From NCBI GenBank assembly GCA_020845775.1, contig JADLFC010000046.1, positions 1 through 43,467 on the forward strand: a stretch of 43,467 nt of DNA. Direction: 5' to 3'. Shown here one piece after another: positions 1 to 43,467 of this stretch. Both the position numbers and the translations under genes were made by a program. Source of the stretch: Deltaproteobacteria bacterium. GTDB lineage: Bacteria > Bdellovibrionota_C > UBA2361 > SZUA-149 > JADLFC01. A model generated the notes under the pieces. It saw only the letters and a list, made by a program, of their open reading frames with translations, was not told the DNA's origin and ran no database searches. Position 1 is the first letter of the stretch; each line of letters starts with the position of its first letter.

Positions 1-230
1 CTGGAAATTGAGGACACTGAATATTTGTTCGCACCTCATTTCATGAGTTCTGGTTCGCATTTTACCGCGCCGCCGTAAGTTACCCACGACCGCCTCCGAC
101 GGGCGGCAAAACACCAACGAAAACTCACGACATAGGGAAGCTATAAATATTAAGCCTCCCTAACTTGCAACTCTAAACGCCCTACACCAATCCCAAAATC
201 CCAAATCGGGGGGCGTGTAGTTACAAAAAT

Positions 231-242
231 TCTAAATTTAGA
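231..242. promoter_or_regulatory. Palindrome TCTAAATTTAGA, copy 1
   Basis: This is a perfect 12-bp palindrome. An identical copy lies at 329-340, so the starts are 98 bp apart. Two identical perfect palindromes upstream of the same gene pair suggest a dimeric repressor or activator site. The regulator is unknown and the function is inferred from symmetry only. Confidence 0.4.
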
Positions 243-328
243 CTCAGGCAAGCCAACGCGCACGGTAAAAAAAGTGGCATCTTGCTCCTAACTTTACCTT
301 TCATCGGCCCTCAAATGCTAAGTAGATG

Positions 329-340
329 TCTAAATTTAGA
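329..340. promoter_or_regulatory. Palindrome TCTAAATTTAGA, copy 2
   Basis: This second perfect copy of the 12-bp palindrome ends 77 bases before the ATG of the small gene at 418. That is a position where a bound protein could control its transcription. It pairs with the copy at 231-242. Confidence 0.4.
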
Positions 341-417
341 ATTGCTGACCTCTTGGTATAAACACTTCCTAATACCGGAAAATTTTGTTACAGCTGTTTT
401 ATTAGGAGACAGGTAAT

Positions 418-693
418 ATGGAACAAAATTCAAATTATACTTGGGAGCAAGTTCGCGCTGCATATCCACACAAGTTTGTTGTTTTTCAAGCGATTAAATC
501 ACATTCAACGAACAATAAGAGAGTGGTAGACGCTATTAATGTGATTAATTCCTTTGATGATGGCGAAAAGGCGATGAGGGAGTATCTGAGGCTTCATCGG
601 GAAGATCGTAAAAAAGAACTCTATGTCGTTCATACAGATAAACAACAGTTAGATATTACAGAGAAGAAATGGTTGGGAATACGAATGGCATAG
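418..693 (+). CDS. Small conserved protein, partner of the retropepsin-like protease
   Basis: This is a 91-residue soluble protein, rich in charged residues, with no signal peptide or membrane segment. AGGAG at 404-408 supports the ATG. From memory, short proteins with the features seen here (an aromatic KFV near residue 19, NNKR in the middle, FDDGEKA near residue 46, and a WLGIR ending) are often encoded immediately upstream of a retroviral-type aspartic protease, and that is the arrangement here. The last 25 bases overlap the protease gene, which implies translational coupling. Biochemical function is unknown; an inhibitor, chaperone or substrate of the protease would fit, but this is inference. 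Confidence 0.8.
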   Translation: MEQNSNYTWEQVRAAYPHKFVVFQAIKSHSTNNKRVVDAINVINSFDDGEKAMREYLRLHREDRKKELYVVHTDKQQLDITEKKWLGIRMA

Positions 694-1067
694 TCTCGTT
701 AAGATTGGTTCATAATCTTCCCTTCGTGTCTGTAGAAATATCGGCAAATAGCCGTTCGATTATACTTCACAACGTACTTCTAGATACAGGTTCAGCAACC
801 AGTGTATTTTCAGCAGATAAGATGGTTGAGCTTGGATTGTTTTGTGCTGCTGATGATAATCTTTATGTAATCTCTGGAATCGGTGGAGAAGATTACGTAT
901 TTTCAAAGACAGTAGATTCAATCTCAATCGGACATCTAAGAGTAACTTCCTATGAAATTGAGATCGGTGCATTGGATTATGGTTTTCAGTTTGATGCAAT
1001 CATTGGAATGAATTTTCTTAGAGTAACCAATGCAAAGATTGATTGTGAAAATTTAGTGCTTACTTAA
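669..1067 (+). CDS. Retropepsin-like aspartic protease (clan AA)
   Basis: This 132-residue protein is a single-domain, retroviral-type aspartic peptidase. The catalytic motif is LLDTGSATS with the Asp at residue 39, and the second signature (hydrophobic-hydrophobic-Gly) is in DAIIGMNFL near residue 110. The length matches one lobe, so by family analogy it should act as a homodimer with one Asp from each subunit. There is no signal peptide, so it is probably cytoplasmic. The start lies inside the end of the upstream small gene (25-bp overlap, weak GAGAAG ribosome site), which supports co-translation. The substrate is unknown. Fold assignment is fairly safe; activity is inferred. Confidence 0.82.
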   Translation: MVGNTNGIVSLRLVHNLPFVSVEISANSRSIILHNVLLDTGSATSVFSADKMVELGLFCAADDNLYVISGIGGEDYVFSKTVDSISIGHLRVTSYEIEIGALDYGFQFDAIIGMNFLRVTNAKIDCENLVLT

Positions 1068-1181
1068 AACCGGCTTGATCAAAACTAAACAAGTGGCGCT
1101 ATGGTTTGACCCCATTGTCGAAGAAATTCGAGCTATCATGACATTGAGTTCCAGTTTGCTATTGCCAAACATTGCTCTATC

Positions 1182-2441
1182 TCACTCCACCCCAAACAAA
1201 AAGTAATCCGGCAAGGCCCAGATTTTGTCGCCTAGTTGTTGGATTTCATGTCCGGGATAGATGATGTAGGCGGCGGGGGTTTGTTCGTCGTAGGCCTCCA
1301 GCCAAGATTTGATACCGCTTAGATCCTTTCGCGCAATTTTTTTCTTATATTTAATCTCGATGGGAATCATTTTCTGATTTTGCATGAGGATGAGGTCGAC
1401 CTCGGATTGGCTTTGGGTGTGGAAGGTCGTAATTTGGAGATATTGCGACTCGTAGTGGCTTGCTTTTTCAATCTCGGAATAAATCCAGCTTTCGTAGATA
1501 GGTCCAAGGAGTCTTCTGTCTTGTAGGGTAGACAAGCTAAATGAAACGCCAGTGCTTGCAAGAACGAGCGCGGGGTCGAGCATGTGAAGTTTAGGGGATT
1601 TTACGAGCTGTTTAATTCTACTAGGGAAAAACTGCGGTACCTCTTCACATAGCATCATGGCTGTTAGGTAGTGAATGTAATTTTTTACCGTAACTGAGCT
1701 AATATCACACGTCGTTGCGATATCGCTGTAATTTAAGAGTTGCGCGGTACGCAAGGCGAGTTGATAAAAGGTGCGCTCAAACGAGCGTTGTTTAGCAATT
1801 TGAAATAAATCGACTGCCAGCGGTAAAACATAGGTAGCAAAATATTGGTGAAACCATTCAGTGGTAAATTGAAGATTATTTCGTGCGCGCACTTCGGGAA
1901 AGCCGCCCATAAGCAAGAATTGCTCTCGCTCGCGATCTATTTCTGCCATCCCGCGCATGCGTTTTAAGTTGACTAGTTCATTAGGAGTCCACAGACTTGC
2001 CAGTCGCGAATTTGACCTGTCATGTAGCTCTGGCCAAGAAAGTGTAAAAAGTTTCAACAAAACCACTCGCCCAGCCAAAGATTCTCTTATCTGGCGCAGT
2101 AAGAGATAGTTTCCAGAACTAGCTAAGATGATTTGCGTGGGAACGGGATCTTCGCGATCGACGGTAATTTTTACAGCGCTAAATATTTCAGGACATTTGA
2201 TAGCCTCGTCAATTACAAATGGCTTGCCTGCCTTGCGGTTAAGCGTTAACCAGCCAAGGGCGTCTCTATTTGCCTCTTCGCGCACTAGGGGATCGTCGAA
2301 ACTCCAATATGTTCCACCAGTTTCCTGCGCGAAGTTGCGCAGAAAAAATGTCTTTCCCACCTGCCTTGCCCCAGTAAGGGATAGGCAGCGAAAAGTATGC
2401 AATAACTCCTTAAATTTATTACTTATGGCACGTTGAAACAT
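1182..2441 (-). CDS. AAA ATPase with C-terminal DUF4143/nuclease-like domain
   Basis: This 419-residue protein belongs to the widespread, patchily distributed bacterial and archaeal ATPases annotated AAA_14 plus DUF4143. Walker A is GARQVGKT (residues 24-31). A Walker B-like FVIDEAIKCPEIF lies near residue 75, with Ala-Ile where the family usually has Ile-Gln or Val-Gln after DE. The sensor-1 region reads LASSGNYLLL. A C-terminal segment near residue 350 (EVDLIL then IPIEIKYK) has the D...ExK spacing of PD-(D/E)XK folds. Biological role is not established for the family; mobile or defence-related roles are often suspected. It is convergent with the protease gene and has an inverted repeat just upstream of its start. 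A distant relative lies at 41991-43160. Confidence 0.85.
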   Translation of the reverse strand: MFQRAISNKFKELLHTFRCLSLTGARQVGKTFFLRNFAQETGGTYWSFDDPLVREEANRDALGWLTLNRKAGKPFVIDEAIKCPEIFSAVKITVDREDPVPTQIILASSGNYLLLRQIRESLAGRVVLLKLFTLSWPELHDRSNSRLASLWTPNELVNLKRMRGMAEIDREREQFLLMGGFPEVRARNNLQFTTEWFHQYFATYVLPLAVDLFQIAKQRSFERTFYQLALRTAQLLNYSDIATTCDISSVTVKNYIHYLTAMMLCEEVPQFFPSRIKQLVKSPKLHMLDPALVLASTGVSFSLSTLQDRRLLGPIYESWIYSEIEKASHYESQYLQITTFHTQSQSEVDLILMQNQKMIPIEIKYKKKIARKDLSGIKSWLEAYDEQTPAAYIIYPGHEIQQLGDKIWALPDYFLFGVE

Positions 2442-2459
2442 GTCATTATCATAGCAAGA

Positions 2460-2493
2460 GCACTTTAAAAAATCAAGCAGATTGTTAAAGTGC
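2460..2493. promoter_or_regulatory. 9-bp inverted repeat upstream of the DUF4143 ATPase gene
   Basis: GCACTTTAA (2460-2468) and TTAAAGTGC (2485-2493) are perfect 9-bp inverted arms around a 16-base spacer. They begin 19 bases upstream of the ATG of the minus-strand ATPase gene. The arm spacing suits either an operator for a dimer or a hairpin in the leader. Function is inferred from position only. Confidence 0.35.
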
Positions 2494-2606
2494 CCTTATC
2501 TTCGCCAATATAGCCAGCCAGACAGAAGTGCATTTCCTGCCATTAAGCTTTCACGAGTAAAGCGATTTCCTTTAATAGAGTTAGGTGGTGTAATGCGACT
2601 TAAGGC

Positions 2607-4262
2607 CTAGAACATGGCGTCGTGGTAGCAGGATTCGCAGTAGATTTTACTTCTGCAGTTTTGGTCATAGACTGTTTCGATTGCAGTTCCACACTTATCG
2701 CATGGCCTAGAAATCAAAGGATTAATGTTAAAGAAGCTCGCGCGATGCTGCAATCTAACCATTGGAGCCACTCTAGGTAGTGCGAGGTTATGTTTTCTAT
2801 GAAACTCGAGTTCCTGCTTAACTACGCGATAGAGTTTGCCACTGGTGCTACACTTAAGGGTCTCACTTAGTATGCTGTCTCTTGTGTCCCCAATGTGATC
2901 GGGTAGCTCAGCACTGGCTTGTCTTTCCTCCATTTCCTCAACTTTCCACCTAAAACCGCGAGCGATGGCGGCTTCTGCCAAGAGCGGAAAGTATTCTTGT
3001 GCCTCGCTCTGATTGTAATAATAGGGAGAAAAACTGGGCGGAAAGAAGCGACCATATTCGCCGGCTGTTTTCATCTGGTTCTTAATGCGCGCAACCATGT
3101 CGAAATAATCGTTCTTGGAGTATTGCTTATTCAAGATACAGTAAGCATTCTTTTTAAGTCCAGCGCAGCCAAAACAATTATTGGCATTGTGGCACACAAA
3201 GGAGCAGTATTCTAAGTCGTGCACTCCACACCAGCAATCCACGCAAAACTTTAAGTTATAAGCACTATCGCCGCAGCTTACCGAGTTATAAACGAGCTCT
3301 GAGCCATTGCCGTATACAGCATAAAAAAAGGAAGTCCTAGCGTTGTCTACTAGAATTGAGTGCTCTAGATCTTGCGAATCGCTCGTAAAATGGCAGGACA
3401 AGCAGTTCTTAGTATTGTTTAAATAGTTTCCGCTAGAATTTTCGTTGTTCTTGCCAAAGTAATACTTAAAAAAGCTCGATTCGCTGAGCTTCTCAAATTC
3501 ACGTTGTTCCTCTATTAGTGTGCGGTAGCTACCGAGATCTATTTTGGCAATCTGTTTAAAGTAATCATCTTTGGTGAGCTGTTGATTGTAAAGACAATAC
3601 TGCTTGTGATGCAAATTGGTGCAGCCATGGCAATCCTGGCAACCGATGCAGTTAAGTAAAAACGCCGAGTCTCGACAATTGGCGCAATGATTTGAGAATT
3701 TAAGATTGTAGCAATTTCGAATATCTTCACATTCGTAAATTAACTCTGAGTCGAATGTGTAAATAGAGTTAAGAACATCACGGGATCTCCACAAAGCTTT
3801 AGAGAACATGCAATTTTCATTAGTACCAGAGGCAAAGAGGAGATAGCAATTTTTCGCGTTAGTTATTCCATGTGTATAGTTGCTGTTCTCCATGGTGGAG
3901 CGCTTTACTGCCAGATTAGGCAGCGGCACTTGGCGGAGCAGCTCGTAATACTGCTCAAAAAAAGGGCGATTAAAATCGTAGCTGCGACCATAGCTAAGCG
4001 CGTCCCATTTATCCGATTCCCAGATGTCAACGTCGTAAACATTGAAGCCGCTTTCCGGAGGGATGCCGGACAGCATTGGAGCTTTAGTGTAGTTGCAGGT
4101 AGAATGATACAAGTGTATGCGATTGCGAAAAGTGAACAAGTCTCGCAATCGTTCTGTTGGGCAGGTATCGGGTAGCGGGATGTCGTGCTGGCGACAATAA
4201 TTCTCTTCGGCCTCTGTGATATTAAAGTTGCTGCCAGTGACTATACATTTTCGGTTTCGCAA
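2607..4262 (-). CDS. Cys-rich repeat protein with terminal zinc ribbon
   Basis: This 551-residue protein has very many Cys, Asn and Tyr residues. The N-terminal part has a KCIVTG...CP arrangement ending in RNRIHLY. A long middle has repeated short segments with NCY, DCHGC and CxxC-like spacing. The phrase YCLYNQQLTKDDYF (near residue 210) recurs as YCILNKQYSKNDYF (near residue 380), showing an internal duplication. The C-terminus has two CxxC pairs (CDKC, CESC), typical of a zinc ribbon. The regular Cys ladder suggests a repeat solenoid binding zinc or other metal. From memory, similar proteins are common in candidate-phyla (Patescibacteria) genomes, sometimes mislabelled CaiB/BaiF. Function is unknown. 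It lacks a signal peptide and is transcribed alone. Confidence 0.8.
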   Translation of the reverse strand: MRNRKCIVTGSNFNITEAEENYCRQHDIPLPDTCPTERLRDLFTFRNRIHLYHSTCNYTKAPMLSGIPPESGFNVYDVDIWESDKWDALSYGRSYDFNRPFFEQYYELLRQVPLPNLAVKRSTMENSNYTHGITNAKNCYLLFASGTNENCMFSKALWRSRDVLNSIYTFDSELIYECEDIRNCYNLKFSNHCANCRDSAFLLNCIGCQDCHGCTNLHHKQYCLYNQQLTKDDYFKQIAKIDLGSYRTLIEEQREFEKLSESSFFKYYFGKNNENSSGNYLNNTKNCLSCHFTSDSQDLEHSILVDNARTSFFYAVYGNGSELVYNSVSCGDSAYNLKFCVDCWCGVHDLEYCSFVCHNANNCFGCAGLKKNAYCILNKQYSKNDYFDMVARIKNQMKTAGEYGRFFPPSFSPYYYNQSEAQEYFPLLAEAAIARGFRWKVEEMEERQASAELPDHIGDTRDSILSETLKCSTSGKLYRVVKQELEFHRKHNLALPRVAPMVRLQHRASFFNINPLISRPCDKCGTAIETVYDQNCRSKIYCESCYHDAMF

Positions 4263-4525
4263 GAGAGCCTCCCTAAATTACGAGCTAATAGTCTAGGAGT
4301 GTATGTAAGATAAACCCTTTCTATATAAGGCCTTTCAATGATTGCGAATTTTTTCTTAAAAGACAAGTTTACAGCATGAAGCTATTAATTGTGACAAGTG
4401 CCTTTCCTTTCAACTATTGCTTTTCCGAGCAAAAAGGGGTAAAACCACGTTTCTCGTGAGGAAATGTTAGGCAGCTTTCGTTGTTGCCGTTCTTAGTCGT
4501 AGTAGTTGTAGTCGTAGTTAGAAGA
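4263..4525. other. Divergent promoter region and GTN-repeat tract
   Basis: This interval separates the minus-strand Cys-rich gene from the first gene of the plus-strand Tad operon and must carry both promoters. No clear -35/-10 pair is recognised. At 4496-4519 eight consecutive GTN triplets form an imperfect microsatellite directly before the preferred ATG at 4526. A TTG-started reading would turn this into eight valines, which I consider less likely than its being untranslated leader. Confidence 0.5.
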
Positions 4526-5227
4526 ATGGGCAAATCGGGAGTCAATCTTGCATCGAGTGAATCGCCAGTGGTGTTTAGCGATTCTTTGTTGATGTCGCAG
4601 TTGCTGCTTTCAAAATTATCGCATCTAATTCGCACGCCGCTTTGCGTGGCAAAAAGCGCCATAGATGATTTAAGCGCAAATTTTGAATTGTCTCGCGATG
4701 ATATTGACTATGCGTCGAAGTCAATGCGGCAAATAGTTGATATTCTAGACAGCGTGCGCCTTTTTGCGCATTGTGCCAATTCTTTTAGTAGCCATGTGAT
4801 TGATCTTGCAGGCTTATTCGAAGAGTTTTCGCAGAGCTTCGCAAAAAGTGGTTATCAAATCTCATTTGGTGAGCTCACGGTTAGCAGTATTAATTTTGAT
4901 GAGCCCATTTTTCGCAGAGTTATTCATTTTCTGTTCCAATACATTCATGCTGGCTTCGCTCAGGTGTCAGGGGGTTATAATAAAGAGCTAGTGATTTCGG
5001 CTAGTTCTGTAAAAGGCGGACACGATAACTGCAATTTGTCTTTTAAGGCTACTAATTTGGGCCGCGGGAGAAAAATGCAAAAATGCGATTTTCGCGAGCT
5101 AGCGCAGAATGATCAAAGAGTTGAGTCTATTGGTTTATTTTACGTAGGCGAGGTGGCTCGCGGCGTAAATGGATACACTCAGGCATTTGTGACTAATAAC
5201 GATCTTATTTTGGTAGTCCAGTTGTAA
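4526..5227 (+). CDS. Degenerate histidine-kinase-like protein at the head of the Tad operon
   Basis: This 233-residue protein has a dimerisation/phosphoacceptor-like helix, LSKLSHLIRTPL, with the His at residue 33 as in an H-box. A region follows that lines up with a HATPase_c domain but lacks the N-box Asn pair (it reads FRRVIHFLFQYIHAGF). It has no DxGxG box and only a faint G2-like segment (IGLFYVGEVARGVNG). It may therefore be a non-catalytic phosphotransfer or scaffold protein. The ATG at 4526 is preferred over an upstream TTG that would add an octavaline stretch; its ribosome site is weak (AGAAGA). There is no membrane segment. It probably works with CpaE, 27 bases downstream, or the hybrid kinase at 11818. 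Confidence 0.7.
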   Translation: MGKSGVNLASSESPVVFSDSLLMSQLLLSKLSHLIRTPLCVAKSAIDDLSANFELSRDDIDYASKSMRQIVDILDSVRLFAHCANSFSSHVIDLAGLFEEFSQSFAKSGYQISFGELTVSSINFDEPIFRRVIHFLFQYIHAGFAQVSGGYNKELVISASSVKGGHDNCNLSFKATNLGRGRKMQKCDFRELAQNDQRVESIGLFYVGEVARGVNGYTQAFVTNNDLILVVQL

Positions 5228-5254
5228 TAGGGTAGCAATAGGTCGGATAAGATA

Positions 5255-6649
5255 ATGGCACGAGTAGTATGTGTCGACATGAATGCCGAAAAGCGGCAAG
5301 AACTCAAGGCTTTGCTGGAAGATGCGCACAGAGAATCTCGCCAATCTACTGGATACCTGGAGCCGTCTCAATATGTAAGTTGCTCTAAGGAACAGGTAAT
5401 CGTCAGTTCGCCACCAGACGTAATAGTGATTGGGCCCGGCTTTTCGGTAGAAGATGCTCACATTACATGTAAGGACATAAACGGCATTCATCCAAAAGTT
5501 CCCATCGCCGTAATTCTCGATCCTGCTAATTATTCCTTGCGTTCCATTCGGAGACTAGAAAAGCACGCGCGCTTAATACTTTTAAGCGATGACAAGCCGA
5601 TGCGCATCGTTCATGAGTTGGGTTCGCTCCATCACGCGAAGTCCACAGATCCGCAAGGTAAGCTAATTACTTGTATCGGAGTTAAAGGCGGAGTCGGCAC
5701 GACCTCTGTTGTCGGTGGATTGGCGCATGCTGCCGAAGCTGTAGGCATGTCGGCGGTAGTCGTCGATCTTTCGCCACAAAGCGTCTTTCCATTTTATATG
5801 GGAACAACTACCTGGCAGTCGCCAGAATACCGGTCGCTACTTATGGACCGCATACAGCCGGACAAAACCATCGTGCGAAAGATGGTGACGACTGCTCCCA
5901 ATGGAATAAACTTGTTGTTGCCACCGAGCGGTGGCTTGGATGTGCGAGAACAGTGGCTTCGCAATGAGGAGTGTTTTGAAATCAGCTTGTCGATAATGGA
6001 TTATCTTCGAGAGGATTTCGATCTCGTTCTGGTCGATATAGGTTGCGTCGAAGGCGTGTTGACTTTTGCCTTAAATAGTAACGCATCTGCCAGGCTGGTC
6101 GTGTCGTCAAACGATCCCGCATCTGTTCACTTATTGCGAAATGCGCTTGTTTCCCTTAGCGAGATACCCGGCAGTGCCGGCAGTAGTGTAATACTAAATG
6201 AGATAAACCAGTACGGTATCGACACAAAAGATATTCGATATTTTCTCGACGAGCAGGATGAGCTGCTAGGAACTAATACCCAGTGCTATGCGCTGGCCCT
6301 AGATCCAAGGGCTGGCGCTTGGATTGGCACGAAGAACAGCTTCTATACAGAGGCCCGATCTGCTACGCGCGCAGTTCTCGAGCAAGTTGTTGTTGGCTTG
6401 AGCGGACAGGTGCACAATCCAGTGTTAAGCGACAAGACGCGCCCATCGTCCTTATTGGGGTTGCTCTCTCGCCTGGTTAGGAGAGAGCCAGAGGAGAAGA
6501 GCCAGATCCCAAGAGTGGCCTTGCCGCCGCTAGAGATGCGATCCGATGAGGGCTTGGGGCAGCCGTTTCATAAAGCCGAGGTTCGTTCAGTTGGCAGTAT
6601 GGAAGAGCCGTTTAGGCTGTTTGAGAGTGCTAAGGTCATTAACGAATGA
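5255..6649 (+). CDS. cpaE: Pilus localisation ATPase CpaE/TadZ
   Basis: This 464-residue protein has an N-terminal receiver-like domain (about 1-125) followed by a ParA/MinD-type ATPase. The deviant P-loop is KGGVGTTS with Lys at residue 144; the usual second Lys is replaced by Thr, as is common in CpaE/TadZ proteins. The Walker B-like strand reads LVLVDIG. In Tad systems this protein places the pilus machine at a cell pole or other site. The receiver-like part (VVCVDMNAEKRQ, later DVIVIGPGF) lacks an obvious phosphoacceptor Asp, so it is probably an atypical receiver. It sits second in the operon, directly before the pilin. Function is confident by motif and context. Confidence 0.88.
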   Translation: MARVVCVDMNAEKRQELKALLEDAHRESRQSTGYLEPSQYVSCSKEQVIVSSPPDVIVIGPGFSVEDAHITCKDINGIHPKVPIAVILDPANYSLRSIRRLEKHARLILLSDDKPMRIVHELGSLHHAKSTDPQGKLITCIGVKGGVGTTSVVGGLAHAAEAVGMSAVVVDLSPQSVFPFYMGTTTWQSPEYRSLLMDRIQPDKTIVRKMVTTAPNGINLLLPPSGGLDVREQWLRNEECFEISLSIMDYLREDFDLVLVDIGCVEGVLTFALNSNASARLVVSSNDPASVHLLRNALVSLSEIPGSAGSSVILNEINQYGIDTKDIRYFLDEQDELLGTNTQCYALALDPRAGAWIGTKNSFYTEARSATRAVLEQVVVGLSGQVHNPVLSDKTRPSSLLGLLSRLVRREPEEKSQIPRVALPPLEMRSDEGLGQPFHKAEVRSVGSMEEPFRLFESAKVINE

Positions 6650-6674
6650 AAAAAACTAAGATTGAGGAGGAAGT

Positions 6675-6872
6675 ATGAAAAATATCGTGGAACACGGAGT
6701 TCGAGAAGATGCTGGAGCTTCTAAGTTAGCTGAGGTTCGCGGCAATTTATCCCTAGAACATATTCTCTTTATAGTGGCGGTCGCAGGATTGGCCGGTGCG
6801 GTTGCGACGTTCTACACGGATATCGGAGCTTGGTTTGGTGGCATCACCTTGCCCGAACCCCCAAGTTTCTAG
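6675..6872 (+). CDS. flp: Flp-family type IVb pilin precursor
   Basis: This 65-residue prepilin has a charged 23-residue leader ending in Gly23. The expected cleavage is before NLSLEH, placing Glu at position +5 of the mature protein as in Flp pilins; His replaces the usual Tyr at +6. About 20 hydrophobic residues (ILFIVAVAGLAGAVATF) follow, then a short polar tail. The mature pilin would be about 42 residues, matching the family. A strong ribosome site (GAGGAGGA) precedes the ATG, consistent with high pilin expression. A single pilin copy is present and the needed prepilin peptidase is not in this window. Confidence 0.9.
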   Translation: MKNIVEHGVREDAGASKLAEVRGNLSLEHILFIVAVAGLAGAVATFYTDIGAWFGGITLPEPPSF

Positions 6873-6901
6873 CAGTTTGGGCGCGTTGCTTGGTGTTAAG
6901 T

Positions 6902-7831
6902 ATGGCGGTCAAGAAGAAAAAAATGCCTCGAAGGTTCAGAAGAGCTACGGGGTTTCATGTCTATTTGGCGATTGGAAGCTTTTTGCTAATAGGTGCAACG
7001 GCAATTAAACTCGTTTGGGACGGAAGTGCTCGCAAGTCAACAGAGATTGAGTCGCCCAGATACGTTGCGAATGGATTTGATTTTGTGGAGCTGCCAGTTC
7101 CGTTATCCGAGGTGGAGCGCGGCGCTCCGCTAGGAAGCGTTGAATACGCAACTGTCTCCTGGTCTAGGGCTAACTCGCCAGATAGTTACGTGCAAAACAT
7201 TGAGCAATTTAAAAATGCTCGCGCCATAATGACGCTTGCCAGTAGAGTGCCAATTCCCCTGTCCTCAGTGACGACTGGGGATATGGACACAAATGCGCTC
7301 ATTGAAAAAATTCCCGAGGGCATGAGGGCAATTACGGTAGCTGTGAACGAGGAGACTGCTGTAGAAGGTTGGGCGCAATCTGGAACCTATGTCGATGTAA
7401 TTTCACTCTCTGCGGATTCTAAAGATGGAAAACTAGCGGCTCGCGTAATAGCCGAGAATGTAAAGATTCTCTCGGCCGGCAGATCGCTAGTTCCTAGCGC
7501 AGTGGGAGATACGGCGCCACGAGCCCCTACCACCGTCACCATTCTGTGCAATCAAAAGGATGCTCTTAAGATAAAGATGGCTGCGAAAGTTGGGAGCATA
7601 ACTTTCTCCCTTCGCGGCGTAGTAGATAGCGAGCCTACTCGCGTAGTTACGTTGAATGAAAACACTCTGCACGGTGGTTTGGAACATAACGCCTCGCCAT
7701 CCTCTCGCTACGTGGGAGAAGCGAAGGGGCCAGATGGTTCGGTGTATTATTTGCGAAAAGGGGACTACAAGTGGGTGAAGCGCGGCGCGGCAGTTGAGGC
7801 TGTAGATTCTCCGGAGGCTTCACAACCATGA
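6902..7831 (+). CDS. cpaB: Pilus assembly protein CpaB/RcpC
   Basis: This protein of about 309 residues has an N-terminal basic stretch, one membrane span (VYLAIGSFLLIGATAI) and a periplasmic SAF-like domain. The phrase IPEGMRAITVAVN followed by GWAQSGTYVDVISL is typical of CpaB/RcpC. The ATG at 6902 is preferred because an earlier in-frame start would begin inside the pilin gene; an ATG at 6923, after GAAGAAAAAA, is also possible. In Tad systems CpaB/RcpC works with the outer-membrane secretin CpaC/RcpA, which is normally the next gene but is absent here. Its stop overlaps the cpaF start (ATGA). Confidence 0.87.
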   Translation: MAVKKKKMPRRFRRATGFHVYLAIGSFLLIGATAIKLVWDGSARKSTEIESPRYVANGFDFVELPVPLSEVERGAPLGSVEYATVSWSRANSPDSYVQNIEQFKNARAIMTLASRVPIPLSSVTTGDMDTNALIEKIPEGMRAITVAVNEETAVEGWAQSGTYVDVISLSADSKDGKLAARVIAENVKILSAGRSLVPSAVGDTAPRAPTTVTILCNQKDALKIKMAAKVGSITFSLRGVVDSEPTRVVTLNENTLHGGLEHNASPSSRYVGEAKGPDGSVYYLRKGDYKWVKRGAAVEAVDSPEASQP

Positions 7832-9237
7832 CTTACCGCTCCGGGGCTTATGTGTCAGCAGAGGAAATTCGCCAGCTGTACTTTGGCGCTAGTCATTTGG
7901 CAAAAAAGACTGACGGCGGGACATCGGCTCTGCTTGCTCGAGAGGTCGTAGACCTTACGAGTTCAGCTCGTTTCGTCGTGTCGGAGGCGCGCCGCATACT
8001 TAGCGAGGAGAGAGCTAGGGGGGCAATCGAGCAACATGTTGACGAGGAGACACTCCTAGAACTTGTCCGTAGAATAGAAAGTCAGCACGGAGAGGATTTG
8101 GGGGAGCGAGAGGCACGAGCTGTCGTTCAGGCTTTGCAAGTAATGCGGCTCGACTACGACGTGTTGACGCCGCTGATCGAAAATCCCGAAGTTAGTGATG
8201 TAATCGTTAAAAATTGGAAAGACATAAGTGTTCAGGTTAGGGGAAGAAAAAATCTTCAGACGGATCTTCGATTTCACGATGAGTCTGCTTATAAGGCATT
8301 TGTGCAAAATCTGCTAAAGCGCGTCGGCAAGGCATGCACCGTGAAGCAATCCATTGTAGATGCTGCGATTGAGTCCGATATTCGCGTTTGCGTTACACAC
8401 GAGTCGTTTTCTCCGCCGGGATCTGGCCCCATGCTGACGATTAGAATTGCGCGACACAAGGATGTGAGCATTGAGAAGCTTGCTACCTATCAATTAGCCC
8501 CTCGCGAAATACTTGATTATCTAGCCATGACGATCTCAACCCTTGGCAATACTGCGCTAATTGCCGGCGAGGTCGGAACTGGGAAGACAACGCTAGCGCG
8601 GGCCTTGGCATCGGTCATGCCAGAGCAGGAGGCCATATTGGTCATAGAAGATACTCATGAGATCGTCCTAAATAGGCCCTTTGTCCGAACGTTGCTTACT
8701 AGGGAGGACAATATCGAGGGAGTTGGGCGCATTACTCCCTCGCGCGCAATACGCACAGGAATGCGCATGGCTATGAATCGGGTGGTGTTAGGCGAAATGA
8801 GAGATGGCGAGACGGCAGAGGCATTTATCGATGTGTGCTCGTCTGGGCATGCTGGATTGTCTACTATTCATGCACGAAGCGCCCGAGATGCGCTCGGTAG
8901 GCTGGAGCTGTTACTGTCGCGAGTGAGGTCAGGGGTTGGGGCTGAAAATATCAGGCGCGAGATAGCCAATGCAGTTGGGATCGTAGTCCACCTGGCGGTG
9001 GATAAGACCGGTAGACATCGCATAATGGAGGTTCTCGAGTTGGGTTCGGCGGCGGATGGGTTGCTGCAAGTTCAGCCAATGTTTGCGTTCGTTGGAACCG
9101 AGAGAGGGTCAAAATGGAAAAGGCTAAGTGGTGTCTCGCGTTGGGATAGGTTGCTACGGAACGCCGGTGTAAACATGCCCGCGGTAAATTGCGAGTTTGG
9201 TTTTGGTAAGGACGCGGCGGAGGGCAGTGATGAGTAG
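7828..9237 (+). CDS. cpaF: Tad pilus assembly ATPase CpaF/TadA
   Basis: This 469-residue secretion ATPase powers pilus assembly. It has an N-terminal helical region, then the RecA-like core: Walker A GEVGTGKTT with Lys at residue 253, an acidic IEDTHEI strand, a Walker B region VVLGEMRDGETAEAF, and the His box GHAGLSTIHARS. Sequence and size fit the CpaF/TadA class, which forms hexamers at the inner membrane. It overlaps cpaB by four bases and is followed 12 bases later by tadB. All catalytic motifs look intact. Confidence 0.93.
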   Translation: MTYRSGAYVSAEEIRQLYFGASHLAKKTDGGTSALLAREVVDLTSSARFVVSEARRILSEERARGAIEQHVDEETLLELVRRIESQHGEDLGEREARAVVQALQVMRLDYDVLTPLIENPEVSDVIVKNWKDISVQVRGRKNLQTDLRFHDESAYKAFVQNLLKRVGKACTVKQSIVDAAIESDIRVCVTHESFSPPGSGPMLTIRIARHKDVSIEKLATYQLAPREILDYLAMTISTLGNTALIAGEVGTGKTTLARALASVMPEQEAILVIEDTHEIVLNRPFVRTLLTREDNIEGVGRITPSRAIRTGMRMAMNRVVLGEMRDGETAEAFIDVCSSGHAGLSTIHARSARDALGRLELLLSRVRSGVGAENIRREIANAVGIVVHLAVDKTGRHRIMEVLELGSAADGLLQVQPMFAFVGTERGSKWKRLSGVSRWDRLLRNAGVNMPAVNCEFGFGKDAAEGSDE

Positions 9238-9242
9238 GAGGT
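9236..9242 (+). promoter_or_regulatory. Shine-Dalgarno AGGAGGT that sets the tadB start
   Basis: This is a near-perfect ribosome-binding sequence overlapping the cpaF stop codon. It is spaced seven bases before ATG 9250 and overlaps the alternative GTG at 9241, so it decides between the two starts. Confidence 0.75.
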
Positions 9243-9249
9243 GGTTTTG

Positions 9250-10119
9250 ATGCTAGCGGGTTTTGCAAAACGCGGTGGTGCTCGAAGGAGGTTGGAGTCT
9301 CTTTTTGTAGCCGATGAGCGCGCAGTGCATGTCGACTCTTTGTTTAAATTGCCCCGATCGGAGCGCAATTCGGAGTCGAGTAGTCTTCTCCTGCTAATTG
9401 AACAAGCGAGGGTTCCGTTGTCTCGAGCAATGCTATTGCTGCTTTGCGCCATCAGCGGCACCGCCTTGTTTGCCTTGTCATCGATGCTGTTAATTAGGCC
9501 GGTAGCAATTGGCTTCTTTGTGGTGGGCTTTATCGCACCTCTTATGTGGCTACGAAGGCGAGCGCGAGAGCGAGCAGTGATGTTTTTAGAGGATTACCCG
9601 AGCGTTTTGCTTGCCACCTCCTCGAGTGTCAGGGCTGGGTTAACTCCAGTAAACGCACTAGAGCGAGCCGTTGAGCTATTACCGGAAAGCAGTTTGTGTC
9701 GTCAGGAGACGAAAAAATTGGTAGCTGATCTTAATGCCAATGTGCCCCTTAGTGTTGCGTTGATGCATTATGGCAGAAGTGTTTGCCTTCCAGAGCTAGA
9801 GCTGTTTCGTATGGCATTTCTCATGGTAATGGATAGTGGGGGAAGATTTGCGCCTGCGCTTAAGAGACTGGCGCAGGTGTCTAGCGATACTTCGGTTCTT
9901 ATGCAGGAGGCGCAAGTGGCGACAGCTTCCATGCGCATGACCGGTAATCTTCTCTTGCTGTTGTTGCCGGTGCTTTTGTCGATACTTAACTCTCAAAACG
10001 ACAATTACTGGAATCTGCTATTAAACCATCCGGTCGGAGAGGCTGCCTCGTCGGTGGGGATAGTCGTGATTGTTGTTGGACAGTTGGTTCTGCGCATTAT
10101 GAGTGATTTTAAGCCATGA
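9250..10119 (+). CDS. tadB: Tad inner-membrane platform protein TadB
   Basis: This protein of about 289 residues is of the GspF/T2SSF type. It has two hydrophobic segments near residues 65-105, the conserved cytoplasmic region (DYPSVLLATSSSVRAGLTP, later MVMDSGGRFAPALKRLAQ) and C-terminal membrane spans. The start at 9250 is chosen because AGGAGGT at 9236-9242 lies seven bases before this ATG; an upstream in-frame GTG at 9241 overlaps the ribosome site itself. With TadC it forms the inner-membrane platform contacted by CpaF. The last bases overlap tadC (ATGA). Confidence 0.88.
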   Translation: MLAGFAKRGGARRRLESLFVADERAVHVDSLFKLPRSERNSESSSLLLLIEQARVPLSRAMLLLLCAISGTALFALSSMLLIRPVAIGFFVVGFIAPLMWLRRRARERAVMFLEDYPSVLLATSSSVRAGLTPVNALERAVELLPESSLCRQETKKLVADLNANVPLSVALMHYGRSVCLPELELFRMAFLMVMDSGGRFAPALKRLAQVSSDTSVLMQEAQVATASMRMTGNLLLLLLPVLLSILNSQNDNYWNLLLNHPVGEAASSVGIVVIVVGQLVLRIMSDFKP

Positions 10120-11033
10120 TTTACCAACTGCTTGCGCTGGGTATTGTCGGTCTGTTGCTTGCTCTGTGGTGGTTGCGAGGGCACCATAATAATCGCAGTG
10201 TCGAGCGAGTAGAATCACTGCTTGCAGGCGAAGATATGTTGTTGGCGCAAGCTGAGTTGGAGAGAGAGGTGGATTCTCGTGGCGGTGCGCGCATTGCATA
10301 TCTGCAATCGAGCTTGGGAAAGGCTGGCGGAATTTCTAGCATGGAGCGGCGCAAGTTAGTGTTTTGGTTGTCGTCGATGCCTATTTTGTCGCTCTGTTTC
10401 GGAGCTGTTTGTGCAGGATTAGCGGGTGGAATTATTGGCGCTTATATTGGAGTGATGCTGTCGCTTTTTTACTACCGACATAGAGTAAGGGATTTTACGA
10501 GGGAGCTTTGCTATCGCCTGCCGATGGTGCTGGAGTCTTTTATTTTGTTAGTGGAGTCTGGACTAGAGATTCTTCCGGCCCTGGAGCGGCTGGTGTCGTT
10601 AGATTCTAATAGTCGCGGTAGGAATCCGGTGATAAAAATACTGAACTTGGTCTATCAGTTGACCTCTCATGGACTGCCTTTTAATCAAGCCTCGAAGTTA
10701 GTAGCTAATGCTTGCAATCAAAAAGTTCTTCGCCATGTCTTGTTGCACTTAGATATAAGTGGCTCGGAGGGAGGGGAGATAATAAAATCTTTGCAGAGCC
10801 TTAGCGACTACGCTCATGCCGAGTGGAAGCAGTCGGTAAGTGTTCGAATAAAGAGGTTGGAAAACAAAGTAGTGTTTCCCATCTTTGCTTCTGTTTTGGG
10901 GCTGTTGGTATTGGCGGCGGCGGGTCCTTTTGCGTCGATTGCCGATTTTAAGGGAGAGATGGAGAAAAGAAGGGCCGATGTATCGTCGGCCAAATCGCTA
11001 ATAAATGTTAACAGGTCTTTGGGGGGAAGGTAG
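10116..11033 (+). CDS. tadC: Tad inner-membrane platform protein TadC
   Basis: This 305-residue protein is of the T2SSF type. It has an N-terminal span, a pair of hydrophobic segments in the middle (FWLSSMPILSLCFGAVCAG and the following stretch), the conserved cytoplasmic part (YRLPMVLESFILLVESGLEI, then GSEGGEIIKSLQSLSDYA) and a final membrane span. It starts within the tadB stop (ATGA overlap), so the two are translationally coupled. It is the second platform subunit of the Tad machine. Confidence 0.88.
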   Translation: MIYQLLALGIVGLLLALWWLRGHHNNRSVERVESLLAGEDMLLAQAELEREVDSRGGARIAYLQSSLGKAGGISSMERRKLVFWLSSMPILSLCFGAVCAGLAGGIIGAYIGVMLSLFYYRHRVRDFTRELCYRLPMVLESFILLVESGLEILPALERLVSLDSNSRGRNPVIKILNLVYQLTSHGLPFNQASKLVANACNQKVLRHVLLHLDISGSEGGEIIKSLQSLSDYAHAEWKQSVSVRIKRLENKVVFPIFASVLGLLVLAAAGPFASIADFKGEMEKRRADVSSAKSLINVNRSLGGR

Positions 11034-11036
11034 AGG

Positions 11037-11804
11037 ATGTTATTGGATGCGTTTTATCGAATGCGCTATCAGCTAAAGACCCCGGTATCCGTTGTGGATG
11101 CTCTTAGTAGAATTGCGCCTCCTAGTATAGTGAGGAGGGTAGCTAAGTCTACGCCAGCGGGTCAGTTAATCGAAAGAGTTTCTGATCTGAGTGGAGATGA
11201 GAGCGATCGGGTCTTGGGTAAGGTGGGTGCATTGCTGGGCTATTCTGTGCTTGCCAGGCCGAGTTGCCCAACTCAGCAGGCAATTGACCTTAGTGGCTAC
11301 TCAGCAAATCAGTTGCGGTGTTTAGGTCTGTTGCCGCAGATCGATAAGAGTAGCTACAAACTAGTGTTTTCGGATCCGTCCGCAATCGATCGTGCCACAT
11401 ACGAAAGCCAGGGAATACCGCTGCTGTTGTCAACGGATATGGCTATTCAGGCCGCGTGGAAGGAGTATGACGGCTTAAAATTATCATCTCAGATGCGGGT
11501 ATCCGAGGAGACGCTAAAAGCGGTATTTGTGGAAATACTGTCTCATGCACATCGCGAAGGGGCGAAAGAAGTGTTTGTTGGCGCACCTACTAGATCGAAT
11601 TACGAGTTTATCGGTAGGGCAGGGAAGCATCGAGGCTCGATACATTTAAGTATCTACTTATCGCTTTGCGAGTTGGTGCAGCCCAGTCAACCCCTGGTAT
11701 GGGCGTTGGATGATGAAAACATAGAGAGCATAGTCGCTGGAGTAGCGCAGGATGTAATTTGTCTGCGCTGGAATGTTCGCGCTTTATCCATGCTTGGAAC
11801 ATGA
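11037..11804 (+). CDS. GspE/PilB N-terminal-domain protein lacking the ATPase core
   Basis: This 255-residue protein has two parts matching the N-terminal half of a type II secretion or type IV pilus ATPase. A MshEN-like part (about 55-150) includes LVFSDPSAID and an AIQAAWKEYDGL end. A part like the first subdomain of the ATPase (about 155-230) includes VEILSHAHREGAKEVFVGA, which mirrors the LxxAxxxxASDIHxEP region of GspE/PilB. The RecA domain, Walker A and Walker B are absent and the frame ends cleanly. It starts three bases after tadC with GGAAGG upstream. I infer an adaptor that binds the platform or CpaF, perhaps regulated by a nucleotide such as c-di-GMP as some MshEN domains are. Confidence 0.7.
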   Translation: MLLDAFYRMRYQLKTPVSVVDALSRIAPPSIVRRVAKSTPAGQLIERVSDLSGDESDRVLGKVGALLGYSVLARPSCPTQQAIDLSGYSANQLRCLGLLPQIDKSSYKLVFSDPSAIDRATYESQGIPLLLSTDMAIQAAWKEYDGLKLSSQMRVSEETLKAVFVEILSHAHREGAKEVFVGAPTRSNYEFIGRAGKHRGSIHLSIYLSLCELVQPSQPLVWALDDENIESIVAGVAQDVICLRWNVRALSMLGT

Positions 11805-11817
11805 GGGTAAAGAAGCT

Positions 11818-13683
11818 ATGAACTTTTCCTTAGCCTCAGCAATTAGATTAGATGTCGCAGTGTTATCGCTAGCCCTTATGGGTAGTTGTCTCTATTGCGT
11901 AGTTTTGCAGTTTCGCTTGCATAGAAGGAGGCTCGAAGGATGCCGCTTGGTAGAAAGTGTTAAGCAATTGTTGCAGCCTCGTCCAGCCAGCGTGGATGCA
12001 GTGTTTGCTGAGCGAGATATGCAGCGATTGTGGAATTTTTTTAAGCTCACCCGGCTAAATGCTAATGTCCAAACAAATGTTACTAGTCAGACCTATAATG
12101 AAGCCATTCATTTAACAGAAGAATTGGCAAAGGTGTCTCATGAGAAGAATCTAACCTCGCAAAAGCTCGTGGAAGTGCTAAGTAACGTTGGCCCCGAAAT
12201 AAAGGCGGTTGCAGTTGTGCTGAAGAATGCGCGCTCTAATGCTCTGGAGATAGAGTCTGTTTTTGGCGTTCCAGCTAGAAGAGTGGAGGAAGCGCTTTTA
12301 GTTCTATTCGATGCTCGCTTTGATCCTGTGTGCTCATCATCAGAACGCGCCTGGGGTTATGTGAATCCCAATAGAGGCGATCTGGAAGATTTCTCTGCCT
12401 TTGATATAGGCATGTCGTTGCTGGTGCCTCTAGAGGGAGTAGTTGGTCTTATGGGGGGAGTGTGGTTGGGTTTTAGAAAAGGTAGTGGAACACTAACTCC
12501 GGAGCGTAAGACTTTTGTTAAAGCCGTTGCGCAGCATGCCGCTGCATCTTTTTATGCCGCGCAGGCGGCTTTAGAGAAGACTACGGCGACTAAGCGCGAG
12601 CGCGACATTATTCTTGGTATGTCGCATGACTTGCGCACGCCAGGGAACACGGCTTTATATTGCGTGACTTCTTTGTTAGATGGAGCACGTGGTCCATTAT
12701 CCGATGCTCAATTGGCAGACCTAAGGGTCATTGAGCGCGCTTTGTATAGTCAGTTTAGTATTTTTGAAGACCTCTTTGATTTTGCCAAATATCAAAACGG
12801 AATGTTGCGGCCGCAGCCTGCTTGTTTTCTGCTTTCAAAAATTCTCGTATCTGTTGTAAGCGATTTTAGGAGAGCTTTTGAGCTAAGGAATATAGAGTTT
12901 TTGTGTGACAAGATTCCGGAGGAGTGTGTTCGCGTAGATAAGAGGCATTTTCAGAGAATTCTTTTGAATCTCCTTTCCAATGCAGAAAAATACACTGATG
13001 CCGGTTCTGTTAAGGTTCAGTTTAGCCTTAGGCCGGATTTCGTCGAGATTCACATTTGCGACACTGGGATCGGCATTCCATCAGCGGTTAAAAAGCAGGA
13101 CTTGTTTCAACAGTTTCAGCGGTTTGAAAACGCTAGAGGTAAGCAAGGAGTGGGCGTAGGCCTAGCTATTACAAAGGCGCTAGCTTGTGCCAATGAGGGA
13201 TTTTTGGATTACCGGCCAAATTTTCCTAGGGGGTCGATTTTTACTGTTGGCTTGCGACGGGGGGCCTTTAGCGAGGTCGTCGATAGTTCTAGTTCGGTTG
13301 GTGCTGTCGTCGAGAAGCGCATTGCGCTGCCGACAATAGTTATTGCTGATGACGACGAGGGGATAAGAAATACCTTTGCGCGTTACGCAGCGGGAGTGGC
13401 GAAGAATGTCGTGCGGGTATCTAATTTAGCAGATCTGCGAGAGCTCATTTCTCGAGATGGCATCGATTTGATGATTTCAGATGTGGAGTTTTCTGACGGC
13501 AGCGTCATTGAAATGCTTGAAGAGGGGATTGTTAAGTGCAAGGTGATACTAGTTTCGGGCATCACCGATTTAGTGGAGCGCTACCCGCATTTAGTTAGTC
13601 TTGGAGTGATGGCGCTCGAAAAACCCCTTTCCAGAGAAGTGCTATTAGATGCAATTGCGCGAGTTCGTGATGGAGGGATGTAG
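11818..13683 (+). CDS. Hybrid histidine kinase of the Tad operon
   Basis: This protein of about 621 residues has an N-terminal membrane span (residues 10-30), a GAF-like sensory region (about 100-255), and a HisKA domain with MSHDLRTP and the phosphoacceptor His at residue 270. The HATPase_c domain is intact (N-box LLNLLSNAEKY, DTGIGIP, GVGVGLAI). A C-terminal receiver has acidic DDDE, phosphoacceptor Asp at residue 555 in MISDVEF, and Lys in EKPL. All catalytic residues appear present. ATG 11818 with AAAGAAG upstream is preferred to an in-frame ATG inside the preceding gene. The signal is unknown; by position it probably controls pilus assembly, possibly through the degenerate kinase at 4526. 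Confidence 0.9.
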   Translation: MNFSLASAIRLDVAVLSLALMGSCLYCVVLQFRLHRRRLEGCRLVESVKQLLQPRPASVDAVFAERDMQRLWNFFKLTRLNANVQTNVTSQTYNEAIHLTEELAKVSHEKNLTSQKLVEVLSNVGPEIKAVAVVLKNARSNALEIESVFGVPARRVEEALLVLFDARFDPVCSSSERAWGYVNPNRGDLEDFSAFDIGMSLLVPLEGVVGLMGGVWLGFRKGSGTLTPERKTFVKAVAQHAAASFYAAQAALEKTTATKRERDIILGMSHDLRTPGNTALYCVTSLLDGARGPLSDAQLADLRVIERALYSQFSIFEDLFDFAKYQNGMLRPQPACFLLSKILVSVVSDFRRAFELRNIEFLCDKIPEECVRVDKRHFQRILLNLLSNAEKYTDAGSVKVQFSLRPDFVEIHICDTGIGIPSAVKKQDLFQQFQRFENARGKQGVGVGLAITKALACANEGFLDYRPNFPRGSIFTVGLRRGAFSEVVDSSSSVGAVVEKRIALPTIVIADDDEGIRNTFARYAAGVAKNVVRVSNLADLRELISRDGIDLMISDVEFSDGSVIEMLEEGIVKCKVILVSGITDLVERYPHLVSLGVMALEKPLSREVLLDAIARVRDGGM

Positions 13684-13687
13684 TAGT

Positions 13688-15118
13688 GTGGGCGTGAACT
13701 ATAGGTGCGTAGGAAATGTCGTGGTTTTTATCAGAGGACTGAGATTCACGTTGGTGAGTTCGATTATCGTGCTTTCCGCCATGCTTATAGTTGACGCTGT
13801 CGCAGAGGAAAACGTCATTTCAGTAATGGACGTCACATTCCCTTGCGAAAATTGCTATGTCTTTCCGAATGGTGAGTGCGAAATTGAAGTGGACGGCGAA
13901 GTGCGAATTCTTTCCACTGGCGAGGCTTTTAATAAGCTAATTAGCTACGCGAAGGACGATATTGAATATGCCAATGCTCTATCTGTTCTCGAGCTTCGCA
14001 ATGTTATTTTTTCGGAGAATCTGTCGCCGGAGCAAGTTTACGATGTGCTATTTGTCTTGGCACGTACCGCTCATGGTTCTGAGGTTATTGCTAGTAATGG
14101 GCGCGAGCTTATCTCGCGGTATCACGAGATAGTTTATCAAGCGGTATCGAATGGAGTTTTTGGCGAAGCGGTTTTGCTTAAGTTATGGGAGCAAGTGTCT
14201 TTAGGAAAAAGGGATTTCGGGCGCCTCCGCACGTTGTTAGCTTATAAAGTTCCATCGGTAGGAGTTAATGCGCTATTGTCAACTATTAGCGCAGATAGTT
14301 TTGAGGCGGCGTTTAATGCGTTGATTGAGATCTATTCAGTTCTTAACGAGGTAGACGCTAAGGAGGCAGAGGTGATTTATCCGGCGGTAAAAGCTTCGCT
14401 TCTTTGTAGGATGTCGTCTAGTGGTGATGTATCCCAGATCTGCTCAAAGCAGATGTTAGCCGAATTGCCTAGTGCAGTTTCTAGGGTTTTGTTGAGAACG
14501 CATGCGGTATCGCTGCTTTTCGCTATCGATGATCTAAGCGATCCGAATGAAATTTTAAGTCGCATTAATGCTACTGATTATCGGCAGTTCCGCAATTCAC
14601 GTGCTCATGGCGCTCTGTTGAGACTTATAGAATTTGCCGAGAAGGATGCTGAGTTTGCTAAGATCTTTTTGAGCGAAAAGTATTCTGACATGAGGAAGGT
14701 TTTTTCGCAAAGCGATGCTGAAATTAGAAATCGCCTTGACGGCTTGGTTAAGGGTGTGAGTCACGGGGGTGCGACTTCGTGGTGGAGATCGGCATTCTCG
14801 ACTTGGATGGGGGTGGTAGTTCTTGCCATAATTATCGTCGCAGTTGTTGGCTTTTTGTTTGTCGTCTTTTTGCGCAAGCGGCAAGCAAACTTCTCGAGCC
14901 GACAAAAATTTCACCTAGAAGCCCTTTACAGTAGCGAATTGGGCAATCTCTTAAGCGAGTTTAGTCTGCCAATTAACGCAAGTGCGGCGGCATTAAAATC
15001 AGCTTACCGCCTAAGAATTATGGATCTGCACCCAGATACCGGAAATGGCGATGTCGTTGAACTAAACAATCTTAAGAGAAAGTTTGAACGTGCTTTTTAC
15101 CTACTTAACGGCCGTTAG
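13688..15118 (+). CDS. Membrane-anchored J-domain protein (Tad operon)
   Basis: This protein of about 476 residues has an N-terminal signal-like segment (FTLVSSIIVLSAMLIV), a long helical extracytoplasmic region with few recognisable motifs, one membrane span near the C-terminus (VVVLAIIIVAVVGFLFVVF) and a short cytoplasmic J domain with the HPD motif in DLHPDTG. The J domain would recruit and stimulate DnaK at the membrane. The start is uncertain: GTG 13688 follows GGAGGG (13672-13677), but ATG 13649 or 13670 would overlap the kinase gene. The same architecture occurs at 34841-36274. It ends the operon, convergent with the OmpA-domain gene, and no terminator is seen in the 40-base gap. Confidence 0.78.
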   Translation: MGVNYRCVGNVVVFIRGLRFTLVSSIIVLSAMLIVDAVAEENVISVMDVTFPCENCYVFPNGECEIEVDGEVRILSTGEAFNKLISYAKDDIEYANALSVLELRNVIFSENLSPEQVYDVLFVLARTAHGSEVIASNGRELISRYHEIVYQAVSNGVFGEAVLLKLWEQVSLGKRDFGRLRTLLAYKVPSVGVNALLSTISADSFEAAFNALIEIYSVLNEVDAKEAEVIYPAVKASLLCRMSSSGDVSQICSKQMLAELPSAVSRVLLRTHAVSLLFAIDDLSDPNEILSRINATDYRQFRNSRAHGALLRLIEFAEKDAEFAKIFLSEKYSDMRKVFSQSDAEIRNRLDGLVKGVSHGGATSWWRSAFSTWMGVVVLAIIIVAVVGFLFVVFLRKRQANFSSRQKFHLEALYSSELGNLLSEFSLPINASAAALKSAYRLRIMDLHPDTGNGDVVELNNLKRKFERAFYLLNGR

Positions 15119-15158
15119 AAAGAAAAGCACCTCGTCTTTAGCTCTAACCTTTAGCGAA

Positions 15159-16034
15159 CTAATTCGCGGCCTTGCGGCATTGTATAGCTACTCTTCGGTT
15201 CTTATTGCGCCCTTCCGAGGTGGAATTGTCTCCCAGCGGGAATTTGCTTCCAGCTCCTTCGGTCGAAGCTGATTTTTGCAGCCCATGTTGTGAAAGGACT
15301 TTTAGAACGTTATCAGCCCTTAGTTTGCTAAGAATCGCGTTTGATTGATCTTCGCCGGTAGTGTCGCTATGTCCAACAATAACTATCCTGCCAGGGCATT
15401 CGTTCAGCCTAGAAACTAATTCTGCAATTAGGCTACTATTGACGTTTAGTGCTTGAACTTCAGCGGGTTTGTATTGATTTGGGTATATAACTTCCTTGCC
15501 AACCGTGAATTGTTGCTGCGCCGAAGTCGTCTTGGTAGTCTTGCTGTCTAGCGGCAGTGTGTCAGTAGGTTGGGTTGGTTCTGTAGATGGAATTTGTGGA
15601 GCCGGAGTATCTACTGCTACTGATGTATTAGTGGCGACTGTCTCAGGGGATGGTGAAGGAATGTTATTTTGCAGTTCTGCCGTTTGTGAAGTTGTTGCTG
15701 AATCTGGAATATTTTCTTGCTGTGGAATGGCTTCTGGAGACTGTCCTGATTGCTCTGGCTTGATGTCAGTTACGGCCGTCGGTTGTGCAGTATCGCCTGT
15801 GAGCTTTTCATCTCTATCCTGGTTAACGGCGGCAACTATTGTGTTTTCAACTGCGCTCTCTTCAGTTGCCAAATCTTCTTCTTGTTCTTCTTCTGCCACT
15901 TGCGGCTCGTTTCCAGTGAATATTGCCATCATTATTAGAATGATAATTGCCGGCACGAATAAGATTTGAAACAATTGCGCTATTGCTGCGCGTCGCTTGC
16001 TGATTATCTCTTCTTCTTCATTTTCTATAGTCAT
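15159..16034 (-). CDS. Inner-membrane protein with periplasmic OmpA-like domain
   Basis: This 291-residue protein has a short acidic cytoplasmic N-terminus, one membrane span (about 21-40), a long low-complexity linker rich in Thr, Pro, Gln and Glu (about 45-175), and a C-terminal OmpA/MotB-type peptidoglycan-binding domain. IVIVGHSDTTG and the closing NRRVAIQ are diagnostic. The layout resembles MotB-like or Tol-Pal-associated anchors. GGAGGT precedes the ATG and only two bases separate it from the upstream roadblock gene, so the two are co-expressed. It could tie the sensory complex encoded upstream to the cell wall. Confidence 0.85.
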   Translation of the reverse strand: MTIENEEEEIISKRRAAIAQLFQILFVPAIIILIMMAIFTGNEPQVAEEEQEEDLATEESAVENTIVAAVNQDRDEKLTGDTAQPTAVTDIKPEQSGQSPEAIPQQENIPDSATTSQTAELQNNIPSPSPETVATNTSVAVDTPAPQIPSTEPTQPTDTLPLDSKTTKTTSAQQQFTVGKEVIYPNQYKPAEVQALNVNSSLIAELVSRLNECPGRIVIVGHSDTTGEDQSNAILSKLRADNVLKVLSQHGLQKSASTEGAGSKFPLGDNSTSEGRNKNRRVAIQCRKAAN

Positions 16035-16036
16035 GG

Positions 16037-17371
16037 CTAATTACCTCCCCCTGTCACGAGTTTGTTGAGGGATATTAAAGGAGAGTTAACTGGCTCTCCC
16101 ACAGCTGTCACTAAAGCGTCTCGACCAATTATAACATAGATTGCATTGTCTGCGGATTGGCTCACCCACTGCCGTGGCGCACCTAGATCGAGTAAATCGC
16201 CGATTTCGGCAACCGTGCCCTCTGATAATTGTGCTACCGCAGCCGCCGTTTGTCCATCAATTTCTCCATGTTCTTCGACAACTGTTCCCGAAAAATCGGC
16301 ACATACTAGACCATTCAATTTATCGCCAATGCTTAATAAGTTTGCAAGTTGCCCCATTGTCGTGCGTCCTTTGTCTGTTTGTGTAATCTCTCTATCGTGA
16401 TTTTGAGAGGTTTTTTCCTCTCGATTTTGAAAACCTCTAGGAAATTCAATTAAAGTAGCGCCGTGTGATTCGCTACTAGTCTTAACATGAGCGGCTGGAG
16501 GTTGTGGTGCTTTTTCACTCAAACGCTCTAGCTTTTGCTGTCGCCCGATATCGTGTCTGGAAGAAGCTGAGGCCGAAATGAAAACATTAGCGATATCAGG
16601 AGATTCGCTAGGATGCGAAAAACCAGAACTCCAATCGCCCTGTTCATCTAGTTTTCCCATAGCTCTAAGTATGGCTTCGTTTAAAGGTAAGAAAGTCATA
16701 GCTTCAGGAGGCGGTATAAAAACCCTATGCTCCTGACACCAGGTATTTTGCAGTGGAATTAGCTCAATTAGTGCGTCTAGTCCAACTTTGCTGAGCGTTT
16801 CAGCATGAACTAACATGTTGTTTTCTATGTAGATACTTCCGTGCCACCCTTTGGAAGAGACCACAACAAGCATCATTAACCCCTCGTTTTTTACTGATGC
16901 CCATAGTACTTTTAGAAGCGAAGTTGCATGATATTTGTAAGCTTTGCCGCTAATAATAGAAAGTAGTTCCTTCTCGTGTTTCATGCTGGAGTCCATGCTG
17001 CCAACAACTAAGATGGCTCCTTGGCGCCTAAAATTTTCTAGCTCGTTTGAATTCGGTTCTTTGTTAACGGCAATAACTAATGGCGGACTCCAAACGGCAG
17101 GAAGAGGGAATGATGGAGAGAGGCTTTGACCAGCTAAGGAAGGATCTGACACATGTGCCAATACAAATGCAATTCGGTTTTTTGCTACTATATCATTAAC
17201 TTCTCTCTCGCTCTTAGCCTTTAGAACGCTAAACTTATATCCATGTAAGGAGTAGAATGCCCTAATATTGTTTGCTACAAGTTCGTCATTCCCAAGGTAT
17301 AGACAGCAGTGAGCGTTTAGCGGCTCTGCGGTCGCGTTTGCTCTCCATAGCTGTTGTTTATTTCTATCCAT
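16037..17371 (-). CDS. Receiver-like / DUF4388 / roadblock-type regulatory protein
   Basis: This 444-residue cytoplasmic protein has three apparent parts. The first (about 20-140) looks receiver-like, with strands CCLYLGNDE and AFVLAHVSD. The second (about 145-235) carries GWHGSIYIENNMLVHAET...GLDALIEL, matching the DUF4388/PatA N-terminal pattern. After a disordered linker, a C-terminal roadblock/LC7-like domain (about 340-440) has LNGLVCADFSGTVVEEHGEIDG. Roadblock proteins usually regulate small Ras-like GTPases (as MglB does MglA), but no GTPase is present here. It lies between another roadblock-like gene and the OmpA-domain gene with gaps of 10 and 2 bases. Domain calls are by eye. Confidence 0.68.
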   Translation of the reverse strand: MDRNKQQLWRANATAEPLNAHCCLYLGNDELVANNIRAFYSLHGYKFSVLKAKSEREVNDIVAKNRIAFVLAHVSDPSLAGQSLSPSFPLPAVWSPPLVIAVNKEPNSNELENFRRQGAILVVGSMDSSMKHEKELLSIISGKAYKYHATSLLKVLWASVKNEGLMMLVVVSSKGWHGSIYIENNMLVHAETLSKVGLDALIELIPLQNTWCQEHRVFIPPPEAMTFLPLNEAILRAMGKLDEQGDWSSGFSHPSESPDIANVFISASASSRHDIGRQQKLERLSEKAPQPPAAHVKTSSESHGATLIEFPRGFQNREEKTSQNHDREITQTDKGRTTMGQLANLLSIGDKLNGLVCADFSGTVVEEHGEIDGQTAAAVAQLSEGTVAEIGDLLDLGAPRQWVSQSADNAIYVIIGRDALVTAVGEPVNSPLISLNKLVTGGGN

Positions 17372-17381
17372 AATGTTGTTA

Positions 17382-18131
17382 TTAGTGAACTTGATCTCCG
17401 AGTGCTTTGGCTAAGAATTCCTCTCTTTGTCCTGCCCCTGGAAGATTCACGGCTAATCCGTGTAGTAAGTCAGCAACTTGTCCAATTCTCAATGTCCTAG
17501 GCGTTACCCCTAAAGCTTCGAGCTCCTGCTTGATTATGTCTACTGCATTGCTGCCAAAATAGTGAACGCAGGTCTTTAAGATATGGTTAATCATGGCTTC
17601 TCCCACAGCATCGCGAGGAATTCTTTGTGCCTTGTCTGGCATCTCGTCTAAAAGAGCCTGTAGGTTTCCAGAAGGACTTCTTGGTCTTACTGGTGGTGTA
17701 TTAGTTTCTAGCGAATTTAGCTTTGTGAGATTGGTGCTGATTGTACCCTTCCTGCTTGCGCTAACTCGGGCTGGAGAAATAGAAACGGAAGCAGCTGATT
17801 TCTCAAGTTTCATGCTGGCGGCGTTAAGAGCAACGCTAATCATGGAAGTGTTTACTGAGTTTTCGAAAATAACTACAAGGTACAAATTGTGAACGTGTCT
17901 AATAAGCACCGATGCTCGTTCAAATGTTGCAGCAAATGATGAAATATTGTCCGAATCGCTAATAGAGCTATTGATCGCCGCTAGTTCCTCCACTTGCCTA
18001 ACTACTTTTGACAGTGTCGATGCATTATAGGGAGGCTGTAAGGAGTGTTCTTGGCAGCCGTAATGCTCGTCAAAGATAGCACTTCCCATAACGCCTTTTG
18101 TTTTTTCCAGTATAGCTAAGATGTTTTTCAT
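17382..18131 (-). CDS. Roadblock/LC7-like protein with C-terminal helical domain
   Basis: This 249-residue cytoplasmic protein has an N-terminal part (about 5-110) resembling a roadblock/LC7 fold: GVMGSAIFDEHYG near the start, then FERASVLIRHVHNLYLVVIFEN and a closing helix of small residues. A Ser/Thr/Arg-rich linker follows, then a helical C-terminus (about 175-245) of unknown type. Roadblock domains dimerise, so it may pair with the roadblock domain of the next gene. It starts 34 bases after the Amt gene, in the same operon. The function suggested is a scaffold or GTPase regulator; the family assignment is tentative. Confidence 0.6.
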   Translation of the reverse strand: MKNILAILEKTKGVMGSAIFDEHYGCQEHSLQPPYNASTLSKVVRQVEELAAINSSISDSDNISSFAATFERASVLIRHVHNLYLVVIFENSVNTSMISVALNAASMKLEKSAASVSISPARVSASRKGTISTNLTKLNSLETNTPPVRPRSPSGNLQALLDEMPDKAQRIPRDAVGEAMINHILKTCVHYFGSNAVDIIKQELEALGVTPRTLRIGQVADLLHGLAVNLPGAGQREEFLAKALGDQVH

Positions 18132-18165
18132 AAAGATTTACTCCTTAACGCAGATTTAAAGACTT

Positions 18166-19521
18166 TTATTCGGCATCTTCATCTGAGTCTAGTTCCGAAA
18201 CTTTTAACCCTCGAATTTCGTGCATTGCCGGCACTCTAATTCCCACCGAAGATTTAATTAGGAAGAAACATAGCAAGGATGTGCCTACGGACCAGGCAAA
18301 GCACACGACTATTCCAATAACCTGCGAGAGAAGCTGTTCTAGCATAGAGCCGGCTGGTAGCGACTCCGGTTTCCCAAACAGAGCTACGCATAGAAGACCC
18401 CAGGCTCCGCAAAAGCCGTGAACGGGAACCGCCGCCACTACGTCATCTAAGCGCAATTTCTTCAAAACGAGATCGTAACTTAAGTTGTGAATTATTCCTG
18501 CCAATAGGCCGATTACAGTTGCGGAAACGGGAGAGACTACGTCGGCGCAAGCCGTTATTGCAACGAGTCCGCCGAGAATGCCACCGATGGATTTTGCGTA
18601 TATGTCTTCATTTCTTTGAAACAAGCAGCAATGCGAAAAGGCAAATATTCCTCCTACTGCACCCGCAATATTTGTGTTTAGAATAACGCCAGGAACTTGC
18701 TCGTTCCACTCGAGAAAACTCCCCCCATTAAATCCCCACCAGCCTACCCATAAAATAAATGTTCCAACGCATAGCCAGTACGGGCTATTGGTGCGTTCTA
18801 GGTTGCAGAGCGTTCCATCGCTTTTGTAACGGCCGATACGTGGACCAACTATCCAAGCTCCTACTAATGATGACCAACCGCCTATGTTGTGAACTACGCT
18901 AGCGCCCGCGAAATCCCTAAATCCAAGTTGCTGTAGCCAGGGCTGGTTGCTGTAGACCAAGCCATTCCCCCATACCCAGTAGCTAAACATCGGATAAATA
19001 AAGCAACCCATGCAAATCATAAAAGCTAGGTAAGCCTTAAAGCTAGTGCGCTCGGCCATAGCGCCGGAAACAATAGTGGCCGAAGTGCCTGCAAAGGCAA
19101 GCTGAAAGACGAAATACATTATCTCCCGTGGCTCGTCCAAGCCGTTGCCAAGGAAGAAGCCCTTGCCGATAAAACTGCTATCGCTAAGCCCGAAGTTGAT
19201 GGCAAAGCCGAAGAGAAAGTATACAATCGTTACTACAACCCAGTCTCCAACGTTCTTTAGAGCAACTACTGTTGTGTTTTTCTCTCTTATGCATCCGAGG
19301 GTGAAGCACAAAAATCCAAGCTGCATTCCAAAGATAAGCATTGCGCATATAATTACCCAAAGCATATCTAACCTGGTGCTCACTACCTCTACTGCACTGA
19401 TAGCGCCTTGAGCAAAAACGACATCTGGTGCGATTAACGCCCATATCGCCACTGCAAGAATAGCTGAAATGGCTATTTTACTGCTGTGAATAGTAGCTTT
19501 GGTGTTGAATATTGTGTCCAT
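18166..19521 (-). CDS. amt: Ammonium transporter (Amt/MEP/Rh family)
   Basis: This 451-residue protein has an N-terminal leader followed by about 11 membrane spans. Signature regions include DFAGASVVHNIGGWSSLVGA, holding the Asp and first pore His, and the second pore His in PVHGFCGAWG. The GAMAERTSFKAY region and the cytoplasmic tail GLKVSELDSDEDAE also fit. It would conduct ammonium across the inner membrane or act as an ammonium sensor. No PII/GlnK gene is adjacent, unlike typical amtB operons. It lies 18 bases after a heme-protein gene and 34 bases before a roadblock gene, which suggests a sensing role. The family call is confident. Confidence 0.95.
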   Translation of the reverse strand: MDTIFNTKATIHSSKIAISAILAVAIWALIAPDVVFAQGAISAVEVVSTRLDMLWVIICAMLIFGMQLGFLCFTLGCIREKNTTVVALKNVGDWVVVTIVYFLFGFAINFGLSDSSFIGKGFFLGNGLDEPREIMYFVFQLAFAGTSATIVSGAMAERTSFKAYLAFMICMGCFIYPMFSYWVWGNGLVYSNQPWLQQLGFRDFAGASVVHNIGGWSSLVGAWIVGPRIGRYKSDGTLCNLERTNSPYWLCVGTFILWVGWWGFNGGSFLEWNEQVPGVILNTNIAGAVGGIFAFSHCCLFQRNEDIYAKSIGGILGGLVAITACADVVSPVSATVIGLLAGIIHNLSYDLVLKKLRLDDVVAAVPVHGFCGAWGLLCVALFGKPESLPAGSMLEQLLSQVIGIVVCFAWSVGTSLLCFFLIKSSVGIRVPAMHEIRGLKVSELDSDEDAE

Positions 19522-19539
19522 ATGACTGATGCCCTAATG

Positions 19540-20322
19540 TTACTTGTAAATTGCTAGGCTAATCGCACCGCCAAGCTCCCCTAGCTTTCCTCCTTCGGTT
19601 CTACCACCGGTTATATCTAGACTTCCCTTTGGTTCTCCATGGCATTTCAAGCAAGAGTTTCCGTAATATTCTGGTAGAATAAAACGAAATGCTTGTTTGC
19701 CTCTATGAAGATTCTCTTCGAAAAATGCTTTCCCTTTTGTCCATGTTGGCAGGCTAAATCTCGTATCCAGCACTGTTGCCTCCCAGGAGTCTGGATGGTT
19801 AGCTAAGTTGCGCACGTATGTACTTGGAGCTGTAAGCTTAATAAACATTTTGTCTCGCATCTCTCTGTTAAATGCATCGGCTACCTTCTTGGCGAAAACT
19901 GCCGGTAAAAAGTTTTTATAACGCACGCCCGGCTTGTTTATGTTGTCTTGAGCTTGATCCATGACTGAGCGGATTGCGTTAGTGAGCGCTACGACACTTT
20001 CGTTAAACGGTAGGGGCATGCTCGTCATGTCGTAGTACTTGTTCTTTGCCATTTCTTCGACTTTTGTAGCCGTAAGATCTTTATTGCCAATATCGGGGTT
20101 ATTTATCAGATCCTGGTTGTCTGAAATAACAGCTCGAGCTGCCCGAAAGTAAGTAGTTATCTCAGTTGATATTTGTTCGTAGTTTACTTGCTGCGCTGAA
20201 ACTATTCCCGTTGGCGAAATGAATAGCGAAATTATAATAAATAAGAATAAACAATAAACTCCCGCTGAGAACTGTTGCTTTTTATTCTTGATTTCTTGCC
20301 TTCGGAAAATTGCTGTAACCAT
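19540..20322 (-). CDS. Exported c-heme protein with Tll0287-like (DUF3365) domain
   Basis: This 260-residue protein has an N-terminal signal segment (VYCLFLFIIISLFISPTG) and a periplasmic domain of the DUF3365/Tll0287 type. A CxxCH heme-attachment motif, CLKCH, is at residues 224-228, followed by GEPKG and a Gly-rich end (TGGRTEGGKLGELGGAISL), the usual pattern. Such domains are known as heme-binding sensors fused to signalling proteins. Here it stands alone, upstream of the Amt gene and in the same operon. I infer a redox or gas sensor subunit that may act with Amt. Confidence 0.85.
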   Translation of the reverse strand: MVTAIFRRQEIKNKKQQFSAGVYCLFLFIIISLFISPTGIVSAQQVNYEQISTEITTYFRAARAVISDNQDLINNPDIGNKDLTATKVEEMAKNKYYDMTSMPLPFNESVVALTNAIRSVMDQAQDNINKPGVRYKNFLPAVFAKKVADAFNREMRDKMFIKLTAPSTYVRNLANHPDSWEATVLDTRFSLPTWTKGKAFFEENLHRGKQAFRFILPEYYGNSCLKCHGEPKGSLDITGGRTEGGKLGELGGAISLAIYK

Positions 20323-20398
20323 AATTCTGTGTATTTAAAAAAATTATTATCTATTAAAATTATTCACTCTCTTAAGTCTTATCTCTAGTGAGCGCCTG

Positions 20399-20695
20399 TC
20401 ATTGTAGGAGAAAAAGCCTTTCGCAAGCTTTCTTAACGATTTCGCGAGCTTCGTCTCCTTTGACGTTTTTAGTGTAAATCGCTATACATTCGTCCGCAGT
20501 TTGTGGCCCAAACATGCCAAGACCCATCTTCTTGGTTTCTTTGTTCGGGAAACTTTTATCGCAGTCGTCCAGGACTTTTTGCACAAATTCAAAAGAACCA
20601 CCTTTTTCAATTTTCATTAAAATGCATTGATAGTAATTTTGCGGGCCAAAACGGCCTACTCCAGCAAAAAGAAGCAAAATAATCAAAACGCGCAT
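20399..20695 (-). CDS. Small secreted protein with a duplicated Cys motif
   Basis: This 98-residue protein begins with a hydrophobic signal-like segment (VLIILLLFAGVG). It contains two copies of a motif of about 35 residues: RFGPQNYYQCILMKIEKG...VLDDCDKSF and MFGPQTADECIAIYTKNVKG...VKKACERLF. Each copy has FGPQ, a first Cys and a second Cys near the end, which could form a small helical disulphide unit. I recall single-copy versions as short unannotated proteins in many proteobacteria. It lies 76 bases upstream of the heme-protein gene on the same strand and may be the first gene of that operon. Function is unknown. Confidence 0.65.
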   Translation of the reverse strand: MRVLIILLLFAGVGRFGPQNYYQCILMKIEKGGSFEFVQKVLDDCDKSFPNKETKKMGLGMFGPQTADECIAIYTKNVKGDEAREIVKKACERLFLLQ

Positions 20696-21125
20696 GAATT
20701 TTCTCCGTGTTCGATTCGTTCCCTTAGTAATTATTTATTGATTTTAATAGTAGAGATTGGACACTCATGAGTTCAACCTTTATTTAAAAACGAAACCACA
20801 CTAAACCTTAACTACCTGAAACCAATTAACTCTCTCTTACTACTTTTTACTAAGGTGTCAAACACCGAACGAAACAATTGTTTTTTTCAACCACTTCTGT
20901 TGGTTGATTGAGGAAGCTTTAGTTTACCTATCTGCCCCCTCGGCCTGTTCCAATTACGGCGCAATAGCTGATACCACTCCGCTATACGGTATGGTAACGG
21001 CATGTTTTTCCTAACGCAAAAGCCTTTTGTTAAGCGTGGGGTCGGAAAGCTACTGATTATCCACGCACCTATAGTTAGATTAGATACAGAACTTCCTTGA
21101 TTGGTTTCTTTATGTGCAGCTGAGA
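20696..21125. other. Intergenic region between the biotin carboxylase paralogue and the Amt cluster
   Basis: These 430 bases probably carry the promoter of the minus-strand cluster ending at 15159. A minus-strand open stretch overlaps the end of the carboxylase gene, but its product has no recognisable features and I do not call it. A CAACCA/TGGTTG hairpin (20888-20906) has its A/T run on the wrong side for a minus-strand terminator. No RNA gene was recognised. Confidence 0.5.
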
Positions 21126-22520
21126 TTATGCGTTCAACGGGCCAACCATGTCTGGGTAAACTGTTTGATTGTTGTAGTTTTTTTCTGTCCAATTAGTATG
21201 CACTTGCCCCTGAATAAATTCAGTTTGTTTGAGCAGCCAACGATGGAATTCAAGTGTAGTGTTTACCCCTTCGATTCGATATTCGCTTAGAAGTGATCCG
21301 GCTCTTGCGAGTGCTTCGCTGCGGGTATTCCCATATATTGTTAGTTTGGATAATAGTGAATCGTAGTAAGGCGTTATTGCGGTTCCGGCTTCAATCCAGC
21401 TATCTTCTCGAACGCCTATCCCAAAAGGTCGCGAAATGTAGCTGATTTGTCCCGTCGTTGGGCTAAAATTTTTCGAGGGATTTTCTGCATATACTCTAAA
21501 TTCAATCGCATGGCCACGGTTTGAAATTTCCTGCTGTGAGTACGGAAGTTTTTTGCCATCAGCGATTAGAAGCTGCAGTTTTACTAAGTCTATGCTGGTT
21601 GTTTGCTCTGTAACAGCGTGTTCTACTTGAATCCGCGTATTCATTTCTAGAAAGTAAAAGTTGCCCCTAGCAGAGTTCTCCTCATCAGTCTCCACTAGAA
21701 ATTCTACTGTGCCAGCCCCTATATAATTGACGTGCCTTCCCAACTCTACGGCTGCTTTGCATATTCTGTCGCGAAGGTTCGCAGGTAAGTTTGGCGCAGG
21801 TGATTCCTCGACTAGTTTTTGGTGCCTACGCTGAAGTGAGCAGTCTCGCTCGAAGAGGTGCACGACATTCCCGTACGCATCGCCAAAAATTTGCACCTCT
21901 ATGTGACGAGGATTTGGGAGGTATTTCTCTACAAAGATGCCGCCATTTCCAAATGCAGCTAGCGCCTCGCGCGATGCCTCTTCAAATTTTTCCTTAAGTT
22001 GGCTTGGATCTGTCGCGATTCGCATTCCCCTACCACTTCCGCCGTATATTGCCTTAAGCATGACGGGGTAGCCGAACTCGTTAATTGCGGCTTGTGTCGC
22101 CTTTTGGCATGAGTGAACCTCCGTTCCTGGTAGCACTGGGACATTGGCTAGCGAGGCTGTTTTTCTAGCCTGATCTTTTGCTCCCATTAAAGAAATTGTT
22201 TCTGGTCTCGGGCCAACAAAAATAAGCCCATTTTTTTTTGCTGCCTCGGCAAAATAAGGATTCTCCGACAGAAAGCCATATCCAGGGTGAATCGAGTCCG
22301 CTCCTGACTGAATGGCGGCCGTGATAACTTTGTCAACATTCAAATATGTTTCCGTAGCGCTGCGCCCATTTAACGCAATGCGATAATCGGCTAGTCTAGT
22401 ATGTAGCGAGCCTTGATCGGCGTCGCTGTAAATTGCAACGGTTTCTATTTCTAGCTCTCTAGCCGCGCGGATAATGCGAACTGCTATTTCTCCCCGATTG
22501 GCTACCAATAAACGTTTCAT
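21126..22520 (-). CDS. Biotin carboxylase paralogue (stand-alone)
   Basis: This 464-residue ATP-grasp enzyme of the AccC/PycA type carboxylates biotin using ATP and bicarbonate. Visible marks are the N-terminal LLVANRGEIAVRI, IHPGYGFLSEN, the Gly-rich loop GGSGRGMRI, ERDCSLQRRHQKLVEESP, and the FLEMNTRIQVEHAVTE active-site region. It lacks a biotin carrier domain, and no carrier or carboxyltransferase gene is adjacent. A second, distinct biotin carboxylase is at 32420-33778 with its own carrier, so this copy may serve an acyl-CoA or pyruvate carboxylase encoded elsewhere, or be a redundant paralogue. It is divergent from trxB. Confidence 0.9.
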   Translation of the reverse strand: MKRLLVANRGEIAVRIIRAARELEIETVAIYSDADQGSLHTRLADYRIALNGRSATETYLNVDKVITAAIQSGADSIHPGYGFLSENPYFAEAAKKNGLIFVGPRPETISLMGAKDQARKTASLANVPVLPGTEVHSCQKATQAAINEFGYPVMLKAIYGGSGRGMRIATDPSQLKEKFEEASREALAAFGNGGIFVEKYLPNPRHIEVQIFGDAYGNVVHLFERDCSLQRRHQKLVEESPAPNLPANLRDRICKAAVELGRHVNYIGAGTVEFLVETDEENSARGNFYFLEMNTRIQVEHAVTEQTTSIDLVKLQLLIADGKKLPYSQQEISNRGHAIEFRVYAENPSKNFSPTTGQISYISRPFGIGVREDSWIEAGTAITPYYDSLLSKLTIYGNTRSEALARAGSLLSEYRIEGVNTTLEFHRWLLKQTEFIQGQVHTNWTEKNYNNQTVYPDMVGPLNA

Positions 22521-22653
22521 GAGTTGCCTATTTAAATTTGCTTAAAGGTTGTTGTAATTGTAGTTGCATTAGTATCAAATTAACATAGTTCGCCGAAGTC
22601 GAAGTTGCGCCAATGATGCTGTGTGGCAATGTCTCAATATATAGGAGGTTGAT

Positions 22654-23583
22654 ATGTCAGAAAACATTAGAAACATAATTATTCTTGGGAGCGGTCCAGC
22701 AGGGCTAACCGCGGGGCTTTATGCTAGTCGGGCAGATCTATCGCCTCTTATTATGCATGGGCCGCAACCTGGTGGGCAATTGACCACGACGACGGAGGTA
22801 GAAAATTTTCCAGGATTTCCAGGAGGTGTAATGGGCCCGCAGCTTATGGAGGATATGCAAAAGCAAGTTGTTAAATTTGGTGCGGAGATCGTCCAGGGGC
22901 TAGTAACTAAGGTGGAGTTAAGCAAACAGCCGTTTGTCGTAAGTTTCGATGGCGGTTCGGTGTTGGCTAAAGCTCTCATAGTTGCTACCGGCGCATCGGC
23001 CCGGCTGTTAGGATTGCCTAGGGAATCTGAGCTAATGGGCTATGGTTTATCGACATGCGCTACGTGTGACGGCGCCTTCTTTCGCAATAAGGAAATCGTC
23101 GTGATTGGGGGAGGAGATTCGGCGTGCGAAGAGGCCTTGTTCCTTACGAGATTCGGACGTCGCGTTCGACTAGTCCATAGGCGAGATGAACTGCGCGCAT
23201 CTAAGATAATGGCCGATAGGGTTTTGGCTCACCCAAAGATAGAAGTGCTGTGGAACAAGAAGCCAGTCGAGTTAATAGGAGAAAGGAAAGGCGGCATTAC
23301 TGGCCTCGTAGTGGAATGCGCTCAAACTCTTGAAAAGCAAACAGTCGAATGCGATGCTATATTCTATGCGATCGGACATGTCCCCAACACGGCCTTGTTT
23401 AAAGGAGCGCTAGACATGGATAGTAACGGCTACTTATTAACAAGAGCTGATAGCACGCTAACTAATATTGACGGTGTATTTGCTGCCGGCGACGTAAGGG
23501 ACCACGTATTTCGCCAGGCAATTACGGCTGCCGGCAATGGCTGCATGGCAGCTTTAGAGGCGCAAGCTTTTTTAGCTAGATAG
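22654..23583 (+). CDS. trxB: Thioredoxin reductase
   Basis: This 309-residue FAD/NADPH enzyme reduces thioredoxin. The FAD-binding GSGPAGLTAGLYA is at the N-terminus, the redox CATCDG in the middle, the NADPH-binding GGGDSACEEA follows, and FAAGDVRD is near the end; all are canonical for the low-Mr class. A strong ribosome site (AGGAGG) precedes the ATG. It is monocistronic in appearance, divergent from the biotin carboxylase paralogue, with the pilQ leader downstream. Confidence 0.96.
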   Translation: MSENIRNIIILGSGPAGLTAGLYASRADLSPLIMHGPQPGGQLTTTTEVENFPGFPGGVMGPQLMEDMQKQVVKFGAEIVQGLVTKVELSKQPFVVSFDGGSVLAKALIVATGASARLLGLPRESELMGYGLSTCATCDGAFFRNKEIVVIGGGDSACEEALFLTRFGRRVRLVHRRDELRASKIMADRVLAHPKIEVLWNKKPVELIGERKGGITGLVVECAQTLEKQTVECDAIFYAIGHVPNTALFKGALDMDSNGYLLTRADSTLTNIDGVFAAGDVRDHVFRQAITAAGNGCMAALEAQAFLAR

Positions 23584-23635
23584 GCATGTGTTGCAAGCAT
23601 GCGAATTGGCCTAGTAGCTGTGCGTAGCCGGACGT

Positions 23636-23669
23636 AAAGAGGGTTTTTTTGTTGATTTGCTCTTTTTTT
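23636..23669 (+). terminator. Weak rho-independent terminator candidate after trxB
   Basis: AAAGAG (23636-23641) pairs with CTCTTT (23660-23665) and the T-run continues to 23669. The stem is short and AT-rich, with a long T-rich loop, so it would be weak. Confidence 0.35.
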
Positions 23670-23866
23670 AATGCTTGTTTACCGAGCTTTTGGTAAAAAA
23701 AAGCAACTAAAAGTTAAATGAACTTGGAATTTTGTCATTTTTTTCCTTTACTCACCTTCAATTGCAGGCTATGAAAGACTCGTTTACCGCCAGTTTTGAT
23801 ACTCGACGGTATTCGCCTGAGCAAGCTAGATGAGGCTTCTCGGGCTTTGGTTAAATAATTAAGCCT

Positions 23867-23895
23867 TCACTGGCGTGGCAAAGTAACGCCAGTGA
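23867..23895. promoter_or_regulatory. 10-bp inverted repeat upstream of pilQ
   Basis: TCACTGGCGT (23867-23876) and ACGCCAGTGA (23886-23895) are perfect inverted arms with a 9-base loop, ending 52 bases before the pilQ ATG. It may be an operator or a leader hairpin. No T-run follows, so it is not a standard terminator. Confidence 0.45.
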
Positions 23896-23947
23896 TATTG
23901 CGAAAGAATTTTCGTTAAGATTGACCCGAGGGTGAGGAGAGAACTTC

Positions 23948-26443
23948 ATGAGCGTGCTTAGCAAAGCTCTTGGCTGTGTTGCCTTATTAGCAGTTATAAA
24001 TGGTTGTGCAGCTAATTCGACATTAGAAGGCGTTAATGACTCGACTGCGGAAGTAAAAGGACAGTCGGATGTATTGGCTAGCGCAAGCCCGGACCTATCA
24101 AAGGTATTAGAGCTGCATCAGATAGCGTCCGCATCTGACGCCGGCGTAGGTCTAGAGCTCGAGAGAGGCGTAGGTTTTACTCGTTTGATAATCTCTACGG
24201 ACGAGCAACAGCCTCAAATCGACGTGTCCTCAGTGGAGGAGCCAGCTCGACTAGTCGTTGACTTGCTTGGCAAGGCGATTGCCGAAAATAACGCCTACTC
24301 GGTAGAAAACGACGACTTCCTTAAGGCTGTTCGCGTTGGCAGTCATGCCGATAGAACGCGGGTGGTGATCGACTTAGCTAGACAGGCAAATGAGTCAGCC
24401 GCTGAGCAAAGCGTAGAGACATCTGAGGGCAGAGTGATTGTAACCTTTGTCCAGGATAGCGCAAATGCTGATGTCGTTAGTGCCGGAAATTCAGAGCAAC
24501 TCGCTGCGAGGCCCGAAGCTGACGAGAAAGCTCTAGCGAGCGGTTCAGATATTGACGCTGTTGCTGAAGGAAGTATCGACAAGGTCGATCAAGTCTCTAG
24601 TCTGGTAGAGCAAGACGCTAAACCAGCCGCCGCTAATCTGACAGTAGATTCTCTACAGTTCGCCGCTAGGGATGGCAGCACGGATGGTAAGATTGTAGTT
24701 GCCCTTAGCGATAAAGCCGCCTATCAACTTAAAAAGGCAGCGCCAACCGAATATGTGCTCACGATTCCCGGGGCTATGGCAGTCGAGTCAACAAAAGTGC
24801 CGCAAATTACCACAGCGACGACGCCGGGGATTAGAACCGCTAGGGTAGTACAAGAGGGCTCAGACGCCGTCGTTCGCATGTTTGTGGAAGCTGGCGTTGA
24901 TCTGGAGGCAAAAAGCCAAGGTAATACTATAGAAGTAGCTGCGTTGCCGTCTGCTGACGACAAGTCGAAAGCTCGGGCGCAGCTAGCGGATGATAGTAAG
25001 GCAAAAGAAGCCAAAGATGATAAGAAGTCCGATGGCGAACCGACCGCAGGCGCAGAAGCGCTTGAGGACGATATTCCAGGAGCCGCAACTGGCGTTAGTG
25101 GTTCTGATGTCACTGGAGTTCGTTCGGCCGATGGTGCAAAGGTATACGTAGGCCGCTTAATATCGCTCGATCTGCAAGACACAGATATCGACAATGCGCT
25201 TCGCATTATTGCGGAGGTGTCTAACCTCAATATTATAGCAGCGGACGATGTAAGCGGTAAGGTTACGTTGCGCCTAATAGATGTTCCCTGGGATCAGGCT
25301 CTTGATGTGATACTTAAGACGAATGGCCTTGGGCAGGTTGTCGAGGGAAATGTAGTGCGAATCGCTCCAATTGAAAAGCTAAGACAGGAGCGCGAGGCTC
25401 TTAAGCAAGCTAAGCAAGCGCTGGAGGAGCTAGAGGATCTGTCGATTAACTACATTAGAGTTAGTTACGCGCGAGCAACTGATATTCAGGAGCAAGTCGA
25501 GACGGTACTGTCTGAGCGCGGCACTGTGAGCGTGGACGAGAGAACAAATCAGCTAATCGTTAAGGACATACAAAAGGGACAGGAAGCGGTAATGGAGCTC
25601 GCCTCCAAGCTTGATCTGAGGACGCCTCAGGTGTTGTTGGAGACTCAAATAGTTGAGTCTCAACGCGGCATACTGCGGGATCTCGGCTTTCAGTGGAATT
25701 TTAGTTATGCAAAATCTCCCGAAACTGGGAACGCAACTGGGCTCAATTTCCCAAATAGTATAACTAGCGGCGGAGCAACCGGGAACGTTGCGAACCCGCA
25801 GGCGGTAAACTTCCCAGCAGTCTTAACTGATGCTGCAGGTAGTGCGGTAAGCGCGGTTCTAGACTCGGCTGATGGGAGTAGAATGTTGTCGGCTCGCCTT
25901 AGCGCGCTAGAGACTGAGGGTAAGGTTCGCGTAATCAGCCGTCCGCAAGTAGCAACGGTTAATAACGAAGAAGCAGAGATAAAGAGCGTAGAAACCGTAC
26001 GCGTTAAGCTTCCTAACTCGGGTCTGTCGGTTGCTACCGGTGCTGGAGCGACTGCTTCTGGTGGTGGGAGTTCGGCTTTTGAAGAAATTGACGTTGGTAT
26101 AGAATTGCACGTTACTCCTCAGGCCTCGCCCGATTACTATGTGCTGCTCGATATCTTTGCAAAATCGAGCACCTTTGGTGATAGGATAGTTGACAACATA
26201 CCTTCGACGCTTGAGCGTCAGGCAACGTCGACTATCCTAGTTAAGAGTGGCCAAACCTTCGCTTTGGGCGGCGTCTATAGAATAGAGGATAACGATCGCA
26301 TAGACGGTGTGCCGTTCTTGAAGGATGTTCCATTCTTAGGGCACATGTTTAGACGGTCGTTGGTGGATAAGGGAGATGAGGAGCTAATATTCTTCATTAC
26401 CCCCCACATTGTCGAAGGTAGTTTCGACGCAAGTCTGATGTAG
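23948..26443 (+). CDS. pilQ: Type IV pilus-type secretin PilQ
   Basis: This 831-residue outer-membrane secretin carries a lipoprotein-like signal (LLAVINGC). It has AMIN-like domains in the N-terminal half (LIISTDEQQPQIDV near 80, and another near 235-330), an acidic linker, an STN domain (about 400-470, LDLQDTDIDNALRIIAEVSNLNII), a secretin_N domain, and the C-terminal secretin barrel (VISRPQVATVNNEEAEI through ELIFFITPHIVEG). It forms the multimeric gate through which a pilus leaves the cell. GGTGAGGAGAG precedes the ATG. The usual pilMNOP partners are not upstream. It is the only secretin in the window and so is also a possible exit for the Tad pilus. Confidence 0.92.
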   Translation: MSVLSKALGCVALLAVINGCAANSTLEGVNDSTAEVKGQSDVLASASPDLSKVLELHQIASASDAGVGLELERGVGFTRLIISTDEQQPQIDVSSVEEPARLVVDLLGKAIAENNAYSVENDDFLKAVRVGSHADRTRVVIDLARQANESAAEQSVETSEGRVIVTFVQDSANADVVSAGNSEQLAARPEADEKALASGSDIDAVAEGSIDKVDQVSSLVEQDAKPAAANLTVDSLQFAARDGSTDGKIVVALSDKAAYQLKKAAPTEYVLTIPGAMAVESTKVPQITTATTPGIRTARVVQEGSDAVVRMFVEAGVDLEAKSQGNTIEVAALPSADDKSKARAQLADDSKAKEAKDDKKSDGEPTAGAEALEDDIPGAATGVSGSDVTGVRSADGAKVYVGRLISLDLQDTDIDNALRIIAEVSNLNIIAADDVSGKVTLRLIDVPWDQALDVILKTNGLGQVVEGNVVRIAPIEKLRQEREALKQAKQALEELEDLSINYIRVSYARATDIQEQVETVLSERGTVSVDERTNQLIVKDIQKGQEAVMELASKLDLRTPQVLLETQIVESQRGILRDLGFQWNFSYAKSPETGNATGLNFPNSITSGGATGNVANPQAVNFPAVLTDAAGSAVSAVLDSADGSRMLSARLSALETEGKVRVISRPQVATVNNEEAEIKSVETVRVKLPNSGLSVATGAGATASGGGSSAFEEIDVGIELHVTPQASPDYYVLLDIFAKSSTFGDRIVDNIPSTLERQATSTILVKSGQTFALGGVYRIEDNDRIDGVPFLKDVPFLGHMFRRSLVDKGDEELIFFITPHIVEGSFDASLM

Positions 26444-26505
26444 TGCAGTGCAGTTTGGTGAGTTGTTACCTAGTGGCGAAGTAGCAGTAGGGCCGTTTGG
26501 GTGGC

Positions 26506-28230
26506 ATGGGCGGTTGTGGTCTAGTGATATTGATAGGCCCGCCGGGGGCAGGTAAGTCTTCGGTAGCGTCGTCGTTATGTAAGCGGCTGGGGCTAAAATG
26601 TGTAGATCTAGACGAGTTTGTCGAGGAGAGGCTGGGAAGGGGTGTGTCAGAAATAATAAGGGTAGAAGGAGAGAGTCGCTTTAGGGAGTATGAGACTGAG
26701 GCGCTGCGAGTGGTTCTTCAACGCGGAGATGTGCAGTTGCTCTCGGTTGGTGGAGGGTTAACCACTCGATCGGAAAATGTCGATGCCATTGCGGCCCTCA
26801 ATGCTGCGCAGGTAGTTTGTTTAACTAGTTCTCCAGGGACTCTTGCAGGTCGCTTGTGGCTGCAGGAACTGGCAGCGAGGAAAGCGGGTAAGGGGGCAAT
26901 TAGGCCGCTACTCGTCGAGTCAGTTAGCGAGTTCCTTGACGAGGAGGACTTCTGCAAGGCGGTTGAAAGGCTTGTTAGGGCTAGGGCTACTGCCTATGAT
27001 TGCGCCGATATTCAGGTGTTCGCCGATTGGGCGGATATTGAAGTGGTAAGTGAGGTAGTCGAGGCGGAAGCTAAGGTTCTCGTTAGTGAGCGAAGGGTTG
27101 TTGTTCCGGTTTCGCCGGACATAAGACCTTTAGGCAAGAGACTCGCTAGAGTGGTGTTGGGCCGAGGATTGCTGGATTGCGTTGGGTTGTATCTTGATGA
27201 GATATACGCATCGGCGACGAAGGTGTTGTTACTTACCGATGAGGTGGTGAATGGTCTGTGGGGTGAGACTGTGGAGCGGGTAGCAAAGCGAGATGGGAGA
27301 AGCGTTGTTGTAGCGACGGTTCCTAGAGGAGAGGCTGCAAAGCAGCTTGCTGAGGTTGAGAGGCTTGTGGATTTGCTGCTTGAAAATGGGTTTAATCGGG
27401 ACGACGTAATTCTGGCGCTGGGTGGCGGATCGGTCGGAGATTTGGCTGGATTAACCGCGTCGCTATATATGCGTGGCGTTGGACTGGTGCAGGTTCCTAC
27501 GACCTTGTTGGCGCAGGTAGATGCGGCGATAGGTGGAAAGACGGCTGTTAATGCGAAGGGTGGCAAGAACATTATCGGAACCTTTTACCCAGCCGCGCTG
27601 GTATTGGAGGATGTGAGGTTATTGTCGACACTACCAGAGCGAGAGTATCGCGAAGGACTGGCGGAGGTAGTTAAGTACGCACTGATTGGATCGAGTGATT
27701 TTTTTATCTGGCTTGAAGAGAAGGCGGATAAAATAACTGCTCGAGATGAAGAAGTTGTATGCGAGATGGTTGCTCGCTGCGTGAAGGAGAAGCTAAGGTT
27801 CGTGGCGCAGGATGTGCACGATACCTTGGGCAAGCGGGCACAGCTAAATTTCGGACATACGATTGGGCATGCGCTTGAGGGGCTACTTGGTTTTGGGGAG
27901 ATCCTGCATGGCGAAGCGGTGTCGATTGGGATGGTGCAGGCTCTAAAGATTGGTGAGCTCCTTGGGGTTAGTGAGTCAGGGCTTCTTGACAGGGTGGAAT
28001 CTCTCCTTAGGAAATTTCATCTGCCTGTCGAAGTGCCGGCTGACCTGGTAGGTGGAGCCCTGGCAAGTGAGAAGTGGGTTAGAGCTTTGTGGGCAGATAA
28101 AAAGCGAAGCTCAAGTGGTTTGAATTTCATCTTGCTGAGCGAGATGGGTAAGGCTACGCAACAGGTAGTGCCTCTGTCGTCGGTGTATCATAGTTTGGGA
28201 GTGCGAAATATCGAGGCGTCTATTGTGTAG
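26506..28230 (+). CDS. aroKB: Bifunctional shikimate kinase / 3-dehydroquinate synthase
   Basis: This is a fusion of about 574 residues. The first about 180 are shikimate kinase: P-loop GPPGAGKSS, substrate-binding DLDEF, GESRFREYE, SVGGGLT and RPLL. The rest is 3-dehydroquinate synthase: LALGGGSVGDLAGL, QVPTTLLAQVDAAIGGKTAVN, and the metal ligands in REGLAEVVKYAL, NFGHTIGHALE and LHGEAVSIGM. Together they catalyse steps 5 and 2 of chorismate synthesis. All key residues appear intact. ATG 26506 is preferred over a TTG nine bases upstream; its ribosome site is poor. It follows pilQ closely and lies in the same operon as aroQ, which supplies step 3. Confidence 0.93.
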   Translation: MGGCGLVILIGPPGAGKSSVASSLCKRLGLKCVDLDEFVEERLGRGVSEIIRVEGESRFREYETEALRVVLQRGDVQLLSVGGGLTTRSENVDAIAALNAAQVVCLTSSPGTLAGRLWLQELAARKAGKGAIRPLLVESVSEFLDEEDFCKAVERLVRARATAYDCADIQVFADWADIEVVSEVVEAEAKVLVSERRVVVPVSPDIRPLGKRLARVVLGRGLLDCVGLYLDEIYASATKVLLLTDEVVNGLWGETVERVAKRDGRSVVVATVPRGEAAKQLAEVERLVDLLLENGFNRDDVILALGGGSVGDLAGLTASLYMRGVGLVQVPTTLLAQVDAAIGGKTAVNAKGGKNIIGTFYPAALVLEDVRLLSTLPEREYREGLAEVVKYALIGSSDFFIWLEEKADKITARDEEVVCEMVARCVKEKLRFVAQDVHDTLGKRAQLNFGHTIGHALEGLLGFGEILHGEAVSIGMVQALKIGELLGVSESGLLDRVESLLRKFHLPVEVPADLVGGALASEKWVRALWADKKRSSSGLNFILLSEMGKATQQVVPLSSVYHSLGVRNIEASIV

Positions 28231-28304
28231 TGAGCCTCAGGAAAAAAATAGTAAGTGGTATTGACCAGGAATTGTAACAGGTAGTTTGTTAGGAGGGCGA
28301 CCGA

Positions 28305-29051
28305 ATGTCGATTCTTAAGCGGATTCGTCTGCAGAATGTAGTGATGGCAATGACAGTGGCTGCGGCACTTGGGTGTGGTTCAGCGACCAATAATGACCAG
28401 GGAACGTCTTTCTTGGCGCTTGGTTTTTTTGAAACTGGCGATGGCGATGCCGGCGATGCTGGCACTGTCGTTTATCTAAATAACGACGTGGAGGGCTTGC
28501 AGGGAGTGATTCCTCTTTTTGTGCCAATCGATAAGGATCCGGAGGAAGAAGGCTTGCAGGGTGGCTATATTGGTCTGCAGAATAATTTGTCAGCCCAGTT
28601 TATTAGATCTGAGCGAATAGACTGCTGCTATACGGTACCAGGGGCTGATAGCTCATTAAATATACCATGCGATTCATGGCATTTTACTACGGTGCTCCCA
28701 GCGTCAGAAGGAGAAGAGCCTGCTACCTCATATAGTCAGGTGGAAATTGTATCTCCAGATATAATAGCGTACCTTAATGTCAATACTAACTCGCTACCGG
28801 AATTGCCGTATCGCATGGTGGCGGAGTGCACAGTTGTGGGAGTGTCTCAGGCCGGCGATGTATTTGAGACTAATCCGGTGTTTTATCAGATTCAGTTCGC
28901 GGAGCTGCCAGAGTGCTGTGAAGGAGTAGGGGAAGGCTTCGGCGGAGGATTCCAAGAAGGCGCAGGAGTAGGTGGGGACATTAATAGCTTCGGTGATCCA
29001 GAGGAGGAAGCTGTTGTTGAGGAAGTCTTGACTGAGGATGAAGAGTCTTAG
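28305..29051 (+). CDS. Lineage-specific lipoprotein, Gly/Glu-rich C-terminus
   Basis: This 248-residue protein has a lipobox (AALGC, Cys near residue 24) after a hydrophobic segment, so it is probably a lipoprotein. The middle has two Cys-Cys pairs (DCCYT and ECCEG) and beta-rich sequence. The C-terminus is Gly-rich and then very acidic. No family is recognised. A good ribosome site (AGGAGGGCG) precedes the ATG. It is inserted between aroKB and the TPR/aroQ genes, together with a second lipoprotein that follows it; both seem exported accessory products of the PilQ locus. Confidence 0.75.
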   Translation: MSILKRIRLQNVVMAMTVAAALGCGSATNNDQGTSFLALGFFETGDGDAGDAGTVVYLNNDVEGLQGVIPLFVPIDKDPEEEGLQGGYIGLQNNLSAQFIRSERIDCCYTVPGADSSLNIPCDSWHFTTVLPASEGEEPATSYSQVEIVSPDIIAYLNVNTNSLPELPYRMVAECTVVGVSQAGDVFETNPVFYQIQFAELPECCEGVGEGFGGGFQEGAGVGGDINSFGDPEEEAVVEEVLTEDEES

Positions 29052-29153
29052 GACTAGGGCTAGGTAATGATGTTTTGTCGCTGTGGTCTAGAACGGCCAG
29101 AGCTAATGGTAGAGACAGATAAGTCGTAGATTGGTTTAAGGGAAATTAAGAAA

Positions 29154-30164
29154 ATGTTGCGAGCCAAAATGAGGGAAAAACTTGCTAGGGTCATGCTGGT
29201 TCTAGTAGCAGTTGGGCTTGTTAGTTGTTCACAGGGTAGCACTGATGGCGATGAGGGGAATGATGTTGCGGGGCTTGGCGCTCAGTTTGTTGCGGATGGT
29301 GGCGCGGGAGCGAGTCTTACGATTTCTGCTCCCACAACGCTGGCGACTGGGTCGACATCTGGTTTTTCGGTTACAGCCTTAGATCCACTGGGAGCGCCAT
29401 TGGCCTGGCTAAGATTGTTTTGCGAATCGGAACGCGGCATTGCCATACTTGAGCCATCAGCCGGGGGAACTAGCTTCGAGAGCACTGGAACAAATGGCAT
29501 GATGAGCGGCGTGATTGGATGCACTACGCCTGGGAGCTTTATGATGGAGTGCCGTGGGCCCGATGGCTACGGCCTGAAAACTCGCGCACAGGTAAAATGC
29601 GTTGGCGATGTTCCACAAGGCTTTGAGGGATGGCCAGGAGCGGCTGGTGGAAACATGGGCGGGGGCTTAATAGTGGATTTAACACCGGATGATGTAACAG
29701 ATGGCGGAATCAGTATCTCATCTGTGCTAATTGCGGATGGTCTTGGCGAGGCGTCTGAAACTGATCCGATTGATACTGTGTTTACCACGGATTGCAACGC
29801 TGATGGAACTCATGACGATCCGGAGACCTTTACGGATACGCTTGTTACGCTTAAAGTTTCGAATGATACTGCCGAGCGGTTAATATTCGGGGAGGCTACG
29901 TTTGTTGTATACGATGGTCGGCCGGGTCTAACAATAACCGAGGCAGTAACCACAGAAGTTGCTCCTGGGACAGTTGGTAGCGTAACGACGTTCCTAGCGA
30001 GTTTCGATGGGGGCTCAAAGTCGTATGCTGGAACTGGAATGGCGCTTATCGATGGAACTTATGTTGTCGATGTGGTGTTGACCGGAGAGACGGAGTCCGG
30101 TGAGGCGTTTACGCTAACCGACTCGTTCACAATTACGCTGTTTGGAGTAAATAACTGCGGATAG
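29154..30164 (+). CDS. Lineage-specific lipoprotein with beta-sandwich-like region
   Basis: This 336-residue protein has a lipoprotein signal (VGLVSC, Cys near residue 25). A region near 50-130 reads like a bacterial Ig-like domain (LTISAPTTLATGSTSGFSVTA, then Cys-containing strands). A Gly-rich linker and a C-terminal beta-rich domain (about 175-335) end in a single Cys. No exact family is recognised. The start could be ATG 29154 or 29169. It ends 33 bases before a strong terminator, which closes the run from pilQ. Its high Gly/Thr/Ser content suggests a surface or periplasmic structural protein. Confidence 0.72.
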   Translation: MLRAKMREKLARVMLVLVAVGLVSCSQGSTDGDEGNDVAGLGAQFVADGGAGASLTISAPTTLATGSTSGFSVTALDPLGAPLAWLRLFCESERGIAILEPSAGGTSFESTGTNGMMSGVIGCTTPGSFMMECRGPDGYGLKTRAQVKCVGDVPQGFEGWPGAAGGNMGGGLIVDLTPDDVTDGGISISSVLIADGLGEASETDPIDTVFTTDCNADGTHDDPETFTDTLVTLKVSNDTAERLIFGEATFVVYDGRPGLTITEAVTTEVAPGTVGSVTTFLASFDGGSKSYAGTGMALIDGTYVVDVVLTGETESGEAFTLTDSFTITLFGVNNCG

Positions 30165-30196
30165 TCTCGATAGATACCAACATTTAAACATTCTAA

Positions 30197-30229
30197 AAAA
30201 ATGGGGCCCTTGCATTCGGCCCCATTTTT
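30197..30229 (+). terminator. Strong rho-independent terminator
   Basis: A perfect 12-bp stem (AAAAATGGGGCC at 30197-30208 with GGCCCCATTTTT at 30218-30229) encloses a 9-base loop, with an A-run before and a T-run after. It lies 33 bases after the second lipoprotein gene and would work in both directions. Confidence 0.9.
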
Positions 30230-30273
30230 ATTTGTTGAAAAAAATCTCGTCCGTATATTGACTGGAGGTAGTT

Positions 30274-30771
30274 GTGGAAAAATCACTAGAACGACTCCGA
30301 CTGCTCGTGGCGGCGAGACCAGAGTGTCCGGAATTTGTTGAGCTTGCTGAAATGCTGTCGACTGATGCTAAGACGCGACCAGAAGCGAGAGAGGTGTGTT
30401 TTGCCGGTTTGGCGCGAGATCCTAGTAACCTAAAAGCTCGGCTATTGCTAGCTAGATTGTTTTACCTGGATGGGATGAATGAGTTCTGTCTAAAGGAGCT
30501 TCTAGAATTAAGAAGAAGATTCGGACTTCTCGTAAATGACCGTGAAAATTTGTCATTAGATAGACTTATTGCTTCCTTTGGCGATATACTATGCCCTCAT
30601 TCGGGGCTTAGCGATTCAGCATGTGTTGCAAGCAGTCACTTTAAGCATGGCAATCAGAGTGGCGGAGGTGCTGTAAGCAATCCCGATAATGAAGATATTA
30701 AGTCGAAAGTGGTTGCAGAGATGGACATTGAGGCGGATTTTGCAGAACTGCTCGACGAGATCGACGAATAG
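30274..30771 (+). CDS. Small TPR-like protein
   Basis: This 165-residue protein has an N-terminal helical region (about 15-85) with tetratricopeptide-like spacing: ARPECPEFVELAEML, then CFAGLARDPSNLKARLLLARLFYLDG. A polar, acidic C-terminus (DIEADFAELLDEIDE) follows. The GTG start at 30274 is supported by GGAGGT at 30264-30269. It is the first gene after the terminator and 22 bases before aroQ, so it leads the aroQ-efp-accBC run. A role in protein assembly, perhaps of the PilQ system, is possible but unproven. Confidence 0.65.
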   Translation: MEKSLERLRLLVAARPECPEFVELAEMLSTDAKTRPEAREVCFAGLARDPSNLKARLLLARLFYLDGMNEFCLKELLELRRRFGLLVNDRENLSLDRLIASFGDILCPHSGLSDSACVASSHFKHGNQSGGGAVSNPDNEDIKSKVVAEMDIEADFAELLDEIDE

Positions 30772-30793
30772 AAAGCGGATAAGCAGCCATTAG

Positions 30794-31267
30794 ATGGAAA
30801 AGGTTATAGCAGTAATAAATGGACCCAATCTAAACCTTCTAGGAAGCCGTGAACCGGAAATTTATGGCAGCCAGACATTAGAAGGATTGCTGGAAGGTTT
30901 AGTAAAAGAGGCGGCAGGGCAAGGATATGACATATGGTCATATCAGAGCAATTCGGAGGGCGAGCTCGTGGATGCAGTGCAAGCTGTCATGACGGCGCCC
31001 AATAAGCGCATACAGCAAAATATATCTGCACTCATTATTAACCCGGCTGCCTACTCCCATACCAGCATCGCGCTAAGGGATGCTATCGCAGTCCTTAGCC
31101 TTCCAGTGATTGAGGTTCACATTTCAAATGTGTTTTCTAGGGAGTCGTTTCGACATCATTCGCACATAACGGCAGTGGTAGATGGGTTGATATGTGGACT
31201 TGGAACACAGGGCTATAGGTTAGCTCTTAGAGCGCTTATTGAACAGCTCGAAAACAAAAAAACTTAG
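30794..31267 (+). CDS. aroQ: 3-dehydroquinate dehydratase, type II
   Basis: This 157-residue enzyme dehydrates 3-dehydroquinate to 3-dehydroshikimate in chorismate synthesis. Canonical features are INGPNLNLLGSREPEIYG with the catalytic Tyr region, SNSEGELVDAVQ, the His in INPAAYSHTSIALRDA, and IEVHISN followed by FRHHSHI. The length and motifs are typical of the dodecameric type II class. It lies directly upstream of efp. Confidence 0.96.
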   Translation: MEKVIAVINGPNLNLLGSREPEIYGSQTLEGLLEGLVKEAAGQGYDIWSYQSNSEGELVDAVQAVMTAPNKRIQQNISALIINPAAYSHTSIALRDAIAVLSLPVIEVHISNVFSRESFRHHSHITAVVDGLICGLGTQGYRLALRALIEQLENKKT

Positions 31268-31280
31268 TAATTATTAGTTT

Positions 31281-31838
31281 ATGTATACGACAAGTAATTT
31301 TCGAAATGGTTTGAAGATCTTAGTTGATGGGATTCCCTATGAAATAACATATTTTCAGCACGTAAAGCCCGGTAAGGGAGGGGCCTTTGTTCGGACTAAA
31401 CTAATGAACCTTCTCAATCAGTCGGTTGTTGAGAAAACCTTTAGAGCCACCGAGCGAGTGGAAAGGCCAGATATTCAAGAATGCTCAATGCAGCTATTGT
31501 ATGCATCTGATGACGGCTTTCATTTCATGGATATTAATACCTACGAGCAAATAGTCGTACCTGCCTCTACTGTCGGCGACAGAAGGCTCTATTTAAAAGA
31601 AAACGAAGTGGTTAAAGTGTTGCTGTTTAATCAGAAAGTAGTAAGTATCGAGCTTCCAAGCTTTGTCATTTTGGCGATTGCACAGTGCGATCCAGGGGTG
31701 AGAGGTGATACTGTTTCTGGTGCAACTAAGCCAGCGATAATGGAAACAGGTGCCGTTGTGCAGGTTCCACTGTTTGTAAATGAAAAAGATCACCTAAAAA
31801 TTGATACTAGAACTGGTGAGTATATTGAACGAGCCTAA
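31281..31838 (+). CDS. efp: Elongation factor P
   Basis: This 185-residue factor relieves ribosome stalling at polyproline. The N-terminal KOW-like domain carries the loop [10 protein letters not shown] with Lys32 at the position of the modified Lys of E. coli EF-P; the two OB-like domains and the closing TGEYIERA are typical. The modifying enzymes (EpmA/B or others) are not in the window. It lies 13 bases after aroQ, and its stop overlaps the accB ribosome site. Confidence 0.96.
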
Positions 31839-31844
31839 GGAGAG
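31837..31844 (+). promoter_or_regulatory. Ribosome site AAGGAGAG that sets the accB start
   Basis: This Shine-Dalgarno sequence overlaps the efp stop codon and lies seven bases before GTG 31852. It favours that start over a longer frame opening inside efp. Confidence 0.75.
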
Positions 31845-31851
31845 TCATTGC

Positions 31852-32373
31852 GTGACGAGTTTATTTAATCTTAGCGACCTGGCGACTATTATGCGGATGT
31901 TAAAGGAGTCAGACGTTACAGAATTTGAATTTGAAAGAGAAGGGGAAGTATTAAAGATAAAGCGCGAGGCTGGTGGTGTAACTACTGTTGGCAGTGGACG
32001 AGGTGTTCAGTTCCTTGGGGCCAGTGAAGGATTCGCCTCGCCAGTTGTTTCTCGCAACGCCATTCAGGGGGAACTTGAACAAAGGGCGCTTACTCAGGGA
32101 GGAGCTGCTGAAGAGACGGTAGGTAAGCATCATTGGCATCAAGTGCTTTCCCCGATGGTTGGAACTTTTTACGATAAACCTTCGCCCGATGCGAAAGCTT
32201 ATGTCGCCGTAGGAGACTCAGTGAGCAAGGGCGATGTGCTCTGTATTGTTGAAGCTATGAAATTGATGAACGAAATCGAGGCGGATGTAAGCGGCAAGAT
32301 AGTTGAGATTTGCGTAAAGGATACGCAAATGGTCGAATATGGGGAAGTCCTCTTTCAAATCGAGCCAGCGTAG
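31852..32373 (+). CDS. accB: Biotin carboxyl carrier protein of acetyl-CoA carboxylase
   Basis: This 173-residue protein has an N-terminal AccB segment ([26 protein letters not shown]), a variable linker, and a C-terminal biotinyl domain. The biotin site is in [11 protein letters not shown], with the SPMVGTFY strand at the start of the domain. It carries biotin between AccC and the carboxyltransferase. GTG 31852 is the preferred start because of AAGGAGAG at 31837-31844. It lies 46 bases before accC. Confidence 0.95.
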
Positions 32374-32419
32374 GATTTTGTAAGCCGGTATGGCAGATTA
32401 ACTAGCGGATATTTAGACA

Positions 32420-33778
32420 ATGCCGAAACCCCCATTTCGCAAGGTATTAATTGCCAATCGCGGTGAAGTAGCTGTTAGGATTCTGCGAGCATGTCACGAA
32501 TTAGGCATACGAACGGCAGTTGTATATTCTACTGCTGACGCCGACGCTCTGCACGTCAAATTAGCGGACGAGAGCATTTGCATCGGGCCAGCAAAGGCTA
32601 GCGAATCTTACTTAAATGTTTCTGCAATTATTTCTGCGGCTGCTGCAACTGGCGCCGAGGCAATTCATCCAGGTTATGGTTTCCTGAGCGAGAATGCTTC
32701 TTTTGCAGAGATTTGCAGCCAGTGCGGCATTATTTTTATTGGTCCAACAGTGCGAAACATGCGCCTTATGGGAGATAAATCTCGGGCCCGACGCGTCGCT
32801 ATAAAAAACGATGTGCCCGTCATTCCCGGAAGCGAGGAAGCTGGAGTAAACACGCGCGAGGCCCTGCTCGAGGCCGAAAAGATAGGTTTCCCGGTCTTGA
32901 TTAAAGCAAGTGCTGGTGGCGGCGGAAGGGGGATGAAGATAGTGAGGGATCCGGCGGATTTCGTGGCGGCTTTTAATCAGGCAACAAGAGAAGTTGCCGC
33001 AGCCTTTAACGATCCAAGGATATACGTAGAAAAATATTTAGAGAAAGCGCGTCACGTAGAAATCCAGATATTGGGCGACCAATTTCAAAATACCCTTCAT
33101 ATGGGCGAAAGGGATTGTTCCATTCAGCGTCGCTATCAAAAACTAGTAGAAGAGTCGCCAGCAATAGGTCTTCGCAAGGAGACTCGCGAACGATTATACG
33201 ATGCCGCAATTCATTTAGCGCGCGCTATAAGTTATGCTAGTTTAGGTACTATTGAGTTTCTCGTAGATACGGTTACGCAGGAGTTTTATTTCATAGAGAT
33301 GAATACTAGGCTTCAAGTCGAGCATCCCGTTACTGAAATGATAACTCTGGTAGATCTCGTAAAGGAGCAAATTTGGGTTGCTGCGGGCAAGGAACTAGCT
33401 ATTTCTCAGAATTCGGTAAAAATGGTTGGACATGCTATAGAAGCGAGAATCAATGCTGAGGATCCTGTTACGCAGATGGCGTCTCCAGGTCAAATTGTAG
33501 GCTTTCATATGCCTGGGGGGCCGGGAATTCGCGTAGATTCGGCCTTGTATGATAGGTATACAGTTCCTCCCTATTACGATTCGCTAATTGCTAAAATAAT
33601 TGCGCGTGGACAGACGAGAGCTGAAGCAATAAGAAAACTCTCTGTGGCGCTTGACGAATGTATTATTGGAGGTATTAAGACTAACCTAGACCTACACCGC
33701 AAGGTCTTAGCTCATCCCGATTTCCTTTCCGGCAATGTTCATACAAAATTATTAGAGGAGATTAATATTCAGCGATGA
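32420..33778 (+). CDS. accC: Biotin carboxylase of acetyl-CoA carboxylase
   Basis: This 452-residue ATP-grasp enzyme carboxylates the biotin of AccB. Motifs include VLIANRGEVAVRILRA, IHPGYGFLSENASF, the Gly-rich GGGGRGMKIV, GERDCSIQRRYQKLVEESP and IEMNTRLQVEHPVTE. The length fits the single-function AccC. It follows accB in the usual order. Its stop overlaps the next gene start (ATGA), so the downstream DUF1573 gene is probably co-translated. Confidence 0.96.
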   Translation: MPKPPFRKVLIANRGEVAVRILRACHELGIRTAVVYSTADADALHVKLADESICIGPAKASESYLNVSAIISAAAATGAEAIHPGYGFLSENASFAEICSQCGIIFIGPTVRNMRLMGDKSRARRVAIKNDVPVIPGSEEAGVNTREALLEAEKIGFPVLIKASAGGGGRGMKIVRDPADFVAAFNQATREVAAAFNDPRIYVEKYLEKARHVEIQILGDQFQNTLHMGERDCSIQRRYQKLVEESPAIGLRKETRERLYDAAIHLARAISYASLGTIEFLVDTVTQEFYFIEMNTRLQVEHPVTEMITLVDLVKEQIWVAAGKELAISQNSVKMVGHAIEARINAEDPVTQMASPGQIVGFHMPGGPGIRVDSALYDRYTVPPYYDSLIAKIIARGQTRAEAIRKLSVALDECIIGGIKTNLDLHRKVLAHPDFLSGNVHTKLLEEINIQR

Positions 33779-34818
33779 ATGGAGTTTCGCTTTCTAGATT
33801 TAGTTCCACTGGAATTGAGTTTGCTGTATGGATTTTTTGCCTTCTTGCTTCTGCTCTATCGGCTAACGCTGAAGAGCTAGTTCCAAAAATAGCAATAGAA
33901 AAACCCATGCATGATTTTGGTAAGGTTGCTCAGGGTACGGTCGTGAATCATGCGTTTAAGGTGAAAAATATTGGTACGGCACCGCTTATCATTCATAGAA
34001 TTTTAGCAGATTGCGGTTGCACAGTTGCGACGGCTCAGGTTAAGGAAATTGCCCCGCAGGAAGAAAGCGAAATTGCTGCTACCTTTAATACAGCAGGTTT
34101 TTACGCGTATAAAACTAAGACAATCCGAATATATACAAATGATCCAAAGAATGCGACTGCAGTCATAGGATTCCGCGGGACTGTAGTTACCGATGTCGAC
34201 GTCGATCCACCACGTTTGTATTTTGGGAATGTAAATAAAGGTGACCCGGTCGAGAAGTCCGTTGAAGTGCGCTTCTCTGAGGCGTCAAGTGCTAATATCC
34301 TCGATATAGTGGCGCTTTCCGACGATATTTTAGTTGAGCGTCCAAAGGAGCAGCAACCTGACGCTCGCTCGCAAAGCTTTATAGTTAGGTTAAGAGACAA
34401 TGTTCCTATTGGTTTGCTTAAGTCAAAAGTTGTTATTAAGACGACAAGTGCAGAGAGGCCAGTAATAAATTTACCGGTTTTCGCGCGAGTAGAAGGCGAT
34501 CTTAAATGGTCGCCATCAAATGTTTCCTTTGGACTACTAGAGGGGCCATTGGCTCGAGCTATAGCGCGAAAAGTAAGGCTAAGTAACGGTGGCTCACAAG
34601 CTGTGCAGATATTGTCTGCCTCTACTAGCAATAAGCAAATTGGCGTGAGTTTTACAGAAAAAAACAAGGGTCGTGAGTTCGAGCTATCTATTGAGCTTCT
34701 TGCCGGAGCTAATGGAACCTTAAAAGAGCAAGTGAAGATTCTAACAAATCATCCCGATCCTCAGCAAAGAGAGCTAAGTATTCCCGTCTATGCTATAGTT
34801 GCTTCAAAAGGTGGATAA
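33775..34818 (+). CDS. Exported DUF1573-domain protein
   Basis: This 347-residue protein has an N-terminal signal segment (AVWIFCLLASALSANA). A DUF1573 domain follows (about 40-130): HDFGKVAQGTVVNHAFKVKN, then ADCGCTVATA and TNDPKN. Two further Ig-like beta domains run to the end, the last with NHPDPQQRELSIPVYAIV. The fold is an immunoglobulin-like sandwich, often periplasmic. Function is unknown for the family. It overlaps accC by four bases and touches the next gene, which gives a coupled set of envelope genes. Confidence 0.85.
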   Translation: MNGVSLSRFSSTGIEFAVWIFCLLASALSANAEELVPKIAIEKPMHDFGKVAQGTVVNHAFKVKNIGTAPLIIHRILADCGCTVATAQVKEIAPQEESEIAATFNTAGFYAYKTKTIRIYTNDPKNATAVIGFRGTVVTDVDVDPPRLYFGNVNKGDPVEKSVEVRFSEASSANILDIVALSDDILVERPKEQQPDARSQSFIVRLRDNVPIGLLKSKVVIKTTSAERPVINLPVFARVEGDLKWSPSNVSFGLLEGPLARAIARKVRLSNGGSQAVQILSASTSNKQIGVSFTEKNKGREFELSIELLAGANGTLKEQVKILTNHPDPQQRELSIPVYAIVASKGG

Positions 34819-34840
34819 TGAACGTTATGAGTTAAGACCA

Positions 34841-36274
34841 ATGTGCGAAACACAATCATTTGATTTTCCTCGCCGCTTAGCTCGTCGCTCTCTAGTTTTG
34901 TCTATCCTTAGTGTTGTGTTTCTTGTCTGTAAAATGCTTCCAGCTTGTGTCTATGCGGAGGACGCGGCGATTAAGCAGGCCGATACTCAAGCCTTAACCG
35001 ATTCTGTTAGTGCGGGAAGTATCGGAGCGGCTGATTTTTCTACTGCTGTGCTGGATATGGTCGAAAAGAAATTCGACTTTTCCCCGGCTTTGATTGATTT
35101 TCTCTTAGAAAATCAGTCGGTTGCAGATGTTCTTAGAGAAATGTTGGTCGAGCGAGTCAAGCGGCTAGCGCTGAACGGTTCTTCGCTCGACTTACTTGTA
35201 TTTAAAAAGTTTGCCGAAAAGCATTTTGGCGCGCGAGATGAAGCGACAAAGCGCATTTCTCGCTATGTCTTTATGCTCGAGCGATTTGAGTATGTTCAGG
35301 CAACGAAGGATTTAGTGGTTGTTGCAAAATTGCGCGAGAGGATTGAAAGAGAGGAGGAAAATCACCTATTTTTAGACAAGCTAATTAAATGGCTACACCT
35401 TATTGCCAAAGATAGCTTGGAGCAGGGGAGGCCGGAGGTAGCGATTGCGCAGCTAGCCGAGGTAAGCGCAAATAGGCGGACAGACAATACAGTTTCGCTG
35501 GCTAGCGAGAGTTTTGAAAAACTTTGGAAATTTTCTCAGAATGATTCTTCTCTGTTAGCAATTATGCAGGTATGGCCATTTGATGCTAAAAATGTTCAAA
35601 GTTTAGTCGAGGAACTTGCAAGACGGGAGCCAAATGTTGTTGAGAAATTGGCTGCGCTCTATTCGCGGAGAGTATTGTATCTCGTTAAAAGCCAGGACAT
35701 TTTCTCCGCCACAGCTTATTTTAAGGAAGTTTTAAGGCTTCGTCCCGATGATAATCGCGAGAATGACGAGCTTAGATTAGATATTGCATTTGTAGCTAGT
35801 GATAATAAGTCGCGTGCGTTTGCGGAGGCGCGCATAGCCGAGCTTGAATCTCGTTCTCGCCTTTCTTTCTTCTCGAAAATTAGACTATTTTTTGACGGAT
35901 ATTACTTTGGATGGTTTTTTGTTTTGTTGTTTACAGTATGCGGCCTGGTTCTTGTTGTTGTAGTTGCTTATTTTGTGTTGCGAGCAGTGAGGTATATCCA
36001 AAGCAAGATGCCCGAAAAGGTGGTCTTAGGCAGGATTGAGCGCGAGGACGAATATTCCCGCTTACTCGCGCTTTTTGGCCTTGACGATACTGCAACCGAA
36101 GAGGACATAAAACATGCCTATAGGGATATGGTTAAGGCGTATCACCCTGATATGCAACATAATCCTGGCAATGTGAAAAAAGAAGAATTCTATTCTGCAA
36201 GGTTTTTAGAACTTAGAGAAGCTTATGAACAACTCTTGATAATGAAAAAGGGAATGTTTTTTAAGAAGAAGTGA
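34841..36274 (+). CDS. Membrane-anchored J-domain protein (second copy)
   Basis: This protein of about 477 residues has an N-terminal signal segment (LVLSILSVVFLVCKML), a long helical extracytoplasmic region with a TPR-like stretch near 300 (FSATAYFKEVLRLRPDD), one membrane span (FVLLFTVCGLVLVVVVAYFV) and a C-terminal cytoplasmic J domain with HPD in KAYHPDMQ. It has the same layout and nearly the same length as the Tad-operon protein at 13688-15118. The start is unsure (ATG 34841, or GTG 34811 overlapping the preceding gene). It would recruit DnaK to the membrane. It overlaps the next gene by four bases (GTGA). Confidence 0.78.
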   Translation: MCETQSFDFPRRLARRSLVLSILSVVFLVCKMLPACVYAEDAAIKQADTQALTDSVSAGSIGAADFSTAVLDMVEKKFDFSPALIDFLLENQSVADVLREMLVERVKRLALNGSSLDLLVFKKFAEKHFGARDEATKRISRYVFMLERFEYVQATKDLVVVAKLRERIEREEENHLFLDKLIKWLHLIAKDSLEQGRPEVAIAQLAEVSANRRTDNTVSLASESFEKLWKFSQNDSSLLAIMQVWPFDAKNVQSLVEELARREPNVVEKLAALYSRRVLYLVKSQDIFSATAYFKEVLRLRPDDNRENDELRLDIAFVASDNKSRAFAEARIAELESRSRLSFFSKIRLFFDGYYFGWFFVLLFTVCGLVLVVVVAYFVLRAVRYIQSKMPEKVVLGRIEREDEYSRLLALFGLDDTATEEDIKHAYRDMVKAYHPDMQHNPGNVKKEEFYSARFLELREAYEQLLIMKKGMFFKKK

Positions 36275-37605
36275 GTTTAAATACTAGCTTTCCGCGAACT
36301 GTATTCTATAAGCACTTCGCTACATATAAGACGGATGTTAGCATTATCGCATGGCGAAAAACTGCCATGTTTCTTTTGATATTGTTTTTCTTTTCTGAAC
36401 GCGCAGATGCCGAGAATTTCGAAACTGAGGGGCATCTAAAATATAGATTATGGCACGGCGAGGATGAGCTTCTTGACAATGGTTATTTAGAATCATTGCC
36501 ACTGCACATTTTAGATTTTCGCCTAAAGACAGCCTATCAGCGCGAATACCTTAAATTTATCGTCCACGACGAGGTTTTTGCCATTTCTGGTTTTAGGTCT
36601 AGCGATCTAGCGCCCGGCGAGGGCTTATTGCCATTATTGCAAGCCTCAGCTTCTAACGATGACGACAAACGGCAAATTTTTGATTTAACTCTTCAAGGTA
36701 AAGAAGGTGATGACATTGTTTGGGTAAATAGAGTCGACCGATTAATGTTTAGTTATGCTAAGGGAAGGATCGTTGCTTCTGTGGGAAGACAGGCAATTAC
36801 CTGGGGAAATGCCATTTTATTTCCCGTCTTGGATTTTTTTAATCCGTTTTCGCCTACTCAATTCGATCGAGACTATAAAGTCGGCACTGATATGCTCTAT
36901 TCTCAATGGTTATTGAACGACGAAAGCGATATCCAATTTGTGGTAGTTCCCCGGCGAGATTTTCAAACGCAATCTATAGAGAGTAAAGAGAGTTCATATG
37001 TTGTAAAATGGCGCACAAATGTAGATGAGCTAAGCTTCGATTTTCTTCTGTCTAGGCATTTTGACGAGAATTTGCTAGGTGGCGGCGTCTCGCGAGATCT
37101 CTGGGATGGAATGTTTAGGTTGGATGTCTCGAGTGTGGAGCTGGTAAATGGGGATTGGAAGTTTAGTTATGTCTTTAACTACGATCGCTCTTGGGTGATT
37201 TTTGCCAAAAACTTATATGGTTTTGTGGAGTATTTTTATAATGGCTTCGGCATTGATTCAGGGGATTACAAGGCGCCGCCCGATTTCCTAATATCTCGCT
37301 TGTTGCGAGGCGAAATGTTTACTATCGGATGCGATTATTTCGGCACTGGCCTTAGGTTAGAACTAACTCCATTGCTGAATGCTTACGCTAATGCTTTTTT
37401 TAATTTAGGCGATGAGAGTGGCCAAGCGTGGATAAATTTAAGTTATGATTGCCTTGAAAATTTGCAAATTACTGCAAGTGTCGGATTGCCTTTTGGCCCA
37501 CTGGGTAGCGAGTTCGGCAAAAGCCCGGAAGGTGTAGGTGTGTCATCGTCTAATATTGCGGTCAGCGGATATTTTCAGTTGTCTTATTTTTTCGGTGTCG
37601 CGTGA
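36271..37605 (+). CDS. Outer-membrane beta-barrel protein (DUF1302-like)
   Basis: This 444-residue protein has a signal segment near residues 30-47 (TAMFLLILFFFSERADA) followed by alternating, aromatic-rich strands to the C-terminus (QLSYFFGVA). The phrase GRQAITWGNAILFPVLDFFN near residue 170 matches a signature I know from DUF1302 and related porin-like barrels. It probably forms an outer-membrane channel. The GTG start lies inside the stop of the J-domain gene, so translation is coupled. An in-frame ATG further in, closer to the signal segment, is an alternative start. Its substrate is unknown. Confidence 0.78.
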   Translation: MSLNTSFPRTVFYKHFATYKTDVSIIAWRKTAMFLLILFFFSERADAENFETEGHLKYRLWHGEDELLDNGYLESLPLHILDFRLKTAYQREYLKFIVHDEVFAISGFRSSDLAPGEGLLPLLQASASNDDDKRQIFDLTLQGKEGDDIVWVNRVDRLMFSYAKGRIVASVGRQAITWGNAILFPVLDFFNPFSPTQFDRDYKVGTDMLYSQWLLNDESDIQFVVVPRRDFQTQSIESKESSYVVKWRTNVDELSFDFLLSRHFDENLLGGGVSRDLWDGMFRLDVSSVELVNGDWKFSYVFNYDRSWVIFAKNLYGFVEYFYNGFGIDSGDYKAPPDFLISRLLRGEMFTIGCDYFGTGLRLELTPLLNAYANAFFNLGDESGQAWINLSYDCLENLQITASVGLPFGPLGSEFGKSPEGVGVSSSNIAVSGYFQLSYFFGVA

Positions 37606-37645
37606 AAGAGTTGAATGATTTGTTCTGTCGGGGAATTGTCGCATC

Positions 37646-40393
37646 ATGGTGCAAATAAAAGAAAGAACGATTAAGTGGCATTCGCTCTCAGTTGCGGATG
37701 CCTATGCCAAACTTGATTCGAGCGATAGCGGTCTAAGCAGCGCAGAGGCTATGTCGCGGCTAAGGAGAGATGGCAAGAACGTAATCGAGCAAGCTACTCG
37801 CACGACTGTTGCTGAACTCCTTCTAAAGCAATTCAATAACTATTTTATATTTATCCTTTTAGCAGCGGCTCTAATCTCTGCAAGTCTAGGAGTCCTTGAG
37901 GGAAGTATGCAGGAGGCCATTGAGGCATCTTTAATTCTCTTAATTGTTGGTTTTATTGTCGCACTGGGTTTTTATCAAGAGTATCGCGCTGAAAGAGAGT
38001 TAGAAGCTTTGAAAAATCTATTGTCACCTCTTGCAAGCGTTATTCGGGACGGCGGTGAAAGCGAAATCGATGCGTCGACTTTAGTTGTGGGAGATGTAGT
38101 CAAACTAGTTGAGGGCAAGAAAGTTCCAGCAGATTGCAAGATAATAAGGTCTAATCAACTTCGAGTAGATGAGTCATCTCTTACCGGTGAGTCTCTCCCG
38201 GTCGAAAAGATCCTTGGAGATTTAGATGAGTCTACTTTAATTGGCGATCGAACTAATATGCTCTTTGGCGGCACTGCTGTTGTGCATGGCCATTCATTGG
38301 CGTTAGTAGTTGAAACAGGAATGAAGACCGAGCTAGGTATAATAGCTAGTTCCTTGCAGGCTATAAAAAAGGAAAAAACCCCCTTGCAGGAGCGCCTGGA
38401 CAAGCTGGGAAAGCAGTTTGGCCTAGCGACATTAGTTCTCTGCGTAGCAATGTTTTTGCTGGGGTATTTTGGCCAGGCAAAATCTTTTATCGAAATATTT
38501 ATGATTAGCGTTGCTCTTGGTGTTGCCGCAGTTCCGGAAGGTTTACCGGGTGTGGTTACAATAGCGTTGGCGCGAGGAGTTAGGCGCATGGTTAAAATTA
38601 ACTGCATAGTTAGAAAACTTACTGCAGTTGAAACCCTTGGTTCTACCACTGTTATATGCACAGATAAAACTGGAACTCTTACGAAAAATGAGATGACAGC
38701 TAAGAAGCTTTGGGCCGATGGAAAAATGTATTCGCTCTTAGATAAAGGGGTTGGCACTGTTGGTGCCTTATTAGACGAGAATGGGAATAAGTGTGGAGCG
38801 ATACCAGATGTGGTGAAAAAGCAAGTATTGATTGGTGTGCTTTGCAATCATGCCACTATGCAAAATGGCTCGGTAAGCGGAGATCCCACGGAAGCCGCTC
38901 TCGTATCTCTTGGTGCAAAACTGGGTTTTGTTAAAAGCAGCTTGGTAAATGACTATGAGCGCTTGGATGAAATTCCATTTGATTCAAAGCGCAAGATGGC
39001 TAGTTTTCTTTATGGTGCGCCTGACGGCAGGTACGTATATTCGCTCGGTGCGCCGGAGGTAATTTTAGGTAGGTCTAATAGAATCATTTCCGCGGAAAGA
39101 GTAGAGTTGTTAACGCCATTGTTGCGGGACAAAGTGCTCGCTACGTATGACGGCCTTGCAAGCGATGCTTATAGAGTGTTGGGTTTTTCATATCGCCCTT
39201 GTGCCGATGGCGTTTTGTTGGAAGATTTAGAACCAAGCGATGTCTTTATTGGGCTAGTAGGCATTATAGATCCCCCGCGCGAGGAAGTAAGGGAGGCTGT
39301 AAGTAAGTGCGTAGCGGCAGGTATAAAGGTAGTCATGATTACTGGCGACTATCAGCTTACGGCTAAAGCTATTGCCAAGGATTTGGGTATATTTAAGGAT
39401 AGCGATACTATCTTAACTGGTGGCGAGTTGGCGCAGAAGAGTGACGCAGAGTTTTTAGAAACCGTAGAAGAGGTTTCAGTATACGCGCGAGTTTCCCCAA
39501 GCGACAAGTTAAAGATTGTCGAAGCTCTTCAGGCGCGAGGTCACGTCGTTGCCATGACGGGCGATGGCGTAAATGATGCGCCGGCTCTAAAAAAATCCGA
39601 CATAGGCGTAGCTATGGGTCTTTCGGGTACGGATGTTAGCAAAGAGGCAGCTGACATGGTGCTAGCGGATGACAATTTTTCATCCATTGTTAGGGCGGTA
39701 GAGGAGGGGAGAGGGATTTACGATAACATTCGTAAGTTCTTTGCGTATTTGGTTTCTGGCAATGTAGGCGAAATAATTTTGGTTTTTGTGAGCAGTGCGC
39801 TAACTTCTCTTCCCGTAGCTCTTACTGCGTCGCAGATTCTAGTGATTAATCTCATTAGTGATGGTTTGCCGGCTTTAGCTCTTGGTCTCGATCCTTTTGA
39901 GCCAAATGCCATGACTCGCCGACCGCGCCCTAAAGACGAGCCCATTTATCGGGGCCTTAGCCCATTTTTGCTAGGCTATCCCTTAGTGATGGCGACTATT
40001 ACTTTGCTCCTGGTGTATTGGGTTTACGATTCTAGTAATGCCAATTTGGCGCAAGCCCAAACTACGGCTTTTATTTCTGTTGCGATATTTGAACTATTTC
40101 ACGGTTTTTCCGCCCGTTCCACTCGCTTTCCAGTGTGGAAAGTAGGCTTTACTCAGAACAAATACTTGCTCTTGGCCATGAGTCTTTCGTTTATTTTTGT
40201 CTGTGCTCTTCTTTACTTACCCGTGAATATCCCCTACACGAACCATTCCCTCCAAGCCGTAATGAGCCTAACGCCCTTGCCCTTTAGTCTCCTAATGACG
40301 GTTATAGCGGCATCTACTTTAGGGTTTATCTATATCGAATTACACAAGTTTTTACGCTGTCGAGCGAGTCTTAAAGTTAGTGCAAATCGCTGA
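37646..40393 (+). CDS. P2A-type cation-transporting ATPase, probably Ca2+
   Basis: This 915-residue pump has the full P-type ATPase set: TGES in the actuator domain, phosphorylated Asp340 in DKTGTLT, a nucleotide-binding domain, and the hinge TGDGVNDAPALKKSDIGVAMG. Ion-site residues read AVPEGLP in M4, SGNVGEI in M5 and NLISDGLPALALG in M6. These match the high-affinity Ca2+ site of SERCA-type pumps, with Ser for Thr at one place. About ten spans are visible. It probably exports Ca2+, though related bacterial pumps with other substrates cannot be excluded. It follows the barrel gene by 40 bases. Confidence 0.9.
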   Translation: MVQIKERTIKWHSLSVADAYAKLDSSDSGLSSAEAMSRLRRDGKNVIEQATRTTVAELLLKQFNNYFIFILLAAALISASLGVLEGSMQEAIEASLILLIVGFIVALGFYQEYRAERELEALKNLLSPLASVIRDGGESEIDASTLVVGDVVKLVEGKKVPADCKIIRSNQLRVDESSLTGESLPVEKILGDLDESTLIGDRTNMLFGGTAVVHGHSLALVVETGMKTELGIIASSLQAIKKEKTPLQERLDKLGKQFGLATLVLCVAMFLLGYFGQAKSFIEIFMISVALGVAAVPEGLPGVVTIALARGVRRMVKINCIVRKLTAVETLGSTTVICTDKTGTLTKNEMTAKKLWADGKMYSLLDKGVGTVGALLDENGNKCGAIPDVVKKQVLIGVLCNHATMQNGSVSGDPTEAALVSLGAKLGFVKSSLVNDYERLDEIPFDSKRKMASFLYGAPDGRYVYSLGAPEVILGRSNRIISAERVELLTPLLRDKVLATYDGLASDAYRVLGFSYRPCADGVLLEDLEPSDVFIGLVGIIDPPREEVREAVSKCVAAGIKVVMITGDYQLTAKAIAKDLGIFKDSDTILTGGELAQKSDAEFLETVEEVSVYARVSPSDKLKIVEALQARGHVVAMTGDGVNDAPALKKSDIGVAMGLSGTDVSKEAADMVLADDNFSSIVRAVEEGRGIYDNIRKFFAYLVSGNVGEIILVFVSSALTSLPVALTASQILVINLISDGLPALALGLDPFEPNAMTRRPRPKDEPIYRGLSPFLLGYPLVMATITLLLVYWVYDSSNANLAQAQTTAFISVAIFELFHGFSARSTRFPVWKVGFTQNKYLLLAMSLSFIFVCALLYLPVNIPYTNHSLQAVMSLTPLPFSLLMTVIAASTLGFIYIELHKFLRCRASLKVSANR

Positions 40394-40564
40394 TTTGTTG
40401 AGTCAGTTTTCCAAATTGCAGGGGTCGTTTGCGGTTGAATTGCGATTTTGATAGGCATAGTAAGTTCTCTTAAGCTCTTTTCTAAACGAAATACCGAGTA
40501 GATTTTACTTTCTAGTAGTCCTTTTACGTGAGCAAGTGCGTGTCGCCGTCTTCACGTGAGGGCT

Positions 40565-40576
40565 ATTGGGCCCAAT
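40565..40576. promoter_or_regulatory. Palindrome ATTGGGCCCAAT upstream of the LOG-like gene
   Basis: This perfect 12-bp palindrome ends 36 bases before the ATG at 40613. It lies in a 219-base gap after the Ca2+-ATPase gene. It may be an operator; no regulator is suggested by context. Confidence 0.35.
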
Positions 40577-40612
40577 TTTAGGTTTGTAAACTTTTTTTGA
40601 AAGGAGGTAGCT

Positions 40613-41599
40613 ATGAAGAGTCATAGCTACGATCTGAGGAGGGTCGACGAAACCTTCCTCGCCATGCGCCAGAAGCTTGGCGCGTGGTTTTGCTGTTTAC
40701 CAGCGGCTATTCAAGCGCTGGTTTTTTACGACTCGGTGTTTGGCGCCGAGTTAGTTGCGCAAGGTAGGGAGAGGACAATCCGGGAGGCCAAACATCCAGG
40801 GCGGCCTTTCCTGGAAGTTTTCCTTAGTATGGAGGGCCATCCCACCACGCTTGTTCTGGGTGGTGCTAGAGGGAAGGCGGCTCCAAAGGTGGTGGAGTTT
40901 AACAAGCTCCATCGTGCTTGCGATGCCTTGTTGGGCATTTCTGGCACGAATGGAGGAGGCCCCGGAGTCATGGGGCTCGATTCCATGCACCTCAGACATG
41001 CCATTAACAAGGTGCGAGAGAGCAGTTTTTTAGCTCCATCGTACGAGGTTAATGGCAGCGGCAAAATTGCTGCCAAGTCGGATGTTGTGCAAGTCCGGCT
41101 TGGAATTCCCGGGGAGAAACCGAACGAATGGGGTTCGGCTGACCTAATAACTTGGAGCCAGGGTAGTCTTATGAGCAGAACCGCTATGCTTATGGCTCTA
41201 GGGAACGTCCTCGCTGTCTATGCCTACCCAGGCGGGTATGGAACGAGCGAGGAGATTTTCAGGATCCTGGTTGACAGGGTTCTGGAAAACACGGGTGTAA
41301 ATACAATAGTTACCCGTGGAGCAAAGATTGTTCTTGTTTCGTCGATGGACGATACGGGGACAAGTTATTATCAGCCCTTCATGTCTCAGTTGGCCAGGAT
41401 GGCCAAGGAGGGGATGATAGGGGCAAACTACCCAGACTTCATTGAGGAGGTTTGCGTAGAGGAAGTTGGTGCGCTTGATCGGATCATGTCGATCCAAGAT
41501 CAAGCGGCACAGAGAATCTACGGGTTCTCTTTCGTCGAAGAGTGGGAGAGGCTGAATTCGGCCAAGTTAATTCCCACTGCAAGAGAACTCGTAAGGTAG
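40613..41599 (+). CDS. LOG-family-like Rossmann protein
   Basis: This 328-residue protein has the nucleotide-binding Rossmann pattern of LOG/lysine decarboxylase-like proteins. Marks are VLGGARG near 80, the Gly-rich ISGTNGGGPGVMG near 110, and the PGGYGTSEE motif near 205 (family consensus PGGxGTxxE). LOG enzymes act as nucleoside monophosphate phosphoribohydrolases. It is longer than simple LOG proteins and has extra N- and C-terminal helical parts. AAGGAGG gives a strong ribosome site. The codon use looks more GC-rich than its neighbours, which may point to transfer or high expression; I did not compute this. It is probably monocistronic, with a terminator candidate downstream. Confidence 0.83.
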   Translation: MKSHSYDLRRVDETFLAMRQKLGAWFCCLPAAIQALVFYDSVFGAELVAQGRERTIREAKHPGRPFLEVFLSMEGHPTTLVLGGARGKAAPKVVEFNKLHRACDALLGISGTNGGGPGVMGLDSMHLRHAINKVRESSFLAPSYEVNGSGKIAAKSDVVQVRLGIPGEKPNEWGSADLITWSQGSLMSRTAMLMALGNVLAVYAYPGGYGTSEEIFRILVDRVLENTGVNTIVTRGAKIVLVSSMDDTGTSYYQPFMSQLARMAKEGMIGANYPDFIEEVCVEEVGALDRIMSIQDQAAQRIYGFSFVEEWERLNSAKLIPTARELVR

Positions 41600-41990
41600 T
41601 CCGTTTTTTAGAGGTTTTGGTTCAGGGGGCCCAAACCTCATTTTAAATATTTATATGGCATGGCGTGAGCGGCCTAGTCAGCTCTCTCCCCTCTCGCGTA
41701 GCGCACCAATCATGGTTGATAAATATCAGATTATTATCATATAACAATTATGTCTAGCTACGAGGTGCTAATCGCTTAATAATGTTAGTTTTTTGAAGCC
41801 TTTGGAGCATATTTGTGCGAATTACAATATAGTTTGTAATTTGCACAGTGCTTATTTCTTAATCTCTCTATAAAATAAAGTTTAAATTACTAAGCGATAT
41901 AGCTACTCTGTGTTTTTGAGCAGTTAACGATTTCTGGTCTTGCCGCTTTATCGTTGCCTAAACTCCGGATTCCGCGTATATTTTCGGAGT
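41600..41990. other. AT-rich intergenic region before the second DUF4143 ATPase
   Basis: Apart from the terminator candidate, this region is AT-rich with no coding frame. It contains TGATA-AA-TATCA (41717-41728), an inverted pair with a 2-base centre that could be an operator, and a TATAAAAT stretch at 41869-41876 that could serve as a -10 element, though no well-spaced -35 was found. Confidence 0.45.
41611..41646 (+). terminator. Terminator candidate after the LOG-like gene
   Basis: GAGGTTTTGG (41611-41620) pairs with CCAAACCTC (41631-41639) with one bulged T, then ATTTTAAAT follows. The stem is convincing but the T-run is short. Confidence 0.45.
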
Positions 41991-43160
41991 ATGTATCCGA
42001 GGCTTCTTAATATACTGAAAACTAACAGTTTTTTTCTGTTTGGCCCTAGGGGTAGCGGGAAAACCACGCTGCTTGAGAGCATATTTGAGGGAGAGAAAAA
42101 ACTTTGGATTGATCTTCTTGAGCCAAGTGCGGCTGATCGATATTTCTTATCGCCGGAAAAACTGCTGATAGAGGTTCGCAGTGTCGCGTCGGAGATTGAA
42201 TGGGTAGTAATCGATGAGGTGCAAAAAATACCTGCTTTGCTCGATGTTGTTCACAAACTAATAGAGTCAACTAACGTAAAATTTGCCCTTACGGGTTCGA
42301 GCGCACGAAAGCTAAAGCGCGGAGGAGCTAACCTTTTAGCAGGTCGAGCTTTTATATATAATCTTTACCCCTTAACTCACATTGAATTTGGCGATCAATT
42401 TTCTCTAAAAGAATCATTGACATGGGGAACGTTGCCACGCTTGCAGCGCTATCAGCAACGTGAGGAAAGGGAACGATTTTTGGAGAGTTATTGCCATACA
42501 TATCTGCGCGAGGAAGTAGTTGCTGAACAATTGGTGCGAAATGTGCGGCCTTTTCGCAAGTTTCTAGAGATTGCCGCTCAACAGGATGGCGATATCATAA
42601 ACTATTCTAAGCTTGCTAGGGCAATTGGCGTCGACGATAAAACTGTTGTGACGTATTACGAGATTCTCGAAGATACTTTAATAGGAATTAGGCTTTCAGC
42701 TTATGATAGATCGCTTCGCAAACAGTATATCAAGAGTCCTAAGTTCTATCTTTTTGACTGCGGAGTTAGTCGTGCATTAGCCAATCATCTACATTTAGAT
42801 GTCGTTGCCGGGACATATTCTTATGGCAAGCGATTCGAGCAATTGGTTATACTAGAAATCTTTCGTTTAAATGAGTATCTGCGAAAAAAATTTCAGTTGA
42901 GCTATTTTCAAAGCAAGGATGGCTTAGAAATTGACCTAGTGCTAGAGCGGCCCGGCAGCTATCGCATTTTTGTCGAAATAAAATCTTCAGATTCAATCGA
43001 TGCGTCCGACATCTCAAATCTTCGACAGTTGTCTAAAGAGTTCATAGACACCAAATGCTACTGCTTATCACAGGTTCCCTTAACAAGCGAAATCGATAAC
43101 GTAAAAATCATGCCGTGGCAGAATGGAATAAGAGAGATTCTCAAAATCGACGACTCTTGA
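41991..43160 (+). CDS. AAA ATPase with DUF4143-like C-terminus (second, divergent copy)
   Basis: This 389-residue protein has Walker A GPRGSGKT (residues 18-25), Walker B WVVIDEVQKIPALLDVVH, the sensor-1 strand FALTGSSARKLK followed by LAGRA, and a winged-helix-like middle. The C-terminal nuclease-like core is DGLEIDLVLERPG...FVEIKSS (D...ExK). It is the same broad class as the protein at 1182-2441 but clearly of another subfamily, with the standard DEVQK instead of DEAIK. ATG 41991 is preferred to an upstream TTG, with CGGAG just before it. Role is unknown; these genes move between genomes and often sit in accessory islands, as the repeats that follow suggest. Confidence 0.87.
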   Translation: MYPRLLNILKTNSFFLFGPRGSGKTTLLESIFEGEKKLWIDLLEPSAADRYFLSPEKLLIEVRSVASEIEWVVIDEVQKIPALLDVVHKLIESTNVKFALTGSSARKLKRGGANLLAGRAFIYNLYPLTHIEFGDQFSLKESLTWGTLPRLQRYQQREERERFLESYCHTYLREEVVAEQLVRNVRPFRKFLEIAAQQDGDIINYSKLARAIGVDDKTVVTYYEILEDTLIGIRLSAYDRSLRKQYIKSPKFYLFDCGVSRALANHLHLDVVAGTYSYGKRFEQLVILEIFRLNEYLRKKFQLSYFQSKDGLEIDLVLERPGSYRIFVEIKSSDSIDASDISNLRQLSKEFIDTKCYCLSQVPLTSEIDNVKIMPWQNGIREILKIDDS

Positions 43161-43242
43161 CGCTAGCAATTGGAGCGCGCGGTATTGCTTTGTTGTCCTA
43201 AGCAAATACCACCCGCCCAAAGCACTCATCGAGAAATTTTTT

Positions 43243-43467
43243 AAAGTAAGTTAGACATTTTACTTTTTGGAAACGGTATTTGTTGTTTATTAGCAAGCAC
43301 TTACGCACTTGCTGTTTATAGCATTCACAAAAATGATTTTTGTATACCGTTTCCAAAAAGTAAGTTAAATATTTTACTTTTTGGAAACGGTATTTGTTGT
43401 TTATTGGCAAGTGCTTACGCACTTGCTGTTTATAGCATTTACAAAAATCCTTTTTGTAAATGCTATA
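43243..43467. repeat. Tandem 114-bp repeat with nested inverted repeats (continues past window)
   Basis: Two near-identical units of about 102 bases (43243-43344 and 43357-43458) recur with a 114-base period. Within them, 20-base perfect inverted arms lie at 43260-43279 and 43344-43363, and the left arm recurs at 43374-43393. A GCAAGTGC/GCACTTGC hairpin with a 4-base loop is at 43407-43426. A perfect 17-base inverted repeat (43431-43447 with 43451-43467, 3-base loop) ends exactly at the window edge. The array probably continues. It has no coding homology that I recognise. Confidence 0.85.
43431..43467. repeat. Perfect 17-bp inverted repeat at the window edge
   Basis: Arms at 43431-43447 and 43451-43467 are exact reverse complements around TCC. 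The same position in the first repeat unit has a weaker version, where the arms diverge beyond ACAAAAAT/ATTTTTGT. It could be an extruding hairpin. Confidence 0.8.

Follow-up and report, generated by a model that had tools for sequence, protein, structure and literature searches.

Which protein attends an Amt ammonium channel if the gene behind it does not encode GlnK? Amt normally works with this nitrogen regulator, and Amt proteins are almost always discussed together with it. In the window analysed here, i.e., the whole stretch of 43,467 nucleotides of a deltaproteobacterial contig, the channel instead stands amid genes for a c-heme protein, two roadblock proteins and a peptidoglycan-binding anchor. 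The genes of this locus are all on the minus strand and are transcribed in the order small secreted protein, Tll0287-like protein, Amt, first roadblock protein (RB1), second roadblock protein (RB2) and OmpA-type protein. The open reading frames confirm the five-gene run from Tll0287 to OmpA that was originally predicted, with intergenic gaps of 18, 34, 10 and 2 bases, as well as the small secreted gene lying 76 bases upstream. Scans of the locus for promoters and terminators gave chance-level results only, so the operon borders are left to spacing, and co-transcription is likewise deduced from spacing alone. On the downstream side of the run, a plus-strand gene converges on the OmpA-type gene; the next upstream neighbour reads as a carboxylase subunit. 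Both are separate from the run.

The gene set is not restricted to the window. A search for RB1 across 58 related genomes, made independently of Amt, detected it in only two, the window genome and one of the same class but another family (G022), adjoining Amt in both. The latter locus (L004/L030) has the order OmpA-Amt-RB1-RB2, with identities to the window proteins of 57% for Amt, 27% for RB1 and 21% for RB2. A scan across 84,980 species genomes that used the Amt pair as queries, followed by inspection of the neighbours, added two further bearers. In L032, which is a deltaproteobacterial bin with a placement in Myxococcota, the order is RB1-Amt-RB2-Ser/Thr kinase-BBP2 porin; in L035, also of Myxococcota, it is Amt-small gene-RB1-OmpA-kinase with FGE-sulfatase domain-RB2-kinase. 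The set is only partly present in L041 (Myxococcales), which reads Amt-small gene-OmpA-kinase with FGE-sulfatase domain-Tll0287-like histidine kinase-BBP2 porin. Amt, RB1 and RB2 thus occur together in four genomes from two deep lineages, all of them metagenome or single-assembly bins, with the OmpA anchor in three of the four and the order shuffled. This reordering points to a functional rather than a merely inherited linkage. In a whole-genome profile search of 17 genomes, close matches to RB1 occur only at Amt loci, the other match being a distant roadblock in an MglAB cluster. A whole-genome search did not find RB1 in L041, which has Amt, OmpA and kinases, so the roadblocks are not obligatory. 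Ser/Thr kinases are recurrent neighbours of the module in Myxococcota: those following RB2 in L032 and L035 are orthologous over their full length (35% over 583 amino acids), as are the FGE-sulfatase-domain kinases of L035 and L041 (35% over 560 amino acids), and the BBP2 porins of L032 and L041 are orthologous as well (39%). In the window genome and G022, which share a class, no kinase adjoins the module. The recurrence of the gene set in G022, L032 and L035 supports Amt, RB1, RB2 and the OmpA anchor as a conserved module. Literature searches of open-licence papers returned no description of an Amt with two roadblocks and an OmpA anchor, in agreement with the original prediction that no system of such composition has been described.

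The roadblock assignment is firmest for RB1 (17382..18131, 249 amino acids), which comprises an N-terminal roadblock/LC7 domain (residues ~1-115), a disordered linker and a C-terminal helical domain (~178-243). Single-sequence scans of RB1 and RB2 with Pfam, NCBIfam and PHROGs gave nothing usable; RB1 has no Pfam match and does not reach the gathering score of PF03259, a family with zero matches anywhere in the window genome by single-sequence profile search. Yet a profile of the four-sequence RB1 family matches the solved roadblock 7yh1 (E = 6e-5, profile positions 2-110). The AF2 model of residues 2-115 follows the roadblock order of helix-strand-strand-helix-strand-strand-strand-helix, and pLDDT over residues 1-115 is mostly 76-89 except in a loop near 56-63. 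A fold search of the PDB returned 7yh1 as best match (E = 1.2e-6, TM 0.85 by target), followed by LAMTOR/Ragulator and MglB proteins. As a control, a genuine roadblock from an MglA/MglB cluster in an unrelated genome is picked up by the RB1 profile as well (E = 0.0015). Family profile and fold both identify RB1 as a roadblock protein, as proposed.

The architecture proposed for RB2 (16037..17371, 444 amino acids), i.e., a receiver-like N-terminus, a DUF4388/PATAN-like middle part, a disordered linker and a C-terminal roadblock (~341-441), is supported more weakly than that of RB1, and its parts fared differently. The C-terminal part is a probable roadblock. Although the RB2 model is poor (pLDDT 42), residues 341-441 of this low-confidence model show the roadblock element order and their best fold matches are roadblocks, with MglB first (E = 1.4e-6); the C-terminus of the G022 orthologue is matched by the RB1 profile (E = 0.008). 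The L035 orthologue matches DUF4388 (0.011) and then Robl_LC7 (PF03259; 0.012) in the expected order. The DUF4388-like part is weak: the only Pfam match of RB2 itself is DUF4388 (PF14332) at E = 0.17, and this match and that of the L035 orthologue are both below cut-off and fall at the corresponding place. For the receiver-like part, the low-confidence model gives an alternating strand-helix pattern only; the N-terminus does not match PF00072, and no phospho-acceptor Asp is conserved at the third strand among the four orthologues compared. A search with RB2 in the window's class returned the window only, and orthologues were recognised by position and family profile. NlpC/P60 came first among the single-sequence matches of RB2 but was rejected as a short chance stretch that disagrees with the model. 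The OmpA-type protein (15159..16034, 291 amino acids; PF00691, 1e-12) has a cytoplasmic N-terminus, one transmembrane helix, a long periplasmic linker and a peptidoglycan-binding domain in which the binding Asp and Arg are present (GHSDTTG, KLRADNV); it is anchored in the inner membrane.

The Amt itself (18166..19521, 451 amino acids; Ammonium_transp, 1e-99) matches PF00909 and TIGR00836 and retains every pore residue that was checked (twin His, Asp, Phe and Trp), which makes it probably competent for transport. Its C-terminal tail is short and acidic and lacks GLDxxEHG. In the tree it belongs to a clade of 24 rows that is supported (SH-aLRT 99) and spans Bacteroidota, Planctomycetota, Myxococcota and Actinomycetota. 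None of the 24 clade Amts has GLDxxEHG, versus 19 of the 22 other Amts, with two of the remaining three truncated. Same-class Amts outside the clade (L008, L010) adjoin a PII gene. In the window genome (95.8% complete) this Amt is the only one, and there is no PII protein by a search that was positive in 13 of 14 control genomes; such a protein was not found in the G022, L032 and L041 genomes either, while the L035 genome does encode one. An Amt unpaired from GlnK, as the original prediction had it, is therefore borne out for the window: PII is absent from the genome, and there is neither a linked PII gene nor a GLDxxEHG tail.

Most other members of the clade carry a different gene in the position after Amt. 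In 18 of the 23 non-window members, an unnamed protein or domain of ~65 residues without a Pfam family is encoded directly after Amt, at a distance of -14 to +123 bases. In Flammeovirga pacifica (L039) it forms a fusion with the C-terminus of Amt, and in several Acidimicrobiales it is the N-terminal domain of ~200-amino-acid proteins. Its profile also finds a locus absent from the building set (L093), directly after Amt (E = 1.2e-16). Many of the accompanying Amts end in an acidic D-E-L-x-x-L-L-like tail. The gene is absent from the window, L030 and L032, and L035 has both it and the roadblock genes; the slot after Amt is taken by RB1 in the window and L030 and by RB2 in L032. The ~65-residue protein is new and would be the usual partner in this GlnK-free Amt clade.

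On the periplasmic side, the Tll0287-like (sCache_heme) protein (19540..20322, 260 amino acids; PF11845, 1e-17) is stand-alone and periplasmic and carries a CXXCH motif (CLKCH). A 2026 preprint shows Tll0287 domains to be c-heme Cache domains, which behave like NO sensors if they are fused to signalling modules and like redox proteins with an axial Cys if they stand alone (PMC12889525). In our alignment, this Cys is present in four out of four stand-alone relatives in the class and missing at that place from the window protein, and the tree, to be read cautiously given its long branches, separates the window protein from these four. A PDB search with the window protein returned no relative. 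The small secreted protein (20399..20695, 98 amino acids) has four cysteines and two FGPQ...C...C repeats and resembles the VF_A0006 family weakly (NF041602, E = 5e-7, below cut-off). It was seen in no other bearer locus, its operon membership is uncertain, and we left it out of the core. One possibility is that the two proteins form the periplasmic sensor of the module, which would be compatible with signalling through the roadblocks. The gap of only 18 bases to Amt suggests so, as do the Tll0287-like histidine kinase separated from Amt by a few genes in L041 and the departure of the window protein from the redox-type relatives in Cys and grouping. Nonetheless, Tll0287 is missing from the loci of G022, L032 and L035, PF11845 was not found anywhere in G022, and a second copy in the window genome (55% identical) lies away from any Amt. 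Of the earlier claim, the c-heme gene next to Amt thus holds, but its place in the core does not: it is a local addition. Given the L041 kinase, this addition is perhaps a real part of the module, and we entertain its sensor role only tentatively.

We propose that the module is a GlnK-independent ammonium transceptor with the roadblocks as its cytoplasmic adaptor, a reading to which we give a probability of about 0.47. The Amt trimer would bind or conduct ammonium as usual, and an assembly of RB1 and RB2, instead of GlnK, would read its cytoplasmic face and altered acidic tail. As a membrane-tethered adaptor, RB1/RB2 would relay the state of the transporter; the most likely effectors in Myxococcota are the Ser/Thr kinases next to the module, and in the window genome the effector would be a kinase encoded elsewhere. 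The OmpA-type protein would pin the complex to the peptidoglycan, and in the window organism the periplasmic c-heme protein may add a redox or nitric-oxide input. There are precedents: Amt signalling in AmtB-GlnK and in Amt5-histidine kinase proteins (PMC10433425, PMC5764959), conservons, in which sensors come with roadblock proteins (PMC13343842), and HGbRL, in which a heme-globin is paired with a roadblock (PMC4476040). Counted against this reading are the small number of bearers (four), the lack of an adjacent kinase in the window's class, the PII protein in L035, the L041 locus without RB1 and the RB2 pLDDT of 42.

The nearest rival is that the roadblocks gate the channel: the pair would be a local transport regulator that gates or assembles Amt in place of GlnK and sends no signal downstream. 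The intact pore residues, the single Amt in a genome without PII and the lack of a kinase next door in the window's class all agree with such a role. It leaves aside, however, the Ser/Thr kinases that recur at the Myxococcota loci together with a heme histidine kinase, and the receiver-like and DUF4388-like parts of RB2, which are typical of signalling proteins. On balance, we regard pure gating as unlikely.

The original prediction saw the output elsewhere, namely in a Ras-like GTPase such as MglA, which would receive signals of ammonium and redox state and thereby influence polarity or motility. The folds of RB1 and RB2 are indeed close to MglB and LAMTOR proteins, and MglA/MglB pairs are encoded at other loci of the Myxococcota bearers. 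The expected GTPase was not encountered, however. A PF00025 search of the window genome matched only HflX, and the sole match in G022 falls within a frame of 989 codons, more than an MglA gene would span. The same search finds MglA in the Myxococcota bearers, beside MglB in two genomes and away from the module, so it is sensitive enough. No Ras-like GTPase gene occurs among the open reading frames of 11.7-22.5 kb of the window, and no MglA-type GTPase adjoins the module in any bearer. MglC shows that the binding partner of a roadblock protein can itself be a roadblock protein (PMC7949163). An MglA-type target is thus highly improbable. A chance neighbourhood of unrelated genes would suit Tll0287 and the small secreted gene, whose conservation does not follow that of the others, but is refuted for Amt, RB1, RB2 and OmpA: every one of the four genomes in which RB1 was detected has it beside Amt, across two deep lineages with reordered genes (rough chance of adjacency ~2e-13).

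The gene set suggests that ammonium is converted into a signal by a route not yet described. If a transceptor is indeed what the module encodes, ammonium sensing via Amt would have been rebuilt more than once, with roadblocks here and a new small protein in most other members of the clade. Roadblock proteins would be seen to serve a transporter in a setting that lacks a Ras-like GTPase, and nitrogen status would be linked to bacterial Ser/Thr kinases.

Compared with known systems, the locus resembles AmtB-GlnK in its intact Amt pore and in a cytoplasmic partner encoded directly downstream, but this partner is a roadblock rather than PII, the GLDxxEHG tail is lost and the genome has no PII gene. 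Ks-Amt5, an Amt fused to a histidine kinase (PMC5764959), likewise stands outside GlnK pairing with no GlnK nearby. Unlike Ks-Amt5, which lost transport (PMC5764959), the window Amt keeps its pore residues and has no fused kinase but separate roadblocks, an OmpA anchor and, in relatives, linked Ser/Thr kinases. Actinobacterial conservons combine a sensor kinase, a roadblock protein, a domain of unknown function and a Ras-like GTPase (PMC13343842). They too are operons that join a membrane sensor to a roadblock protein, whereas in the window no GTPase lies in or near the operon and the sensor would be Amt. HGbRL, a globin fused to a roadblock (PMC4476040), shares the pairing of a heme sensor with a roadblock, yet its globin is fused and cytoplasmic and the c-heme protein of the window is separate and periplasmic. 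The MglA/MglB/MglC polarity module offers roadblock regulators, with MglB closest to the RB2 fold, but the window has no MglA, and its roadblocks are linked to a transporter and an OmpA anchor. Finally, in eukaryotes, Ragulator/LAMTOR with the amino-acid transceptor SLC38A9 couples a nutrient transporter to roadblock proteins at a membrane. The likeness is functional only, with homology examined at the level of the roadblock fold, and the window lacks Rag GTPases. A transporter read directly by a heteromeric roadblock scaffold, which would pass the ammonium state to Ser/Thr kinases without a small GTPase, strikes us as rather doubtful in this full form; such a scaffold would be a bacterial counterpart in kind of SLC38A9-Ragulator and one branch of the GlnK-free Amt clade.

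A small protein of ~62-84 amino acids is encoded directly 3' of Amt in 18 of the 23 non-window members of the Amt clade that lacks the GLDxxEHG tail of GlnK-paired Amts. It corresponds to no Pfam family and represents a new family. Examples, to which further loci can be added, occur at L031:9453-9671, L034:9302-9556 and L093:9167-9460, as well as 123 bases (L033), 32 bases (L035, Myxococcota) and 1 base (L041, Myxococcales) downstream of Amt; in Flammeovirga pacifica (L039), it forms a domain fused to the Amt C-terminus. The small protein may be a general GlnK substitute of this tail-less clade.

Amts from a cyanobacterium and Pirellulaceae (L049, L055 and L058) carry long C-terminal extensions resembling sensor or kinase regions. 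Ser/Thr kinases with a fused FGE-sulfatase (SUMF1-like) domain are linked to Amt and OmpA in L035 (9019-10974) and L041 (6327-7838). The latter locus also encodes a membrane-bound histidine kinase (7835-9226) whose sensor region is Tll0287-like and contains a CxxCH motif. A second stand-alone Tll0287-like protein of the window's genome (L163:102-839, contig C163; 55% identical) is encoded next to genes read as CutA-like and NqrA-like.

Within the window, two membrane proteins (13649-15118 and 34799-36274) end in a J-domain-like segment. The gene of the former converges on the module and is preceded by a histidine kinase-receiver gene (11773-13683). A Tad-pilus-like run (5255-11804; CpaE-, CpaB-, CpaF-, TadB- and TadC-like by reading) adjoins this hybrid histidine kinase gene. 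Upstream of the module, the secreted protein encoded at 20399-20695 consists of two FGPQ...Cys...Cys repeats and is distant from the four-cysteine family VF_A0006.
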